NCBI RefSeq assembly: GCF_000452705.1
Contig: NZ_CP007014.1
Span: 4,742,501 to 4,806,500 of the forward strand
Direction: 5' to 3'
Origin: Pseudomonas syringae CC1557
Lineage (GTDB): Bacteria > Pseudomonadota > Gammaproteobacteria > Pseudomonadales > Pseudomonadaceae
Length of the DNA: 64,000 nt
This document shows positions 1 to 64,000 of this stretch, piece by piece (position 1 is the first letter of the stretch; each line of letters begins with the position of its first letter). A program made the position numbers and the translations under genes. The notes under the pieces are model-generated. The model did no database searches. It worked only from the letters and a program-made list of their open reading frames with translations, and was not told the origin of the DNA.

Positions 1-132
1 AGGTAGATGGATTCAGGCGTGACGTCAGACTCTTTGGAGTCAGACGCAGAAGGAAGCTTGATTAGCATGATGACTCCGCAGCCTAGGGGGAACTGATGCA
101 CCAATAGACTACGGAGTATGGTGGAAATTAGA
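1..132. other. window edge, no gene seen
   Basis: This is the 132-base stretch downstream of pssA. I see no open frame with a start and ribosome binding site. It contains a direct repeat GTCAGAC (from about 24 and 41) around a short GACTC/GAGTC inverted repeat, too short to call a terminator. It may hold the 3' flank of a gene beyond the window. Confidence 0.4.
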
Positions 133-984
133 TCATTGCGATGCTTTATGGCGACGCAGCAAAAACTGAATCGGTCCCGATAGCGCGTAGGCGAGGAATA
201 TCAGCAGCAGAATGCGCGGCGGATCACTGAACACCACGGCAAACACCAGTACCACCGCCAGAATCGCAACGAAAGGTACACGGCCCTTCAAGTCCAGCTC
301 CTTGAAGCTGTTGTACTTGATGTTACTGACCATCAGCATCCCGGCCGCTGCAACCAGCAGCGCCACGAGAAAGGACAGCTTGGAACCCTGAATGCCGAAA
401 TCGCTGAACGCCCAGACCGTTCCCGCCACGACACCCGCCGCCGCCGGACTGGCCAGACCAATGAAGTAGCGCTTGTCCGCCTTGCCGACCTGGGTATTGA
501 AGCGCGCAAGCCGCAAAGCAGCACCCGCTACGTAGATGAAGGCGACCATCCAGCCGACCTTACCCATGTCACCCAACGCCCAGCCAAATGCCAGCAACGC
601 CGGGGCAACACCGAAAGCGACCATGTCGGACAGAGAATCGTATTCGGCGCCAAATGCGCTCTGGGTGTTAGTCATGCGCGCAACGCGGCCATCCAGCCCA
701 TCAAGGACCATGGCGACAAAGATAGCGATTGCGGCGAATGCGAAATACTTGCTCGCAGCCGCATAATCCCCCGCACTCATGGCGCTTTGCGCGCTCATGG
801 AACTGATGATCGAGTAGAAACCGGCGAACAGATTCGCCGTGGTGAACAGGTTGGGCAGCAGATAGATGCCGCGATGCCGGACCTGACGGCCTTCGGCGTC
901 ATGCCCTTCTTCAACATGCTCATCGATGGGTAGCAGACTTTCAGCGTCAGAGGCCTTAATGGGCTCTTCAGGACGTTCGCTCAT
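133..984 (-). CDS. pssA: CDP-diacylglycerol--serine O-phosphatidyltransferase
   Basis: Makes phosphatidylserine from CDP-diacylglycerol and serine in the inner membrane, the first step to phosphatidylethanolamine. The 283-residue protein carries the CDP-alcohol phosphotransferase signature at about residues 95-120: DG..AR, then G...D...D, seen as DGRVAR and GAEYDSLSD. Several hydrophobic segments follow, as expected for the integral-membrane (Gram-positive-type) PssA. The first 40 residues are charged and soluble. It is the last gene of a minus-strand series after ilvI-ilvH-ilvC, but a strong hairpin (1089-1116) lies between it and ilvC, so it may be transcribed separately or by read-through. 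The same order is known in P. aeruginosa. Confidence 0.95.
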   Translation of the reverse strand: MSERPEEPIKASDAESLLPIDEHVEEGHDAEGRQVRHRGIYLLPNLFTTANLFAGFYSIISSMSAQSAMSAGDYAAASKYFAFAAIAIFVAMVLDGLDGRVARMTNTQSAFGAEYDSLSDMVAFGVAPALLAFGWALGDMGKVGWMVAFIYVAGAALRLARFNTQVGKADKRYFIGLASPAAAGVVAGTVWAFSDFGIQGSKLSFLVALLVAAAGMLMVSNIKYNSFKELDLKGRVPFVAILAVVLVFAVVFSDPPRILLLIFLAYALSGPIQFLLRRHKASQ

Positions 985-1087
985 GGAGATTACCTTACAG
1001 CGGTATGAAAAGGTTCGACACAGGTCTGCGGCGAGGGTTCGCCGGCAAACGTTGCAGCTTTATACCAGAGCTTGATCCATAACAAAA

Positions 1088-1117
1088 AAACGCGACCGAT
1101 TGGTCGCGTCTTTTTTA
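1088..1117. terminator. bidirectional rho-independent terminator after ilvC
   Basis: A perfect 8-bp stem (ACGCGACC / GGTCGCGT) with a 4-base loop is flanked by an A-run on one side and a T-run on the other, so it can act on either strand. It lies just past the ilvC stop and before the pssA start, and should end most ilvIHC transcripts. Confidence 0.85.
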
Positions 1118-1163
1118 TAGACAAGCTGTGAACCAGAGGTAGCCGGCGGTAAACCGGACCAGC

Positions 1164-2719
<1,556 letters not shown>

Positions 2720-2721
2720 GA

Positions 2722-4446
2722 TTATGTCCGCTCCGTCTTGCTCAACCACATATCGCGCATGGAGCCGTCTTTGATCTGCATCGGGTAGACGTGCTCGGCC
2801 ACATCGACCTGAATGTCGAGGAACACCAGCCGGTCAGTCATGGCAAAGGCTTCTTCCATCCTGGGCTTCAGATCTTTCAAATCGGTGATGCGCATGCCGA
2901 CGTGGCCGTAGGCTTCGACCAGTTTGACGAAGTCAGGCAACGACTCCATATAGGAATGCGAGTGACGCGCGCCGTAGCTCATGTCCTGCCACTGACGAAC
3001 CATGCCCAAAACGCCGTTATTGAGCAGGATGATCTTTACCGGCAGACCATATTGCAGGCAGGTCGACAGCTCCTGAATGTTCATCTGGATACTGCCTTCA
3101 CCGGTCACACAGGCCACATGCTCGTCCGGGAAGCTAAGCTTGACGCCCATCGCAGCAGGGAAGCCGAAGCCCATGGTGCCCAGACCGCCCGAGTTGATCC
3201 AGCGGTTCGGCTTGTTGAAACGGTAGTACTGCGCCGCAAACATCTGATGCTGGCCTACGTCAGAGGTGACATAAGCGTCGCCCTTGGTAACTTCGCACAG
3301 TGTTTCGATCACGGTCTGCGGCTTGATGACCGAGCCATCGCCACGGTTGTACGGGAACAGATCGCCTGTCCCGCGCCACTCGTCGATCTGCTTCCACCAG
3401 GCATCGACCGATGCCTGGTCAGGCGTTTCGCCGATCTCTTTCAGGGTGGCAACCATTTCGGTCAGCACGCTTTCGACTGGACCAACGATCGGCACGTCGG
3501 CCTTGATGGTCTTGGAGATCGAAGCCGGGTCGATATCGATGTGGATAATCTTGGCATTCGGGCAGAACTTGCTCGCGCCATTGATGACCCGGTCGTCGAA
3601 ACGCGCGCCGACGGCCAGAATCACATCGGTGTGGTGCATCGCGAGGTTGGCGGTGTAGCTGCCATGCATCCCGAGCATGCCGACGAACTGACGATCAGTG
3701 CCCGGATAGCACCCCAGCCCCATCAGGGTATTGGTGACCGGAGCATTCAGCAGTTGAGCCAGTTCGGTCAGTTGCGCCGAAGCGTTGCCCATGATCACGC
3801 CGCCACCGGCATAGATAATCGGACGCTTGGCGACCAGGAGCATTTCCACAGCCTTGCGGATCTGGCCGGAATGACCACGGACCGCAGGGCTGTAAGAGCG
3901 CAGCTTGGCTTTTTTCGGGAAGACGTATTCGAATTTCTCGGCCGGATTGGTCATGTCTTTCGGAATATCGACTACCACAGGACCAGGACGACCGGACTGC
4001 GCCAGATAGAACGCTTTTTTCAGGATTTCCGGGATTTCCGACGGGTGCTTGATCATGAAGCTGTGCTTCACGATAGGCCGGGAGATACCGATCATGTCGG
4101 TCTCCTGGAACGCATCGGTGCCCACCAGCGTGCTCGCTACCTGACCGGACAGAACCACCATCGGAATGGAGTCCATGTACGCGGTGGCGATGCCGGTAAT
4201 GGCATTGGTCGCACCGGGACCCGACGTCACCAGCACCACGCCCGCCTTGCCGGTCGCACGTGCATAGCCGTCGGCCATGTGCGTGGCAGCCTGCTCGTGA
4301 CGAACAAGGATGTGGCTTACCGCCGGTTCTTTGAACAGGGCATCGTAGACATGCAGGAGGGCACCACCCGGGTACCCGTAGATGTGCTCAACGCCTTCGT
4401 CACGCAAAAAGCGGACGATCATTTCAGCGCCAGATAAAAGCTCCAC
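2722..4446 (-). CDS. ilvI: acetolactate synthase large (catalytic) subunit
   Basis: Thiamine-diphosphate enzyme that condenses two pyruvates, or pyruvate and 2-oxobutyrate, as the first common step of branched-chain amino acid synthesis. The 574-residue protein has the ThDP N-terminal domain ([15 protein letters not shown] with the activating Glu), a central FAD domain, and the C-terminal ThDP motif (GEGS ... LLNN). A GTG at 4446, about 8 nt after an AGAGG site and giving MELLSGAEM, is preferred. Another in-frame GTG three codons earlier (4455) lacks that spacing. First gene of ilvI-ilvH-ilvC. Confidence 0.95.
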
Positions 4447-4844
4447 GTTGTTCACCTCTAAAACGCCAGAATACCGCCCATTAACGGACGGGTCTTTATA
4501 GGTTTACTGCCAGCAGAGCATGAGCGACGGTGGTCGCCGACTACGTCAGCACTGACTGAGCAAGTATTGGGATGTCCCTGAGTGTTGCGGAACATTCCCA
4601 CCCAGCGCGAGGTAACGCGTTGCGGGTGTTACAGGTCGGCGCGGGTGTGCGCCTCATGATCTACCGAGAGGGTCTGCTTCTGGCAGTCCTTCTACAGCGA
4701 ACTTTGGATTGTTGTGATTCCCCCCCCTCAAGTCAAGTCATCCGTGCGCTTTCTTGGCAGCAAGCTCATGAAATCGCACCGTTTCGGACGGAAACGCACT
4801 GTTATGGTAGTTTTCCAGAGGCACAGATACCTCAAGGACTCGAC
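4447..4844. promoter_or_regulatory. divergent ilvI / DUF4124 intergenic region
   Basis: About 400 bases between divergent genes, which must hold the ilvIHC promoter. A TTGACT at 4736-4731 (minus strand) is a possible -35, but no good -10 follows. I looked for a leader peptide rich in Ile, Val or Leu with an attenuator hairpin on the minus strand and found none that was convincing. Confidence 0.35.
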
Positions 4845-5261
4845 ATGCGCTGGATGATTCTCGCCACAGCACTGACCATCGCAACAGCTGGCCAGGCCGC
4901 TTCCGTTTATAAATGGGTCGACGCCCAGGGCGTGACCCACTTTGACGCTCAACCGCCGACCGGCCAGCAGGCCCAGCAAATCAACGTGCAGCAGCCGCCG
5001 CCTGTCGCTGCACCGGCCACGCCTGCGGACGATGGAGTCACGCAGCAACGCGCCATCGACCAGAGAGTCAAGAATCAGGTGAAAATGCAGGAAGCCAAAC
5101 GTTCCGAGAATTGCGAGACCCTGCGCACCAATCTCGCGCAACTGCAGAACAATCCACGAGTACGCGAGCAGGTGGGCGGAGAGTCGAGGCGTCTTACGGA
5201 GGAGAACCGCAAGACGCGTATCGAAGAAACCGAACGGGCGATCGGTGACTTCTGCCGCTAG
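4845..5261 (+). CDS. DUF4124 domain-containing periplasmic protein
   Basis: A 138-residue protein of unknown function. It has an N-terminal signal peptide (MRWMILATALTIATAGQAA) followed directly by the DUF4124 motif YKWVDAQGVTHFDAQPP. A Gln/Pro/Ala-rich linker and a charged helical tail follow, with two cysteines. The start at 4845 has an AAGGA site 6-10 nt upstream and places the signal peptide at the N-terminus; the frame stays open further upstream without a better start. Probably envelope-associated; no function is assigned. Confidence 0.8.
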   Translation: MRWMILATALTIATAGQAASVYKWVDAQGVTHFDAQPPTGQQAQQINVQQPPPVAAPATPADDGVTQQRAIDQRVKNQVKMQEAKRSENCETLRTNLAQLQNNPRVREQVGGESRRLTEENRKTRIEETERAIGDFCR

Positions 5262-5264
5262 CGA

Positions 5265-5594
5265 TCAACGCGCCTCGCCGATCAGATGATCGAACCGCGC
5301 AAGATGCTGCAGTAGCAGGCGGGTTTCACTCAAGCGACCGGCATAGACCATCTCGGCCATTTCCACGATGCCGGACGCATTGGGCAGCGGCAGGTCGCGT
5401 TCAAGGATGACTTTCATGCGCGGCAGAAAGATCCATTGCAGCCACTGAGCGAATTCCAGCGTATCAACACTGAACGGCTCCTGACTGGACAGCGCCGCCT
5501 CGCTGGGCGGCGTGGCGTCCCACCAGCCCAGCGCACGCAACTCGCGCTCTATCAGCAGCAACTGCTCGGCAACTTCAGGCAGGCGCTGATCCAT
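5265..5594 (-). CDS. YqcC family protein
   Basis: Small 109-residue all-helical protein of the YqcC (DUF446) family, function unknown. The conserved core FSVDTLEFAQWLQWIFLPRM is visible at about residues 40-60. It starts within the stop codon of the upstream TPR lipoprotein gene (TGATG, 1-nt overlap), so the two are almost certainly translated together. Confidence 0.85.
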   Translation of the reverse strand: MDQRLPEVAEQLLLIERELRALGWWDATPPSEAALSSQEPFSVDTLEFAQWLQWIFLPRMKVILERDLPLPNASGIVEMAEMVYAGRLSETRLLLQHLARFDHLIGEAR

Positions 5595-6340
5595 CAGCGA
5601 GCCTTCTGACGAGCCAGTGCAGCACCCGCTGCATCACCCTGCTTCTCACGAGACTGCGCAATCAAACCCCAAAGGCTGGCCTGAAGGCTGGCACGGCCAT
5701 TGGCGTAAGTCAGACCGCGACGAGCCAGTTGCTCGGCCTGGGCAGCATCGCCCTGAGCAAGACGAACCTGCGCCAGACGATAAAGCACCTGCGGCTCGCG
5801 CGGCGCAACACGCTGCGCGCGCTCAAGGCTGGAAGATGCGCCGTTGAGATCACCGCTGCTCTGCTGTTGCTGTGCCGTGGTCAGCAAGGCCAGTACCGGA
5901 CCATCCAGTTGCTCGTCCTCGGACAGACCACCGCCGCTGGAAGGAATGCCGCTGGGTGCAGATGCAGCCGGCATGCTGTAGCTGTTGTTCGCAGCCGGAG
6001 CCGGGCTGCTCGGTGCTTGCGTGACTGGAGCAGCATCGACCGGCGGCGTGTTGACGCTGAACGGAGCCTGACTGGCAGGAGCAGAGAAACTCTGACCCGC
6101 ATCAGCGCCGCCCCCGCCAGGCACCATCACCACGACGCCCGAATCCTGTGGCACGGCTTGCGGCTGTTGCTGAACAGGCGCGGTGTTGGCCCGATAGGCG
6201 CCCTTGTTTGTAGCTGCCACACGCTCACCGTTGGACACTCTGGAACTCGAATCCTCGACCGGAATTGAGCCGCGCTCCACGCTGGCGCAGCCATTCAGCA
6301 AAGCCAGAGCCGTTACAGCTGGAATCCACCATTTATTCAC
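5594..6340 (-). CDS. tetratricopeptide-repeat lipoprotein
   Basis: A 248-residue predicted lipoprotein: the lipobox LLNGC falls at about residues 15-19 when translation starts at the GTG at 6340, which has a GAGG site upstream. A long low-complexity Ala/Ser/Pro/Gln linker follows (about 30-150), then one or two TPR-like helix pairs (about 155-245: LNGASSSLERAQRVAPREPQ and similar). It lies directly downstream of mrcB and overlaps the YqcC gene by 1 nt. A role as an accessory factor for PBP1b is possible (E. coli PBP1b uses a lipoprotein activator), but that is inference from position only. Confidence 0.8.
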   Translation of the reverse strand: MNKWWIPAVTALALLNGCASVERGSIPVEDSSSRVSNGERVAATNKGAYRANTAPVQQQPQAVPQDSGVVVMVPGGGGADAGQSFSAPASQAPFSVNTPPVDAAPVTQAPSSPAPAANNSYSMPAASAPSGIPSSGGGLSEDEQLDGPVLALLTTAQQQQSSGDLNGASSSLERAQRVAPREPQVLYRLAQVRLAQGDAAQAEQLARRGLTYANGRASLQASLWGLIAQSREKQGDAAGAALARQKAR

Positions 6341-6357
6341 GTCAAAACCTCGATTGC

Positions 6358-8679
6358 CTAGTTCAACCAACCCTTGACCCAGTCCATCACCTCAGTCGCA
6401 GGTGCTGGAGCGCCGCCGCATGTCGCGCCGGGCTGGGGCTCACTGCCGCGAATATACGGCATCTGCACTGCATTCGGGCAGCTGGCGTCCGAACCCTGGC
6501 CGGTCTGCGCATCCACCCACGCCAGCACGACGTTGTCCGGCATTGCCATGTCCAGCGGCAGCGGATCAGCCTTGCGCATGAAGCTCGTCCAGACCTGCAA
6601 GGCCCCGGTAGCACCGGTGAACGGTGTCTTGCCGTTATCGTCGCGGCCCATCCAGACCACTGCCAGCAGATCCTGACTGAAACCGGCAAACCAGCTGTCG
6701 CGGGAATCGTTACTGGTGCCGGTCTTGCCCGCCAGGTTCAACGAGCTCGGCAAGACGTTGTAAACAGATTTGCCCGTACCTTCACGCATAACGCGCTGCA
6801 TCGCATTCTGTACCAGATAAATCGCACCTGGATCAAAGCGCTGCTCGATCTTGAACGGATAGCGCTTGAGCGGTTCACCTTCAGCGGTCAACACGCTGCG
6901 GATACCGCGCATCGGCGTATTGAACCCGCCACTGGCGATGGTCTGGTACATGGTGGCGACCTCCATCGGACTCAAGCCGCCTGCCCCCAGCAACATCGAA
7001 GGATAAGCAGGCCATTCGCGGGTAACGCCCAGCTTGGCCAGCGTTTTGAACACATTCGGAATACCCAGATCAAGGCCCAGCTTGGCGGTCGACAGGTTGT
7101 AGGAATGCGCCAGCCCCTGATACAGAAAGATATTGCCGTGGGACTTGCGATCGTAATTCTGCGGCTTCCAGATCTGACCGTCGGCGCCCTTGACCTGGAA
7201 CAGCTCGTCGGCGATCCAACTGGTGAGCGTGTATTGGCTCGGGCGCTCCAGCGCCGTCAGATAAATAGCCGGCTTGACCAGCGAGCCAATCGGCCGCACC
7301 GCGTCGATCGCCCGGTTGAAACCCGAGAACCCGGCTTCACGTCCACCGATCAGCGCCTGCACTTCACCGGTCTCCGGATTGGTGACGACCATGCCCGCTT
7401 CTACTTCATCAACACCCTTGCGTCCGGCGAGCTTTTTGAACGTATCGTCTATGGCGGCCTGGGATTTCATCTGCAGGATCGGATCGAAACTGGTGAAGAT
7501 CCGCAGGCCCTCTTCGGTCAAGTCTTCATCACGATAGTCTTCACGTAACTGACGTTTGACCAGATCAAGAAACGCCGGGAAAGAACTGTCGGCAAGCGTG
7601 CCGGTTTTGGTCACACCCAGTGGCAGTTTTTTCGCAGCGGCGACCACTTCCGGCGTGGCAACACCTTGCTGCTCAAATAAGTCGAGCACCAGATTACGGC
7701 GTTCCAGTGCGCGCTCGGGATTGCGACGCGGGTTATAGAAAGACGGCCCTTTGACCAGACCGACCAGCATCGCCACCTGATGGATTTTCAGCTCGGACAG
7801 CGGCTGACTGAAGAAATACTGACTGGCCAGGCCGAAACCGTGGACAGCACGCTGGCCGTCCTGACCGACAAATACCTCGTTGAGATACGCTTCGAGGATT
7901 TCCTGCTTGCTGTAATGAATCTCCAGCAAGACAGCCATCATGGCTTCGGTCAGTTTGCGGGTCAGGCTGCGCTCGTTGGTCAGGTAGAAGTTCTTGACCA
8001 ACTGTTGAGTCAGCGTACTGCCGCCCTGGCGCATCTGCCCTTGGGAGGTGTTGACCCAGATAGCCCGGGCGATGGATTTGGGCGACACACCAAAGTGGTG
8101 ATAGAAATCCCGGTCCTCGACCGCCACCAGCCCGTCGAGCAGATACGGCGGTGCCTGATCGAGCTTGATCAGAATGCGGTCTTCGAGATTTTTCGGATAC
8201 AGCCCGCCGATCAGCAGAGGCTCAAGCCGTGCGACTGCAAGCTTGGCGCCGTTGCCCGAGGACAGGTCGGCTACATAGTCACCAGAAAAGCGCACGCGAA
8301 CCTGCTGCGCTGCGTCAGTGCCTTCGTAGAACTGAAAGCCGCGCGTATTGAGATCGACGGTATTGCCGTTCACCGCTGCGGCGCCGGGCCCGTTCGCCAC
8401 GCTTTCGCGGCGATAGCCCAGAGCGTCCAGCTCGATGAGGAAGTCATCGCGGCTGAGTTTTTGCCCGACGAACAGCTCCAGCGGCCGAGCGTAGACCTTG
8501 GCCGGAATGGTCCAGCGCTTGCCGGAGAATTTTTCCTGAACAATGGCATCGAGATAAATCGCCAGGCCGCCCAGCAGAACCAGGCCGACGATACCAAGCT
8601 TCAACGCCCAGCCCAGCCACTTGTGCAGGCTGCGGGGAGGTTGCTTTTTGGGGGAACGAGAGGTGCGGGATCGAGTCAT
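6358..8679 (-). CDS. mrcB: bifunctional penicillin-binding protein 1B
   Basis: Inner-membrane peptidoglycan synthase that polymerises lipid II (glycosyltransferase) and cross-links it (transpeptidase). The 773-residue protein has a basic cytoplasmic tail, one transmembrane helix (about 24-46), and a UvrB-domain-2-like region. The GT51 domain carries EDRDFYHHFGV (catalytic Glu) and RQGGSTLTQQLVKN. The transpeptidase domain carries SLVK (SxxK), SYN and KTGTS. The only plausible start is the ATG at 8679. No clear ribosome site precedes it, and a TATAAT lies 9-14 nt upstream (see findings). The lipoprotein gene follows at a distance of 17 nt. Confidence 0.96.
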   Translation of the reverse strand: MTRSRTSRSPKKQPPRSLHKWLGWALKLGIVGLVLLGGLAIYLDAIVQEKFSGKRWTIPAKVYARPLELFVGQKLSRDDFLIELDALGYRRESVANGPGAAAVNGNTVDLNTRGFQFYEGTDAAQQVRVRFSGDYVADLSSGNGAKLAVARLEPLLIGGLYPKNLEDRILIKLDQAPPYLLDGLVAVEDRDFYHHFGVSPKSIARAIWVNTSQGQMRQGGSTLTQQLVKNFYLTNERSLTRKLTEAMMAVLLEIHYSKQEILEAYLNEVFVGQDGQRAVHGFGLASQYFFSQPLSELKIHQVAMLVGLVKGPSFYNPRRNPERALERRNLVLDLFEQQGVATPEVVAAAKKLPLGVTKTGTLADSSFPAFLDLVKRQLREDYRDEDLTEEGLRIFTSFDPILQMKSQAAIDDTFKKLAGRKGVDEVEAGMVVTNPETGEVQALIGGREAGFSGFNRAIDAVRPIGSLVKPAIYLTALERPSQYTLTSWIADELFQVKGADGQIWKPQNYDRKSHGNIFLYQGLAHSYNLSTAKLGLDLGIPNVFKTLAKLGVTREWPAYPSMLLGAGGLSPMEVATMYQTIASGGFNTPMRGIRSVLTAEGEPLKRYPFKIEQRFDPGAIYLVQNAMQRVMREGTGKSVYNVLPSSLNLAGKTGTSNDSRDSWFAGFSQDLLAVVWMGRDDNGKTPFTGATGALQVWTSFMRKADPLPLDMAMPDNVVLAWVDAQTGQGSDASCPNAVQMPYIRGSEPQPGATCGGAPAPATEVMDWVKGWLN

Positions 8680-8809
8680 GGGCGCGGATTATACGCACTT
8701 TGCCAAGGATCGACAGACGCCTGAGTCAGCGGTTTGCAGCCTCGTGCCAAGCGGCCATAATGGCTGCATCCGGTACTTACATTTTGAATACATTCCTGAA
8801 GGATCGTCC

Positions 8810-10348
8810 GTGAGCCAGTCTTTGATTGCAGCCCTGCAGAACCCTGCCCTCTTCCCTCATCCGGTGGAGCATTTTCAGGTCATCGAAACGCACATTTCGT
8901 GGGTTCTGCTGACCGGCCCTTACGCCTACAAAATCAAAAAGCCGATGAACTTCGGCTTTCTCGACTTCACAACACTCGCCCTGCGCGAGCATTTCTGCCG
9001 TGAAGAGCTGCGCCTGAACAAGCGCACCACCGACGATCTGTACCTGGAAGTGCTGTCGATCACCGGCTCGCCCGAAGCGCCACAATGGGGCGGCGACGGC
9101 GAAGTTATCGAGTATGCACTCAAGATGCGCCAGTTTTCTCAGGACGGCTTGCTGAGTACGCTTCAGGCAAATGGCGAACTGACCACCGCGCATATCGATG
9201 CGCTGGCACAGCAGATCGCGGATTTCCATCTCGACTCGCCACGCGTTACCAGCGAAAGCGAGTTGGGGTCGCCTGACAGCGTCATGGCGCCGGTGGTACA
9301 GAATTTCGAGCAGATTCGCCCGTTAATCAGCGAAAAGTCCGACCTGGATCAGCTTGATGCCCTACAGGCGTGGGCTGAATCGAGCTTTGCACGACTCAAA
9401 CCACTGCTGACCCAGCGCAAGGCTGACGGCTTTATCCGCGAGTGCCATGGCGATATCCATCTGGGCAACGCAACCGTGATCGACGGTAAGGTCGTGCTCT
9501 TTGACTGCATCGAATTCAACGAGCCCTTCCGCAAGACGGATGTCTACGCAGACATCGGCTTTCTGGCAATGGACCTTGAAGACCGGGGCCTGAAATCACT
9601 TTCACGGCGTCTTGTCAGCCAATACCTGGAAGTGACCGGCGATTATGAAGGCCTTGAGTTGCTGAACTTCTACAAGGCCTACCGCGCCATGGTTCGTGCC
9701 AAGGTTGCGCTATTCAGCCAGGCACCCGACGCCGATGGATTGCAGCGTGCGGCAACGCTGCGCCAGTATCGCAACTACGCCAATCTGGCCGAAAGCTACA
9801 GTGCCATCCCCTCGCCATTCCTGGCCATCACCCACGGTGTCTCCGCGGTAGGCAAGAGCCACGTAGCCATGCGGCTGGTCGAGTCACTGGGCGCTGTGCG
9901 CCTGCGCTCCGATATCGAACGCAAACGCCTGTTTGCCAGTCAGGGCACAGAGCTGTATGGCGAGCAGGCCAGCATTACCACCTATGCGCGCTTGCACGAG
10001 CTGGCTGAAAAGACCCTGCGTGCAGGTTTCTCGGTTGTCATCGACGCCACTTATCTCAAGCATGGGCAGCGTGACGCCGCGGCCAAAATAGCTGAAATCA
10101 CAGGTGTGCCGTTCCTGATCCTCGATTGCGAGGCGCCACAGGCGGTCATCGCTGGCTGGCTCGCGCAACGTCAGGCACAGAACAACGATCCGTCCGACGC
10201 AACTCTGGAGGTTATCGAAGCTCAGCAAGCCAGTCGCGAACCGCTCGAAGCAGACGAAATCCTGCGCAGCAAGAAGGTTGCGACCAATGTCAGCAGCGAT
10301 CTGGACAGCCTTGTCGACACCCTGCGCCAGCGCCTGCCAAGCCTGTAA
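8810..10348 (+). CDS. bifunctional phosphotransferase-like / P-loop ATPase protein
   Basis: A 512-residue two-part protein. The N-terminal half (about 1-330) resembles aminoglycoside-phosphotransferase/choline-kinase folds: a catalytic-loop-like ECHGDIHLGN near 210, then FDCIEF. The C-terminal half is a P-loop kinase-like domain with Walker A HGVSAVGKS near 345 and a later VVIDATYLK. The family is conserved in proteobacteria with no established substrate. I start at the GTG at 8810, after a GAAGGA site, giving MSQSLIAALQNP. It is divergent from mrcB. Neighbours do not reveal a pathway. Confidence 0.8.
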   Translation: MSQSLIAALQNPALFPHPVEHFQVIETHISWVLLTGPYAYKIKKPMNFGFLDFTTLALREHFCREELRLNKRTTDDLYLEVLSITGSPEAPQWGGDGEVIEYALKMRQFSQDGLLSTLQANGELTTAHIDALAQQIADFHLDSPRVTSESELGSPDSVMAPVVQNFEQIRPLISEKSDLDQLDALQAWAESSFARLKPLLTQRKADGFIRECHGDIHLGNATVIDGKVVLFDCIEFNEPFRKTDVYADIGFLAMDLEDRGLKSLSRRLVSQYLEVTGDYEGLELLNFYKAYRAMVRAKVALFSQAPDADGLQRAATLRQYRNYANLAESYSAIPSPFLAITHGVSAVGKSHVAMRLVESLGAVRLRSDIERKRLFASQGTELYGEQASITTYARLHELAEKTLRAGFSVVIDATYLKHGQRDAAAKIAEITGVPFLILDCEAPQAVIAGWLAQRQAQNNDPSDATLEVIEAQQASREPLEADEILRSKKVATNVSSDLDSLVDTLRQRLPSL

Positions 10349-10443
10349 CACCGACGCATGGCCGTTGAGCAATTAATGCTTCACGGCCTCAGGCCGATGG
10401 CAATATAGTGGCGTCATAATTTCAACGCAACCAAGAGGCCGTC

Positions 10444-10788
10444 ATGAGCCAGCCCAAACAGATCGACTCACCGCTTTACATGCTGCTGCGCAAGGAAAAT
10501 ATCGAAGGCTTCAATCAGGAAAAACCACGAACCGGCACCATCGACATGGTCGGCGGCGATTTCCGTGGTCTGGACCTGCGTTCGCTGGACACCGCAGGCA
10601 TCGACTTCACCGATGCCTACTTCCGATCCGCCGACCTGCGTGGCCTGGATCTGCGCAACACGCCGATGGAAGGTGCAAGCATCGCTCACGCACAGATCTC
10701 TGGCGTCTTTTTCCCGCCCGAGCTTTCCGCCGACGAGATCCTGATGTCCGTCAATTTCGGTACGCGACTGCGCTATCGCATTCGTTGA
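10444..10788 (+). CDS. pentapeptide-repeat-containing protein
   Basis: A 114-residue protein whose middle (about 35-90) shows A(D/N)LxG-type pentapeptide repeats: DFRGLDLRSLD, IDFTDAYFRSADLRGLDLRN, ASIAHAQISG. These predict a short right-handed beta-helix. No signal peptide or catalytic motif is seen; function unknown. It is preceded by an AAGAGG ribosome site and sits just upstream of the PrrF locus without being part of it. Confidence 0.75.
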   Translation: MSQPKQIDSPLYMLLRKENIEGFNQEKPRTGTIDMVGGDFRGLDLRSLDTAGIDFTDAYFRSADLRGLDLRNTPMEGASIAHAQISGVFFPPELSADEILMSVNFGTRLRYRIR

Positions 10789-10950
10789 ATGCCCGGTATC
10801 TCCAGCCTGCATGCGCCCTGCATGTGGGACCGGTGAGGTATTGCCGGTCACCTCTTGATCCATCATGACGCTGTCGCCTGCGTAGCGCTGTCGATTACCT
10901 GCACAGAAACGCTTGCCACTGCTCGGCAGAGAACCGGGGAAAAAGATCTG

Positions 10951-10982
10951 TTGACTTACAAATGAGAATCGTTATGATTATC
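10951..10982 (+). promoter_or_regulatory. prrF promoter with Fur box
   Basis: TTGACT (-35, 10951-10956) and TATGAT (-10, 10973-10978) are separated by 16 nt. An A/T-rich Fur-box-like sequence, AATGAGAATCGTTATGATTATC, spans 10961-10982 and covers the spacer and -10. Iron-loaded Fur bound there would block transcription, as known for prrF in pseudomonads. Confidence 0.85.
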
Positions 10983-10984
10983 AC

Positions 10985-11097
10985 ATTCAGTCGCAAGACT
11001 GAACGGTAGCCTGAAAGACCTTGGTTCGGACTTTCAGATTATCTCCTCATCAGGCTAATCACGGTTTTTGACCCGGCTTTTTGCCGGGTCTTTTTTT
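10985..11097 (+). ncRNA. prrF: PrrF iron-responsive small RNA
   Basis: About 110 nt between a Fur-box promoter and a strong terminator. The stretch around 11038-11062 (ATTATCTCCTCATCAGGCTAATCAC) is the hallmark unstructured pairing region of PrrF RNAs, which repress mRNAs of iron-containing proteins when iron is scarce. The 5' end is inferred from the -10 and the 3' end from the terminator. Only one copy is present, in line with non-tandem prrF loci outside P. aeruginosa. In PAO1 prrF also lies downstream of the mrcB region. Confidence 0.9.
11070..11097 (+). terminator. prrF terminator
   Basis: An 8-bp GC-rich stem (GACCCGGC / GCCGGGTC) with a T-rich 5-base loop is followed by seven T's. It provides the 3' end of PrrF and also the Hfq-binding U-tail. 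Confidence 0.93.
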
Positions 11098-11120
11098 GCC
11101 CGCCTGAAGCAGGAACCACG

Positions 11121-11906
11121 TCAGAAACCGCCGCTTTCACCCGCTACTTCCTGCAGCCCCAATCGCCCCAGCAGGTCATCCAGCAGACTGGAACCGCCCA
11201 AACGCACGCGTCCGGCATTGACCCACTGCGTACCAAACCGTCCGCGAGCCAACGCCAGGTAAAAGCGTGCCTCGTCGTACGTGCGAATGCCTCCAGCGAC
11301 TTTGAATCCGACCTGCCCGCCAACATCAGCGATGGACGCCAGCATGATGCGTGCAGCTTGCGGAGTGACGTGGGTGGCGGCCTTGCCCGTGCTGCTCTTG
11401 ATGAAGTTGGCCCCTGAGGCAATTGCGTCGCAACAGGCGGCGTGGATGGTTTGCGAGTCCCGCAGATCACCTGTCTCAAGGGTCACCGTGAGCGCCACTT
11501 GCCCGCCGCACAACGAACTGCACGCCGATATCAGATCTATACCGGTCTGCCGGTCCCCACCCAGCAGTGACCGAAAGGGATAGACAATGTCAATCTCGTC
11601 AGCGCCAGCTATCAACGCAGCGCGCACTTCGGAAACCACCGATTCGATATTGCTGCTGCCGTGGGGGAAGTTGACCACAGCTACCACCTTGATATCGCGC
11701 GCCAGCATCCGGTCAAGCGTGGTGCGCGCCAGGCATACGAAGCGCGGCTGAACGCAAACTGCCGCGACAGGCCCGACTGGCGTCCAGGCCCGCTGGCAAA
11801 TACCGACAACGCGCTGTTCGGTGTCGTCGATGTTGAGGGCGAAAAGCTCCATCAACCTGATAGCCTGGCGCGCCTGCCACTCGTCATCTGCAGTCATGGG
11901 TTTCAT
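11121..11906 (-). CDS. deoC: deoxyribose-phosphate aldolase
   Basis: Cleaves 2-deoxyribose-5-phosphate to glyceraldehyde-3-phosphate and acetaldehyde in deoxynucleoside catabolism. It is a class I (Schiff base) aldolase with the expected motifs: EIDIVYPFRSLL (proton-relay Asp), FIKSSTGK (Schiff-base Lys) and VGFKVAGG (second active-site Lys), within about 261 residues. Start is uncertain: ATG 11906 is chosen, ATG 11897 is possible, and the frame stays open further upstream. No other deo genes are adjacent. It converges on prrF. Confidence 0.88.
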   Translation of the reverse strand: MKPMTADDEWQARQAIRLMELFALNIDDTEQRVVGICQRAWTPVGPVAAVCVQPRFVCLARTTLDRMLARDIKVVAVVNFPHGSSNIESVVSEVRAALIAGADEIDIVYPFRSLLGGDRQTGIDLISACSSLCGGQVALTVTLETGDLRDSQTIHAACCDAIASGANFIKSSTGKAATHVTPQAARIMLASIADVGGQVGFKVAGGIRTYDEARFYLALARGRFGTQWVNAGRVRLGGSSLLDDLLGRLGLQEVAGESGGF

Positions 11907-12129
11907 GGTGTTCCCGTTTTGAAAGACATGGCAGGACGATATACGGCCTGATAGACCAACAGGGACGGGCAACACACTCCGGGACATGAACTACATAAAT
12001 ATCGGAAAAGTACTACGCCACTTGTGCTGGGATAAAGCGGGACGCTCTTCAAAGCGGCGGCCTGTGGAAGCTGTCAAACTGAGCGGAGCGTAGTTCAGTA
12101 ATGGTTGAAAGTCGCCCTCCGGAGTCCCT

Positions 12130-12468
12130 TTGAGATTTCTTTGCACCTCCAGTCAGTTGCCCGAAGCACAAAGTCGCGGGTTTGAAGTCGGTGAGCACAA
12201 ACTGCTGGCGATCCGTCGTCAGGGAAGCGTGTTCATCTATCGCAATCGCTGTCCGCATCGCGGCATTAGTCTGGAGTGGCAGGCGGATCAATTCCTCGAC
12301 AGCAGCGCCAGCCTGATCCAGTGCGCCACGCATGGTGCGTTGTTTCTGATCGAGAGCGGCGAATGTGTTGCCGGGCCGTGTGAAGGTCAGTCGTTGACAG
12401 CGATTGGCTGCCGTGAGGATGACCAGGGTATCTGGGTCGAGCTGCCGCAAGATGATGACGGCTGTTGA
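12130..12468 (+). CDS. Rieske (2Fe-2S) domain protein
   Basis: A 112-residue single-domain Rieske protein. The cluster ligands are present as CPHRG (Cys-x-His, near residue 41) and CATHGA (Cys-x-x-His, near 66). It resembles the soluble NirD/ferredoxin-type Rieske proteins rather than an oxygenase large subunit. It starts at TTG 12130 with a GGAG just upstream; no ATG is available near the N-terminus of the domain. Its partner enzyme is not apparent nearby. It converges with sfsA. Confidence 0.85.
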   Translation: MRFLCTSSQLPEAQSRGFEVGEHKLLAIRRQGSVFIYRNRCPHRGISLEWQADQFLDSSASLIQCATHGALFLIESGECVAGPCEGQSLTAIGCREDDQGIWVELPQDDDGC

Positions 12469-12483
12469 ATACCCTTTACGCGC

Positions 12484-13197
12484 CTAGTCCAGCCATTGCA
12501 CCGTCAAAGGTCGGTCGATGTAGACCTGCTGCGGCGTCAGTTGCACGCCATACGCCAGAATCTGCACACCTGCGTCGACCGCTTCCCGCAACGCAGATGC
12601 ATAGGCAGGGTCGATTTCCTTCGCCGGACGCACGGCATCGACGCCGGTCAGGTTGACGCAATACAACAACACGGCACGCACACCTGCATGCGCCAGCGTC
12701 GCAAGCTCCCGCAAGTGCCGTGCACCCCGCTGGGTGACAGCATCGGGAAACGCGGCCACCGCAGAATCATCGAACCCCAAGGTGACGCTCTTCACTTCCA
12801 GGTACAGGTAGCCATCCGGGTATTCCAGGCGAAAGTCCACCCGGCTTTTTTCCTGTCCATAGGCCACCTCGCGCTTGAGTGCGGTAAAGCCGTTGAGCTC
12901 GCTGATGACGCCAGCGCGCAAAGCTTCCTCGACCAGCGTATTCGCGCGCCCGGTATTGATGCAGGCCAGGCGACCCTGTGGCGTTTCGCTGATTTCCCAA
13001 GTGCCCGGCAGCTTGCGTTTGGGGTCATTCGAGCGACTGAACCACACTCGCCCGCCAGGCATCATGCAATTGAGCATCGAACCGGTGTTGGGGCAATGAA
13101 TGGTCAGCCTTTCGCCGCTGTCGGTTTCGATATCAGCCAGAAAGCGCTTGTAACGAATCAGCAGGCGGCCTTGCTCAAGTTCCGGAGTAAAGCGCAT
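12484..13197 (-). CDS. sfsA: SfsA family protein (sugar fermentation stimulation)
   Basis: A 237-residue SfsA family protein: N-terminal OB-like DNA-binding region ([19 protein letters not shown]), then a nuclease-like fold with the conserved CPNTGSM and the acidic/Lys motif SRVDFRLE ... YLEVKSVT. E. coli SfsA was described as a DNA-binding regulator of maltose genes; the nuclease-like core is known from structural work. The ATG at 13197 overlaps the stop of the upstream aminotransferase (TGATG), indicating translational coupling. An upstream extension in the same frame overlaps that gene and is not used. Confidence 0.9.
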
Positions 13198-14369
13198 CAG
13201 GCGTTCCAGCTCCGCAGACCGCGAGTGATGCGCTCGACGGCCTGTTCCAGGCGCGGCAGGCTCTGCGTGTAGGCGAAGCGCACATGATGCCCCGCCTGAT
13301 GGCGACCGAAGTCCAGCCCCGGGGTGAAGGCCACATGCTCGGTTTCCAGAAAATGCCGACAAAACGCGATGGCGTCACCGCCAAACGCAGAAATGTCGGC
13401 ATACAGATAAAAAGCACCTTCCGGCTCGACAGCGATGCCAAAACCCAACGCCCGCAAAGCAGGCAGCAGAAAGTCCCGACGGCGGCCGAACTCGGCACGG
13501 CGCTGCTCGAGGATTGCCAGCGTCTGTGGCTCGAAGCAGGCCAGCGCGGCATATTGCGCCATGCTCGGTGCGCTGATGTAGAGGTTCTGCGCCAGCTTTT
13601 CCAGATCAGCCACCGCATCGGGTGGCGCAACCAGCCAGCCCAGCCGCCATCCGGTCATGCCGAAATACTTTGAAAAACTATTCAGCACGAAGGCGTCGTT
13701 ATCCACCTCCAGAACGCTGCTGGCTTCAACACCATAGGTGAGACCGTGATAGATCTCGTCCACCACAAAATGCCCGTTACGCGCCTTCAGTGCCTCGGAC
13801 AAGGCTGCCAACTCGCCACGCTGCAACAGCGTGCCAGTAGGGTTGGCAGGCGATGCGACCAACGCTCCGACGCTGTTCTGATTCCAGTGAGCAGCCACCA
13901 ATTCGGGCGTAAGCTGATAACGCTCCTGCGGCCCGACCGGGACCAGTTGCGCTTCGCCTTCGACCAGACGCAGAAAATGTCGATTGCACGGGTAGCCTGG
14001 ATCGGCCAGCAACCAATGCTTGCCTGGATCGACCAACAGACTGCTGGCGAGCAACAAGGCCCCCGAACCACCCGGGGTGACCAGAATGCGCTGCGGATCA
14101 ATGTCGAGCCTGTAGCGCTGGGCATAAAAACCAGCAATGGCTTCACGCAGTTGCGGCAGGCCACGGGCGGCGGTGTAACGAGTTTTGCCATCTGCCAGCG
14201 CCGCCTGTCCCGCCTTGATTATCGGTTCAGCGGTCGTGAAGTCGGGTTCGCCGATTTCCAGGTGGATGACATCATGGCCCGCCGCCTGTAATTCATTGGC
14301 CCGCGCCAGAAGCGCCATGACATGAAAAGGTTCGATGGCGCGACTGCGTGCGCTGTAAGGCTGAGCCAT
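13197..14369 (-). CDS. PLP-dependent aminotransferase, class I/II
   Basis: A 390-residue fold-type I aminotransferase. Visible motifs: [10 protein letters not shown] (cofactor phosphate region), [15 protein letters not shown] (Asp contacting the pyridine nitrogen), [15 protein letters not shown] (the Lys forms the internal aldimine), and a C-terminal HVRFAYTQS Arg for substrate carboxylate. Substrate is not evident from sequence; aspartate- or aromatic/alanine-type are all possible. The first gene of a two-gene unit with sfsA. Confidence 0.9.
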
Positions 14370-14718
14370 GGGTCTTCCTTATAGTGAAGCGGGAGCAAAA
14401 CATGATTGTCATGACGGCGAGGCATGATTCTACCCGACCGCCCGACTGCCGTGCCTTTCCAGGCTTGCCTGTACGGGTCGGCGGATGCCGGGCAAAAGAT
14501 AAATACGACGGAGCGAAGCAGCTAGAGTTCATTTATGTGCAGGGCTGTTTAGCAAGAGCCATCTTTGTAGGCCAATTGCGCCATCATGCTCGACAACCGG
14601 GAGTAGCGCACTCCGATTTGATCTGGTAAGTTCGCCCGCTTGCAGTTGCAGGGCCGACCGGTGTCGGTGATGGAACAATCCTGCACAACGGATTAGAAGA
14701 GTGAGAGGCGGTCCAGAC
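14370..14718. other. aminotransferase/dksA intergenic region
   Basis: A 349-base gap between divergent genes; it must contain the dksA and aminotransferase promoters. I see a small hairpin (CCGAC/GTCGG, about 14653-14666) in the probable dksA leader but no clear operator, repeat or conserved small gene. Confidence 0.35.
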
Positions 14719-15159
14719 ATGCCCACCCAAGAGAACCAACAAAGCAAGCCAATCAGCGGCTTTGAACCCTACGTGCAAACGAAGGGCGAAGAGTACATGG
14801 GCGAGTCCATGCGCTTGCATTTCACCAAAATCCTGAACAAATGGAAGCAGGACTTGATGAAAGAGGTCGACCGCACGGTTGACCACATGAAGGACGAAGC
14901 TGCGAATTTCCCTGATCCGGCCGACCGTGCCAGCCAGGAAGAGGAGTTCAGCCTTGAGCTTCGTGCCCGTGATCGCGAGCGCAAATTGATCAAGAAGATC
15001 GACAAAACGCTGCAACTGATCAAGGACGAGGAATATGGCTGGTGTGAATCCTGCGGCGTTGAGATCGGTATCCGCCGCCTTGAGGCACGCCCAACGGCTG
15101 ACCAGTGCGTCGACTGCAAGACGCTTGCAGAAATCAAGGAAAAACAGGTCGGCAAATGA
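14719..15159 (+). CDS. dksA: RNA polymerase-binding transcription factor DksA
   Basis: Secondary-channel RNA polymerase factor acting with ppGpp to redirect transcription in starvation. The 146-residue protein has the long coiled coil (about 30-105) and the four-cysteine zinc finger (CESCG ... CVDC, near 112-137) of the canonical zinc-containing form. ATG 14719 is preceded by a GAGAGGCGG site; the in-frame GTG at 14701 is less likely. A strong terminator follows. In PAO1 dksA is likewise followed by gluQ and cbrAB. Confidence 0.96.
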   Translation: MPTQENQQSKPISGFEPYVQTKGEEYMGESMRLHFTKILNKWKQDLMKEVDRTVDHMKDEAANFPDPADRASQEEEFSLELRARDRERKLIKKIDKTLQLIKDEEYGWCESCGVEIGIRRLEARPTADQCVDCKTLAEIKEKQVGK

Positions 15160-15180
15160 CCTGACGTTGGCCTTGAACTG

Positions 15181-15207
15181 AAAAAAGACGCTTCGGCGTC
15201 TTTTTTT
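15181..15207 (+). terminator. dksA terminator
   Basis: An AGACGC/GCGTCT stem with a TTCG tetraloop is flanked by six A's and seven T's, directly after dksA. Confidence 0.92.
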
Positions 15208-15254
15208 GTGCCTGCTTGAATCACGACGATAGTCCAGGTGCCCTATTTCTGGAG

Positions 15255-15372
15255 TCTGTAGCGGCCTCTTCGCGAGCAAGCGCTGCGCCAGAATCAACAG
15301 CGGATTTGCCTATAACGATGAGCACTGCGCGTGGTGCTGCGTTTCGCTTGCTCGCTCACGCTCGCCGCCCTT
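15255..15372. repeat. REP-like intergenic repeat remnants
   Basis: The segment GGCCTCTTCGCGAGCAAG (from about 15261) is the reverse complement of the familiar Pseudomonas REP core. From about 15317 ACGATGAGC.CTGCGCG closely matches a stretch at about 27517-27534 in front of the DUF2236 gene. They are probably fragments of dispersed extragenic repeats; boundaries are approximate. Confidence 0.5.
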
Positions 15373-15384
15373 AACATCCCGGCC

Positions 15385-16272
15385 ATGAAAAAACCGACCT
15401 ATATCGGGCGCTTTGCGCCGACTCCCAGTGGTTATCTGCATTTCGGCTCGCTGGTCGCAGCGCTGGCGTCGTATCTGGATGCGCGTGCGGTGGGTGGGCA
15501 GTGGTTGCTGCGCATGGAAGATCTCGACCCGCCTCGCGAAGAGCCGGGTGCACAAACGGCGATTCTCGACACCCTGGAGCGTTACGGTTTCGAATGGGAC
15601 GGCGCGATGGTCCGCCAGAGCGAGCGTCATGAAGCCTATGCTGAAATCATCCAGCGCTGGTTCAATCATGGCCTGGCGTACGCGTGCACCTGCTCGCGCA
15701 AGCAGCTTGAGTCGTTTCAGGGTATTTACCCGGGGTTCTGTCGCGATGCGGGACACGCACCAGACAACGCGGCAATCCGCATTCGTGTACCCGAGCTGGA
15801 ATACCGTTTCGAAGACCGGGCGCAGGGCATCTTTCGCATGCATCTGGGCCGTGAGAGCGGTGATTTCGTGATTCGCAGGCGTGACGGGCTTTACGCCTAT
15901 CAGCTCGCGGTGGTCATCGATGACGCCTGGCAAGGCATCACCGACATTGTGCGCGGCGCCGATCTGCTGGACTCGACCCCTCGGCATTTATATCTGCAGG
16001 AACTGTTGGGCCTGCCTCAGCCGCGCTACCTGCATGTACCGTTGATCACCCAGCCGGACGGTCACAAGCTCGGCAAATCCTATCGTTCCCCGCCGCTACC
16101 GGCCGACCAGGCAACACCGCTATTGCTGCGGGCCCTGCGCGCGCTGGGCCAGACAGTCGAAGCGCACATGGCCGAGGGCACCGCGAAGGAAGTGCTCGCC
16201 TGGGGAATCGAGCACTGGAACGCCGACCTGATCCCCAGGCTGCGCACGATTGAAGAAGCCCGGATAGACTGA
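15385..16272 (+). CDS. gluQ: glutamyl-Q tRNA(Asp) synthetase
   Basis: Attaches glutamate to queuosine at position 34 of tRNA-Asp. A 295-residue paralogue of the GluRS catalytic core without the anticodon-binding domain. Visible are the HIGH-like segment (PTPSGYLHFGS, residues about 12-22), the Zn-binding cysteines (CTCSRKQ ... FCRD) and a KMSKS-like HKLGKS. ATG 15385 lacks a strong ribosome site, but the protein start fits the family; the frame is open a little further upstream across repeat-like DNA. It sits between dksA and cbrXAB, as in other pseudomonads. Confidence 0.94.
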   Translation: MKKPTYIGRFAPTPSGYLHFGSLVAALASYLDARAVGGQWLLRMEDLDPPREEPGAQTAILDTLERYGFEWDGAMVRQSERHEAYAEIIQRWFNHGLAYACTCSRKQLESFQGIYPGFCRDAGHAPDNAAIRIRVPELEYRFEDRAQGIFRMHLGRESGDFVIRRRDGLYAYQLAVVIDDAWQGITDIVRGADLLDSTPRHLYLQELLGLPQPRYLHVPLITQPDGHKLGKSYRSPPLPADQATPLLLRALRALGQTVEAHMAEGTAKEVLAWGIEHWNADLIPRLRTIEEARID

Positions 16273-16370
16273 TCCAGAGCGGTCGCCGAAAACTGCGACT
16301 TATGGATGCTTGCAGGTTATCCGGCATCCGTTAACATGCCGCTCCTCATCTACCAGCGCAGGGAGACCAG

Positions 16371-16547
16371 ATGTACATATACCGGTTGGTTTTGCTTCTG
16401 GTGGTAGGCATCTACCTGTTCTCCCCGGCCATCATGGACTGGTGGATCGACGCAACCGGCGCCTGGTATCGGCCGTACATGCTGTGGCTGATCCTGATCG
16501 TGGTGACGTTCATTCTGCAGAGCCAGCGAGATGCCGATGAGCTTTAG
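16371..16547 (+). CDS. cbrX: small membrane protein CbrX
   Basis: A 58-residue protein with two predicted transmembrane helices (about 6-23 and 36-50) around a Trp-rich loop (MDWWIDATGAWYRPYM). GGGAG lies 6-10 nt upstream of the ATG. Its 3' end overlaps the start of cbrA by 11-17 nt, so cbrA translation is probably coupled to it. A small gene in this position, named cbrX and translationally coupled to cbrA, has been described in P. putida. Confidence 0.85.
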   Translation: MYIYRLVLLLVVGIYLFSPAIMDWWIDATGAWYRPYMLWLILIVVTFILQSQRDADEL

Positions 16548-19485
16548 TCTGACGCAGATGCTGCTGGTCAGCGCCGCCTACCTGCTGCTGCTGTTCGGCG
16601 TGGCCTGGGTCAGCGAGCGCGGCCTGATTCCGCGCTGGATCATTCGCCATCCTCTGACCTACACCCTTTCACTCGGCGTGTACGCCAGTGCCTGGGCGTT
16701 TTACGGCACTGTCGGGCTGGCCTACAAATACGGCTACGGCTTTCTGTCCAGTTACCTCGGCGTTTCCGGCGCATTCCTGCTGGCGCCGGTGCTGCTTTAC
16801 CCTATTCTCAAGATTACCCGCACCTACCAACTGTCATCGCTGGCCGACCTGTTCGCCTTCCGTTTTCGCAGCACCTGGGCCGGCGCGCTGACCACCATTT
16901 TCATGCTGATTGGCGTGTTGCCGTTACTCGCCTTGCAGATTCAGGCAGTGGCTGACTCCATCAGTATCCTGACCCGTGAACCGGTGCAGGACCGGGTCGC
17001 CATTGCCTTTTGCGCATTGATCACCCTGTTCACCATCTTCTTTGGCTCGCGGCATATCGCGACCCGCGAGAAGCATGAAGGTCTGGTGTTCGCCATTGCA
17101 TTCGAGTCGCTGATCAAGCTGATCGCGCTGGGGGGTGTCGGCCTTTATGCCTTGTACGGCGTGTTCGACGGCCCGCAACAGCTTGAATTATGGCTGCTGC
17201 AGAATCAGACCGCCCTCGCCTCGCTGCACACGCCCTTGCAGGAAGGGCCCTGGCGCACCCTGCTGCTGGTGTTCTTCGCCTCGGCCATCGTCATGCCGCA
17301 CATGTATCACATGACCTTCACGGAAAACCTCAATCCGCGCTCGCTGGTCAGCGCCAGTTGGGGGCTGCCGCTGTTTTTACTGTTGATCAGCCTGGCCGTG
17401 CCGCTGATTTTGTGGGCCGGGCTCAAGCTAGGCGCCACCACCAGTCCGGAATATTTCACCCTTGGAATCGGCATCGCCGCCAACAGCAAGTCGCTGGCTC
17501 TGCTTGCCTACATCGGAGGCCTCTCGGCAGCCAGCGGGCTGATCATTGTCACCACACTGGCGCTGTCCGGCATGGCACTCAACCATCTGGTGCTGCCGCT
17601 TTACCAGCCACCGGCCGAAGGCAATATCTATCGCTGGCTGAAATGGACCCGGCGCGGGCTGATCGTGGCAATCATCGCCCTGGGCTACGCCTTCTATCTG
17701 ATGCTGGGTGCCCAGCAGGATCTGGCCAACCTGGGCATCGTCGCCTTCGTCGCGACCCTGCAATTTCTGCCCGGCGTACTGTCAGTGCTGTACTGGCCGA
17801 CCGCCAACCGGCGCGGTTTCATTGCTGGCCTGCTGGCCGGGATTTGCGTGTGGGTGGTCAGCATGCTGCTGCCGCTGATCGGCAACCTGCAGGGCTTTTA
17901 TATCCCTTGGCTGAACATGATCTACGTACTGGACGACACCAGTTGGCACATGGCAGCGATTGCTTCGCTGGCGGCCAACGTGTTGCTGTTCACCCTGATT
18001 TCGCTGTTCACCAACGCCAGCCCTGAAGAAGTCAGTGCCGCCGAGGCCTGCGCAGTTGATAACGTGAGCCGCCCGCAACGCCGCGAACTGCATGCGGTGT
18101 CACCGCAGGAATTCGCCACGCAACTGGCCAAGCCCCTCGGCGCGAAAGCCGCGCAGAAAGAAGTCGAACAGGCGTTGCGTGATCTTTACCTGCCCTTCGA
18201 CGAGCGCCGTCCTTATGCGCTACGCCGCCTGCGCGACCGGATCGAAGCCAACCTGTCGGGCTTGATGGGCCCCAGTGTTGCGCAGGACATGGTGGAAACC
18301 TTCCTGCCCTACAAGTCCGGCAGCGAAAAATACGTTACCGAAGACATTCACTTTATCGAAAGCCGGCTTGAGGACTACCACTCGCGCCTGACCGGGCTTG
18401 CCGCCGAACTCGATGCCCTGCGCCGCTACCACCGGCAGACGTTGCAGGAACTGCCCATGGGCGTGTGTTCACTGGCCGAAGATCAGGAAATATTGATGTG
18501 GAACCGGGCGATGGAAGAGCTCACCGGAATTGTTGCGCAACGTGTCGTCGGCTCACGCCTGGACACCATCGCGGAACCATGGAAAGGGTTGCTGACTGGT
18601 TTCACCAGCGTGCCGGACGAGCATTTGCACAAACAGAAACTCGGTCTGGACGGACAGACCCGCTGGCTCAACCTGCACAAGGCGGCCATCAATGAACCGC
18701 TCGCACCCGGTAACAGTGGCCTGGTAGTGCTGGTTGAAGACCTGACCGATACCCAGATGCTTGAAGACAAGCTGGTGCATTCCGAACGACTGGCCAGCAT
18801 CGGACGCCTGGCTGCCGGCGTGGCGCATGAGATCGGCAACCCGATCACCGGCATCGCCTGCCTTGCGCAAAACCTGCGTGAAGAACGCGAAGAAGACGGC
18901 GAACTGAAGGAAATCAGCAGCCAGATCCTTGAACAGACCAAGCGCGTATCGCGGATCGTCCAGTCGCTGATGAGCTTCGCCCACGCGGGTGCTCATCAGC
19001 ACAGCGACGAGGCCGTCTGTCTGGCCGAAGTGGCCCAGGATGCTATTGGTCTGCTGGCGCTGAACCGGCGCAATTTCGAAGTACACTTCTACAACCTGTG
19101 CAACCCCGAACACTGGGCCGTCGGTGATCCGCAGCGCCTTGCGCAGGTCCTGATCAACCTGCTCTCCAACGCACGCGACGCGTCCCCTGCGGGCAGCGCA
19201 GTCAGGGTCAAGAGCGAAGTATCCGAGCACACTGTCGACCTCATCGTCGAAGACGAAGGCAGCGGAATTTCAAAGGCAATCATGGACCGTTTGTTCGAGC
19301 CATTTTTTACCACCAAGGAGCCTGGCGAAGGAACCGGACTTGGCCTTGCGCTGGTCTATTCCATCGTTGAAGAGCATTATGGACAGATCACTATCGACAG
19401 CCCGGCCGACCCCGAGCAACAGCGTGGCACTCGAATTCGGGTGACCTTGCCACGCCATGTCGACGCGACGTCCACCGCGAACTGA
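16531..19485 (+). CDS. cbrA: sensor histidine kinase CbrA
   Basis: Membrane sensor of the CbrAB system controlling carbon/nitrogen balance. In its 984 residues the N-terminal ~500 form a sodium:solute-symporter (SSS) domain with about 13 helices. A linker/PAS region follows ([27 protein letters not shown]). Then come HisKA with H-box [21 protein letters not shown] and the HATPase N (LLSNARDAS), G1 (DEGSGIS) and G2 (GTGLGLAL) boxes. Two ATGs, at 16531 and 16537, are possible starts; both lie within cbrX. The fusion of a transporter-like domain to a kinase is typical of CbrA. Confidence 0.96.
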
Positions 19486-19507
19486 GACCGTCGAGAGAAC
19501 TGAATCA

Positions 19508-20941
19508 ATGCCGCATATTTTGATCGTCGAAGACGAAACGATTATCCGCTCAGCCCTGCGTCGTCTGCTTGAACGCAATCAGTATGAGGTCAGTGAAGCG
19601 GGCTCCGTTCAGGAAGCTCAGGAACGTTTCAGCATTCCATCATTTGATTTGATTGTCAGCGACCTGCGTCTGCCAGGCGCACCCGGCACCGAACTGATAA
19701 AGCTGGGCGAAGGTAAACCGGTGCTGATCATGACCAGTTACGCAAGCCTGCGCTCGGCCGTCGACTCGATGAAGATGGGCGCGGTGGATTACATCGCCAA
19801 ACCTTTCGATCACGACGAAATGCTCCAGGCTGTCTCGCGTATTCTGCGGGATCGCCAGACCGTGAAGAGCCTGCAAGCCGAACGCAGCGCCATGAGTAAG
19901 GTGAACGGCGCCGAAAAAGTCACCTCGCAGAACGCCAGTGGCGAGATCGGCATCATCGGCTCCTGCCCGCCGATGCTCGATCTTTACAGCAAGATCCGCA
20001 AAGTGGCGCCGACCGACTCCAACGTTCTGGTTCAGGGTGAATCCGGTACGGGCAAGGAACTGGTCGCCCGTGCACTGCACAACCTTTCACGCCGTGCCAA
20101 GGCACCGATGATTTCGGTCAACTGCGCAGCGATCCCTGAATCGCTGATCGAGTCCGAACTGTTCGGTCACGAGAAAGGCGCATTCACCGGAGCCAGCGCC
20201 GGTCGTGCCGGGCTGGTCGAAGCGGCAGACGGCGGGACCCTGTTTCTCGACGAGATCGGCGAACTGCCACTGGAAGCCCAGGCGCGCCTGCTGCGCGTCC
20301 TGCAGGAAGGCGAAATCCGGCGTGTCGGTTCGGTGCAGTCACAGAAGGTCGATGTGCGCCTGATTGCTGCAACACACCGAGACCTCAAGACCCTGGCCAA
20401 GAATGGCGAATTCCGTGAAGACCTGTTTTACCGTCTGCACGTTATCGCCCTCAAGCTGCCGGCGTTGCGCGAACGTGGCAGCGATGTACTGGAAATTGCC
20501 CAGGCGTTTCTGGTGCGGCAAAGCGCCAAGGTTGGCCGTGACGACCTGAAGTTTGCCCCGGACGCCGAACAGGCCATCCGTCATTACAGCTGGCCGGGCA
20601 ACGTACGCGAACTGGAAAACGCCGTCGAGCGCTCGGTGATCCTTTGCGAAAACCCGGACATTACCGCCGACCTGCTGGGCATCGACATCGAACTGGACGG
20701 TCTCGATGACGACGAGTACATGGGCATGGCCCCACTGCCCGGTTCCTCGAACACCACCGGCAGCGAGCCGAGCGAAGACCTTTCGCTGGAAGACTACTTC
20801 CAGCACTTCGTTCTGGAACACCAGGACCACATGACCGAAACCGAACTGGCGCGCAAGCTGGGCGTCAGTCGCAAGTGCCTGTGGGAGCGTCGCCAGCGTT
20901 TGGGCATCCCGCGCCGCAAGGGTGTGGCCAGCGAAACCTGA
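19508..20941 (+). CDS. cbrB: sigma54-dependent response regulator CbrB
   Basis: NtrC-type activator phosphorylated by CbrA; its best-known target is crcZ, directly downstream. The 477-residue protein has a receiver domain (phospho-acceptor Asp52 in IVSDLRLPG, Lys in AKPFD), an AAA+ domain with Walker A GESGTGKE, the sigma54-contacting GAFTGA loop and Walker [12 protein letters not shown], and a C-terminal Fis-type helix-turn-helix ([21 protein letters not shown]). ATG 19508 lies 22 nt after the cbrA stop. Confidence 0.97.
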
Positions 20942-20989
20942 AACCCTGCGCGGGGCTCTGGCATGCGGCGCACAGGGCGACACAGAAAC

Positions 20990-21015
20990 TGTTACCGCCA
21001 ATACTTCACGTAACA
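20990..21015 (+). promoter_or_regulatory. probable CbrB upstream activating site for crcZ
   Basis: The palindrome TGTTAC-N14-GTAACA matches the inverted-repeat architecture described for CbrB sites. It is centred about 147 bases before the inferred crcZ start, a usual distance for a sigma54 enhancer. A further GGTAAC half-site follows at 21031-21036, inside the loop of the cbrB terminator. Confidence 0.7.
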
Positions 21016-21053
21016 AAAGCCGGGTCTTACGGTAACGCAGGCCCGGCTTTTTT
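21015..21053 (+). terminator. cbrB terminator
   Basis: A 10-bp stem (AAAAGCCGGG / CCCGGCTTTT) with a 17-base loop is followed by a T-run. It separates cbrB from the independently transcribed crcZ. The loop contains a GGTAAC sequence. Confidence 0.85.
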
Positions 21054-21122
21054 ATGCCCGTTTGCGCCGACAAATTCCGCTCGTTGCTCGCGAAGCCCCG
21101 ATTACCGGGCCTTCGCAAAAGT

Positions 21123-21138
21123 TGGCACAGCATCTGCA
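21123..21138 (+). promoter_or_regulatory. sigma54 promoter of crcZ
   Basis: TGGCAC-N6-TGCA: the invariant GG (21124-21125) and GC (21136-21137) are exactly 10 nt apart, as RpoN requires. Transcription should begin at about 21149. Confidence 0.9.
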
Positions 21139-21148
21139 ATATGTCTGA

Positions 21149-21508
21149 TACAAGAACAACAACAAGCAGTACGGCACCCATAATAAAAACAATACGAATC
21201 GACTCACGCATAACAAGAACAACACGGCGGAGGCGCAGCTAACTGATTCTTTTGGAGAGGAGTTGTATTTGGGGCTTACCCCGCGACCAGGCTGAGAACA
21301 ACAAAAACTACCCTTAGGTAGCGCCTGAACTGGTTGGATCGAATGATCATTGCAACGCAGCGACCAAAGCAATCCGTTTGCTCTTGACTCCCGATTGGGA
21401 GGCTTCACAGACGCAAGTCTCGTGAATGGGCACTCAACAAAAACAAGAAGCCCTAACAGAAAACAACAATAAAGAGCACACACTTTGGGGGAGCTTCGGC
21501 TCCCCCAG
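21149..21508 (+). ncRNA. crcZ: CrcZ decoy small RNA
   Basis: Untranslated RNA between cbrB and pcnB that sequesters Hfq/Crc and so relieves carbon catabolite repression. The transcript region holds at least five A-rich AANAANAA-type motifs (near 21151-21166, 21179-21191, 21211-21225, 21298-21308, 21437-21449 and 21458-21473). It ends near a 9-bp UUCG hairpin (21486-21507). It is driven by the sigma54 promoter and activated by CbrB. Position and content match CrcZ of P. aeruginosa and P. syringae. Ends are inferred. Confidence 0.92.
21486..21507 (+). terminator. hairpin at the 3' end of crcZ
   Basis: TGGGGGAGC-TTCG-GCTCCCCCA is a very stable 9-bp hairpin, but it is not followed by a T-run. 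It may stabilise or define the 3' end after processing rather than act as a classical terminator. Confidence 0.6.
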
Positions 21509-21677
21509 TAGCTTCCAGGCTAAAAGTGAAACCGGCTCTTGAGACATGGCTCCAGGCCATAGTTTGTTCCTTCCGCGACAGCTTCCTACACCATCCCTCG
21601 ACTAAATGCTAGAATCCCGACCCATCATGCGGTCATTCCCCGTTTTTGGCCGAATATTCCTTCAAACAGTGCATCCC

Positions 21678-23081
21678 ATGCTGAAGAAGTTGTTCCAGTC
21701 ATTTCGTTCCCCATTGCGCAAACCGCAGCAACACACGCGTACCACGCCTGAGGTGCTCAACAGCGGCCAGCACTCGCTGCAGCGCGGCCAGTTCAGCCGC
21801 TATGCCGTCAATATTGTCGAGCGCCTGCAAAACGCTGGTTACCAGGCCTATCTGGTCGGTGGCTGCGTACGCGACATGATGCTCAACATCACGCCCAAGG
21901 ATTTCGACGTCGCCACCAGCGCCACGCCAGAACAGGTAAGGGCCGAATTCCGCAATGCGCGGATCATTGGCCGCCGGTTCAAACTGGTGCATATCCACTT
22001 CGGTCGCGAAATCATCGAAGTCGCGACGTTCCGCGCCAATCATCCTCAGGATGACGAAGAAGAGGACAGCAATCAGTCTTCGCGTAATGAAAGCGGCCGC
22101 ATCCTGCGTGACAACGTATACGGTACGCTCGAAGAGGACGCCCAGCGTCGCGACTTCACGATTAATGCGCTGTATTACGATCCGGTCAGCGAGCGTGTTC
22201 TGGATTACGCCAACGGCGTGCACGACATCCGTAATCGCCTGATCCGCCTGATTGGCGATCCGGAACAACGCTATAAGGAAGACCCGGTGCGCATGCTGCG
22301 CGCGGTACGCTTCGCCGCCAAGCTGGATTTCGGTATCGAGAAGCACAGCGCCCAGCCGATCCGCGCACTGGCGCCGATGCTGCGTGATATTCCTTCGGCG
22401 CGTCTGTTCGAAGAAGTGCTCAAACTGTTCCTCTCCGGATACGCCGCGCCGACCTTTGAAATGCTGGTCGACCTGGAACTGTTTGATCCGTTGTTCCCGG
22501 CCAGTTCCAAGGCGCTGGAATACAACCCGACGTATACCCATACACTGATCAGCAGTGCCCTGCTCAATACCGACCTGCGCATCAAGCAGAACAAACCGGT
22601 CACACCGGCGTTCCTGTTTGCCGCCCTGCTCTGGCCTGCGCTGCCGGCCAAAGTGCTGCGTGCGCAGGAGCGTGGCATGCCGCCGATTGCGGCCATGCAG
22701 GACGCTGCTCACGAACTGATCATCGAACAATGCCAGCGCATCGCGATCCCGAAGCGTTTCACGCTGCCGATCCGCGAAATCTGGGACATGCAGGAACGCC
22801 TGCCACGTCGCTCCGGCAAACGCGCCGACCTGCTGCTGGATAATTCGCGCTTCCGTGCCGGTTACGACTTCCTGCTGCTGCGTGAAAGCGCGGGCGAGCA
22901 GACTGATGGTCTCGGTCAATGGTGGACCGACTATCAGGATTGCAACGAAAGCGAACGCCGCGACATGATTCGTGACCTGAGCAACAAGCCGGAAGCCGCA
23001 GGCACTGCGCCGCGCAAACGTCGTCGTACCAGCGGTGCCAAGCGCAAGCGCACCAGCGGCGAGACGCAAAGCGGTGAATGA
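21678..23081 (+). CDS. pcnB: poly(A) polymerase I
   Basis: Adds 3' poly(A) tails that promote RNA decay. The 467-residue class II nucleotidyltransferase has GGCVRDMML and KDFDVATSATPEQV (catalytic Asp pair) near residues 60-85, RRDFTINALYYD, and a basic C-terminal tail (KRRRTSGAKRKRTS) for RNA binding. ATG 21678 is chosen to match family N-termini; an in-frame ATG at 21606 exists. folK starts inside its last codons. Confidence 0.94.
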   Translation: MLKKLFQSFRSPLRKPQQHTRTTPEVLNSGQHSLQRGQFSRYAVNIVERLQNAGYQAYLVGGCVRDMMLNITPKDFDVATSATPEQVRAEFRNARIIGRRFKLVHIHFGREIIEVATFRANHPQDDEEEDSNQSSRNESGRILRDNVYGTLEEDAQRRDFTINALYYDPVSERVLDYANGVHDIRNRLIRLIGDPEQRYKEDPVRMLRAVRFAAKLDFGIEKHSAQPIRALAPMLRDIPSARLFEEVLKLFLSGYAAPTFEMLVDLELFDPLFPASSKALEYNPTYTHTLISSALLNTDLRIKQNKPVTPAFLFAALLWPALPAKVLRAQERGMPPIAAMQDAAHELIIEQCQRIAIPKRFTLPIREIWDMQERLPRRSGKRADLLLDNSRFRAGYDFLLLRESAGEQTDGLGQWWTDYQDCNESERRDMIRDLSNKPEAAGTAPRKRRRTSGAKRKRTSGETQSGE

Positions 23082-23580
23082 ACCGCTGTTGACCGGTGAA
23101 CGCGTGTACATCGGCCTGGGCAGCAACCTCGCTGACCCGGCCGGGCAGTTGCGCAACGCGCTCAAGGCGCTGGCGCAACTGCCCGATTGCGAGCTGGCTG
23201 GCGTGTCGTCTTTCTATGTCAGCGACTCGTTACTGCCGGGCCAGCCGCGCTTTACCAACGCTGTCGCAGCGCTGGACACATCTCTGCCACCCTTGGCACT
23301 GCTCGATGCGCTGCAAGCCATCGAACGGGATCAGGGCCGTGAGCGCCACGAACGCTGGGGGCCGCGCACGCTGGACCTCGATATCCTGCTGTTCGGCGAG
23401 CGCCTTATCGACGAGCCCCGCCTCAAAGTGCCGCATTACCACCTGCACGCCCGAGCGTTCGTGCTGTACCCGCTGGCAGAATTGGCTCCCGACCTGATTC
23501 TGGCGGATGGCCGCGAATTGAATCAGTTGCTCGACGATTGTCCGTTTACCGGCCTGGAACGCTTGTCTGGCGCTGCGTAG
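23074..23580 (+). CDS. folK: 6-hydroxymethyl-7,8-dihydropterin pyrophosphokinase
   Basis: Transfers pyrophosphate from ATP to hydroxymethyl-dihydropterin in folate synthesis. The 168-residue protein has YIGLGSNLADP at the N-terminus and the HPPK signature RWGPRTLDLDILLFG (Mg-binding Asp pair). GTG 23074 overlaps the pcnB stop by 8 nt, giving a coupled start with GCGAGA upstream; longer in-frame starts run into pcnB. Confidence 0.93.
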   Translation: MNEPLLTGERVYIGLGSNLADPAGQLRNALKALAQLPDCELAGVSSFYVSDSLLPGQPRFTNAVAALDTSLPPLALLDALQAIERDQGRERHERWGPRTLDLDILLFGERLIDEPRLKVPHYHLHARAFVLYPLAELAPDLILADGRELNQLLDDCPFTGLERLSGAA

Positions 23581-23808
23581 CTTTAGCCTGTTACCTCACC
23601 CGTGTAACCGATCCTGCATACAGGTAACACCCGCAATTGACTTAACGCCCCCTCCTCACGAAGATAGGCCTCCCGCCGCCTGGCCACTGGCGAACGGGTG
23701 CGAAACAGGCCTTTGCAAAACACCGCGACACGACGGTGTGCCTGCTTTTCCAGAATGACTCTCACGCGCTGAATACGTTTCTTTACAGCGCCTGATGGAG
23801 GACTTTAC
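23581..23808 (+). promoter_or_regulatory. panB upstream region
   Basis: A 228-base gap that probably contains the panBC promoter. It includes TTAC/GTAA-type half-sites (TGTTAC at 23589, GTGTAAC at 23602, GTAACA at 23624) in a spacing that does not match the CbrB palindrome. A GGAGG ribosome site lies just before panB. Confidence 0.35.
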
Positions 23809-24609
23809 ATGCCGAACATAACCGTTACGTCGCTGCTGGACATGAAGCAAAAGGGTGAAAAGATCACCATGCTGACCTGCTACGACGCAACCTTCGCTCA
23901 CACAGCCTGCCAGGCCGGTGTCGAAGTGCTGCTGATAGGCGACTCGCTGGGCATGGTCCTGCAAGGTCACGATAGTACGCTGCCCGTCACCACCGCCGAG
24001 ACGGCCTACCACGTTGCCTGCGTCAAACGCGGCAATGCGGGCGCGCTGATACTCGCCGACCTGCCGTTCATGGCCAACGCCACGCTGGAACAGACGTTCA
24101 TCAACAGCACCACGCTGATGCAGGCCGGTGCGCACATGATCAAGGTCGAAGGCGCTGCCTGGCTCGGCGAATCCATTCGCCTGCTGGCCGAACGCGGAAT
24201 CCCGGTCTGCGCCCACATGGGCCTGACGCCGCAGTCAGTCAACGTGCTGGGCGGCTACAAGGTTCAGGGTCGTCTGGAAGCCCAGGCACGGCAGATGCGC
24301 GCCGACGCCATCACTCTGGAACAGGCGGGTGCGGCGATGATCCTGCTGGAGTGCGTGCCGAGCGAACTGGCCGAAGAAATCACCCAGGCCGTAAAAATCC
24401 CGGTGATCGGCATCGGCGCAGGCAGCGCCACTGACGGCCAGGTGCTGGTGCTACACGATATGCTAGGCCTGTCCATCAGCGGGCGTGTGCCCAAGTTCGT
24501 GAAGAACTTCATGATCGGTCAGCCCGATATCCAGTCCGCCATTCAGGCCTACGTTACCGCCGTCAAAGACGTCAGCTTTCCGGCCATTGAACACGGATTC
24601 TCTGCATGA
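23809..24609 (+). CDS. panB: 3-methyl-2-oxobutanoate hydroxymethyltransferase
   Basis: Makes ketopantoate from 2-oxoisovalerate and methylene-tetrahydrofolate, the first committed step to pantothenate. The 266-residue TIM barrel shows [24 protein letters not shown] (Mg-ligand Asp), [10 protein letters not shown] and [25 protein letters not shown] precedes the ATG. Its stop overlaps the panC start (ATGA). Confidence 0.96.
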
Positions 24610-25457
24610 ACACAGTCAAAACTGTCCAGGAACTGCGTGCGGTGATTGCGCGCGCACGCGGCGAAGGCAAGCGGATCGCCTTGACGCCGACCATGGGCAA
24701 CCTGCACAGCGGGCATGCCGCTCTGGTCGCCAAGGCCGCTCAACGTGCCGATTTCGTGGTCGCGACCATCTTCGTCAATCCGTTGCAGTTCGGCCCAAGG
24801 GAAGACCTCGCGACCTACCCTCGCACACTGGCTGCCGATCAGGAAAAACTGCTGCAGGCCGGCTGTAATCTGCTATTCACACCCAGCGTCGAAGAAATGT
24901 ACCCGCACGGCACGGCCAGCCAGACCATCGTCAGCGTTCCGCACCTGTCGCAAGGCTTGTGCGGTGCCAGCCGTCCCGGCCATTTCGAGGGCGTCGCCAC
25001 CGTGGTCAGCAAGCTGTTCAATATGGTGCAGCCTGATCTGGCGATTTTCGGCGAAAAAGACTTTCAGCAACTGGCCGTCATTCGTGCCATGGTTCGCGAT
25101 CTGAACATGCCGATCCAGATCATTGGCGAACCCACTGTACGCGCTGACGATGGCCTGGCGCTTTCATCGCGCAACGGCTACCTGAACGAAGAGCAACGTG
25201 CTGCTGCGCCTGCGCTGTATCAAGCCCTTCGCCAGATAGCCGACGCCCTGCGCGCAGGCGAGCAGGACTTCGACACGCTGCTGACCGGCAAAAAGCAGCA
25301 ACTGGAAGCTGCCGGTTTCCGGATCGACTACCTGGAAATCTGCGAAACCGACAGCCTGCGTCCGGCGACGGCGCAGGACCGTGATGTGGTGATTCTCGCC
25401 GCTGCGTTTATGGGCAAGACCCGACTGATCGACAATCTGCACCTGACCAGCAGCTGA
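24606..25457 (+). CDS. panC: pantothenate synthetase
   Basis: ATP-dependent ligation of pantoate and beta-alanine. The 283-residue protein has the HIGH-like [20 protein letters not shown], the pantoate-binding [18 protein letters not shown] and the KMSKS-like [10 protein letters not shown]. It overlaps panB by 4 nt. In PAO1 panD follows; here the next gene is pgi after 250 bases, so the beta-alanine source is not encoded beside it. Confidence 0.96.
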
Positions 25458-25707
25458 AGGGATGCACCGGTCAATGAACTAAGCCGCACCTGAAATGCCA
25501 TACCGGTACAGGTTGCCCGAAGCGCAATAGACAGTATTTGAGTGAAAACCCCGGTTCCTTACGTGCGAAAAAGTACCGGGGTCAGGTAGGACGAGGCGCA
25601 GACAAACAGGTACGTGAAGGGTAGTCTGCGACGTATAGCCAGTGAGACAGCTTGCAACCTCGCTCTAAAAATTCCAGGATCGAACCCGTTAAAGGAAACC
25701 CGCAGCG
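25458..25707 (+). promoter_or_regulatory. panC-pgi intergenic region with hairpin
   Basis: 250 bases. An 8-bp inverted repeat ACCCCGGT / ACCGGGGT (25548-25582) could be an attenuating or terminating hairpin but has no T-run. There is no panD frame. A weak GGAAA site precedes pgi. Confidence 0.4.
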
Positions 25708-27372
25708 ATGGCGTACTACCGCAATCCTTCCGATGTGACCGCTCTGCCCGCTTGGCAGGCATTGAACAAACACCGCCAAGACATGCAGGACTTCAGCATG
25801 CGCGAGGCCTTCAATGCCGACCCGCAGCGCTTCAGCCAGTTCACGCTCAGCAGCGCCGGTCTGTTTCTCGATTACTCCAAAAACCTGATCACCACCGAGA
25901 CCCGTGACCTGCTGGTCAGCCTGGCTGGCGAAGTGGGCCTCAAGGACGCGATCAAGGCGCAGTACGATGGCGAGCTGGTCAACTCATCCGAAGGTCGCCC
26001 GGCACTGCACACCGCGCTGCGCCGTCCGGTTGGTGACAAGCTGAAAGTCAATGGCGTCGACGTGATGCCTGACGTCCATCGTGTGCTCAACCAGATGACC
26101 GAGCTGGTTGGTCGCATCCACGATGGTCTATGGCGCGGTTACACCGAAAAGCCGATCACCGACGTGGTGAACATCGGCATCGGTGGCTCGTTCCTGGGTC
26201 CGGAGCTGGTTTCAGAAGCCCTGGTGGCCTACGCGCACAAAGGTGTACGTTGCCATTACCTAGCGAACATCGATGGCAGTGAGTTCCACGAGCTGTCGAT
26301 GAAGATCCGCGCCGAGACGACGCTGTTCATCGTCTCGTCGAAGTCTTTCAACACGCTGGAAACCCTGAAGAACGCCCAGGCTGCACGCGCCTGGTATCTG
26401 GCTCAGGGCGGCTCGGAGCAGGAACTGCATCGCCACTTCATCGCGGTCTCCAGCAACAACGCCGCTGCGATCGCGTTCGGCATTCGCGAAGAAAACATTT
26501 TCCCGATGTGGGACTGGGTCGGCGGTCGCTACTCGCTGTGGTCGGCCATCGGTCTGCCTATCGCGCTGGCCATCGGCATGTCCAACTTCAAGGAACTGCT
26601 GTCCGGTGCCTACACCATGGACCAGCATTTCCAGAGCGCACCGTTCGAGCAGAACATGCCGGTATTGCTGGCGCTGCTCGGTGTCTGGTACGGCAATTTC
26701 TGGGGTGCTCAGAGCCACGCAATCCTGCCGTATGACCATTACCTGCGCAACATCACAAAGCACTTGCAACAGTTGGACATGGAATCCAACGGCAAGAGCG
26801 TACGCCAGGACGGCACACCCGCGTTAACCGACACCGGACCAGTGATCTGGGGCGGCGTGGGCGCCAACGGTCAGCACGCTTATCACCAGTTGCTGCATCA
26901 AGGCACACAGATGATCCCGGCCGACTTCATTGTGCCGATCGTCAGCTTCAACCCGGTTGCCGACCACCACCAGTGGCTGTACGCCAACTGCCTGTCGCAG
27001 AGCCAGGCCTTGATGATGGGCAAGACCCGCGCCGAAGCCGAAGCCGAGTTGCGTGACAAGGGCATGGGCGAGGACGAGGTGCAGAAACTGGCGCCGCACA
27101 AAGTCATCCCCGGCAACCGTCCGAGCAACACGCTGGTGGTAGAACGCATCAGCCCGCGTCGCTTGGGCGCGCTAGTGGCAATGTATGAACACAAGGTGTT
27201 CGTGCAGAGCGTGATCTGGGGCACCAACGCGTTTGACCAATGGGGTGTGGAACTGGGCAAGGAAATGGGCAAGGCGGTGTACCAGCGTCTGACCGGCGGC
27301 ACCGAAGAACCGGCCGACGATGCCTCGACCCAAGGCCTGATCAACTACTTCCGCGGCCGTCACCGCGGCTGA
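25708..27372 (+). CDS. pgi: glucose-6-phosphate isomerase
   Basis: Interconverts glucose-6-phosphate and fructose-6-phosphate. At 554 residues it is the usual bacterial size. Motifs: [11 protein letters not shown] (phosphate loop), [24 protein letters not shown] (PGI signature 1), catalytic Glu in PYDHYLRN...MESNGKS, and [13 protein letters not shown] (signature 2). It stands alone after panBC. Confidence 0.97.
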
Positions 27373-27391
27373 TTTTTCCCGTTCATGAATA

Positions 27392-27493
27392 TCGTTCCCA
27401 CGCTCGCGTGGGAATGCTGTTCATGACGCTCTGCGTCACAAAGAGGACGCAAAGCGTCCAGAACTGCATGCCGACGCGGAGCATCGGCACGAT
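27392..27493. repeat. cluster of REP/BIME-like palindromes
   Basis: Four consecutive imperfect hairpins: TTCCCACGC/GCGTGGGAA, GACGCTC.GCGTC, GACGC..AGCGTC and TGCCGACGC..GCATCGGCA. This is the dispersed extragenic palindrome family abundant in P. syringae-group genomes. It lies directly after pgi, where such elements often sit. Confidence 0.75.
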
Positions 27494-27537
27494 AATCAGT
27501 TGGATTTGTGCATCACGATGAGCGCTGCGCGCTTGGC

Positions 27538-28455
27538 ATGAGCTTCAGTCAGTTTTATTCACGTCCCGCCCCGATGCACGAGCCCGACATGGAATTCATC
27601 CGTACCCGCATCGAAACCCAGGTCATTAGCCTCACCGGCCTTGCGCTCGGTCAGCTGGATCTGGAAAACCCCAAAGGTGATCCCGGCCTGTTCGGCCCGC
27701 AGGCGGTGTGCTGGACGGTGCATGGTGATTTCACCAGCATGCTGGTCGGCGGCATCAGCGCCTTGATGCTGCAAGTGCTGCATCCGCTGGCATTGGCGGG
27801 AATCTGGGATCATTCCAACTTTCGCCAGGACATGCTCGGCCGTCTGCGACGTACCGGGCAGTTTTTGTCCGGCACCACCTATGGCGCCACACAGGATGCC
27901 AACTGGCTGATCGACAAGGTGCGCACCATTCACCTGAAAGTCACCGGCACGGCGCCTGACGGTCGTCCTTACGCCGCCAGCGACCCGGACCTGCTGACCT
28001 GGGTACACGTCGCTGAGGTCAGCAGCTTCCTTGCGGCGCATTTGCGCTACCACAATCCGGCGCTGTCACTGGCCGATCAGGACCTGTATTACGCCGAAAC
28101 CGCTCTGATCGCCGAACGTCTGGGCGCTCGCAACGTCCCGCATTCGCGGCAGGCAATCGACGACTATCTGGCAGCCATTCGCGGGCAACTGGTCTGTGAC
28201 GAGCGCAGCCGCGAAGTGCTGCGCCTGCTGCTCGATGCGCCTGCACCCAACTGGCTCGCCAAGCCCTTCGGCGTATTGATGATGCGCGCCGGTCTCGACC
28301 TGCTGCCGGACTGGGCCAGCGCAATGCTCGACGTCACGCAAAGCCCGTTGCAGCGCCGGATTATCCGCCTCGGCGTCAACAGCACCGCGCCGATACTGCG
28401 CTGGGCGGTGCGGGACGGATCGGCGCAACGTGCAAACCGCCGCATGGGCCTTTGA
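27538..28455 (+). CDS. DUF2236 (MpaB-like oxygenase family) protein
   Basis: A 305-residue member of the DUF2236 family, which includes latex-clearing-protein-like heme oxygenases and fungal MpaB. Conserved features seen: TSMLVGGISALMLQVLHPLALAGIWDHSNF, the RLRRTGQFLSGTTYG stretch, and LLTWVHVAEVSSFL with candidate heme-ligand histidines. The start is uncertain: ATG 27538 lies in repeat-derived DNA without a ribosome site. ATGs at 27574 and 27589 are alternatives. Substrate unknown. Confidence 0.8.
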   Translation: MSFSQFYSRPAPMHEPDMEFIRTRIETQVISLTGLALGQLDLENPKGDPGLFGPQAVCWTVHGDFTSMLVGGISALMLQVLHPLALAGIWDHSNFRQDMLGRLRRTGQFLSGTTYGATQDANWLIDKVRTIHLKVTGTAPDGRPYAASDPDLLTWVHVAEVSSFLAAHLRYHNPALSLADQDLYYAETALIAERLGARNVPHSRQAIDDYLAAIRGQLVCDERSREVLRLLLDAPAPNWLAKPFGVLMMRAGLDLLPDWASAMLDVTQSPLQRRIIRLGVNSTAPILRWAVRDGSAQRANRRMGL

Positions 28456-28562
28456 GCAATAGGTGCAGGCCAGCCGTAAAACGTGACTGAGCGGTTCGCG
28501 GTTGGAACCGGCATCCCTATCTGTGCCACCATGAGCCCTCAATAACAATGAGGATCAGCGCC

Positions 28563-29741
28563 ATGCAAGACGTCGTTATCGTTGCCGCCACCCGCACCGC
28601 CGTGGGCAGTTTCCAGGGCTCACTGGCGGCCATTCCAGCGGTCGATCTGGGTGCTGCGGTCATTCGCCAGCTGCTTGCGCAGACCGGTGTGGATGGCGCG
28701 CACGTCGATGAAGTCATCATGGGCCAGGTACTCACCGCTGGCGCCGGGCAGAACCCTGCGCGACAAGCCGCCATCAAGGCAGGCCTGCCCTTCTCGGTCC
28801 CGGCCATGACCCTCAACAAGGTGTGCGGCTCGGGACTCAAAGCCCTGCATCTGGCCGCTCAGGCGATTCGCTGTGGCGACGCTGACATCATCATCGCCGG
28901 CGGCCAGGAGAACATGAGCCTGTCCAACTACGTCATGCCCGGCGCGCGAACCGGCCTGCGCATGGGCCACGCAACCATGGTCGACACGATGATCAGTGAC
29001 GGTCTGTGGGACGCATTCAACGATTACCACATGGGCATCACCGCAGAAAACCTGGCGCAGCAATACGACATCAGTCGCGAGGCACAGGATGCCTTCGCCG
29101 CGCATTCTCAGCAGAAAGCGATTGCCGCCATCGAAGCCGGGCGCTTTGCCGACGAGATCACCCCGATCCTGATTCCTCAGCGCAAGGGCGACCCGGTGTC
29201 CTTCGCGGTCGATGAGCAACCTCGTGCCGGTACCACGGCCGAAACCCTGGGCAAACTCAAACCTGCATTCAAAAAGGACGGCACGGTCACGGCCGGTAAC
29301 GCCTCGTCACTCAACGACGGCGCTGCCGCAGTGATGCTGATGAGCGCTGCCAAAGCAGAACAACTGGGACTGCCAGTGCTGGCACGCGTTGCTGCTTATG
29401 CCAACGCCGGCGTGGACCCGGCGATCATGGGCATCGGCCCGGTCAGCGCCACTCGCCGCTGCCTGGACAAGGCTGGTTGGGCACTGGACGAACTGGACCT
29501 CATCGAAGCCAACGAAGCATTTGCCGCGCAATCTCTGTCGGTGGGCAAGGAACTGGGGCTGGACCCGGAGAAGCTCAACGTCAACGGCGGAGCCATTGCT
29601 ATCGGCCACCCGATTGGCGCATCAGGCTGCCGCGTGCTGGTAACGCTGCTGCACGAGATGATCAGGCGGGATGCGAAAAAAGGTCTGGCCACGCTGTGCA
29701 TCGGTGGTGGCCAGGGGGTTGCCCTCGCGCTGGCGCGCTGA
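28563..29741 (+). CDS. acetyl-CoA C-acetyltransferase (thiolase)
   Basis: Thiolase family enzyme of 392 residues, condensing or cleaving acetyl-CoA/acetoacetyl-CoA. The nucleophilic Cys is in [12 protein letters not shown] (about residue 88), with [22 protein letters not shown] and the second catalytic Cys in CIGGGQG. The length and sequence are of the biosynthetic (AtoB/PhaA) type rather than FadA. GAGGA precedes the ATG at 28563. It converges with fruA 11 bases away. Confidence 0.92.
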
Positions 29742-29752
29742 GGGCGTCCAGA

Positions 29753-31495
29753 TCAGGCGCCTGCGGGCGCCACTTCCATCTCGGCGGGCTCCGGCCGCTT
29801 GATCAGCGCATACACCACGCCGGTCAGCAGACTGCCCGCAATGATCGCCAGCAGATACAGCAGCGCGTGATTGATGGCGTTCGGGATCAGCATCACGAAC
29901 AGGCCGCCGTGTGGCGCCATCAGCTTGCAGCCGAAGTACATCGACAAAGCACCCGTCAGCGCACCGCCGACCACGCTGGCCGGAATCACCCTTAGCGGGT
30001 CTTTGGCAGCGAATGGAATGGCACCCTCCGAAATAAAGCACAGCCCCAGCACAAACGCTGCCTTGCCCGCTTCACGTTCGCTCTGAGCGAACTTGCGACG
30101 GGCCAGGATCGTGGCAATGCCCATCCCAATGGGCGGCACCATACCGGCAGCCATGGCAGTGGCCATCGGTGCGTAGCTTTGCGAGGCCAGCAAACCGACC
30201 GAGAACGCGTAAGACGCCTTGTTGATCGGCCCGCCGAGGTCGACGCACATCATTGCGCCCAGCACCACGCCCAACAGAATCGCGTTGGTGGTGCCCATGC
30301 TGTCGAGGAAGTGGGTTAGCGCTTCGAGCATCCCGGCTACCGGCTTGCCGACCACGTAGATCATCACCAGACCGGTGAACAGGCTCGACAGCAACGGAAT
30401 GATCAGAATCGGCTTGAGCGCTTCGACGCTGGCAGGCAGACGGGCGTAGCGATTGATCGCTGCGGCGCTGTAACCGGCCAGAAAACCGGCAATGATACCG
30501 CCGATGAAACCAGCGCCCAGCGTGCTCGCCAGCAAACCACCGATCATCCCCGGCGCCAGGCCCGGGCGGTCAGCGATGGAATAAGCGATGTAACCGGCCA
30601 GCAATGGCACCATCAGTTTGAACGCGGCTTCACCGCCAATCTGCATCAATGCCGCAGCCAGTGTGCCCGGCTCCTTGAACGCGGTAATGCCGAATACGAA
30701 CGACAGCGCGATCAGCAAACCACCGGCAACCACCATCGGCAGCATGAACGACACGCCGGTCAGCAAATGCTTGTAGACCCCGGTCTTCTCTTGTCGGGCC
30801 GGCGATTTGGCAGTCGCCGAATCGGACTCGACCTGCCCTTCGGCCAATGCTTTTTTCAGGGTGGCTTCGGACTGCTTCAGCGCAATCCCGGTACCGCAAC
30901 GGTAGATTTTCTTGCCGGCAAAACGATCCGTGTTGACCTCGATATCGGCGGCCAGCAACACCACGTCGGCGTCGGCAATCGCCTGAGCACTGAGCGGATT
31001 GCGTGCGCCGACCGAGCCTTGGGTCTCGACTTGCAGATCGTAGTTCAGACGCTTGGCAGCCTGCTGAATCGCCTCGGCGGCCATGAACGTGTGAGCGACG
31101 CCGGTCGGGCAGGCCGTGATGGCCACAATGCGCGGTTGCGCACCGGCACTGCTGGCACCGTCAGCAGCATCCGCCTGCGACGCTACATGCACCTGCGCTT
31201 CTTTTACCGCACGCTGCAAAAAGCCATCGACATCCTGCAACGCGTGCGCGGGCGAGTCTTGAAGCACGCGCTTGCCGACGAAGCGGCTCAGGTCCACCGG
31301 ACCGGTATTGACCACCAGCACCAGATCAGCGGCCTGGATATCCTCAGGCGACAGCTGCTGATCGGCCTTGTTGGGGTCGATGATTTCGACGCTGGTTTCC
31401 CAGCCCTGGCGCAGTGCGGCCGCTTCGAGCAATCGTGCGCTGAGTACGCTGCTGACCTTGCCGTTCGGGCAGGCCGTAACTATGGCTAACTTCAT
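29753..31495 (-). CDS. fruA: PTS fructose-specific IIBC component
   Basis: Membrane permease that imports fructose and phosphorylates it to fructose-1-phosphate. The 580-residue protein has two tandem IIB-like domains: the first (about 1-100) with TACPNG, the second with the phosphorylated Cys in AITACPTGVAHTFMAAEA. A IIC domain follows with eight or more helices, including GGPINKASYAFS and EGAIPFAAKDP. Last gene of fruB-fruK-fruA; it lies 12 nt after fruK. Confidence 0.96.
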   Translation of the reverse strand: MKLAIVTACPNGKVSSVLSARLLEAAALRQGWETSVEIIDPNKADQQLSPEDIQAADLVLVVNTGPVDLSRFVGKRVLQDSPAHALQDVDGFLQRAVKEAQVHVASQADAADGASSAGAQPRIVAITACPTGVAHTFMAAEAIQQAAKRLNYDLQVETQGSVGARNPLSAQAIADADVVLLAADIEVNTDRFAGKKIYRCGTGIALKQSEATLKKALAEGQVESDSATAKSPARQEKTGVYKHLLTGVSFMLPMVVAGGLLIALSFVFGITAFKEPGTLAAALMQIGGEAAFKLMVPLLAGYIAYSIADRPGLAPGMIGGLLASTLGAGFIGGIIAGFLAGYSAAAINRYARLPASVEALKPILIIPLLSSLFTGLVMIYVVGKPVAGMLEALTHFLDSMGTTNAILLGVVLGAMMCVDLGGPINKASYAFSVGLLASQSYAPMATAMAAGMVPPIGMGIATILARRKFAQSEREAGKAAFVLGLCFISEGAIPFAAKDPLRVIPASVVGGALTGALSMYFGCKLMAPHGGLFVMLIPNAINHALLYLLAIIAGSLLTGVVYALIKRPEPAEMEVAPAGA

Positions 31496-31507
31496 GACGA
31501 TCCTCTC

Positions 31508-32449
31508 TTATTGTTCTGTCAGGCTGCGCACAGTGACGCCGCCTTCAAGCCGTTTGAGTTGGGCGGCATCGGTGATGCCGAAACCGATCTGGGTCACGGC
31601 CATGGCAGCGATTGCCGTGGCCGTGCGCAGGGTTTTCTGTGGATCGTGACCGCCGATAAGGCCGTGAACCATGCCCGCCAGCAGCGAATCGCCGGCACCC
31701 ACGGTGCTGGCAACGGTGACCTTGGGCGGCAGCGAATGCAGCGCCAGGTTCGGGCTGAACCAGTGCACGCCTTCGGAGCCCTGAGAGATCACCACATGCT
31801 CGATGCCCTGAGCGTGCAGACGAGCGGCGGCTTCGGCTTGTGCGTCAATGGAAATGATCGGCGCGTCAAGGGCTTCGGCCAGCTCTTCGGTGTTGGGCTT
31901 GATCAGCCACGGCCCGGCCGCAAGACCGGCCCGCAAGGCCAGACCACTGCTGTCCAGCGCCACTTTCAGACCAAGGTCCTTGAGCATCAGCAGCAGCTTC
32001 TGCAACCACTCGGGAGTGACGCCACGCGGCAGACTGCCCGCCACCACCACCACATCGAAACCCGCTGCGATCTGCTGAACGCGCGCAAACAGGGCTTGCT
32101 GGGCCTCTTCACTGACCTGCGGGCCTGGGCCGTTCAGGTCGGTGATCCGGCCACTGCCTTCGGCCAGCTTGATGTTGCTGCGGGTTTCGCCCGGCACACG
32201 CACGAACTCGTCGACAAAGTTGCGTCGCTCGAACAACGCTTCGAACGCTTGCTGGTTGTCGACACCGAGGAAACCGGCAACGGTCAGCTCATGGCCGAGG
32301 TCAGCCAGCACCTGCGCCACGTTGAGCCCTTTGCCTGCGGCATGGGTCAGCATCGCATTGCTGCGATTGACCTGCCCCAGTTCCATCTGCCCCAACTGCA
32401 CGGTCAGGTCCAGCGCCGGGTTCATGGTCAGGGTAAGAATCTTCGCCAT
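31508..32449 (-). CDS. fruK: 1-phosphofructokinase
   Basis: Phosphorylates fructose-1-phosphate to fructose-1,6-bisphosphate. The 313-residue PfkB-family (ribokinase-like) sugar kinase starts LTLTMNPALDLT, has GKGLNVAQVLADLG, and the catalytic GAGDSLLAGM near residue 250. Its ATG overlaps the last base of the fruB stop, so translation is coupled. Confidence 0.95.
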   Translation of the reverse strand: MAKILTLTMNPALDLTVQLGQMELGQVNRSNAMLTHAAGKGLNVAQVLADLGHELTVAGFLGVDNQQAFEALFERRNFVDEFVRVPGETRSNIKLAEGSGRITDLNGPGPQVSEEAQQALFARVQQIAAGFDVVVVAGSLPRGVTPEWLQKLLLMLKDLGLKVALDSSGLALRAGLAAGPWLIKPNTEELAEALDAPIISIDAQAEAAARLHAQGIEHVVISQGSEGVHWFSPNLALHSLPPKVTVASTVGAGDSLLAGMVHGLIGGHDPQKTLRTATAIAAMAVTQIGFGITDAAQLKRLEGGVTVRSLTEQ

Positions 32450-35316
32450 TACAAAGCCTCCACAAGCGCACGGACTTCGGCAGCGCTGCCCGCCGTCAGC
32501 GCGGTTTGCGCCAGTTGCTGAGCAGTGCTCAGGGTCAGTTCACGAACGCAGGCCTTGACCTCGCCAATGCTGCGCGCCGACACACTCAATTCATCCACGC
32601 CCAGCCCGACCAGAATCGGTACAGCAAGCGGATCAGCCGCCAGTTCGCCGCAGACGCCCACCCACTTGCCGTTGGCATGCGCGGCACGAACGGTCATGTC
32701 GATCAGTTGCAGCACCGAAGGGTGTAGCCCGTCCGCCTGCGCCGACAGCGTCGGGTGACCGCGGTCGATGGCCATGGTGTATTGGGTCAGGTCATTGGTG
32801 CCGATGCTGAAGAAGTCCACTTCCTTGGCCAGTACCGGCGCAATCAAGGCAGCCGACGGCACTTCGATCATGATCCCCAGTTGCAGATCGCTGACCGGAA
32901 TCTCTTCGCGCAGACGCTGGGTCATGTCGCGCGCCTGACGCCATTCTTCAAGGGTGCCGATCATCGGGAACATGATGCGCAACGGGCCACTTTCGGCCGA
33001 ACGCAACAACGCGCGAAGCTGGCTTTCCATGACGTCCGGACGCTGCAGGGTCAGGCGGATACCGCGAACCCCGAGAAACGGGTTTTCTTCCTTGTCGATC
33101 GGCCAGTAAGGCAATGGCTTGTCGCCGCCGACATCAAGAGTGCGCACCACCAGCGGACGCCCGCCGAGGTCGGTAAGGACGCGGCGATATTCAGCTTCCT
33201 GAGTCGCTTCGTCGGGTGCCTGGGAATGCGCCATAAACAGCAATTCAGTGCGCAGCAGGCCGACGCCTTCTGCGCCCTGCTCCACGGCAGCCGGAGTGCC
33301 TGTGCTGTCGCCAATGTTGGCGAAAACTTCCACGGCGTGGCCGTCGCGTGTCACGGCGGGCTCCATGCGCGCGGCCGCGGCGGCCTTGAGGCGCTCCTCG
33401 CGGGCATCGCGGTCCTGGACCGCACGCTGCAAGGTCGCCTCGTCAGGCGCAACCGTAAGGCGGCCGCGCTGGCTGTCGAGCAGCAGCACCGTTCCGGGCT
33501 TGAGCAGCAACACGTCGTCACCGGCACCGACCAGCGCGGGAATGCCCAGCGCACGGGCCACAATGGCGCTGTGCGCGGTCGCGCCGCCGCGAGCGGTCAG
33601 AATGCCCGCAACCTGCGCCGGATCAAGGCGCGCGACGTCGGAAGGCCCGACTTCGTCCATTACCAGAATGTAAGGCTCGTCTGGCGCGGCGACGGTTTCA
33701 ACGCCACAGATCTGCGCCAGCACGCGGCGACCTACGTCGCGCAGGTCGGCAGCACGCTCGGCCAGCAGCGCATCTTTCAACTGCTCCTGCTGAACGGCAG
33801 CCGCTTCGATAACCGCCGTCCACGCCGCAGCCGCGCTCTCATTATCGTTCAGACGCTGCTCGACCTCGCCGGTCAGTTCCGGGTCGTCAAGCATCTCCTG
33901 GTGGGTGATGAAGATTTCGCGGATGGCCTTGGACTTGCTGCGTTGAATCAGGTTTTCAATGTCGCGACGCACTTCGCCGATGGCGTTGTGCAGACGCTCG
34001 CGCTCGGCGGCGACCGATTCGCCCTTTTGCGGGTAATCGAAGGTCTGCAACACTTGCACGTGCGCCGGGCCAACAGCGATGCCGGGCGACGCAGAGACCC
34101 CCTGCAACACACTGCCCGCAGCCGGCACGTTCGCCGACTTGGCGACGGTCGCAGCAATCGGCTTTGCCTGAGGCTCGGAGACGGCAGGCAACGGTTCGAC
34201 TTCTTCGCCAAGCCCCTGCTCTACCGCAGCGACAAGCGCAGGCAATGCATCGGCAGCAATCGACGGTTCGGCGATGAATTCCAGCGTCTGGCCACGGCGA
34301 GCGCCGAGGCTGAGCAGCTTGCTCAGGCTCTTGGCCGACACCGCAGCCTCGCCGGTCTCCAGCACGCGCATGCGGATCTCGCCGTCGAACTCTTTGGCCA
34401 GTTGCGCCAGGATCTTGGCCGGGCGTGCATGCAGGCCATGGGCGTTAGCCAATTGAATCTGGCGGGTCGGCCATTCGGCAGGCAACTCACCCCCCAGCGC
34501 TTCGAGCACCACACGGCTATTGGTGGCATGGCCCAGCTCATGGCCGCGACCTTCGATCAGCAACAGACACAGACGCTCAAGCAATGCCTGATGCGCCTCA
34601 CCCAGACTGGCCAGACAGAACAGACCCGTCAGTGGCTGGCCCAGATAACGAATCGGTTTGTCGGGCGTAACGAATGCCAGACCGGGGCGCTTCACGGTCT
34701 GCTCACTGTGCAGCCACCACAGGCCATCACCCAGCGACAGCGCTTCGACCTGCTGAAGTACGGCGGCGAAACCGTTGCTTACACAATCGGCCTTGCGCAG
34801 CAGACGTGCGCCGCGCCATACAAGCTCTTCAAAATCGTCGGCCGATACGCCGAGGCTGATCATCTGTGCGTCGAGCGCCAGTTCCTGCGGCGCACCCTGC
34901 AACAGCTGCAGCAGGTCTTCAGGGGTTTTCGCCTCACGCAGCGCCGGGCCGAGATCCTCTTCACCCAGCGCGCGGGTCAGCAGTTGCAACAGACGTAAAT
35001 GCTCATCGGATTTGGCTGCGATACCGATCGCCAGGTAGACGATCTGGCCGTTGCCCCAATCCACGCCTTCAGGGAACTGCATCAGACGCACGCCTGTGGT
35101 AAACACCAGGTCGCGGGTTTCGGGGGTACCGTGCGGGATGGCGATGCCCTGACCCAAAAAAGTCGAGCCTTGCTGCTCACGGTTCATCAACCCAGTAAGA
35201 TAGCCTTCCGCTACCAGACCATCGGCGACCAGGTGGTCAGCAAGCAGCTTAAGTGCGGCAGTCTTATCCACGGCCGACTGCGCCATGGATATTTGCTCCA
35301 GAGTAAGTTCGAGCAT
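32449..35316 (-). CDS. fruB: PTS fructose multiphosphoryl transfer protein (IIA-HPr-EI)
   Basis: Single polypeptide carrying the soluble PTS steps for fructose. In 955 residues: a IIA domain (about 1-145, His in GIAIPHGT), a middle region, an HPr domain (His in NAHGLHARPAKIL) and enzyme I (GGATAHSAIVARALGIP phospho-His, C-terminal PEP-binding TIM barrel with FSIGTNDLTQYTMAIDRG and GVCGE). ATG 35316 is preceded by AGGAGT; a start 33 nt upstream is less likely. The leader holds a Cra-type operator and an A-rich Crc/Hfq-type motif. Confidence 0.95.
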   Translation of the reverse strand: MLELTLEQISMAQSAVDKTAALKLLADHLVADGLVAEGYLTGLMNREQQGSTFLGQGIAIPHGTPETRDLVFTTGVRLMQFPEGVDWGNGQIVYLAIGIAAKSDEHLRLLQLLTRALGEEDLGPALREAKTPEDLLQLLQGAPQELALDAQMISLGVSADDFEELVWRGARLLRKADCVSNGFAAVLQQVEALSLGDGLWWLHSEQTVKRPGLAFVTPDKPIRYLGQPLTGLFCLASLGEAHQALLERLCLLLIEGRGHELGHATNSRVVLEALGGELPAEWPTRQIQLANAHGLHARPAKILAQLAKEFDGEIRMRVLETGEAAVSAKSLSKLLSLGARRGQTLEFIAEPSIAADALPALVAAVEQGLGEEVEPLPAVSEPQAKPIAATVAKSANVPAAGSVLQGVSASPGIAVGPAHVQVLQTFDYPQKGESVAAERERLHNAIGEVRRDIENLIQRSKSKAIREIFITHQEMLDDPELTGEVEQRLNDNESAAAAWTAVIEAAAVQQEQLKDALLAERAADLRDVGRRVLAQICGVETVAAPDEPYILVMDEVGPSDVARLDPAQVAGILTARGGATAHSAIVARALGIPALVGAGDDVLLLKPGTVLLLDSQRGRLTVAPDEATLQRAVQDRDAREERLKAAAAARMEPAVTRDGHAVEVFANIGDSTGTPAAVEQGAEGVGLLRTELLFMAHSQAPDEATQEAEYRRVLTDLGGRPLVVRTLDVGGDKPLPYWPIDKEENPFLGVRGIRLTLQRPDVMESQLRALLRSAESGPLRIMFPMIGTLEEWRQARDMTQRLREEIPVSDLQLGIMIEVPSAALIAPVLAKEVDFFSIGTNDLTQYTMAIDRGHPTLSAQADGLHPSVLQLIDMTVRAAHANGKWVGVCGELAADPLAVPILVGLGVDELSVSARSIGEVKACVRELTLSTAQQLAQTALTAGSAAEVRALVEAL

Positions 35317-35658
35317 TGCCTTGACTCCTGTGCGGCGCCAAGGCGCCACCTGATTCTTGTTTTAATGACGATCATGGGTGATCGACAGCGTAGGAAAATA
35401 AAGCGACACCTATCGGACATCACTTTCATCTGGATTGCAGCAGACAACAGGCGTGCTGAATCGTTTAATCTATAATTGCACGGCACGTTACTCGATTCTG
35501 CGGATTCATTGAAGCCCAGCCGCAAAATCGGTGTAGGAGACTTCCCAAAATACTTGAAGTACTTGGGAATTTCCTACTGTCTGGTGTAAAGATCATTGTC
35601 ACATCAAAAAATAATTCGACTTTCCTGATCCACGCACCTTATTAAAGGAAATTCCGGG
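35317..35658. promoter_or_regulatory. divergent fruB/fruR control region
   Basis: 342 bases. From fruB outward: AGGAGT; a GGCGCC-AA-GGCGCC palindrome (35334-35347); an AACAAGAA motif (minus strand, 35361-35354); the Cra-type operator (35457-35468) with a TATAAT-like sequence beside it (35471-35476 on the plus strand). Nearer fruR, an imperfect repeat of a CTTGGGAATT/ACTTCCCAAAATACTTG type lies at 35538-35574. Confidence 0.6.
35457..35468 (-). promoter_or_regulatory. Cra (FruR) operator
   Basis: Read on the minus strand it is TTAAACGATTCA, one base from the TTAAACGTTTCA type of site reported for pseudomonad Cra at fruB. It lies about 140 bases upstream of the fruB start. Repression would be released by fructose-1-phosphate, the known effector. 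Confidence 0.75.
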
Positions 35659-36654
35659 GTGAAACTGAGCGATATTGCACGTCTGGCGGGTGTTTCCGTG
35701 ACCACGGCCAGCTATGTGATCAACGGCAAGGCCGAACAACAGCGCATCAGTCCGGCAACGGTAGAGCGCGTCAAGGCAGTCGTCGAGCAGCACAACTTCC
35801 GACCCAACCCTCAAGCAGCAGGCCTGCGCAGTCGGCACAGCAAAACACTGGGCTTCATTCTTCCAGACCTGGAGAACCCCAGCTACGCACGCATTGCCAA
35901 GCTGCTGGAGCAAGGCGCTCGCCGCCTTGGCTATCAGCTGCTGATTGCCAGCTCCGACGATGACCCGGTCAGCGAACTGCAACTGTTGCAGCTTTTTCGT
36001 GCGCGGCGCTGTGATGCCCTGCTGGTCGCCAGTTGCCTGCCGCCCGGCGATGAGAGCTATCGGGACTTGCAGCTCAAGGGCATGCCCATCATCGCCATCG
36101 ACCGGGAGATGAACCCCGCGTTTTTCTGTTCGGTGGTCAGCGACGACCATGACGCCAGCCTGCAGCTTACCCGCAGCTTGTTACAGACCAGCCCACGGCA
36201 TATCGCGCTGCTCGGCGCTCGCCCCGAGCTGAGCATCAGCCGGGCGCGTGCCGCCGGTTTCGAACACGCCCTGGAAGGTTTCACCGGGACCTCGGCTATC
36301 GAGCATGGCGAAGCGTTCAGCCGCCAGTGCGGGCAACGCCTGATGACCGAAATACTGCAACGCGACGGGCATTTTCCCGACGCGCTGATCACCACCTCCT
36401 ACGTGCTGCTGCAAGGTGTGTTCGACGTACTGCAAAGTCAGGCGCTGAATTCCATCCAGCTGCATCTGGGCACCTTCGGTGATACCCAGTTGCTGGATTT
36501 CCTGCCGTTGCCGATCAATGCCATGGCCCAGCAACATCAGTTGATCGCCGACAAGGCGCTGCAACTTGCCCTTGCCGCTATCGAGAAAGATGACTACCAG
36601 CCCGGCGTGCATGCCATCGTGCGGGCGTTCAAGCAACGCATTCACGAGGCCTGA
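35659..36654 (+). CDS. fruR: LacI-family fructose repressor FruR/Cra
   Basis: Repressor of the divergent fruBKA operon. The 331-residue protein has an N-terminal LacI helix-turn-helix (MKLSDIARLAGVSVTTASYVINGKA), a hinge with an RPNPQAAGLR-type minor-groove motif, and a periplasmic-binding-like effector domain. It begins at GTG 35659 after an AAGGAA site. The tatD-like gene begins 2 nt after its stop codon. Confidence 0.94.
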   Translation: MKLSDIARLAGVSVTTASYVINGKAEQQRISPATVERVKAVVEQHNFRPNPQAAGLRSRHSKTLGFILPDLENPSYARIAKLLEQGARRLGYQLLIASSDDDPVSELQLLQLFRARRCDALLVASCLPPGDESYRDLQLKGMPIIAIDREMNPAFFCSVVSDDHDASLQLTRSLLQTSPRHIALLGARPELSISRARAAGFEHALEGFTGTSAIEHGEAFSRQCGQRLMTEILQRDGHFPDALITTSYVLLQGVFDVLQSQALNSIQLHLGTFGDTQLLDFLPLPINAMAQQHQLIADKALQLALAAIEKDDYQPGVHAIVRAFKQRIHEA

Positions 36655-36655
36655 T

Positions 36656-37450
36656 GTGCAACTGATCGACACCCACACCCATCTGGACTTTCCAGGGTTC
36701 GATGCCGACCGTGAGCACGTCCTGCAACACAGTCAGGCACTCGGCGTGCAGCGCATGGTGGTGCTGGGGGTCTATCAGCGCAACTGGCAGCGATTATGGG
36801 ACCTGACGGTTGCCAACCCTGCCCTGCATGCGGCGTTCGGGCTGCATCCGGTGTATATCGACGAGCACCGCGCCGAGCACCTTACCGAGCTGGGCGACTG
36901 GCTGACTCGCCTGAAAGGTCATCCGCAGCTATGTGCAGTGGGCGAGATTGGCCTCGATTACTACCTCGATCACCTGGACAAGTCGCGTCAACAGGCAGTT
37001 TTCGACGCGCAGTTGCAACTGGCTGCCGATTTCGACCTGCCCGCCTTGCTGCATGTGCGGCGTAGCCACGCGGACGTGATCGCCACCCTCAAGCGTCACA
37101 GGCTAAAGCGTTGCGGCGTCATTCATGCCTTTGCGGGCAGCCGTGAAGAGGCGCGGGAATATATCAAGCTGGGTTTCAAACTCGGTCTGGGCGGCGCAGC
37201 AACCTGGCCACAAGCACTGCGCATGCATCGGGTGATTGCTGACCTGCCGCTGGACAGTGTCGTGCTGGAGACCGACTCGCCGGACATGGCGCCTGTCATG
37301 TACCCCAACCAGCGCAACAGCCCGCAGCATCTGCCTGATATCTGCCAGGCGCTGGCGGGCTTGATGAACATCAGCCCGGAACAGCTCGCCGAGGCCAGCA
37401 CGCGCAACGCTTGCGAGCTGTTCGGCTGGCCTCAAACCGTTACTGGCTGA
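36656..37450 (+). CDS. TatD family metal-dependent hydrolase
   Basis: A 264-residue TIM-barrel hydrolase (TatD DNase family). Metal ligands are visible: HTHLD at the N-terminus, GEIGLDYY (Glu), LHVRRSHADV (His), VIHAFAGS (His) and ETDSPDM (Asp). Probably a 3'-5' exonuclease or related nuclease; the exact substrate cannot be read. GTG 36656 lies 2 nt after the fruR stop, so it is co-transcribed with fruR in all likelihood; longer starts run into fruR. Confidence 0.9.
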   Translation: MQLIDTHTHLDFPGFDADREHVLQHSQALGVQRMVVLGVYQRNWQRLWDLTVANPALHAAFGLHPVYIDEHRAEHLTELGDWLTRLKGHPQLCAVGEIGLDYYLDHLDKSRQQAVFDAQLQLAADFDLPALLHVRRSHADVIATLKRHRLKRCGVIHAFAGSREEAREYIKLGFKLGLGGAATWPQALRMHRVIADLPLDSVVLETDSPDMAPVMYPNQRNSPQHLPDICQALAGLMNISPEQLAEASTRNACELFGWPQTVTG

Positions 37451-37454
37451 AGCA

Positions 37455-38291
37455 TCAGACCAGCAGCGTCCATAGTGCAAACCCCGCGTACCAGACGATT
37501 GCCGCGCGGACCAGCAATTCCCAGAGCATGTCCAGGCTGGCAACGCCTTCCGGGCCGATGACCGGGGAAGGCACTTCGCTGGCAGCGCATCCGGCACGAG
37601 TGATCAGTTGCATGGAACTGATGTTCCAGTTGAGCAATTCATGCAGCATGACCCGACTGACCGCCACGAAATTGCCGACCAGCGCGAAGCTGGCGGCCAG
37701 CAATCTGACCGGCAGCCAATCGAACGCGTGACGCAACTGCCCTGCCCGCTCGACCAGCGCCGGGGTCTGGCCCTGTTCAGCAGCAAGCGCCAACAACCGG
37801 TAGGCCAGTGCAGCCACCGGACCGAGCACGAAATACCAGAAGATGACCGCGAAGAAACTCTGAAAGGCCTGCCACAACAGGTAGCTCTGCACGCCCTGCA
37901 ACAGTTGCTCGCTGTCATCGGCCTGCACGCCCATGTCGCGCTCGGCTACATGCACGGCAGCCTGAGTATCACCGCGTCGACAGGCATCTCGAAAAGGCCC
38001 GAGCACGGCAATAAGGTCAATTCGGCCGAGGCTGTAGATCAGCACCAGCAAATGGATCGGCAGGACCAGCCAGCCGTAAGCCACCGAGCCGACAATCGTC
38101 AGCACCAGTTGCAGCAGCAAGACCGGCACAAGCACCAGCAACGCCAAAGTGAGCCAGGGGCGTGCGGCGGTTCGCGGGCTGGTTTCAAGCTTTGTCAGCT
38201 CTTTCAACCATGGACCATCACGCTGTACCCGCTGGCGCAGTGCAGAAAATTTCTCTATACAGACCGCCAGCAGCAACACCAGAAAACTCAT
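37455..38291 (-). CDS. ampE: AmpE family inner-membrane protein
   Basis: A 278-residue integral membrane protein of the AmpE family (CobD/CbiB-like fold), encoded directly after ampD. Hydrophobic helices lie near 1-12, 50-75, 77-95, 140-165 and the C-terminus. Its role in beta-lactamase signalling is poorly defined. It converges on the tatD-like gene with a 4-base gap. Confidence 0.9.
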   Translation of the reverse strand: MSFLVLLLAVCIEKFSALRQRVQRDGPWLKELTKLETSPRTAARPWLTLALLVLVPVLLLQLVLTIVGSVAYGWLVLPIHLLVLIYSLGRIDLIAVLGPFRDACRRGDTQAAVHVAERDMGVQADDSEQLLQGVQSYLLWQAFQSFFAVIFWYFVLGPVAALAYRLLALAAEQGQTPALVERAGQLRHAFDWLPVRLLAASFALVGNFVAVSRVMLHELLNWNISSMQLITRAGCAASEVPSPVIGPEGVASLDMLWELLVRAAIVWYAGFALWTLLV

Positions 38292-38306
38292 CGTTTGTCC
38301 CTCACA

Positions 38307-38855
38307 TCAATCCAGCAAAGCGGCTCGAAACCTGGCCCAGTCAAAGCAGGGTCCCGGATCTGTCTTGCGTCCCGGCGCGATGTCACTGTGGCCACAGATA
38401 CGCTCGGGCGTGATCTCTATAAAAGCCTTTCGCAACTGGCGCGTCAGGTCAATCAGCGCGTGGTATTGCGCCTCGCTGAAGGGCTGTTCGTCCGTACCTT
38501 CCAGCTCGATACCGATGGAAAAGTCGTTGCACCCCTCACGCCCGTGAAAACTCGACACCCCGGCGTGCCATGCACGATCAAGACAAGAGACGAACTGAAT
38601 GACGTCGCCATCACGTTCAATCAGAAAATGCGCCGACACCCGCAAATCGGCAATGCCGGCAAAGTACGGATGCTCGGTGATGTCCAGTCGATTCTGAAAA
38701 AAAGCCTGCACTTTGCCGGTCTTGAATTGCGCAGGTGGCAGGCTGATGTTGTGGATCACCAGCAGCGAGATCTCACCGTCGGGTCGCGCATTGAAGTTGG
38801 GCGAAGGGCAATGCTGCACGCCAGCGCACCAACCGCTTGCGGAGTCCAGTTGCAT
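38307..38855 (-). CDS. ampD: 1,6-anhydro-N-acetylmuramyl-L-alanine amidase AmpD
   Basis: Cytoplasmic zinc amidase of muropeptide recycling; loss derepresses AmpC in species with AmpR. The 182-residue amidase_2 domain keeps the Zn ligands (VIHNISL, GHSDIAPGRKTDPGP) and the catalytic Glu region (IGIELEGTDEQPF). ATG 38855 is preceded by AAGGAG. It forms a unit with ampE 15 nt downstream. Confidence 0.94.
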   Translation of the reverse strand: MQLDSASGWCAGVQHCPSPNFNARPDGEISLLVIHNISLPPAQFKTGKVQAFFQNRLDITEHPYFAGIADLRVSAHFLIERDGDVIQFVSCLDRAWHAGVSSFHGREGCNDFSIGIELEGTDEQPFSEAQYHALIDLTRQLRKAFIEITPERICGHSDIAPGRKTDPGPCFDWARFRAALLD

Positions 38856-39009
38856 GAATGCTCCTTGAGCGCTGGAAATGGATGACACCAATTATGCCCG
38901 CGATGCATGCGGAGGTGGGGGGTTGATATAGACCTCTTGCGCAGGAAGCAGCCCGACTGGATTGCTCGTAGCGCCCTGTGTCACAAGAAGTCTGCAGTCT
39001 TGCGAGGAA

Positions 39010-41265
39010 TCAGGCGCCTTTAAGCTTGCGCAGGGTGCCGATCACTGATTCCAGCGCTCGGTCAAACAGCAAGGCGTCGTCGAGGACGCGTACCGCGCCG
39101 CGGCGAAATTCGATGGCGAGGCCGACGCGGGTCTTTTCCAGCACTTTCATGCCGGTGCGATTGACGAACACATAACGGCCGGTCGGCTCGACAATGGCAG
39201 TCAGCTTGCAGCGCAATTTGTGCTCTTCATCTTCCTGAATCTCGACCCAGCAACCGACCCGCAAGGTGTCGACCATCTTCAGACCGGCATCATCGTCAGG
39301 CAATTGCACAACCGGCTCGTTGAACAACCGCTCTTCAGGGGCAATCAAGACAATTTCTTCAACCACCGCCATCATCGGCGGACCTGCTGCAACCTCAGCG
39401 CCTGATGGCGACGCGTCACCGGCAACATGTTCGCCACTGGCTTCCTGCAGACGTGTGAAATGCTGAAACGCCTGAACATGCAGCGACTCCAGCTGGCTGA
39501 AGAACTCGCTGGTAGCGAACGGATCGAATGCCGCGCTGGTCAGGCCGTCGCGCAAGGACTTGAGCAGCCCCGGCACCAGTTCCAGCAAACGCTGCAGCGC
39601 CTGTGGGTCGTCATGCAGCTCGACGCTCCAGATCAACTCGTCCATGGTCGTCAGGCCCGCCTGCCACTCGCTGGACGCCTCACCATGCTTGAGGCAAGTC
39701 AGCAGCAGCACCTTGCTCCAGGCCTCCTGCAACAGACGCACCACCACTTCCGGCAAGGTACGCCCCAACAGGCGCTGATTCAGTTCCTGCTGGACCTGCT
39801 GGCGAGCCAGTTCTGCGCGCGCACGGCCTTCCTCGGCATCACGGGTACGCTGTTCCAGCAACTCGCTGCGACGGCGTTCGTCGCTGGTGAAGGCCAGAAA
39901 ATCGGCAAGCAGTTCGGGAAAAATCGACGGATCGTCGTCAAAGTCATTGAGCAGGCGCTGCACGATCTGCTCGACCCGCTGATACAACGAGTCGCGCTGA
40001 TAATCGTCACGCCCACCCCAGCCCAGGGCTGCGGTGGCAATTTCGTTGAGCAGGCGGCGCGCCGGGTGGCTGCCACGACTGAAAAAGCTCTTGTCGAGCA
40101 CCGCCACCTTGAGCATCGGAATCTGCAGGCGCCCGATCAGTGCGCGTAGCGAAGGTGGCAGATTGCGGTCATCGAGAATGAACTCGAACAACATCGCGAT
40201 GAGGTTGATCACATCCTCATCACCCACACCCACGATCCGCGACTTGCCGGTTTTCACATTGACCCGCGTCAGCAGCTGTTCAAGCTGGTTGCGCAAATCG
40301 AAGTCGTCAGCCGTTTCCTGAGACGGCACGTACTGCTGCAAGTGCGAAAGGAGACGCAGCAGATCCCTGCTGGAAATCGGACGTTCTTCGGCATTGGGCT
40401 CGTGACGCGGCGCAAGGTTGCCACGCACCTGAAGCAACAACTCCTGCAATGCCGAAAAGACTTCCTGCACGCCTTTATCGAGTTTGTCCGCCGCCTCACC
40501 GAGCGCAGTGTCGGACAACTCGGCAGCGCGAGCCCTGGGCGCCGCCCGATCAGACGACCTGCGGGTCGGCAGTACTTTCATGTCGGGCAATATGCCGGTG
40601 GCAATCAGCAACTGATTGGCTTCGCCGTACAAATGATCGGTGTTGGTCAGCACATACTTTTCGAACAGTTTGAGGATGATCAGCTTGACCTTGATCTCCA
40701 CACCCAGATTGCGCCCTGCCTCAAGAAAGAACCTGCACAGCATTGCCGGCCCGAGCGGGTTGCTTTCGTCGGCGATGGGCTGCGGCACCAGAACGTTGAG
40801 GCGTGCAGTGAGCTGGCCCAGCGCAAGGCTGTCGCGGCTCATGACCTTGGTGACCATGGCGTCGACGGCCACGGTTTTCTCGAGATCGTCGTTATGCACC
40901 AGCGCCAGTTTGTCGAAAGACACGGCGGCTGGCAGCACGGGGTCCTGAATCTGGTACTGCCCCAGAGACAGAAAGGATTCGTAGAATTTGTCGAGAAAGC
41001 CACGCTCGATACTTTTACGCTTGAGACGCAGATCACGCATGGCTTCGAAAAAGATGTTTTGCTCGGTGTTGCTAAGGGCGCGGTCAGCCATTTCGAACAG
41101 CGTGTCGTCGGCGTTATCGAACAGCACCTGCAAGGCATCCTTGAGCTGCTGCGCCGCCTTGTCGCGGACCTGCAGCAATACCACCGGTAACCTGGCCAGC
41201 GGAGCGCTGGCCCCCTGCGCAGGAAGCATTTTGCTCAACGGCACTACTTTTTCGTCGTTCGGCAT
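39010..41265 (-). CDS. DUF1631 family protein
   Basis: A 751-residue protein of the DUF1631 family, mostly helical with long charged coiled-coil-like stretches (for example the ERRRSELLEQRTRDAEEGRARAEL region). The C-terminal ~100 residues look like a small beta-rich PilZ-like domain (VGCWVEIQEDEEHKLRCKLTAIVEPTGRYVFVNRTG). No enzyme motif is seen. ATG 41265 follows a GGGGGGT site. In PAO1 the same gene (PA4523) lies between ampD and nadC. Confidence 0.85.
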   Translation of the reverse strand: MPNDEKVVPLSKMLPAQGASAPLARLPVVLLQVRDKAAQQLKDALQVLFDNADDTLFEMADRALSNTEQNIFFEAMRDLRLKRKSIERGFLDKFYESFLSLGQYQIQDPVLPAAVSFDKLALVHNDDLEKTVAVDAMVTKVMSRDSLALGQLTARLNVLVPQPIADESNPLGPAMLCRFFLEAGRNLGVEIKVKLIILKLFEKYVLTNTDHLYGEANQLLIATGILPDMKVLPTRRSSDRAAPRARAAELSDTALGEAADKLDKGVQEVFSALQELLLQVRGNLAPRHEPNAEERPISSRDLLRLLSHLQQYVPSQETADDFDLRNQLEQLLTRVNVKTGKSRIVGVGDEDVINLIAMLFEFILDDRNLPPSLRALIGRLQIPMLKVAVLDKSFFSRGSHPARRLLNEIATAALGWGGRDDYQRDSLYQRVEQIVQRLLNDFDDDPSIFPELLADFLAFTSDERRRSELLEQRTRDAEEGRARAELARQQVQQELNQRLLGRTLPEVVVRLLQEAWSKVLLLTCLKHGEASSEWQAGLTTMDELIWSVELHDDPQALQRLLELVPGLLKSLRDGLTSAAFDPFATSEFFSQLESLHVQAFQHFTRLQEASGEHVAGDASPSGAEVAAGPPMMAVVEEIVLIAPEERLFNEPVVQLPDDDAGLKMVDTLRVGCWVEIQEDEEHKLRCKLTAIVEPTGRYVFVNRTGMKVLEKTRVGLAIEFRRGAVRVLDDALLFDRALESVIGTLRKLKGA

Positions 41266-41634
41266 TACACCCCCCGTCAGGAACATACCCGAGCCGCATC
41301 ACAAACGTGGCTTACCACCCTCGCTTTGTGAAGCGACCCCCTTGGTGCTGCGAAAAAAACGTCAAACCTGTGACGTCAAATACTAGTCGAATTATCTTTC
41401 AGAAGCATCTTGCAAAAATTGTCATTAACGCCAACGAGACGTGGTCCACATTTTATTCGAGTGAATGCAAAGCATTCATGCGCACCGATAGACCGCGACA
41501 TTTGCATTCCATCGCAAGCGAATTTGCCAAACCGACCAACTGCACGTTCGGAAAGCCTGCCCGGAGCACGGCTGCAGGTGGGTAAGCAGGATGCAGTGCC
41601 TTATACTCGGACGACTTTGTTAGTGGAGCCCGCT
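41266..41634. other. DUF1631/nadC intergenic region
   Basis: 369 bases between divergent genes, A/T-richer than the surroundings. It contains a perfect palindrome GAATGC-AAA-GCATTC (41463-41477) and the frame is open through part of it, but no good gene is seen. Promoters for both genes must lie here. Confidence 0.4.
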
Positions 41635-42483
41635 ATGCCGAATTTACGACTTGCCGATCTGACAGCCGAAATCGAAGCCAATGTGCGCCGCGCATTGCTT
41701 GAGGATGTCGGCAGCGGTGACATCACCGCTCAATTGATTCCGGCAGAACGGCTGGCCAAGGCCACGATCATCTCCCGCGATGCTGCGGTGATCGCCGGTA
41801 CCGCGTGGGTCGATGCAGTGTTTCGTCAACTCGACCCTCGTGTGGCCGTGCACTGGCAGGTGGTCGATGGCGACCGGGTCAGCCCGAATCAGGCGCTGTT
41901 CCATGTGGAAGGCCCCGCGCGTTCGCTGCTGACGGGCGAACGCAGTGCACTCAACTTCCTGCAGATGCTCTCCGGCGTCGCGACCCGGGCGCAGTATTTT
42001 GCCGACATCGTGGCAGGCACCGGGGTCAGACTGCTCGATACCCGCAAGACTCTGCCGGGGCTGCGTCTGGCGCAGAAATACGCAGTGACCTGTGGCGGTT
42101 GCCACAATCATCGCATCGGTCTGTATGACGCCTTCCTGATCAAGGAAAACCACATCGCGGCCTGCGGCGGCATTGCTCAGGCCGTGGATGCGGCGCGCAA
42201 GATAGCGCCAGGCAAGCCGGTGGAAGTCGAAGTCGAGAGCCTGAACGAGCTCAAACAGGCGCTGGATGCCGGCGCTGACATCATCATGCTCGACGAGCTG
42301 AGCCTGGAAGACATGCGCGAAGCCGTTCGCCTTACCGCAGGGCGCGCTCGGCTTGAAGCCAGCGGCGGCATCAACGACGACACATTGCGGGTGATCGCCG
42401 ATACCGGCGTGGATTACATTTCCATCGGTGCGATGACCAAGGATGTAAAGGCGGTGGACCTGTCCATGCGCTTGAGCATCTGA
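41635..42483 (+). CDS. nadC: nicotinate-nucleotide pyrophosphorylase (carboxylating)
   Basis: Quinolinate phosphoribosyltransferase: quinolinate plus PRPP to nicotinate mononucleotide. The 282-residue protein has [39 protein letters not shown], the [20 protein letters not shown] signature and [14 protein letters not shown] 41635 has GTGGAG upstream; the frame extends further 5' without support. It marks the left edge of the accessory region relative to PAO1, where pilA comes next. Confidence 0.96.
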
Positions 42484-42531
42484 CGGCTTCACGCACACAC
42501 GACAACTAGGATTTGATCGGGAGCAGATGCC

Positions 42532-43614
42532 TTGGACCAATGGTTTGTCATGAACGCGGGCAAGCAGCTCGGCCCGATGGATGCAGCGGCAGCGCGATTG
42601 ATTGCGCGTGAGGCGCCCGGTGCCTGGTGCTGGAAACAAGGCATGCCGGACTGGCAGCCGATTTATCAGGTTCAGGAAGTGCGCGCCGTCAAAAAGGACG
42701 GCGTAACACCCTTCCCGCCCCCGGCACCCGAGATGGCCCAGCCAAGGCCTTCCGGCCTGCCCGTGCAGGCTTCCCGGACGCCTGCGCCGGTTCCCGCTGC
42801 AGTACCGGGCAAACGCCCCTCATTCACTCCGGACCCGAACGCTTCGGGTGGCTTTGGCTTGTCCCAGACCACCGATGGCGTGGACTTCAAGCTGTACGGC
42901 TCGGAGACCCAGTTCATCGAGCTGGAACTTGACCCCGGCGAAAGTGCGGTCGCCGAAGCCGGTGCGATGATGTACAAAACCTGCGACGTGCAAATGGAGA
43001 CCATCTTCGGCGACGGCAGCAATCAGTCGCCGGGGCTGCTGGGCTCGTTGCTCGGCGCAGGCAAACGCATGCTCACCGGCGAAAGCCTGTTCACGACGGT
43101 GTTTTCGCAACAGGGTACCGGCAAGGGCCGGGTTGCCTTTGCTGCGCCCTACCCCGGCACCATCCTGCCGCTGAACCTGCGCGATTTCGGTGGCAGGCTG
43201 ATCTGCCAGAAAGACAGCTTCCTGGCCGGCGCCAAAGGCGTATCCATCGGCATCCAGTTTCAGAAGAAGATCCTGACCGGGCTGTTCGGCGGTGAGGGTT
43301 TCGTCCTGCAAAAGCTTGAAGGCGATGGCTGGGTTTTCGTGCACATGGGTGGCACGGTGCGCAAGATCGAACTGGCATCAGGCGAAGGCCTTGATGTCGA
43401 TACCGGCTGTCTCGCGGCCATGACCCAGACCGTGGACTACGACATCCGTATGGTCGGTGGTGGCATCAAGTCGATGCTGTTCGGCGGCGAAGGCGTATTT
43501 TTTGCCAGACTGACCGGCCCCGGCACGGTGTGGCTGCAAAGCCTGCCGTTCTCTCGTCTGGCCGGGCGCATGCTGGCAGCAGGCCCGTCCGGTGTGGGCA
43601 GAAGCGAACGCTGA
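42532..43614 (+). CDS. GYF-like domain plus AIM24 family protein
   Basis: A 360-residue two-domain protein. The N-terminal ~50 residues (WFVMNAGKQLGPMDAAAAR ... WKQGMPDWQPI) are a GYF_2-type domain. A Pro-rich linker (60-105) leads to an AIM24/TIGR00266 domain (about 115-355), a beta-rich fold with glycine-rich ends (SLLGAGKRMLTGESLFTTVF, GGGIKSMLFGGEGVFF). It starts at TTG 42532 after a GGGAG site. AIM24 proteins occur near Ter genes; here it is followed by terF on the same strand. Molecular function unknown. Confidence 0.85.
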   Translation: MDQWFVMNAGKQLGPMDAAAARLIAREAPGAWCWKQGMPDWQPIYQVQEVRAVKKDGVTPFPPPAPEMAQPRPSGLPVQASRTPAPVPAAVPGKRPSFTPDPNASGGFGLSQTTDGVDFKLYGSETQFIELELDPGESAVAEAGAMMYKTCDVQMETIFGDGSNQSPGLLGSLLGAGKRMLTGESLFTTVFSQQGTGKGRVAFAAPYPGTILPLNLRDFGGRLICQKDSFLAGAKGVSIGIQFQKKILTGLFGGEGFVLQKLEGDGWVFVHMGGTVRKIELASGEGLDVDTGCLAAMTQTVDYDIRMVGGGIKSMLFGGEGVFFARLTGPGTVWLQSLPFSRLAGRMLAAGPSGVGRSER

Positions 43615-43668
43615 TCGTCGTCATTTGACCGAGGGCCGTGTGACGCCCTCCCTTGCCAAGGAAGAACC

Positions 43669-44901
43669 ATGCAAATCGCTCAAGGCCAACGCATTCCGCT
43701 TTCGACCCTGATTCAGGGCACCGATTTCACGCTGTCGATCAGCATAAAATCGCCTCATGTAATCGACTACGTGTGCTTCGGCATCGACGCCAACGGCAAG
43801 CTGTCAGACGACCGTTACATGATCTTCTTCAACCAGCCAGACAGTCCGTGCAACGGCGTCAAGCAGGTGAACGGTGGCGACTTTCAGCTCTCGCTGTCCC
43901 GTTTGCCCGCGTCCATAGACCGACTGGTGTTCACGGCGTCGATTGATGGCGCGGGGGCGATGAGCGATATCCAGTCCAGCCACTTCAGCATTCAGCAACA
44001 AGGTCGCGAAGCGGCACGTGGCGAGTTCTCCGGTGCAACCTTCTCCGCCGAGAAAGCCATTATGGTGGCCGATATCTACCGCAAGAACGGTGAATGGCGC
44101 ATAGCCTCCAACCTGCAAGGCTACAACGCCGGCCTGGATGCGCTGGTCGTGCATTTTGGCGGTGAAATTGCCGACGCTCCGCCTCCCCCGCCCGCACGAA
44201 TTTCTCTTGAGAAGAAGATTGCCAACGCTGCGCCGCAACTGATCAGCCTGGCGAAAAAAGCTCAGATCAGCCTGGAGAAAGCCAGACTGACCGACACCAA
44301 GGCCCGAGTCGGCCTGGTGCTGGACGCGTCAGGTTCGATGAACCCGCAATACACGCGCGGCCATGTGCAGGAAGTGGTTGATCGCCTGATTCCACTGGCG
44401 GTGCATTTCGACGACGACGGCGCGCTGGACTGCTGGGCATTCGGTGCCAAGCCGCAGCAACTCGGTTCAGTCACGCTGGGCAACTTTCAGGACTTCATCA
44501 AGACTGACCATGGCGGCTGGAAAGACTGGGAACTGGGCGCACGCGTCAACGACGAGCCCAAGGCGATGCGCATGGTCATCGACTACTACAAGAAGTCAGG
44601 CGACAAGACGCCGGTCTACATCCTGTTCATCAGCGACGGCGGCGTGCATCAGGATCGTGAAATCACCAAACTGATGACCGAGGCCGCCAAACTGCCGATT
44701 TTCTGGCAATTCGTGGGGCTGGGTGGACGCGGTTACGGGATTCTCGAAAAGCTTGATGACATGGGCGGTCGCGTAGTCGACAACTGCAACTTCTTCGCCC
44801 TGGACCGCCTGGATGAAATCCCGGAAGATAAGCTGTATGACTTGCTGATGGAGGAATTTCCGGACTGGCTGAAAGCAGCCAAAAGCGCCGGGATTTTGTA
44901 G
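43669..44901 (+). CDS. terF: TerF-like protein (TerD-like plus VWA domain)
   Basis: A 410-residue protein matching TerF architecture. A TerD-like beta-sandwich (about 1-165) is followed by a PPPPP and EKKIANA..LISLAKKAQISLEK linker and a von Willebrand A domain starting near 212 with MIDAS DASGS (219-223). The TerD part lacks the DLDAS and GDNRTG calcium-site motifs found in terD and terE, so it may not bind calcium. GGAAG precedes the ATG. It converges on the terZ-E operon across a shared terminator. Confidence 0.88.
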   Translation: MQIAQGQRIPLSTLIQGTDFTLSISIKSPHVIDYVCFGIDANGKLSDDRYMIFFNQPDSPCNGVKQVNGGDFQLSLSRLPASIDRLVFTASIDGAGAMSDIQSSHFSIQQQGREAARGEFSGATFSAEKAIMVADIYRKNGEWRIASNLQGYNAGLDALVVHFGGEIADAPPPPPARISLEKKIANAAPQLISLAKKAQISLEKARLTDTKARVGLVLDASGSMNPQYTRGHVQEVVDRLIPLAVHFDDDGALDCWAFGAKPQQLGSVTLGNFQDFIKTDHGGWKDWELGARVNDEPKAMRMVIDYYKKSGDKTPVYILFISDGGVHQDREITKLMTEAAKLPIFWQFVGLGGRGYGILEKLDDMGGRVVDNCNFFALDRLDEIPEDKLYDLLMEEFPDWLKAAKSAGIL

Positions 44902-44930
44902 CGTATTCAGCAATCGGAACCTCAACTATC

Positions 44931-44972
44931 GTGCGACGCTCCGCGTCCTCTCTGCGACGCAGAGCGTCGTGT
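44931..44972. repeat. REP-like palindrome
   Basis: GACGCTCCGCGTC and GACGCAGAGCGTC form an inverted pair after terF, the same core as the REP cluster at 27392-27493. Confidence 0.7.
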
Positions 44973-45012
44973 AGCCTTGTAACTATCCTACCAATGCTTT
45001 CAAAAGCCCCAA

Positions 45013-45046
45013 TAAAAAACCCCGCCATCGCTGGCGGGGTTTTTTA
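45013..45046. terminator. bidirectional terminator between terF and terE
   Basis: ACCCCGCC / GGCGGGGT stem with a 6-base loop, flanked by A6 and T6. It ends both the terF transcript and the long minus-strand ter operon. Confidence 0.92.
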
Positions 45047-45063
45047 TCGGGCGCTGATCGGGT

Positions 45064-45642
45064 TTAGCCGATTGCAACACCGTGGGCTTCTGCCAGCGGT
45101 TTCAGACCGCCGACAAACCCTTGGCCGATGGCCTTGAACTTGAACTCTTCGCCGTTGCGATACAGCTCGCCGAAGATCATCGCGGTTTCAGTCGATGCGT
45201 CTTCCGACAAGTCGTAACGAGCGATTTCCTTGCCGTCAGACTTGTTCACTACACGAATGTAAGCGTTCGACACCTGACCGAAGCTCTGCTTGCGCTCTTC
45301 AGCCGAGTGGATAGTGACGGCAAAAACCAGCTTCTTGACCGCAGCGGCCAGGCCGGTGAGCTTGACCGTTACCGACTCGTCATCACCTTCGCCAGCGCCT
45401 GAACGGTTGTCGCCCAAGTGCTCGACCGAACCATCAGCCGATTTCTTGTTGTTGTAGAAAATGAAGCTGTTGTCATCCAGCACCTTGCCATTTTCGCCAA
45501 CGATGAAGATGGACGCGTCCAGATCGAACTCGGTGCCATCGGTAACCCGTGGATCCCAACCCAGACCAACGGTGATTTCTGTCAGGCCAGGAGCCTCTTT
45601 CGACAGGGAAACGTTACCGCCTTTACTCAGACTTACTGCCAT
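45064..45642 (-). CDS. terE: TerD family protein TerE
   Basis: A 192-residue single TerD domain. Canonical calcium-site motifs are present: FDLDASIF near residue 40 and [13 protein letters not shown] near 77-89, plus the family end [21 protein letters not shown]. The N-terminus ([18 protein letters not shown]) and C-terminal GG(L)KPLAEAHGV favour terE over terD. Role: cytoplasmic calcium-binding component of Ter stress complexes. It lies 37 nt after terD; last gene of the operon. Confidence 0.93.
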
Positions 45643-45679
45643 GCTCGTAATCCTTTCTATAAAAGTGATTGGACGCGAA

Positions 45680-46255
45680 TCAGAAATTCATGCCGAACGA
45701 GTTGGCCAACGCTTTCAGGCCACCCTGGAAACCGCTACCGACGGCGCGGAATTTCCACTCACCGTTGTTGCGGTACAGCTCGGCGAAGATCATCGCGGTT
45801 TCGGTCGAAGCATCTTCAGCAAGGTCGTAACGAACCACTTCAGCGCCCGACTTTTCATTCACTACACGAATGAACGAGCGGCTGACCTGACCGAAGTTCT
45901 GACCACGGTTTTCCGCGTCATGAATAGTCACAACGAACGCGATCTTGTCGACATCAGCCGGGACGCGCGTCAGGTCGACCTTGACCACTTCGTCATCGCC
46001 ATCGCCTTCACCGGTACGGTTGTCACCGGTGTGCTCGACGGAGCCATCAGCACTTTTAAGCTGGTTGTAGAAAATGAAGTCAGCTTCACTGCGGACCTTG
46101 CCATTGGCGCCCAACAGGAATGCGCTGGCGTCCAGGTCGAAAGCCTGGCCGTCAGTGGCGCGAGGGTCCCAGCCAAGACCGATGAGAACATTGGTCAGGG
46201 TAGGGTCGGTTTTCGACAGCGAAAGGTTGCCACCTTTTTGCAGAGTCAAAGCCAT
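45680..46255 (-). CDS. terD: tellurium resistance protein TerD
   Basis: A 191-residue TerD domain with [23 protein letters not shown] and [16 protein letters not shown] motifs, closely matching enterobacterial TerD ([16 protein letters not shown]...). It binds calcium in characterised homologues. It is 26 nt downstream of terC and 37 nt upstream of terE; the two paralogues are clearly diverged, not a recent duplication. Confidence 0.95.
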
Positions 46256-46281
46256 GATCGTTTATCTCCTTTATCCAGTGT

Positions 46282-47316
46282 TTACGCTTTTTCTTCAGCC
46301 GGTTCTTCTTTGCCCGGGAAGAGCAGGCTGGCGACGATACCGATGATCAGCACGACGACCACAACCAACAGGCTGGCGTTGGCGCTGATTTCGTAACCGT
46401 GATGGAACAGGTGGTTGGTAGCATTCAGGCCCAGTTTCAAGGCGATGAAGAACAGCAGCGCAATAACTGCTTTCTCCAGATGCACCAGGTAGCGTTTCAG
46501 GGCTTCAAGTACAAAGTACAAGGTACGCAGGCCGAGAATCGCGAACAGCATGGCCGAGAACACGATCAGCGGCTCGCGGCTCACTGCGATGATTGCAGGC
46601 ACGGAGTCGAACGCGAACAGCACGTCGGAGATTTCCGCCACAACCAGGCACAGGAACAGCGGAGTAGCGAACAGTGCGCCTTTGGCGGCCAGCGAGATGC
46701 CGGCGTTTTCAGGCTTTTTGACTTCTTCTTCCAGAACCGAACGACGCACGAAGAAGTTGCTGCCGTGCAGCTTTGGCCACACCGGGAACAGTTTCTTGGC
46801 GAAGCGATAAGCCATGTGCTGCGAGTAGTCGACTTCTTCGTCGTCGTCATCGCCGGCACGCAGCATCATGATGGCTGTCCAGGCAACGATGACCGCAAAC
46901 ACCACTTCGACCCAAGGGCCCAGCGCCAGCAGGCCTGTACCGATTGCGACGAAGATGCCTCGGAAAACGATGGCACCGATGATGCCCCAGTACAGAACAC
47001 GGTGGCGCAGGCCATCCGGAATCTTGAACCAGGAGAACAACGCCATGAACACGAACAGGTTGTCGACGCTCAGCACTTTTTCCAGCGCGTAACCGGTGAC
47101 GAACAGTGTGGCAACTTCAGAGCCGTGCTGCACGTACAGGAAACCGGCGAAAGCCAGCGAAATGGCGACCCAGAAGACCGACCACGCCGAGGCTTGCGCC
47201 AGGGTGATCGGCTTGTTTCCCCGGTGGGAGAACATGTCGATAGCCATGGCCGTAATGGCCAGACCGACGAAAACCGCCATCGTGAGTGGAGGGAAGCCTA
47301 GAGAGGTGCTTTCCAT
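46282..47316 (-). CDS. terC: TerC family membrane protein
   Basis: A 344-residue integral membrane protein with about nine helices. It carries the TerC signatures: acidic intramembrane residues in SVDNLFVFMALF (near 85-95) and FAFDSVPAIIAVSREP (near 225-240). TerC proteins are linked to metal (often Mn) export or metalation and form the membrane anchor of Ter complexes. A central charged loop (GDDDDEEVDYSQH) is cytoplasmic. AAGGAA precedes the ATG; the gene follows terB by 25 nt. Confidence 0.95.
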   Translation of the reverse strand: MESTSLGFPPLTMAVFVGLAITAMAIDMFSHRGNKPITLAQASAWSVFWVAISLAFAGFLYVQHGSEVATLFVTGYALEKVLSVDNLFVFMALFSWFKIPDGLRHRVLYWGIIGAIVFRGIFVAIGTGLLALGPWVEVVFAVIVAWTAIMMLRAGDDDDEEVDYSQHMAYRFAKKLFPVWPKLHGSNFFVRRSVLEEEVKKPENAGISLAAKGALFATPLFLCLVVAEISDVLFAFDSVPAIIAVSREPLIVFSAMLFAILGLRTLYFVLEALKRYLVHLEKAVIALLFFIALKLGLNATNHLFHHGYEISANASLLVVVVVLIIGIVASLLFPGKEEPAEEKA

Positions 47317-47341
47317 TTAACTGCGTTCCTTAGGGTAAAAA

Positions 47342-47791
47342 TTACAGGTCAAAATCGGACGGGTTCAGGCCAAGCTCGCGACAGATCGTGCGGCAGACTT
47401 CCCGCTCCTTCTCATCGAAGCTGCCATCAGCGCCACCGATTGCACAGCAGACGCGCACCAACAGACGTGATGCATCTTCTTTCTTCTTGATCTTGCCGAT
47501 GGTTTTCAACGCCTCGGCACGGCCAATTTCGTAATCGAACTCAAACTTGGAGCAGGCTTCCTGGAAACCCTGAATGACCTCCTTCATGTCAAAAACTTTC
47601 AGTTCCTGAGAGTTCTGAATGAAGCCGGCCATTTTCTGCTTTTCACTGGCGCTGATGTCGCCATCAGCGGCAGACACCAGTGCACAACCGGAAACCACAG
47701 CGTCCATGAACTCGCGATTCTTGAACTTGGAAACTTCGTTTGCCAGCTTGTCGCGGGCCGCTGTTGCGTTTGTTTTCAACCAGTCCAGCAT
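47342..47791 (-). CDS. terB: TerB family protein
   Basis: A 149-residue helical TerB domain with the repeated acidic signatures VSAADGDISASEKQKM (near 37-52) and GGADGSFDEKEREVC (near 123-137), likely metal-binding. TerB partners the cytoplasmic face of TerC in known systems. ATG 47791 follows a GGGAG; the longer in-frame start at 47833 is rejected. Confidence 0.93.
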   Translation of the reverse strand: MLDWLKTNATAARDKLANEVSKFKNREFMDAVVSGCALVSAADGDISASEKQKMAGFIQNSQELKVFDMKEVIQGFQEACSKFEFDYEIGRAEALKTIGKIKKKEDASRLLVRVCCAIGGADGSFDEKEREVCRTICRELGLNPSDFDL

Positions 47792-47841
47792 GTCTATCTC
47801 CCATGAGGCGGCACAGCCAGCCAGAAATACCACGGTATTGT

Positions 47842-49023
47842 TTACTTGGAACCAGCAGCCCAGCGCATGCCCCAGCCGTAGGCTTTGTCCATGTTGCTGT
47901 GGCCGTTATGGAAATCCACACGACGCGTCACCTTGACCGCACCGTTGTCGTTTTCCAGCAAGGCAATTGCACACATGCCCTGACGGCCGCCTTCTTCGTT
48001 AAGACGAACTTCAATGGGCGGCTGGCCTGGCGCATGGATGGTGACAACCCCGTCGGTCTCTTTCCAGTTCGGTGCACCTTCATAGATGAACGCGTAAACC
48101 AGAATGCGCCGGATCTTGCCCCAGTGCGCGCCGTTGATGTGCAGCCACTCACCATCGCTGACCGACCCGGTCCGGTCATCGCCCATCAGTTTGATGAACG
48201 GTTCGCTGTTGAGCGATCCGAACGAGTTGCCCAGCGCCTGAACCGCCCCTTTGGAGCCGTCCTGCAATTCGAAAAGGCAGCCTACATCAAGGTCGATGGC
48301 ATTGCTCTTCTTCATCGAGAAGAAGCCGCCGCCCTTGCTGTCGTTGCGGCGATTCCAGTTCAGGTTGACCCTGATCTCGCCAAAACCGGCACTGGTCTTT
48401 TCCAGACTGATCGAGGCACGGGTCTTGTCCAGCGTGATCTTGCTCAGGCTGACCGTCGACTTGGGCGCTGGAGCTGGTGCAGGTGCAGGTGCAGGTGCAG
48501 GTGCAGGTTGATCCTGAGGCGCGGCGACTTCAACACCAAAGTTTTTCGCCAGAGGCTCCAGCCCGCCCGCAAAACCCTGAGCAACACAGCGGAATTTCCA
48601 GGCGCCCTGACGCAAGTAGAACTCGCCCAGAATCAGCGCGGTTTCTTTCATGCCGCTGGTAGGGATATCCGCTTCGATATCCCCGGTGATGCTCAATGCC
48701 AGGCGCGACACACTGTCGAAGCTGGCCTTGTTCTCATAGATGGTCGCCGTCAGGGCGACCTTCTCGATGACTGAATCCAGACGGCTCGGGTCAAGCGTGA
48801 ACACTGCACGACCTGCCGACGCTTCCGTCTGCTGGAGCGCACCGTTGTTCACGCTTTTCTGGCCGTAGAAACACATGTCCTGATCGCCACGAACCTTGCC
48901 TGAGCCAGTCAGCAGGAATGCGGACACATCGATATCCGCGCCTGCCAGCGGAGAGTAGCTGACCTCGACCGTCAACGGCCCGGTAGCGACTGGCGCATTG
49001 GCGCCTGGGACAAGTCGGGTCAT
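47842..49023 (-). CDS. terA: TerA: tandem TerD-like domains
   Basis: A 393-residue protein: first TerD-like domain (1-170) with a partly eroded metal motif (DIDVSAFLL kept, no GDNRTG), an Ala-Pro linker (173-188) encoded by GGTGCA-type hexamer repeats, and a second TerD-like domain (about 195-393) retaining IDLDVGCLF and GDDRTG. This is TerA-like. The start overlaps the terZ stop (ATGA). A simple repeat in the linker makes length variation likely. Confidence 0.9.
   Translation of the reverse strand: MTRLVPGANAPVATGPLTVEVSYSPLAGADIDVSAFLLTGSGKVRGDQDMCFYGQKSVNNGALQQTEASAGRAVFTLDPSRLDSVIEKVALTATIYENKASFDSVSRLALSITGDIEADIPTSGMKETALILGEFYLRQGAWKFRCVAQGFAGGLEPLAKNFGVEVAAPQDQPAPAPAPAPAPAPAPKSTVSLSKITLDKTRASISLEKTSAGFGEIRVNLNWNRRNDSKGGGFFSMKKSNAIDLDVGCLFELQDGSKGAVQALGNSFGSLNSEPFIKLMGDDRTGSVSDGEWLHINGAHWGKIRRILVYAFIYEGAPNWKETDGVVTIHAPGQPPIEVRLNEEGGRQGMCAIALLENDNGAVKVTRRVDFHNGHSNMDKAYGWGMRWAAGSK
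48473..48509. repeat. hexanucleotide tandem repeat in terA
   Basis: About five to six copies of GGTGCA (preceded by GGAGCT variants) in a row, read on the minus strand as Ala-Pro codons. Unit length is a multiple of three, so slippage would lengthen or shorten the linker without frameshift. Confidence 0.8.
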
Positions 49024-49613
49024 GCGCGTACAGCTCCGATGGCCAGTTCGACCAGATCATCTGCCGTACGGCCATTGGTAACCTGACCGACAGCCGTGAA
49101 ATCCCAGCCCGCTGGCGTGCGCGACAGATAAGACATCACGACACCGGTATGCTGACCTTTTTCGGACAGGTCGAAGCGGCCCAGCTCGTTACGGCTGCCC
49201 AGATCAACGATGCGGCAGTAAGCATTGGCGACTTTTTCGAAGTTCTGCCCGGTGAACGAGTTGACGGTGAACACTAGGTATTTGACTGCAGCAGGCAGCT
49301 TCTCCAGATCAACGCTGATGGTTTCGTCATCGCCAGCGCCTTCGCCGGTGCGATTGTCACCCGAGTGTTGAATGGCACCGTCGCGCGATTGCAATTGACG
49401 GAACCAGACGAGATCGAGGGGCTTCTTGTCGGCATCGAGCATGATGCAGGAAGCATCAAGGTCGATATCGCCACCACCACCGCCAAGCAACTTGCCGAAG
49501 AAACCGCTGGCTTTTTCAGGGTCCCATCCAAGGCCCATGCTTACTTTCTTGAGGCCTGTGCCAGCGGTTTTCTCGAGTGAGATCGTCTGGTTCTTTGCCA
49601 AAGTGAGTGCCAT
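49020..49613 (-). CDS. terZ: TerD family protein TerZ
   Basis: A 197-residue TerD-fold protein. It has IDLDASCIML and [13 protein letters not shown] motifs plus an insert (DPEKASGFFGKLLGGGGG) absent from terD/terE and typical of TerZ. ATG 49613 is preferred to an in-frame codon 12 nt upstream. The stop overlaps terA. First of the terZABCDE block, 47 nt after the HAD gene. Confidence 0.92.
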   Translation of the reverse strand: MALTLAKNQTISLEKTAGTGLKKVSMGLGWDPEKASGFFGKLLGGGGGDIDLDASCIMLDADKKPLDLVWFRQLQSRDGAIQHSGDNRTGEGAGDDETISVDLEKLPAAVKYLVFTVNSFTGQNFEKVANAYCRIVDLGSRNELGRFDLSEKGQHTGVVMSYLSRTPAGWDFTAVGQVTNGRTADDLVELAIGAVRA

Positions 49614-49660
49614 TTTTCGCTCCATGTGGACTACGGAATTCGGATAAAAGTGTTACAGCC

Positions 49661-50407
49661 TTACCGTGTTGGCCCGTCATTACCATGAGGATTGTGTAAC
49701 TTGGCGTTAACAGGCCCTTTATAGCGGCCTCTACGCCACGTCGGATGGAACAACCGCCAATGCGCATCCTGAGCAGCGGCGAGCAATTCGTGATCACCCC
49801 GGGTGTCGCCCCAGGCACGAACCCGGAACTGTGAAAGCGGCCCGTAAACACTTTCCAGGCGCGCGACCTTGGAGTCGCACCGGCAATTACTGCCTTCGAT
49901 CAACCCGGTCAGCTTGCCGTCGATCACTTCCAGATTGGTGCCGATCAGCTGGACTTTCAAGCGATCAGCGAAGGGTTGCAGGACCATAGCAGGCGATGCT
50001 GAACATAGCGTGACAATGGCGCCCTTCTCGATTTCAGCGGCAATGGATTCCAGCGCAGCGGGGCGCATCAGGCGTTTCCAGTGCGACTGGCAGAAGGCTT
50101 CTGCCTTTTGCTGCAGCCATTGCACTTCAACACCGCTCAGAAAAGCCTTGATCAGGCGGCCTTTGAGTTCATCACGGGTCAGGCGCTTGGCCAGGTAGCC
50201 GAGGCTCGGCAGCACCAGCCGCGCCATGCGCACAGAGAAAGCACGTTGCCCGAAGGCGAATTTGAGAAACGGGACGAAGCTGTCGTGGCGGGTAATGGTC
50301 CCGTCGAAATCGAACACCGCCAGCAGGCGTTGTTCCACTTCGATTTCAAGGTCCGGCCCTACAGGCGCAAGATCAGGTTCTACGGTTTCAAGGTCAGGTT
50401 CTATCAT
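49661..50407 (-). CDS. HAD-IB family hydrolase (ter-linked)
   Basis: A 248-residue haloacid-dehalogenase phosphatase of the SerB/IB type: nucleophile motif FDFDGTITRHDSF near residue 33, TLCSASPAMV (motif II Ser), and WGDTRGDHELL (motif IV Asp pair). An odd N-terminal extension has a 7-residue repeat (EPDLETV, EPDLAPV, GPDLEIE). The start abuts the stop of the aldolase gene (TAGATG). It is probably a phosphatase for the metabolite made by the upstream enzymes; the substrate is unknown. Confidence 0.85.
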   Translation of the reverse strand: MIEPDLETVEPDLAPVGPDLEIEVEQRLLAVFDFDGTITRHDSFVPFLKFAFGQRAFSVRMARLVLPSLGYLAKRLTRDELKGRLIKAFLSGVEVQWLQQKAEAFCQSHWKRLMRPAALESIAAEIEKGAIVTLCSASPAMVLQPFADRLKVQLIGTNLEVIDGKLTGLIEGSNCRCDSKVARLESVYGPLSQFRVRAWGDTRGDHELLAAAQDAHWRLFHPTWRRGRYKGPVNAKLHNPHGNDGPTR

Positions 50408-51358
50408 CTAGCTAACTGCCTCAGCGAGTCGAATGCTGGCATCCATGATCGAAGCGGGTGCGGGTAACACTCCATGCCATTTGGCGCGCTCCATGATGTG
50501 GGTTGCCCATTTGTAATGGGTCGCCGGTTCACACATAGCATCGTTGTACTTGAACACGGCGGGAGCCACAGAGTTCAAAATCATCCGGGCGGAGTTCATG
50601 TCCTCCAGACTGACGCGTAGCGCATTCTGAATGATATTGACCTGCGAAGGGTGAATTGCCGTCTTGCCGACCAATCCATTGGTTATATCCAGCGCCAGCT
50701 CGTGCTTCAGGATATCTGGCGTGGCAAGTTGCTCGAACACCGGTGCGGTCAGGGCAAACCCCTGCGCGCCCATTACCCCTGCCAGCATGGGTATGACATA
50801 GCCCATGGGCGTCGAGTACAGCGTCATGGCCGGGTTGCGGCGCAGTCCCAGACAGCCCATCAGGTCATTGCCACCGATGCGCAGGGCAATGATCCGTTCA
50901 TTGAGACTGGCCTTCAAGGCTTGACCGAGCTCGACCATCGCCCCGGGATTGAACACTTCCGGTGTTTCCAGCGTAGGCATCAAGGCCAGCGCCGGATTGG
51001 TGACGGCCTGCTCCCAGCTGTTCAGGTTGGTCAGCGAGAGCTTGGGAACCACGAACCCGTCGACATGGGCCATCAATGGCCAGTCGTTGAGAATACGCGC
51101 CATTGCTGCATCACGCGGACGCACGAACAGCAGTGGGCCATTGGCTGGCCGGCCGCCGCGATCCTGAATGCGCGTTAGTACCTGGCGCAGGTTGAGCAGC
51201 GCGGTATCGACATCGATCAACGCGACTGCATCTTCCAGGCACACCACCAGTGAACGCAGCTCGGGAATCTTGTCGCCGCACACGACATCGACAATGTCGT
51301 CACGGGTAGCGGGCATGTACAGCGTTGCCCCCAGCGCATAAGGCGAGAATAAGGCCAT
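50408..51358 (-). CDS. HpcH/HpaI aldolase (CitE-like)
   Basis: A 316-residue TIM-barrel of the citrate-lyase beta/HpcH family: VVCLEDAVALIDVD (Asp/Glu metal region), FVRPRD, MPTLETPEV (metal Glu), RIGGNDLMG, and KTAIHPSQV near the C-terminus. It is embedded in the ter biosynthetic set and so likely makes or breaks a C-C bond in the predicted Ter-linked metabolite, not citrate metabolism. It overlaps the stop of the StiP gene by 1 nt (TAATG). Confidence 0.87.
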   Translation of the reverse strand: MALFSPYALGATLYMPATRDDIVDVVCGDKIPELRSLVVCLEDAVALIDVDTALLNLRQVLTRIQDRGGRPANGPLLFVRPRDAAMARILNDWPLMAHVDGFVVPKLSLTNLNSWEQAVTNPALALMPTLETPEVFNPGAMVELGQALKASLNERIIALRIGGNDLMGCLGLRRNPAMTLYSTPMGYVIPMLAGVMGAQGFALTAPVFEQLATPDILKHELALDITNGLVGKTAIHPSQVNIIQNALRVSLEDMNSARMILNSVAPAVFKYNDAMCEPATHYKWATHIMERAKWHGVLPAPASIMDASIRLAEAVS

Positions 51359-52452
51359 TAGCCGAGACTCCGTATGATGGTCACCGCCCGGTAAGGGCCC
51401 AGGGCATCGCCGACTTCCTCGACGGGGATGCCCGCCTTCTCTGTCAGATGCAGCAGCAATTGCACATCACTGTCAGTCAGATTGCGTACCAGCACATGAT
51501 CCGGCACACGACGCATCACCGCCCTTGTCGCCTCGGCAATACCCGGCTTGACCCGATTGAGGTTATTCACCCCGAAGCGTTCCGCAAGGCTGCCGACCAC
51601 CTGCGATGCAACGCTATTGAGTTCGACTCGCTGCGTCTGCGTCCAGGGGGTCAGCATCAGCGTCGAACACTTTTGACGACGCTGGCGCTCGATCTGTTCA
51701 ATGAAAGCACGCGTGACGTCGTGGTCCTGTAAATGCTCATACACCACGCAGCCATGCAGCCCGCCGTCCGCCGGCCAGATTGAACGCGACACCAGCCCGG
51801 ACACCGTTGCGCCAAGGATGCCTGAGGGAATCACCCAGTCTTCCGCCGAGGCCGCCAGCCACGCGCTGCCACACGGATCGGCCAGCACCACCAGCCGAGG
51901 ATCTGCCGGAAAGCGTGCATCACCCGCCAGGCTGCGCCGGATTTCCCCGGAGATCGCGCCTTTGCCGGTCCAGCCATCGACAAACACGATGTTCTGCGCG
52001 CCATGGGCCTGAATGATTGCTTCCAGTGCCACCTTGTCGATGCCGCGATCACGCACAATGCTGATGCCGTAGTGATGCGCTTCACGGCCCAGATCGATCA
52101 ATGCCCGACGCAGCAACACACCGAGCGGCAAACCGGCACGCACGAACGACACGAGAATTATTTCAGACCCTGTGCATTGCCTGTCCAGCGCCTGCGCCAA
52201 CGCCTGAACATCGATTGCCATGCGCGCGCCATTCTGACTGAGCGCACGCTCGTAAAGCGCCTTGTGAGCGTCGCTGGGCGCGGACTCTTCACTGATCATT
52301 TCCGAATAATGTTTCTGCCCTGTCTGGATCAGGCGTTCCTTCTCTTCGACACGGGTGGACTGCATCTCGATACTGCGCAACAGGAAGTGCACGTCATCCT
52401 TGAGATAGCTACCGCTACCCACCGTCTCAAGCCCGTGAACGGGATCACTCAT
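51358..52452 (-). CDS. StiP family / PELOTA-like protein (ter-linked)
   Basis: A 364-residue protein. The N-terminal ~270 residues form the StiP (PRTase-like) domain: a PRPP-loop-like FVDGWTGKGAISGEI near 175-190, and GVLLRRALIDLG. The C-terminal ~70 residues resemble a PELOTA-type RNA-binding domain (GIPVEEVGDALGPYRAVTIIRSLG). The name cysteine protease StiP in databases has little support here: I see no Cys-His pair with protease context. ATG 52452 lies within the preceding HAD gene (8-nt overlap); longer frame extensions are discarded. Confidence 0.8.
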   Translation of the reverse strand: MSDPVHGLETVGSGSYLKDDVHFLLRSIEMQSTRVEEKERLIQTGQKHYSEMISEESAPSDAHKALYERALSQNGARMAIDVQALAQALDRQCTGSEIILVSFVRAGLPLGVLLRRALIDLGREAHHYGISIVRDRGIDKVALEAIIQAHGAQNIVFVDGWTGKGAISGEIRRSLAGDARFPADPRLVVLADPCGSAWLAASAEDWVIPSGILGATVSGLVSRSIWPADGGLHGCVVYEHLQDHDVTRAFIEQIERQRRQKCSTLMLTPWTQTQRVELNSVASQVVGSLAERFGVNNLNRVKPGIAEATRAVMRRVPDHVLVRNLTDSDVQLLLHLTEKAGIPVEEVGDALGPYRAVTIIRSLG

Positions 52453-53203
52453 GCGCAGCTCCGACAAACATTTTCGCCAGCTGACTGCGGGCAGGCGTCG
52501 CCCACCAGTGGCACTCTTCCATGAAACCCAGGTCGGTAATGCTGTCGCCAAAACCCAATACCGGACGCTCGCCGTTGATCGCCTTGTCGCGGCGCAACCA
52601 TTCCTGGACGGCGTAGCGCTTGGACAGCCCTTCGGGCAGAAAAGCCAGGTTGTTGCCGTTACCGTGAATGTGCATGTCATCAAGCAGGCCGCGGGCCTGC
52701 ACTTCAGCCAGCACCTGCGTGAGGATGCTGTCATCGCTCTCGTTGTGCTTGGTCACGACGTAATGAAACAACTGCGCCTCTTCCACCACCCAGCCGCGTA
52801 ATGAAAAGCCCATTTCCTGACCGATCGCCAAGGTTGCAGCAGACAGTTCGGGCAGACGCGACTGATAGACGGCCAGGGTCAGTTTCATCTGCTCGTTCCA
52901 GGCAGGGTCGAGCTGCCCCATGACATCGAGTATCACACCACCGTGCGAACAGATCGCGCCCGCCGTAAACGGCAGCTTGACCCGACTGTAGGCTTCGACA
53001 CTGCGCGCCGTTACTGGCACCACATCGGAATGCGCCAGTAACCAGTGGGCGAAAGACTTCTGCACATTGGTCATGTAACCGTTGGCATTGCCGCTGACGT
53101 CGAGCGTCGCGACGTGTTTTTCAATATCAGCCGGGGTTTTGCGGGCGGTCTGGAACAGGGTGTCGTCCAGATCGACGAAGATCAGCGGGCGGTCGTTACT
53201 CAT
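52445..53203 (-). CDS. HAD family hydrolase (ter-linked, first)
   Basis: A 252-residue Cof-type/sucrose-phosphatase-like HAD: LIFVDLDDTLFQTARK (nucleophile Asp near residue 10), CSHGGVILD, KRYAVQEWL (Lys) and GFGDSITDLGFM (metal-binding Asp). ATG 53203 has GAGGT upstream and overlaps the phosphoribosyltransferase gene by 8 nt. With the StiP gene starting inside its own end it belongs to a tightly coupled set. Confidence 0.86.
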   Translation of the reverse strand: MSNDRPLIFVDLDDTLFQTARKTPADIEKHVATLDVSGNANGYMTNVQKSFAHWLLAHSDVVPVTARSVEAYSRVKLPFTAGAICSHGGVILDVMGQLDPAWNEQMKLTLAVYQSRLPELSAATLAIGQEMGFSLRGWVVEEAQLFHYVVTKHNESDDSILTQVLAEVQARGLLDDMHIHGNGNNLAFLPEGLSKRYAVQEWLRRDKAINGERPVLGFGDSITDLGFMEECHWWATPARSQLAKMFVGAAHE

Positions 53204-54329
53204 CACAGATGACCTCGGCATTCAGCGCTTCGATCAGCTCGGCAGGCACGGCCTGCCTGGGGGTCTCGGTGCAGATCAGCACCCGGTCGAACTGACCCGG
53301 GCGCACGTTGTACAGGAAGTTGGGAATGCCCAGCCCGTAGTTGTCCGAGAACGACAGCGCATGATCGATAGCATGACCAATGGCAATAGGCGAGCGACTG
53401 GTGGAACTGAAATGCACGTCGGCGCCGGCTTTTTCCAGACGCTCGGCGAGCAGAAACGGACGCCAGACAAACTCACTGGTGCCGACCACCAAAACCCGTT
53501 CGCCCTTGTTGACCACAAGGCCCGGCGCCAGCGTATCGGCGACCGACAGCACGCCCATACGGCCCCAGTCATTGGCGGTGACCAGTGGCCAGTCACCCAT
53601 TGCGACAGTGCCCACTTCCGGCATGTCCGGCAACGGTGCGCTGACGTCTTCATCAAAGGAATAGGAGCCCTGCAACAATGACACCTGCTCGGCCAACGCG
53701 CCCATCGAGGTACTGACAGCCCCGGCCGACCAGTCGGTCAGCACGCAGGTCACCACCCGCTCGATCTTGTTCAAGCCGGCCTCGACCAGCGACTGATGAA
53801 GATTGATGAAGGTCTTGCCAGTGGAAGCCTCATCATCGACCAGCACCAGCGAACGGGCGTTGAGCATCATTTCGCGCATCGCCGGGTCAGTCGGCAGATG
53901 AATCAAATGAGCGCTGGCATGGCTGTGTTCTTCTTCGAAACGGGCGAACAACTCGGTGCCGGTCGGATGGCGAGTGCTGACCAGATACAGCGCATCAGGC
54001 CGCGTTGCGCTGTAGGCGCGGTGAACGCCTGCGCCAAGGCCGACTGCCGTTTCGGCCATGCCGATGACCAGCACCGGGCCCGGCAGGTCTGCCGGGATCT
54101 TGTGTGCCAGGTCCTGAAAACTCTTGAGCATAACGCTCGGACGCGCCGGAATATGGCGTCCCAGCACTCGCGATACAAACAGAAACGCGCGCTTCGGATT
54201 ACGCCGTTCAGCAAAGCCAAACAGTGAATCCGGGGCAATGGTGGACGAATCGACGCTGACATCGAGGCGACCACGAAGCAGATCAGCACGAAGCTTTGTA
54301 GGTGTGGAAAAAGCTGCGCTGCTGTCCAT
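53196..54329 (-). CDS. phosphoribosyltransferase (PRTase_2/TRSP type)
   Basis: A 377-residue protein with a phosphoribosyltransferase domain (about 20-200) having the PRPP motif LVLVDDEASTGKTFINLHQSL, and a TRSP C-terminal domain (about 250-377) containing VLVVGTSEFVWRPFLLAERLE and FSSTSRSPI. This pair is characteristic of the Ter-linked biosynthetic module. ATG 54329 has an AGGAA upstream; the TTG 33 nt earlier is not favoured. It could transfer phosphoribose to a base-like acceptor; the substrate is unproven. Confidence 0.85.
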   Translation of the reverse strand: MDSSAAFSTPTKLRADLLRGRLDVSVDSSTIAPDSLFGFAERRNPKRAFLFVSRVLGRHIPARPSVMLKSFQDLAHKIPADLPGPVLVIGMAETAVGLGAGVHRAYSATRPDALYLVSTRHPTGTELFARFEEEHSHASAHLIHLPTDPAMREMMLNARSLVLVDDEASTGKTFINLHQSLVEAGLNKIERVVTCVLTDWSAGAVSTSMGALAEQVSLLQGSYSFDEDVSAPLPDMPEVGTVAMGDWPLVTANDWGRMGVLSVADTLAPGLVVNKGERVLVVGTSEFVWRPFLLAERLEKAGADVHFSSTSRSPIAIGHAIDHALSFSDNYGLGIPNFLYNVRPGQFDRVLICTETPRQAVPAELIEALNAEVICDE

Positions 54330-54380
54330 CGATAAATTCCTGATTAACTGATACCTGCTCAAATGGCAGGAAGCCCGGCC

Positions 54381-55520
54381 TCATTGACGTGAGGCTTCCA
54401 AGAGCCATAACGATGACTGGGCGATGCGTGAGATTTCTGTAGTGGTATACGACCTTTCCGGACGGGCATGCGGCGCATCAATGCGGCAGGCCTGTAGAAA
54501 GGACAACAATAGTGCGGACTTGACCGCGAAATTCATGTTCTGCCCGTCCGGCACGGTAGACGTCACCATGCCGATCACTGCACCACCGTTATCGAACAGT
54601 GGGCTGCCACTGGAGCCCGGCTGAATGGGCGCAGTGAACTGGAACAGGCTGGCGTCGTTGTGCAGGCCGAACAGGCCGGAAATACCGCCTTGCGTCACCT
54701 GCAGACCGCCACCGGAAATCGACGCCAGTGGATAACCCAGAACCGCCACGTTATCACCCGGCTCGCAGCCCTGCCCGTCCCGGAATGTAACCGGAGACAA
54801 CAGCGGAGCACCCTGCACGCGCAGCAACGCGATGTCATTGCGGCGGTCGATCACCACGGGCTCGGCCTTGTAGCGACCGTCCAGCGAGTTGATATGAAAC
54901 ACCGTCATGTCTTCGATGACATGCGCGCAGGTCAGGACATGTGCCGGACCGACCACAAACGCTGTGCCGGTCGCCGATTCGTGCCGCGGCCCGCCGCCTG
55001 AACCGCCAGCAGGACGACGCGGATGGCGATCATCCACTTCCAGGCCTATCTTGCGCCCGAACGCCGACAGCCCATACGCCGAGCCTTCGCTCAACGCACG
55101 AAACTTCCATTGATCATTACGCTTATAGAACTCGCCGATGATGATCGCTGCTTCGCCATTGCTGCGCAGATCAACGCGATGTTCGATATCGTTGTTAACT
55201 TGCAGATGCAGGCTGGCAATCTCGGCGACCGGACCGGTCGCCGCGAATACATACACCATCAGCAACACCCGGTCGCTGTCGGCAGGTAGCCGATCCAGTT
55301 TGAGCGTGCAGCCCACGTTCTGCGGGCCGCCGCTCCATTCCATCCAGCTCTGCTCCTGATGCAGCAGCGCCGGTTCGCCCATGGGCAGGCGTTTCTCGTT
55401 GACCGGCAGCAGGGCAACGGCAGCATATTCACCAAAAATCGAAGACTTGCCGCTCTCCAGATTCCAGGTGCAGTGAGCGTTTGCTAAAGCAGTGTTTGCA
55501 CCTGGTGCCAGAAGCTTCAT
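54381..55520 (-). CDS. TerD-like domain fused to trypsin-like serine protease
   Basis: A 379-residue fusion. Residues 1-160 form a TerD-like beta-sandwich lacking DLDAS and GDNRTG but ending in the family-typical IIIGEFYKRNDQWKFRALSEG. After a Gly/Arg-rich linker (165-180) comes a trypsin-like domain with His200 (LTCAHV), Asp229 (RNDIALL) and Ser304 (PGSSGSPLF). No signal peptide is seen, so the protease is probably cytosolic, unlike DegP/HtrA. GGAGG precedes the ATG. It lies between the ATP-grasp and PRTase genes in the operon. Confidence 0.87.
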   Translation of the reverse strand: MKLLAPGANTALANAHCTWNLESGKSSIFGEYAAVALLPVNEKRLPMGEPALLHQEQSWMEWSGGPQNVGCTLKLDRLPADSDRVLLMVYVFAATGPVAEIASLHLQVNNDIEHRVDLRSNGEAAIIIGEFYKRNDQWKFRALSEGSAYGLSAFGRKIGLEVDDRHPRRPAGGSGGGPRHESATGTAFVVGPAHVLTCAHVIEDMTVFHINSLDGRYKAEPVVIDRRNDIALLRVQGAPLLSPVTFRDGQGCEPGDNVAVLGYPLASISGGGLQVTQGGISGLFGLHNDASLFQFTAPIQPGSSGSPLFDNGGAVIGMVTSTVPDGQNMNFAVKSALLLSFLQACRIDAPHARPERSYTTTEISRIAQSSLWLLEASRQ

Positions 55521-55574
55521 GCCCGATCCTCCGTGATTAGAGCGATTAGTGATAGCAAAAATCTATTATCCTGA

Positions 55575-56573
55575 TCAAACCTCGGCCCGTACAGCGACGG
55601 TGATGGCCTTGATCCGGATATCCTCCAGCCAATGTGTTTCCGGTTCTTTCAGCCCAAGACGCCGCGTGGCGAAAATACCGGGCAGATTGACATCCGTGTG
55701 GCGCGTATAGCCAATGCCGCCTGAATAACGCGGGTTAATCTCCAGCAAACGTGGCTGACCGTCAGCATCATCACGGGTCTGCACATTGATCAGCCCGTCG
55801 CAGACAAAATGCTCGGCCGCGCGCACCGCCAGTTGCACGGCTGCGCTGTCGCGCTCAAAAGTCTGGTTCAAGCCCACCTTGCGTCTGCCGACATACGCCA
55901 CCGCCTTGCCACCCTCGCACACCATGTCCACCGAACATTCACTGCCCGGCATGTAAGGCATCAGCAGCATCGCTGGCAGATCGTCGGACTGGCGGTAAGC
56001 ATCAAGGTACGCGCTAAAAGTTGTCTCGCGGGCATCCGGGTTGGCGAAACAGCGAAATGCATCGGCTTCTGCCTTGAAGCGCCAGAATCCCTGACCATAA
56101 ATCCCGACCACCGGCTTGATGCAGACCTCGCCAGAAACCGCCAAGGTATCGTAAGCCGCTTGCAGCTCCTCGGCATTGCACGCGGTGATCGCCGGGATGC
56201 ACGCCAGCCCAGCCGCTTCGGCAGCAGCCGTGAAGCGACTCTTGTTGTCGACATCCAGGAAAGTTTGCAGAGACGTTCCCCCCGTTACAAGGTCCAACCC
56301 CTCAGCAATGAAGCGTGCACGCTGCGCTTCATAGAGGCCGCCCACCCGCCCGGCGATAATGACTTTCACACCCAACGAGCGAGCATTTTCCAGCACCCAG
56401 TCAATCCGTTCCTCGTTATCGAGCGGCTCTTGCAACGCCACATCAGCCAGACCGGTAATTTCGGAGCGCTGCTGACGATGAGAAGCGATAATGCGCACCG
56501 ACGCAGGCAAGGCATCACGCGCGCCGATAATCACGTCGCGCTGGCTGGCCTGCCCTTCAAGGAACCAAATCAT
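55575..56573 (-). CDS. ATP-grasp enzyme (ter-linked)
   Basis: A 332-residue ATP-grasp ligase-like protein: an N-terminal Rossmann-like preATP-grasp domain (1-110), lid/ATP-binding part (CIKPVVGIYGQGFWRF near 150), and the C-terminal metal/nucleotide motif RLLEINPRYSGG (near 276-287). It is the first gene of the long minus-strand ter transcript; GGAG precedes the ATG. Probably joins a carboxylate and an amine in the predicted Ter metabolite. The specific reaction is not known. Confidence 0.85.
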   Translation of the reverse strand: MIWFLEGQASQRDVIIGARDALPASVRIIASHRQQRSEITGLADVALQEPLDNEERIDWVLENARSLGVKVIIAGRVGGLYEAQRARFIAEGLDLVTGGTSLQTFLDVDNKSRFTAAAEAAGLACIPAITACNAEELQAAYDTLAVSGEVCIKPVVGIYGQGFWRFKAEADAFRCFANPDARETTFSAYLDAYRQSDDLPAMLLMPYMPGSECSVDMVCEGGKAVAYVGRRKVGLNQTFERDSAAVQLAVRAAEHFVCDGLINVQTRDDADGQPRLLEINPRYSGGIGYTRHTDVNLPGIFATRRLGLKEPETHWLEDIRIKAITVAVRAEV

Positions 56574-56693
56574 GTCAATCTCCGGAAGACTGCGCCGCCC
56601 GAAACGGCCTTGTCGAATTTTGTAATAACTGTTTTGCTTCGAAATGTTCGGATTAAGGCAAAGTCACGCAATTTTAAAATAGAGGACGCTGGT
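56574..56693. promoter_or_regulatory. ter operon / DUF1523 divergent promoter region
   Basis: 120 bases, A/T-rich (TTTTGTAATAACTGTTTTGCTTCGAAATG and ATTTTAAAATAGAGG), must carry the promoter for the whole 11.5-kb minus-strand ter unit. I see no recognisable OxyR, Fur or sigma54 site. Confidence 0.45.
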
Positions 56694-57239
56694 ATGAAGT
56701 GGCTTAAAAGGTCGATTTGGCTTGTAGTATTCGTTGCACTGGGGATCGGCGCATTAAGCCTCTACTACGTCCTGCCGCGCCATGATGTCGTGATGATCAC
56801 CGGTGTGGAAGTCAAAAGAATGGACGCCGACGGCGTCATCAACGCCGAAAACCCGGCAGACGGCCCGACCCGCGACGTGTACTTCATCAACACCGAAGAC
56901 CCGGACACCAAGAAAGTCGTGGTCTATCGCAACGAAGACACCGGCTGGAGCTTCCCGTGGTACTTCAAATTCGACTCCGCCGACATCCAGGCCAAAGCCC
57001 AGGGCTACTCGCGTGACTCCCAGCAACTGGCGTTGATTCGCTACTACGGCTGGCGGATAACCATAATGTCGATGTTTCCCAACGTGACAGAGATTGAAGC
57101 GGTAACGAGCCGTGACCAGCCGTTTCCGGTGTTTAATACGATCTTTTTTGTGGTGGTGGGGTTGTTGGTGGTGATGGTGGTTGTTGGGATTAGGAGGAGG
57201 TTTAAGGGGCGGGCTCGGGTTGATGGAGTGGCGCGGTAA
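56694..57239 (+). CDS. DUF1523 family membrane protein
   Basis: A 181-residue protein with an N-terminal transmembrane helix (6-28), a DUF1523 extracytoplasmic domain (VVMITGVEVKRMD ... RDVYFINTEDPDTKKVVVYRNEDTGWSFPWYFKFD) and a second helix near 145-165 before a basic tail. Function unknown. AGAGGA precedes the ATG at 56694. The last 100 bases are strikingly G/T-rich (ttgttggtggtgatggtgg type), encoding the Val-rich helix. Confidence 0.82.
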   Translation: MKWLKRSIWLVVFVALGIGALSLYYVLPRHDVVMITGVEVKRMDADGVINAENPADGPTRDVYFINTEDPDTKKVVVYRNEDTGWSFPWYFKFDSADIQAKAQGYSRDSQQLALIRYYGWRITIMSMFPNVTEIEAVTSRDQPFPVFNTIFFVVVGLLVVMVVVGIRRRFKGRARVDGVAR

Positions 57240-57267
57240 CATTTGTACTTTAATAATTGCCGAGAAA

Positions 57268-57288
57268 AGCCCGATCCGTGATCGGGCT
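57268..57288 (-). terminator. terminator after the VapC45-like toxin gene
   Basis: A 9-bp stem AGCCCGATC / GATCGGGCT with a 3-base loop, then TTTT on the minus strand, overlapping the stop of the toxin gene. On the plus strand it could also stop the DUF1523 transcript. Confidence 0.75.
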
Positions 57289-57694
57289 AGATGTGGAGCT
57301 GCTTGAACTTGCGTGCTGCGGAGAACGTCCATGGCACACGAAAAGCCGCGCCGCCTTCGATCAATAAGGCCTGCTCGGTAATTGAAGGCCACCACCTGAC
57401 CAGATTTTCTGCCTTGTTCCAGTAGGTCATTTGGCCCCACTGCTTGGCGAGGCAGAAAATAGGCATACCACACTCCCGGAATGCCTGGCGCTCAGCGTCT
57501 CCCTTGGAAAACTTGTCCTGAGATACTACCGCCCACCCGCCTTCTTTTTTGAGGCGGGTCACCCAGTCAATATCTGCGGAATTGGCGGGAAATCTTTCAC
57601 GCAGTGATACCACTGAGTGACCTTCATTCTTGGTCAGTTCGTTGAGCGCTCTGGCGATAGCGGACGGCAGGTTGTTATCGATCAGAAAATTCAA
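57287..57694 (-). CDS. VapC45-like PIN-domain toxin
   Basis: A 135-residue PIN-like protein. The first acidic residue is in FLIDNNLP (like the DUF5615/VapC45 group), then SADIDWVTRLKKEGGWAVVSQDKF with further acidic positions, typical of an RNase fold with four acidic residues. It overlaps the upstream gene by 4 nt (ATGA), as usual for a toxin-antitoxin pair. Activity is inferred; no experimental counterpart is known to me for this exact protein. Confidence 0.78.
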   Translation of the reverse strand: MNFLIDNNLPSAIARALNELTKNEGHSVVSLRERFPANSADIDWVTRLKKEGGWAVVSQDKFSKGDAERQAFRECGMPIFCLAKQWGQMTYWNKAENLVRWWPSITEQALLIEGGAAFRVPWTFSAARKFKQLHI

Positions 57695-58383
57695 GCCGCG
57701 ATCCTGTGCTCAAAATTGACTGCGGCTTCCACTGCTGCAGGCTGAATCTCATAGAGTAATGCCACACGCTTCGCGTTCTGACCTTCAGCCAGGTAGGAAT
57801 GATAAATAGCTGCTGTGTCGATTCCCGTTGTTGCCAGCACTGGTTTGCCGAAGTTTCTTGCAGGATCCAACACCACTGCCTTGCTTCGCTTGACCGGATA
57901 CCAACGCTGTGCCGACTCTTCGCCTGCGTAATCAATGCCCTCATACAGCGAGGGTGTGATGACCTGCTTGAAAGCGTATTGCCGCTTCACCAGATCCAAC
58001 AGCGCCTCGTCTCCGGTTTCGTCCAGAACGGTCGCGAAAATATCCCGCCCGTCCGTTTGAAAACGCTTGCAGGTAAACGGATAGCGCTGACCGAACATCT
58101 CTCGGGCTTGTAACGAAGCACTGCGGATCGCTTGCAAGCTGACGCCGTGCTGGCGAAAAGCATGAACAAAACGAATTTCCAGCAGATCATGGAAGCCAAG
58201 CAGTTTATCGTCCAGAAATGCGACCTCCGGAGTCCAGAGGCCGGGATGATCAACCCCTGCCGCGCGATAGCCAAACATCCATCTACGGATGTCTTTTGCG
58301 GGAATGCCCGTGTATGAAGAGGCTTCCGACGCAGTGTAAAGCCCCACTCCGAGGAGGCGGCTGGGTGATGCAGTGGTGTTCAT
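57691..58383 (-). CDS. VapB45-like antitoxin (HTH plus DUF433)
   Basis: A 230-residue protein with an N-terminal MerR-like helix-turn-helix (GLYTASEASSYTGIPAKDIRRWMFGY) and a C-terminal DUF433-like helical domain (GIDTAAIYHSYLAEGQNAKRVALLYEIQPAAVEAAVNFE). The combination is that of VapB45-type antitoxins. It is upstream of the PIN toxin gene, with the two coupled by ATGA, and probably represses its own promoter in the 58384-58540 gap. Confidence 0.78.
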   Translation of the reverse strand: MNTTASPSRLLGVGLYTASEASSYTGIPAKDIRRWMFGYRAAGVDHPGLWTPEVAFLDDKLLGFHDLLEIRFVHAFRQHGVSLQAIRSASLQAREMFGQRYPFTCKRFQTDGRDIFATVLDETGDEALLDLVKRQYAFKQVITPSLYEGIDYAGEESAQRWYPVKRSKAVVLDPARNFGKPVLATTGIDTAAIYHSYLAEGQNAKRVALLYEIQPAAVEAAVNFEHRIAA

Positions 58384-58549
58384 ATGCCCCCTCCCTCTAT
58401 GTGCGGGGTAATCAGTTCGCTGATTTTGGGCTTGATTCGGGTATCAACCAATGGACGTTTGGGTGATCCATGTGGATCAAGACCTAGCCTAAGGCAAAAG
58501 CTGAAACGTCCTACGATGCCAACGCAATAAAACTGCGTACTAAAAAAAA

Positions 58550-58579
58550 ACGCCCCGGCGGAGCAATCCGCCGGGGCGT
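58550..58579. terminator. terminator downstream of gstA
   Basis: A very strong 13-bp stem (ACGCCCCGGCGGA / TCCGCCGGGGCGT) with a 4-base loop, followed on the minus strand by nine T's. It isolates gstA from the toxin-antitoxin pair and is weakly bidirectional. Confidence 0.93.
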
Positions 58580-58620
58580 TTTCGTTCAACAGATTGAACC
58601 TGCCCTTGGACCTGGATGAT

Positions 58621-59241
58621 TCAGCCCTTGCTGAACAACGCAGGCAAAGCTTCGGTTTCAAGCACCGCCTTGACGGACGGGCGAGCTTCAACTCGGGCCA
58701 TAAACGCTTTCAATGCAGGCAGCTCGTCCAGCGAGATACCGAAGTTGACTGACCAGCGCGTAACAGTAAACAGATAAGCGTCAGCAACGCTAAAGTCATT
58801 TCCCAGCAGGTAATCACGACCCTCCGCCAACAGGCCATTCAGGTAGGTTTGTTTGGCGATGACCGGGCGTTTAGCATCAGTGGCATCAGCGCCCTTTGGC
58901 AGATAGAACAGCGGTGTCCATGCCTTGTGATATTCGGCGGCCAGATAATTAAGTATCTCTTGCAGCCTTGCACGCTCCAGCGTGCCGTTGGCTGGCACCA
59001 GTGCAGGCACGAAGTGATCGCCCAGATATTGCAGAACGGCAACGCCTTCAGTCAGAACAGCACCGTCATCTAAGCCCAGTGCAGGAACGGCACCTTTAGG
59101 GTTGATCGCGTAATAGTCATCGCCAGATTCAAGCGTGTGCTGCCGCAGATTGACCTTGACCAGCTCATGAGCGACGCCAGCTTCATGCAACACGATATGG
59201 GCAGCAAGCGAGCAGGAGCCAGGTGAGTAGTAGAGCTTCAT
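58621..59241 (-). CDS. gstA: glutathione S-transferase (beta class, GstA-like)
   Basis: A 206-residue GST: thioredoxin-like N-domain with MKLYYSPGSCSLAAHI (catalytic Ser/Cys at positions 9-10, beta-class style), cis-Pro region NPKGAVPAL, LTEGVAVLQYL, and a helical C-domain with FSVADAYLFTVTRW. Divergent from the HxlR regulator gene, which probably controls it. Likely detoxifies electrophiles. Confidence 0.92.
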   Translation of the reverse strand: MKLYYSPGSCSLAAHIVLHEAGVAHELVKVNLRQHTLESGDDYYAINPKGAVPALGLDDGAVLTEGVAVLQYLGDHFVPALVPANGTLERARLQEILNYLAAEYHKAWTPLFYLPKGADATDAKRPVIAKQTYLNGLLAEGRDYLLGNDFSVADAYLFTVTRWSVNFGISLDELPALKAFMARVEARPSVKAVLETEALPALFSKG

Positions 59242-59305
59242 AAGGTGATTGTTCCGGTGGTTGAGAATGACCAGATCCTAGCACCCGGATAACTTTTGTA
59301 TAGCT

Positions 59306-59357
59306 GGTAACTTAAGGTTACTCTCATTCTCCAGTTACCATTCTGTAACCTGGTTAC
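59306..59357. promoter_or_regulatory. GTAAC/GTTAC operator array between gstA and hxlR
   Basis: Five half-sites: GTAAC-N5-GTTAC (59307-59321), GTTAC-N6-GTAAC (59334-59349), and a further GTTAC (59353-59357). HxlR proteins bind inverted repeats of about this size. The array covers the probable promoters of both genes. Confidence 0.65.
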
Positions 59358-59396
59358 GCGCTGGAAACTCGCGATCCTACGAAGGAACACCCCGCA

Positions 59397-59756
59397 ATGC
59401 CCCTGAAAATGCGCAAGAGCAAAGTCGACAGTCCTGTGCCCGAATGTGCCGTGGCTGCGTGCATGTGGTTGCTGGGCGGCGTGTGGACTCCAAATCTGCT
59501 GTGGAGTTTGAGTGGAGGGCCTCGACGGTTCGGCGAACTGCGCGTTGATATTCCCGGCATTTCGGCAAAGATGCTGTCAGTGCGGCTCAAGGAGATGGAG
59601 GAGAAAGGTGTGGTTGTTCGGACTGTGCTGGCGACGTCGCCGCCTTCGGCTGAGTACAGTCTTTCTGAGTTGGGGCTGGAGTTGCTGCCTGCGATTGAGG
59701 CTATTGCGGAGATTGGGTATCGGTTGAAGGCTGGAGCGGGGATTCCAGTGGCATAG
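59397..59756 (+). CDS. HxlR-type winged-helix regulator
   Basis: A 119-residue DUF24/HxlR protein: CMWLLGGVWTPNLLWSLSGGPRRFGELRVDIPGISAKMLSVRLKEMEEKGVV is the standard wHTH, with a Cys near residue 19 (CAVAACMW) of the type used for thiol sensing in this family (YodB/HypR). GAAGGA precedes ATG 59397. Divergent from gstA. Confidence 0.9.
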   Translation: MPLKMRKSKVDSPVPECAVAACMWLLGGVWTPNLLWSLSGGPRRFGELRVDIPGISAKMLSVRLKEMEEKGVVVRTVLATSPPSAEYSLSELGLELLPAIEAIAEIGYRLKAGAGIPVA

Positions 59757-59874
59757 GTGACGAAGATAGTTCCGAGGGCTAAGACTCTGTGAGGAGATGA
59801 GAAAATAAATCAAAATGGACCACAACCAACGGAAATCTTTGCATTATAAAATGTCAAAATATCCCAAAATAAAA

Positions 59875-59899
59875 ATCCCGACCAGCGTTGATCGGGACT
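59875..59899. terminator. terminator between hxlR and pilA
   Basis: TCCCGAcCA / TGaTCGGGA imperfect stem flanked by A-rich and T-rich runs, just after pilA on the minus strand. Confidence 0.75.
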
Positions 59900-59939
59900 T
59901 TATTTACAAAAAACATTCACCAATATAACTACATATACC

Positions 59940-60344
59940 TCACTTACAAAGTATAGGTGAAGAAGTTAAGCACCCACCACTCTGAACCCATGTGAGCGCA
60001 CCAGCTCCAATTGCAGGGGTTACAACATAAGTAGCCGTCGCTAATGTTGTCGCGGTAGGCGTTACCGTAACTTGACCATCTTTTACTGCAACGCTGGCCA
60101 CATGAATGGTTGCCTGTGTATCTGGAATACTATTCGTTTTCAAATTACAGCCAGTCGCTGTACCTGTTTCTTGAATGCAGGATGCTACAGCAGTTTGATA
60201 CGTATTAGCTAAAGACACGACCTCAGAGTACTTAGCCTTGAGGGTGTACGAGTTGTACTGCGGAATCGCCACTGCCGCCAAAATACCAACAATCGCGACA
60301 ACGATCATCAGTTCGATCAGCGTAAAACCTTTTTGTACATTCAT
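59940..60344 (-). CDS. pilA: type IV major pilin
   Basis: A 134-residue type IVa pilin. The short leader (MNVQKG) is cleaved before F7 by Pil[26 protein letters not shown] is the signature helix with Glu5. The C-terminal disulfide loop is CLTSSPILC; a second pair lies around [11 protein letters not shown]. The sigma54 promoter upstream fits PilSR control. It is divergent from pilBCD. Confidence 0.94.
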
Positions 60345-60380
60345 ATCTACTTCTCCGAGGCGTCAATTAGGTGGTGCCTT

Positions 60381-60407
60381 GGAAGCGTGCAAGCATAGGT
60401 CGTGCCA
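60381..60407 (-). promoter_or_regulatory. sigma54 promoter of pilA
   Basis: Minus strand TTGGCACG ... GC with GG (60406-60405) and GC (60394-60393) separated by exactly 10 nt. Predicted start at about 60381, giving a 36-nt leader. pilA of pseudomonads is known to be RpoN-dependent. Confidence 0.85.
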
Positions 60408-60569
60408 AAATCCATTTTCAGCCACTAACATTGCCAATGCAGTCTATCAGCGGCAATTTACGTTCTGAAATCCGCAGAAACTGACAATTTTCGTCACATC
60501 CCTCACTGCTATTTGGCAGCAAAGCCCGACTGCGCTATAACCCTCACATTGTCCGTGTCTGGTGGTTTT

Positions 60570-62264
60570 ATGACTGATGCTGTCCTCACTGGCCTGGCCA
60601 AGCAATTGGTCCTCGCCGAGCTACTTACTGAACCTGTTGCGCAGCAAGCGTATCAACAGGCGCGCCGCGACAAGATTTCGTTGGTCAGCTATCTGGTTCA
60701 GAACAAACTGGTCAAAAGCCTGACGCTGGCAGAAATGGCTTCCGATCAGTTTGGTGTGCCGTTCATGGACCTCGCCAGTCTGGACAAGGAAAGCCAGCCC
60801 AAGGGGCTAGTGAGCGAAAAGCTGGTTCGACAGCATCACGCTCTCCCACTCTGGCGACGCGGCAATAAGCTGTTCATCGCCATATCCGACCCTACCAACC
60901 ATCAGGCAGTGACTGATATTCAGTTCAGCACCGGCCTGAATACCGAAGCTATTCTGGTCGAAGATGACAAGCTGACTACGGCAATAGATCGCTTCTTTGA
61001 CAGCGATAGCGGTCTGGGCAATCTGGAAGATGTTGATCTGGGTCTGGATATTGAACCAGCTGATGGCAAGGAAACGTCTCTCGCTACGCAGAACGACGCA
61101 GACGATGCCCCTGTGGTGCGCTTCGTCAACAAGATGTTGATGGATGCTATCCGGCTAGGCTCTTCCGACCTGCATTTTGAGCCTTACGAGAAGATCTTCC
61201 GCGTGCGCTTGCGTACCGACGGCATCCTGCATGAAGTCGCCAGACCGCCAATTCACCTGGCGAACCGAATTGCTGCACGCCTCAAGGTAATGGCCAGCCT
61301 CGACATCTCGGAACGACGTAAACCGCAAGACGGTCGGGTCAAGTTGCGGGTATCCAAAACAAAATCAATCGACTTTCGGATGAACACCCTGCCTACGCTA
61401 TGGGGTGAGAAGATCGTGATGCGGATTCTCGACCCGACCAGCGCTCAGATGGGCATCGATGCTCTGGGCTACGAGCCAGAACAAAAAGCACTGTATATGG
61501 AGGCGCTGAAACAGCCGCAAGGCATGATTCTTGTGACCGGCCCGACGGGTTCAGGCAAGACCGTTTCCCTGTATACCGGTCTGAATATTCTCAACACCGT
61601 AGACATCAATATTTCCACAGCTGAAGACCCGGTGGAGATCAATCTGGAAGGCATCAATCAGGTCAACGTCAACCCGCGTCAAGGACTGGACTTTTCCCAA
61701 GCGTTGCGCGCGTTCCTTCGTCAAGATCCCGACGTTATCATGGTGGGTGAGATTCGAGACTTGGAAACAGCCGAAATCGCCATCAAGGCGTCGCAGACCG
61801 GCCATATGGTGCTGTCCACCCTGCACACTAACAGCGCGGCAGAAACCTTGACGCGACTGCATCATATGGGTGTCGCAGCATTCAACATTGCGACAGCAAT
61901 CAACCTGATTATTGCGCAAAGACTTGCACGCAAATTATGCAGCCACTGCAAGAAAGAACTCGACATTCCTCGCGAGACACTGATTAAAGAAGGCTTCCCC
62001 GAAGCGAAGATCGGTACGTTCAAGATCTATGGCCCGGTAGGCTGCGAGCATTGCAACGGTGGCTACAGAGGCCGGGTCGGCATTTACGAGGTGGTCAAGA
62101 AAACAGCGGAGCTGGAGCGCATCATCATGGAAGAGGGCAACTCGTTGGAGATTTCCAGGCAAATGCGCAAGGATGGCTTCAATGACCTGCGTACCTCAGG
62201 CCTGTCAAAAGCCATGCAAGGCATCACCAGCCTTGAAGAAGTCAACCGCGTGACCAAGGATTAG
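60570..62264 (+). CDS. pilB: type IV pilus extension ATPase PilB
   Basis: Hexameric motor for pilus assembly. The 564-residue protein has an N-terminal MshEN/T2SSE_N region (1-150), and a GspE core with Walker A GPTGSGKT, Asp box, Walker B VGEIRD and His box, and the tetracysteine zinc motif CSHC ... CEHC near 455-500. ATG 60570 is chosen (MTDAVLTGLAKQL); an upstream in-frame start at 60513 lacks support. Confidence 0.95.
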   Translation: MTDAVLTGLAKQLVLAELLTEPVAQQAYQQARRDKISLVSYLVQNKLVKSLTLAEMASDQFGVPFMDLASLDKESQPKGLVSEKLVRQHHALPLWRRGNKLFIAISDPTNHQAVTDIQFSTGLNTEAILVEDDKLTTAIDRFFDSDSGLGNLEDVDLGLDIEPADGKETSLATQNDADDAPVVRFVNKMLMDAIRLGSSDLHFEPYEKIFRVRLRTDGILHEVARPPIHLANRIAARLKVMASLDISERRKPQDGRVKLRVSKTKSIDFRMNTLPTLWGEKIVMRILDPTSAQMGIDALGYEPEQKALYMEALKQPQGMILVTGPTGSGKTVSLYTGLNILNTVDINISTAEDPVEINLEGINQVNVNPRQGLDFSQALRAFLRQDPDVIMVGEIRDLETAEIAIKASQTGHMVLSTLHTNSAAETLTRLHHMGVAAFNIATAINLIIAQRLARKLCSHCKKELDIPRETLIKEGFPEAKIGTFKIYGPVGCEHCNGGYRGRVGIYEVVKKTAELERIIMEEGNSLEISRQMRKDGFNDLRTSGLSKAMQGITSLEEVNRVTKD

Positions 62265-62266
62265 AC

Positions 62267-63484
62267 ATGGCCAGCAAGGCAGCAAAAGTCATCGTTTACA
62301 CGTGGGAAGGTGTCGACAAGAAAGGTACTAAAACCAGTGGGGAGCTGAGTGGCCATAACTTGGCTCTTATAAAGGCCCAGCTGCGCAAGCAAGGCATCAA
62401 CCCAACCAAGGTACGCAAAAAATCTGTTTCGATCTTCGGCAAGGGAAAAAAAATCAAGCCGCTGGACATCGCGTTTTTCGCTCGACAGATGGCAACAATG
62501 ATGAAGGCTGGCGTGCCTCTGCTCCAATCATTCGACATCATTGGTGAAGGCGCCGAGAACCCAAATATGCGTGCATTGGTAGGCTCGCTAAAGCAGGAAG
62601 TTTCGGCAGGTAATAGTTTTGCGACGGCTCTGCGACAAAAACCGGAATATTTCGATGACCTGTTTTGTAATCTGGTAGATGCTGGCGAGCAAGCTGGCGC
62701 ACTTGAAAGCCTGCTGGATCGCGTTGCTAGTTACAAGGAAAAAACTGAAAAGCTAAAAGCTAAAATCAAAAAAGCCATGACATACCCTATTGCTGTTTTG
62801 ATCGTAGCAATTATTGTGTCAGGAATTTTGCTCATCAAGGTAGTGCCACAGTTCCAGACGGTCTTCGCCAGCTTCGGCGCTCAGCTACCTGCATTTACTT
62901 TGATGGTGATTGGCCTATCGGACATTGTACAAAAATGGTGGTTGGCCATCGTCGCACTATTTTTCGTTAGCTTTTTTATGTTCAAACGCGCGTACAAACA
63001 GTCTCAAAAGTTTCGAGACAGCCTCGACCGACTTCTGCTGAAAGTGCCCATCATCGGGCCATTAATTTTCAAATCTTCGGTGGCACGCTACGCTCGCACG
63101 CTTGCAACAACCTTTGCAGCTGGCGTCCCGCTTGTAGAGGCTTTGGACTCGGTCGCCGGTGCGACTGGCAATGTGGTATTCAAAAATGCGGTTATCAAGG
63201 TCAAGCAGGACGTCTCCACAGGCATGCAATTGAATTTCTCGATGCGTTCAACAGGGGTCTTTCCGAGCTTGGCGATTCAGATGACCGCTATTGGCGAAGA
63301 GTCCGGTGCCTTGGATACCATGCTGGACAAGGTCGCTACCTACTACGAGGACGAAGTCGATAACATGGTCGACAATCTGACCAGCCTGATGGAACCGATG
63401 ATCATGGCCTTTTTGGGCGTGATCGTCGGCGGGCTGGTCATTGCGATGTATCTACCTATCTTCCAACTCGGAAACGTCGTCTGA
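62267..63484 (+). CDS. pilC: type IV pilus inner-membrane platform protein PilC
   Basis: A 405-residue GspF-family platform protein with two T2SSF repeats (IAFFARQMATMMKAGVPLLQSFDII and SVARYARTLATTFAAGVPLVEALDS) and three transmembrane helices (about 172-190, 222-240, 376-396). It follows pilB by 2 nt. Confidence 0.96.
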   Translation: MASKAAKVIVYTWEGVDKKGTKTSGELSGHNLALIKAQLRKQGINPTKVRKKSVSIFGKGKKIKPLDIAFFARQMATMMKAGVPLLQSFDIIGEGAENPNMRALVGSLKQEVSAGNSFATALRQKPEYFDDLFCNLVDAGEQAGALESLLDRVASYKEKTEKLKAKIKKAMTYPIAVLIVAIIVSGILLIKVVPQFQTVFASFGAQLPAFTLMVIGLSDIVQKWWLAIVALFFVSFFMFKRAYKQSQKFRDSLDRLLLKVPIIGPLIFKSSVARYARTLATTFAAGVPLVEALDSVAGATGNVVFKNAVIKVKQDVSTGMQLNFSMRSTGVFPSLAIQMTAIGEESGALDTMLDKVATYYEDEVDNMVDNLTSLMEPMIMAFLGVIVGGLVIAMYLPIFQLGNVV

Positions 63485-63485
63485 C

Positions 63486-64000
63486 ATGCCCCTCCTCGAC
63501 CTCTTGGCCAGCTCCCCCCTGGCCTTCGTCACCACCTGCTGCATACTAGGCCTCATCGTCGGAAGCTTCCTCAACGTTGTGGTTTACCGCCTCCCAATAA
63601 TGATGGAGCGCGACTGGAAAACCCAATCCCGTGAAATGCTCGGTCTCCCCGCCGAACCGGACCAACCCGTCTTCAACCTGACCCTCCCCCACTCCAGTTG
63701 CCCGCACTGCGCGCACAAGATCCGCCCGTGGGAAAACCTGCCGATCATCAGCTATCTGCTGTTGCGCGGGAAATGCTCGCACTGCCAAGCCCCCATCAGC
63801 AAACGCTACCCGCTGGTCGAGCTGACCTGCGCAGTGTTGTCGGCCTACATCGCGTGGCACTTCGGCTTCGGCTGGCAAGCGGCGGCAATGCTAGTGCTGA
63901 GCTGGGGCCTGTTGGCGATGAGTCTGATTGATGCTGATCACCAACTACTGCCTGACTCGCTGGTGCTGCCGCTGCTATGGCTGGGCCTGATCGTTAACTC
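63486..64000 (+). CDS. pilD: prepilin peptidase PilD (partial, cut by window)
   Basis: The first 171 residues of the leader peptidase/N-methyltransferase are visible. ATG 63486 is 1 nt after the pilC stop. It has the N-terminal hydrophobic helix, GSFLNVVVYRLP, the paired CxxC zinc motifs (CPHC ... CSHC) and the first catalytic Asp in SLIDADHQLLPD. The second catalytic Asp and the C-terminal half lie beyond the window. Confidence 0.96.
   Translation, partial: MPLLDLLASSPLAFVTTCCILGLIVGSFLNVVVYRLPIMMERDWKTQSREMLGLPAEPDQPVFNLTLPHSSCPHCAHKIRPWENLPIISYLLLRGKCSHCQAPISKRYPLVELTCAVLSAYIAWHFGFGWQAAAMLVLSWGLLAMSLIDADHQLLPDSLVLPLLWLGLIVN

Follow-up and report, generated by a model that had tools for sequence, protein, structure and literature searches.

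A complete Ter locus with a putative PRPP-based biosynthetic module between nadC and pilA in Pseudomonas syringae CC1557

What does the biosynthetic module of a Ter stress system make, and how did the whole set of genes come to lie between nadC and pilA? We addressed these questions in a 64,000-nucleotide stretch of the Pseudomonas syringae CC1557 genome (contig NZ_CP007014.1, positions 4,742,501 to 4,806,500), here called the window. An earlier note made from the sequence alone had described terZABCDE with seven biosynthetic genes upstream of it and, facing them, a GYF-AIM24/terF pair, and profile searches against Pfam and NCBIfam recovered all of them in place in the nadC-pilA interval (Table 1). 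One operon encodes the TerD-family proteins Z, A, D, and E as well as TerB and TerC, and the PRTase_2+TRSP, StiP+PELOTA, HAD, C-C lyase, and ATPgrasp_Ter genes that define the biosynthetic module occur together; terW, terY, and telA were absent from the genes examined in the window. As a Ter locus, it adds one more member to a kind already catalogued. nadC ends at 42483, pilA occupies 59940-60344, and pilB starts at about 60567, with DUF1523, a PIN_10/DUF433 pair, GST, and an HxlR regulator filling the gap between the block and pilA. Among the matches listed in a scan of named genomes, the GYF_2+AIM24 gene has nadC on one side and terF or terE on the other in 21 loci.

The best Pfam domain scored 83 to 344 bits in 14 of the 15 genes. 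The exception, the HAD-IIB gene, had no Pfam family at an E value of 0.01 and was placed by the NCBIfam HAD-IIB model (E 2e-6, below that model's cut-off) and by solved chains named "trehalose phosphatase," which it matched at 382 bits. Two starts differ from the listed open reading frames (ORFs). The StiP ORF as listed (458 aa) is over-long; nearly all relatives among the matches listed have about 364 aa, and we therefore placed its start at 52452. The terB start probably lies inside the listed ORF. Neighboring genes overlap by 8 bp (PRTase_2/HAD-IIB and HAD-IIB/StiP), 1 bp (StiP/lyase), and 4 bp (terZ/terA), a pattern as in one translationally coupled operon, to judge from the coordinates.

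Table 1. Positions in the window, strands, and supporting matches of the Ter block and its upstream element
Feature	Position	Strand	Evidence
GYF_2 + AIM24 protein, first gene of convergent pair	42532..43614	+	Pfam AIM24 239 bits, GYF_2 36 bits
terF, TerD domain + vWA	43669..44901	+	Pfam vWA-TerF-like 281 bits, TerD 88 bits
terE, TerD family	45064..45642	-	Pfam TerD 275 bits
terD	45680..46255	-	Pfam TerD 294 bits
terC, integral membrane protein	46282..47316	-	Pfam TerC 139 bits
terB	47342..47833	-	Pfam TerB 83.5 bits
terA	47842..49023	-	Pfam TerD 113.5 bits, 2 TerD stretches
terZ, TerD family	49020..49625	-	Pfam TerD 162.5 bits
HAD-IB phosphatase	49661..50407	-	Pfam HAD 95.9 bits; TIGR01490 106.9 bits, above cut-off
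CitE/HpcH-like C-C bond lyase	50408..51358	-	Pfam PF15617 344 bits; profile vs solved citrate/acyl-CoA lyases, best 3qll E 1.5e-12
StiP + PELOTA, 364 aa	51358..52452	-	Pfam StiP 311 bits, PELOTA_1 89 bits
HAD-IIB phosphatase	52445..53203	-	phmmer E 8e-114 over residues 7-251 vs solved 6cj0/6d3v/6d3w
PRTase_2 + TRSP phosphoribosyltransferase	53196..54329	-	PRPP loop VDDEASTGKT intact
TerD + trypsin-like peptidase	54381..55520	-	Pfam Trypsin_2 93 bits, TerD 33.5 bits
ATP-grasp ligase of Ter module, operon's first gene	55575..56573	-	Pfam ATPgrasp_Ter 137 bits
Conserved non-coding block before ATP-grasp gene	56610..56669	-	Alignment of ATP-grasp/DUF1523 gap, window + 21 loci

The block had been called an insertion, a claim that would fall if most pseudomonads carried it at this site. 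Across 149 Pseudomonas genomes, the nadC-pilA (pilB) intervals were mostly without the block, so the claim withstood this comparison. With PRTase_2 taken as a proxy for module carriage, 23 of the 149 genomes were carriers (26 places, one of which, in G129, had two internal stops), and in 5 of them (G000, the window's own genome, and G018, G069, G079, and G107) PRTase_2 lay between nadC and pilB. A pilB match at E 1e-150 was available for 90 genomes, and in 45 of these nadC (one match, the first, being used for each genome) and pilB were linked within 60 kb; contig breaks occur among the 45 unlinked genomes. The module lay between the two genes in 5 of the 45 linked ones. The six shortest gaps measured 859 to 1429 bp (G139, G055, G039, G020, G063, and G128), and G139 carries the module elsewhere in its genome.

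The timing implied by the word "insertion" fared less well, as the data point to an old event and not a recent one. The five genomes nearest by nadC (at least 92%) all carry the module between nadC and pilB. Further, nadC adjoins the module in 21 of 80 named loci (80 of the 116 loci listed), and these 21 loci and the window make up one side of a branch with SH-aLRT support of 99. From the occupied sites and this clustering, we infer one old insertion followed by vertical descent. It is important to note that the scan of named genomes was queried by StiP, so that members of the complex lacking the module would not appear in it, and that its gene calls omitted matches below 35% coverage (most genes) and TerD-family matches below 45% identity. 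The site itself was altered by more than one event, because a tRNA-Thr(CGU) gene present between nadC and pilA in all six comparison loci had no good match in G000, G018, G069, and G107. In agreement with the earlier note, no integrase was found among the ORFs scanned in the block. The window has no tRNA, the 22-base end of tRNA-Thr had no copy at up to 5 mismatches, and the only direct repeats close to either end of the block were short pairs confined to one end region.

Among the closest known systems are plasmid-borne modules. In the Pseudomonas megaplasmids pBM908 and pRBL16, the genes follow the same order (ATP-grasp, trypsin, PRTase_2, HAD-IIB, StiP, lyase, HAD, terZABCDE), and five pBM908 proteins compared with those of the window were 70 to 77% identical; by annotation names, the stretches shown hold no AIM24 gene. 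A Klebsiella plasmid (CP052373; PMC8115787) likewise has terZABCDEF with ATP-grasp, PRTase_2, HAD-IIB, StiP, and lyase genes in the same order, but there the biosynthetic genes are divergent from the ter genes and continue into TerW, vWA, phosphatase, and kinase genes, whereas in the window they run co-directionally into terZABCDE, a TerD-trypsin gene is present, and the HAD-IB gene lies between the lyase and terZ. Farther away, two viral-contig scans led to the same two contigs, and the Acinetobacter jumbo phage vB_AbaM_ME3 carries PRTase_2, HAD, and StiP in the same order as the window, near genes annotated as vWA, membrane protein, and chemical-damaging agent resistance protein C. PMC7824862 describes the Ter system of ME3 as relatively complete; the ME3 proteins are 25 to 35% identical to those of the window, and no lyase or ATP-grasp gene is annotated beside the three.

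As a new observation, among 229 genomes the 8 with a StiP match above its cut-off were also the 8 with PRTase_2 above its own; at the looser threshold of E 0.001, under those cut-offs, 12 of the 229 had StiP and 44 had PRTase_2. PRTase_2, HAD-IIB, and StiP form the core that keeps together. In G278 and L109 the three genes were present, and the stretch inspected yielded no ter gene. At a further locus (L122), tblastn with the window proteins found StiP alone, PRTase_2 and HAD coming from Pfam, and ter genes of similar divergence could have escaped such a search there. The trio travels as a core that has reached even a jumbo phage, as well as a genome where the search around it detected no ter gene.

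We consider it rather probable that the locus is a complete Ter system of known kind, inherited in one Pseudomonas clade, with a PRPP-based module for a ribosyl compound. Gene content, gene overlaps, catalytic motifs, two predicted folds, the site, and clustering in the tree were observed; from these we infer the enzyme roles. The PRTase_2 protein combines a PRTase fold in its model, which barely bears on the TRSP part, with the DDE..TG.T PRPP loop of a type I phosphoribosyltransferase. Against solved structures, its profile matched UMP synthase (E 0.011), the lyase profile led to acyl-CoA lyases, and the ATP-grasp profile gave a carbamoyl-phosphate synthase match; single StiP, PRTase_2, lyase, and ATP-grasp sequences had no match in the PDB. 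In the proposed pathway, PRTase_2/TRSP and StiP would both be transferases that use PRPP to assemble a ribosyl (nucleoside-like) compound, from which HAD-IIB would remove the 5'-phosphate, and the CitE-like lyase, HAD-IB, and ATP-grasp (as a carboxylate-amine ligase) would trim or extend the aglycone. The compound, or metal, may be the ligand of the TerD and TerB proteins, which together with TerC in the membrane and the TerF/AIM24 pair could change the envelope.

Most likely, then, the module makes a small ribosyl or nucleoside signal, an idea attributed to Anantharaman et al. (2012) and taken up again in PMC7824862. As the earlier note had stated, no paper identifying the product turned up in the literature searched, mostly outside subscription journals. 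The tie between the module and the Ter proteins is drawn solely from gene neighborhood. In Klebsiella, terZ-F is enough for tellurite resistance (PMC8115787), and in P. citronellolis, terC and terD form the core (PMC8779313); the biosynthetic genes are thus not needed for the tellurite phenotype. For metals, reports are at odds: one study found the MICs of the transition metals it tested unchanged (PMC9933665), and another reported resistance to Zn and Mn (PMC12054061).

The StiP protein, named a cysteine protease, models here for the first time as a phosphoribosyltransferase. The AlphaFold model (pLDDT 89.3) has a phosphoribosyltransferase core and an L7Ae-type tail by fold matches, with a strand-loop-helix at VDGWTGKG; the two alignments used for modeling had little depth, with 54 and 41 rows that, apart from a single row in each, were 67 to 96% identical. 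The first structural match was the CriT-CrpP protein of Haemophilus influenzae Bcs3 (8a0m), with a Z score not separable from those of PyrR and HGPRT. Of the 9 Foldseek matches at E 0.001, 3 were PLP enzymes (probability 0.47 to 0.66), and the StiP profile reached L7Ae, 40S S12, and a colicin among solved structures at E values of only 0.2 to 0.5. Standard PRPP loops carry two acidic residues. The StiP loop instead has one, invariant in 54 sequences, and not two adjacent ones, so StiP may not be active as a transferase. On this model, the picture of StiP would shift from a protease to a PRPP-fold protein with an RNA-binding-type tail.

This fold also bears on an unlikely alternative, in which the product is not a free nucleoside and PRPP serves to ribosylate a macromolecule: ribose-5-phosphate would pass to an acceptor hydroxyl and the HAD enzyme would then remove the 5'-phosphate. 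Capsule polymerases offer the analogy, since CriT-CrpP pairs a PRTase-like PRPP user with a HAD phosphatase, much like StiP and HAD-IIB, but does so in one multidomain polymerase with a glycan acceptor, unlike the separate genes of the window. Here, the PELOTA/L7Ae tail of StiP would select an RNA acceptor. A still more doubtful version makes PRTase_2, HAD-IIB, and StiP an RNA-ribosylation machine, with StiP docking on a kink-turn-like RNA through its tail, a transferase adding ribose-5-phosphate, and HAD-IIB stripping the 5'-phosphate. If that were true, the Ter proteins would report on a stress-controlled RNA mark, and the "trehalose phosphatase" crystals would be those of its phosphatase.

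Rather improbable is a role in defense, where the compound would be an alarm made on phage infection and the Ter membrane proteins would block entry or phage growth. Deletion of terC in Klebsiella gave larger plaques, although both strains were lysed by each of the eight phages, with a change in plating efficiency reported for one (PMC12054061). Phage-borne Ter genes, including the relatively complete set of ME3, are read as superinfection exclusion in PMC7824862, and the TerB-containing Shango system defends P. aeruginosa (PMC10250203). However, a PADLOC scan covering 10 of the 15 proteins gave domain-level matches alone, to the peptidase part of the TerD-trypsin protein and, at 14 bits, to PRTase_2, and the block stays at one site throughout the clade, unlike typical defense islands.

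The HAD-IIB gene is, by its 382-bit match, the orthologue of the crystallized P. aeruginosa "extra-chromosomal trehalose phosphatase" (6cj0, 6d3v, and 6d3w), a correspondence that is new here. Over the aligned part of the crystal sequence, identity to a Ter-module gene product of plasmid p2017-45-137A is 99.6%, and the only two cysteines in that part, 85 and 231, match those named in PMC6838324. That this enzyme is a true trehalose-6-phosphate (T6P) phosphatase, and that the module feeds trehalose stress protection, is very unlikely. The orthologue was assayed and inhibited as such an enzyme, according to PMC6838324, and its chains were deposited under that name, but its genome context points instead to the Ter pathway: HAD-IIB adjoins StiP in 80 of 80 named loci (80 of the 116 loci listed). 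Trehalose-6-phosphate synthase (PF00982) was missing from G000 and found in 1 of 23 PRTase_2 carriers (G054) against 20 of 149 Pseudomonas genomes overall, with no association in either direction (Fisher P 0.31). For four family members, neither Pfam nor NCBIfam gave a match to a T6P phosphatase model at E values up to 10 (HMMER filters drop most weak matches), the nearest models being HAD-IIB and the mannosyl-phosphoglycerate and sucrose-phosphate phosphatases. The trehalose phosphatase role was set aside on this absent model match and the scarcity of PF00982 among carriers. In the literature searched, mostly outside subscription journals, no paper tied this enzyme to Ter. One enzyme of the pathway has thus already been crystallized and purified as an active phosphatase under another name, giving a handle on the real substrate.

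Least credible is a proteolytic signaling cascade of StiP and the TerD-trypsin protein: present Pfam and NCBI names call StiP a cysteine protease, the same operon encodes a trypsin-like peptidase, and Cys235 (53 of 54 homologues), Cys194 (52 of 54), and His48, 127, 150, and 233 (54 of 54) are kept, but we set this reading aside since no cysteine is invariant among the 54 sequences and the model has a phosphoribosyltransferase fold, and a phage copy of StiP is annotated as a phosphoribosyl transferase.

Upstream of the ATP-grasp gene, the conserved non-coding block (Table 1) includes 30 consecutive bases (56610-56639) identical in 22 sequences. It was found in 21 of 62 loci examined and not in the other 41; with up to 3 mismatches allowed, it occurs once in the genome. 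Predicted sigma-70-like promoters (3, against 4.8 in shuffles) and terminators (14, against 14.2) showed no excess. Within the Ter block, neither ARAGORN nor Rfam (at gathering scores) reported an RNA feature; CrcZ, PrrF, and P36 are located in other parts of the window.

The Ter block of the window is a Ter system with a biosynthetic module, of an already known kind, and every item in the gene list of the earlier note was confirmed. The window spans 64 kb of a Pseudomonas chromosome (G000:C1:4742501-4806500). PRTase_2 and HAD-IIB overlap by 8 bp, as do HAD-IIB and StiP; the overlaps are 1 bp for StiP and the lyase and 4 bp for terZ and terA, and the lyase and HAD-IB genes abut. The entries nearest to the window's StiP and PRTase_2 were from P. 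syringae, P. cannabina, and P. coronafaciens (94 to 96%), which places the window in the P. syringae complex.

Features of the window and of comparison genomes
Feature	Position	Strand	Remark
PrrF RNA	window 10951-11098
P36 and CrcZ RNAs	window 20985-21540
GYF-AIM24, terF			facing the minus-strand ter operon
ATP-grasp, TerD-trypsin, PRTase_2+TRSP, HAD-IIB, StiP+PELOTA, CitE-like lyase, HAD-IB, terZ, A, B, C, D, E		minus	order from right to left
Conserved block	window 56610-56669		within the 120 bases that separate DUF1523 from the ATP-grasp gene
PIN_10/DUF5615-like and DUF433/HTH_66 proteins	window 57287-57694 and 57691-58383	minus	overlapping genes
Stretch adjoining the Ter block of G079	G079:C9:78971-90845 (L135/L136)		between module and tRNA-Thr
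Trio of G278	L122 7471-12878		StiP precedes HAD
PRTase_2 with two internal stops	G129:C39:39131-40276

PRTase_2, our proxy for the module, was found in 23 of 149 sampled Pseudomonas genomes. A pilB match at an E value of 1e-150 was obtained in 90 genomes, and in 45 of these, nadC and pilB were linked (within 60 kb). The earlier note regarded the block as an insertion and called for a comparison of nadC-pilA intervals across Pseudomonas; this comparison, made on nadC-pilB, did not refute it, as the module lies there in a minority, 5 of the 45 genomes with linked nadC and pilB (G000, the window's own, G018, G069, G079, and G107). The NadC proteins of these five are the nearest to the window's (100 to 92%), the next being at 90%. 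The six shortest nadC-pilB gaps measured 859 to 1,429 bp (G139, G055, G039, G020, G063, and G128), and G139 carries the module elsewhere in its genome.

We also scanned GTDB genomes with StiP and kept 80 of 116 loci; nadC adjoins the module in 21 of these 80 and in none of the 59 others, in a scan to which members lacking the block are invisible. At 15 of these 21 loci, pilB was also within reach. The records of all 21 carry the names P. syringae, P. caricapapayae, P. avellanae, P. congelans, P. amygdali, P. tremae, P. californiensis, P. cichorii, P. asturiensis, P. capsici, P. viridiflava, P. alliivorans, P. triticifolii, P. floridensis, P. ovata, P. cerasi, P. graminis, and other Pseudomonas spp., most of which we take to belong to the P. 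syringae complex. In a tree of PRTase_2 and StiP from 78 loci and the window, the 21 loci and the window fell together on one side of a branch (SH-aLRT, 99). From this branch and the common site, we infer that the Ter block entered once, before the P. syringae complex diversified, and was then inherited vertically. Three of the 21 loci (L042, L043, and L077) had no terF match of at least 45% identity between GYF-AIM24 and terE and may have lost this gene.

All six comparison loci without the module at the site (L129 to L134) have a tRNA-Thr(CGU) between nadC and pilA. G079 has both, with the tRNA near pilA; the stretch of ∼11.8 kb adjoining its Ter block is bounded by the intact tRNA-Thr and a 22-base copy of the tRNA 3' end, and it contains a TrfA-like gene and, beside the tRNA, a tyrosine integrase gene. 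The genomes of G000, G018, G069, and G107 had no match to this tRNA above 76% identity, and the best 76% match was a tRNA-Arg in the three checked with ARAGORN. Other cargo also occurs at the site, e.g., in G022, where it is apparently a polysaccharide gene set as judged by eye. No tRNA-end repeat was found in the window, nor any integrase, as the earlier note had stated; thus, the route by which the Ter block entered is not readable from the sequence. The PIN_10/DUF5615-like and DUF433/HTH_66 genes look like a toxin-antitoxin pair, and among the matches listed for the 21 loci, this pair was present in L038, L040, and L045.

PRTase_2, HAD-IIB, and StiP form the core of the module. Among 229 genomes of the class, StiP exceeded its cutoff in 8 and PRTase_2 its own in the identical 8, always on one contig and no more than 1.5 kb apart. 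Below the cutoffs, at an E value of 0.001, StiP matched 12 and PRTase_2 44 of the 229, the PRTase_2 matches being mostly short, as general PRTases would be expected to give. In six of the eight genomes, the lyase scored above 240 bits. HAD-IIB adjoins StiP in all 80 named loci, and in stretches taken from the seven of the eight genomes other than the window's, a HAD gene lies within the trio in six; none was found with the trio partners on the short contig L124. In G278, the three genes form a compact set, and a tblastn search of the 17-kb stretch around them gave no ter gene. A 7TMR-DISM hybrid histidine kinase gene overlaps the HAD gene there and could possibly encode a sensor for the trio's product. 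In L109, the trio is present, with no ter gene or lyase among the matches listed in its 20 kb, and the jumbo phage ME3 retains PRTase_2, HAD, and StiP. The PRTase_2 of G129 with internal stops was the sole such case among 26 places in the genus sample.

HAD-IIB matched no Pfam family at an E value of 0.01. Its residues 7 to 251 match two distinct PDB sequences (6d3v/6d3w and 6cj0) entitled "Trehalose phosphatase" (E value, 8e-114). The aligned stretch of the crystallized protein contains two cysteines, 85 and 231 (numbered from its methionine), the pair named for the extrachromosomal TPP of P. aeruginosa in passages of PMC6838324. By tblastn, the stretch was found at 99.6% on the P. aeruginosa plasmid p2017-45-137A, between the PRTase_2 and StiP of a Ter module. 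Gene order is the same on plasmids pBM908 and pRBL16, where the HAD-IIB position is annotated "Trehalose-6-phosphatase." The p2017-45-137A module (L144) also holds two IS1182 transposases, one in the ATP-grasp/PRTase_2 interval and the other in that separating terB from the first TerD gene. An OtsA-type synthase (PF00982) occurs in 20 of the 149 Pseudomonas genomes, 1 of these being among the 23 module carriers; the difference between carriers and noncarriers is not significant (Fisher P = 0.31), and the window's genome lacks the synthase. Four HAD-IIB family members gave no match to any T6P phosphatase model of Pfam or NCBIfam at E values up to 10. Given the single carrier with PF00982 and the lack of a match to such a model, trehalose phosphatase is doubtful as the biological role of HAD-IIB.

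Most likely, the Ter system and its module work through a PRPP-derived small signal linked to the membrane Ter complex. The small-signal proposal is reportedly, via citing papers, that of Anantharaman in 2012. To this proposal for Ter systems, made by others (passages of PMC7824862), we add the identity of the solved phosphatase, a predicted StiP fold, the core trio, and the inferred single old insertion.

Upstream of the ATP-grasp gene, the conserved block includes an uninterrupted run of 30 bases that is identical across the window and the 21 loci; the block was not found at this position in the 41 other loci examined. When up to 3 mismatches are allowed, a 34-base pattern drawn from the block occurs once in the genome. 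Elsewhere in the window, Rfam identified the small RNAs P36 and CrcZ side by side and one PrrF RNA.
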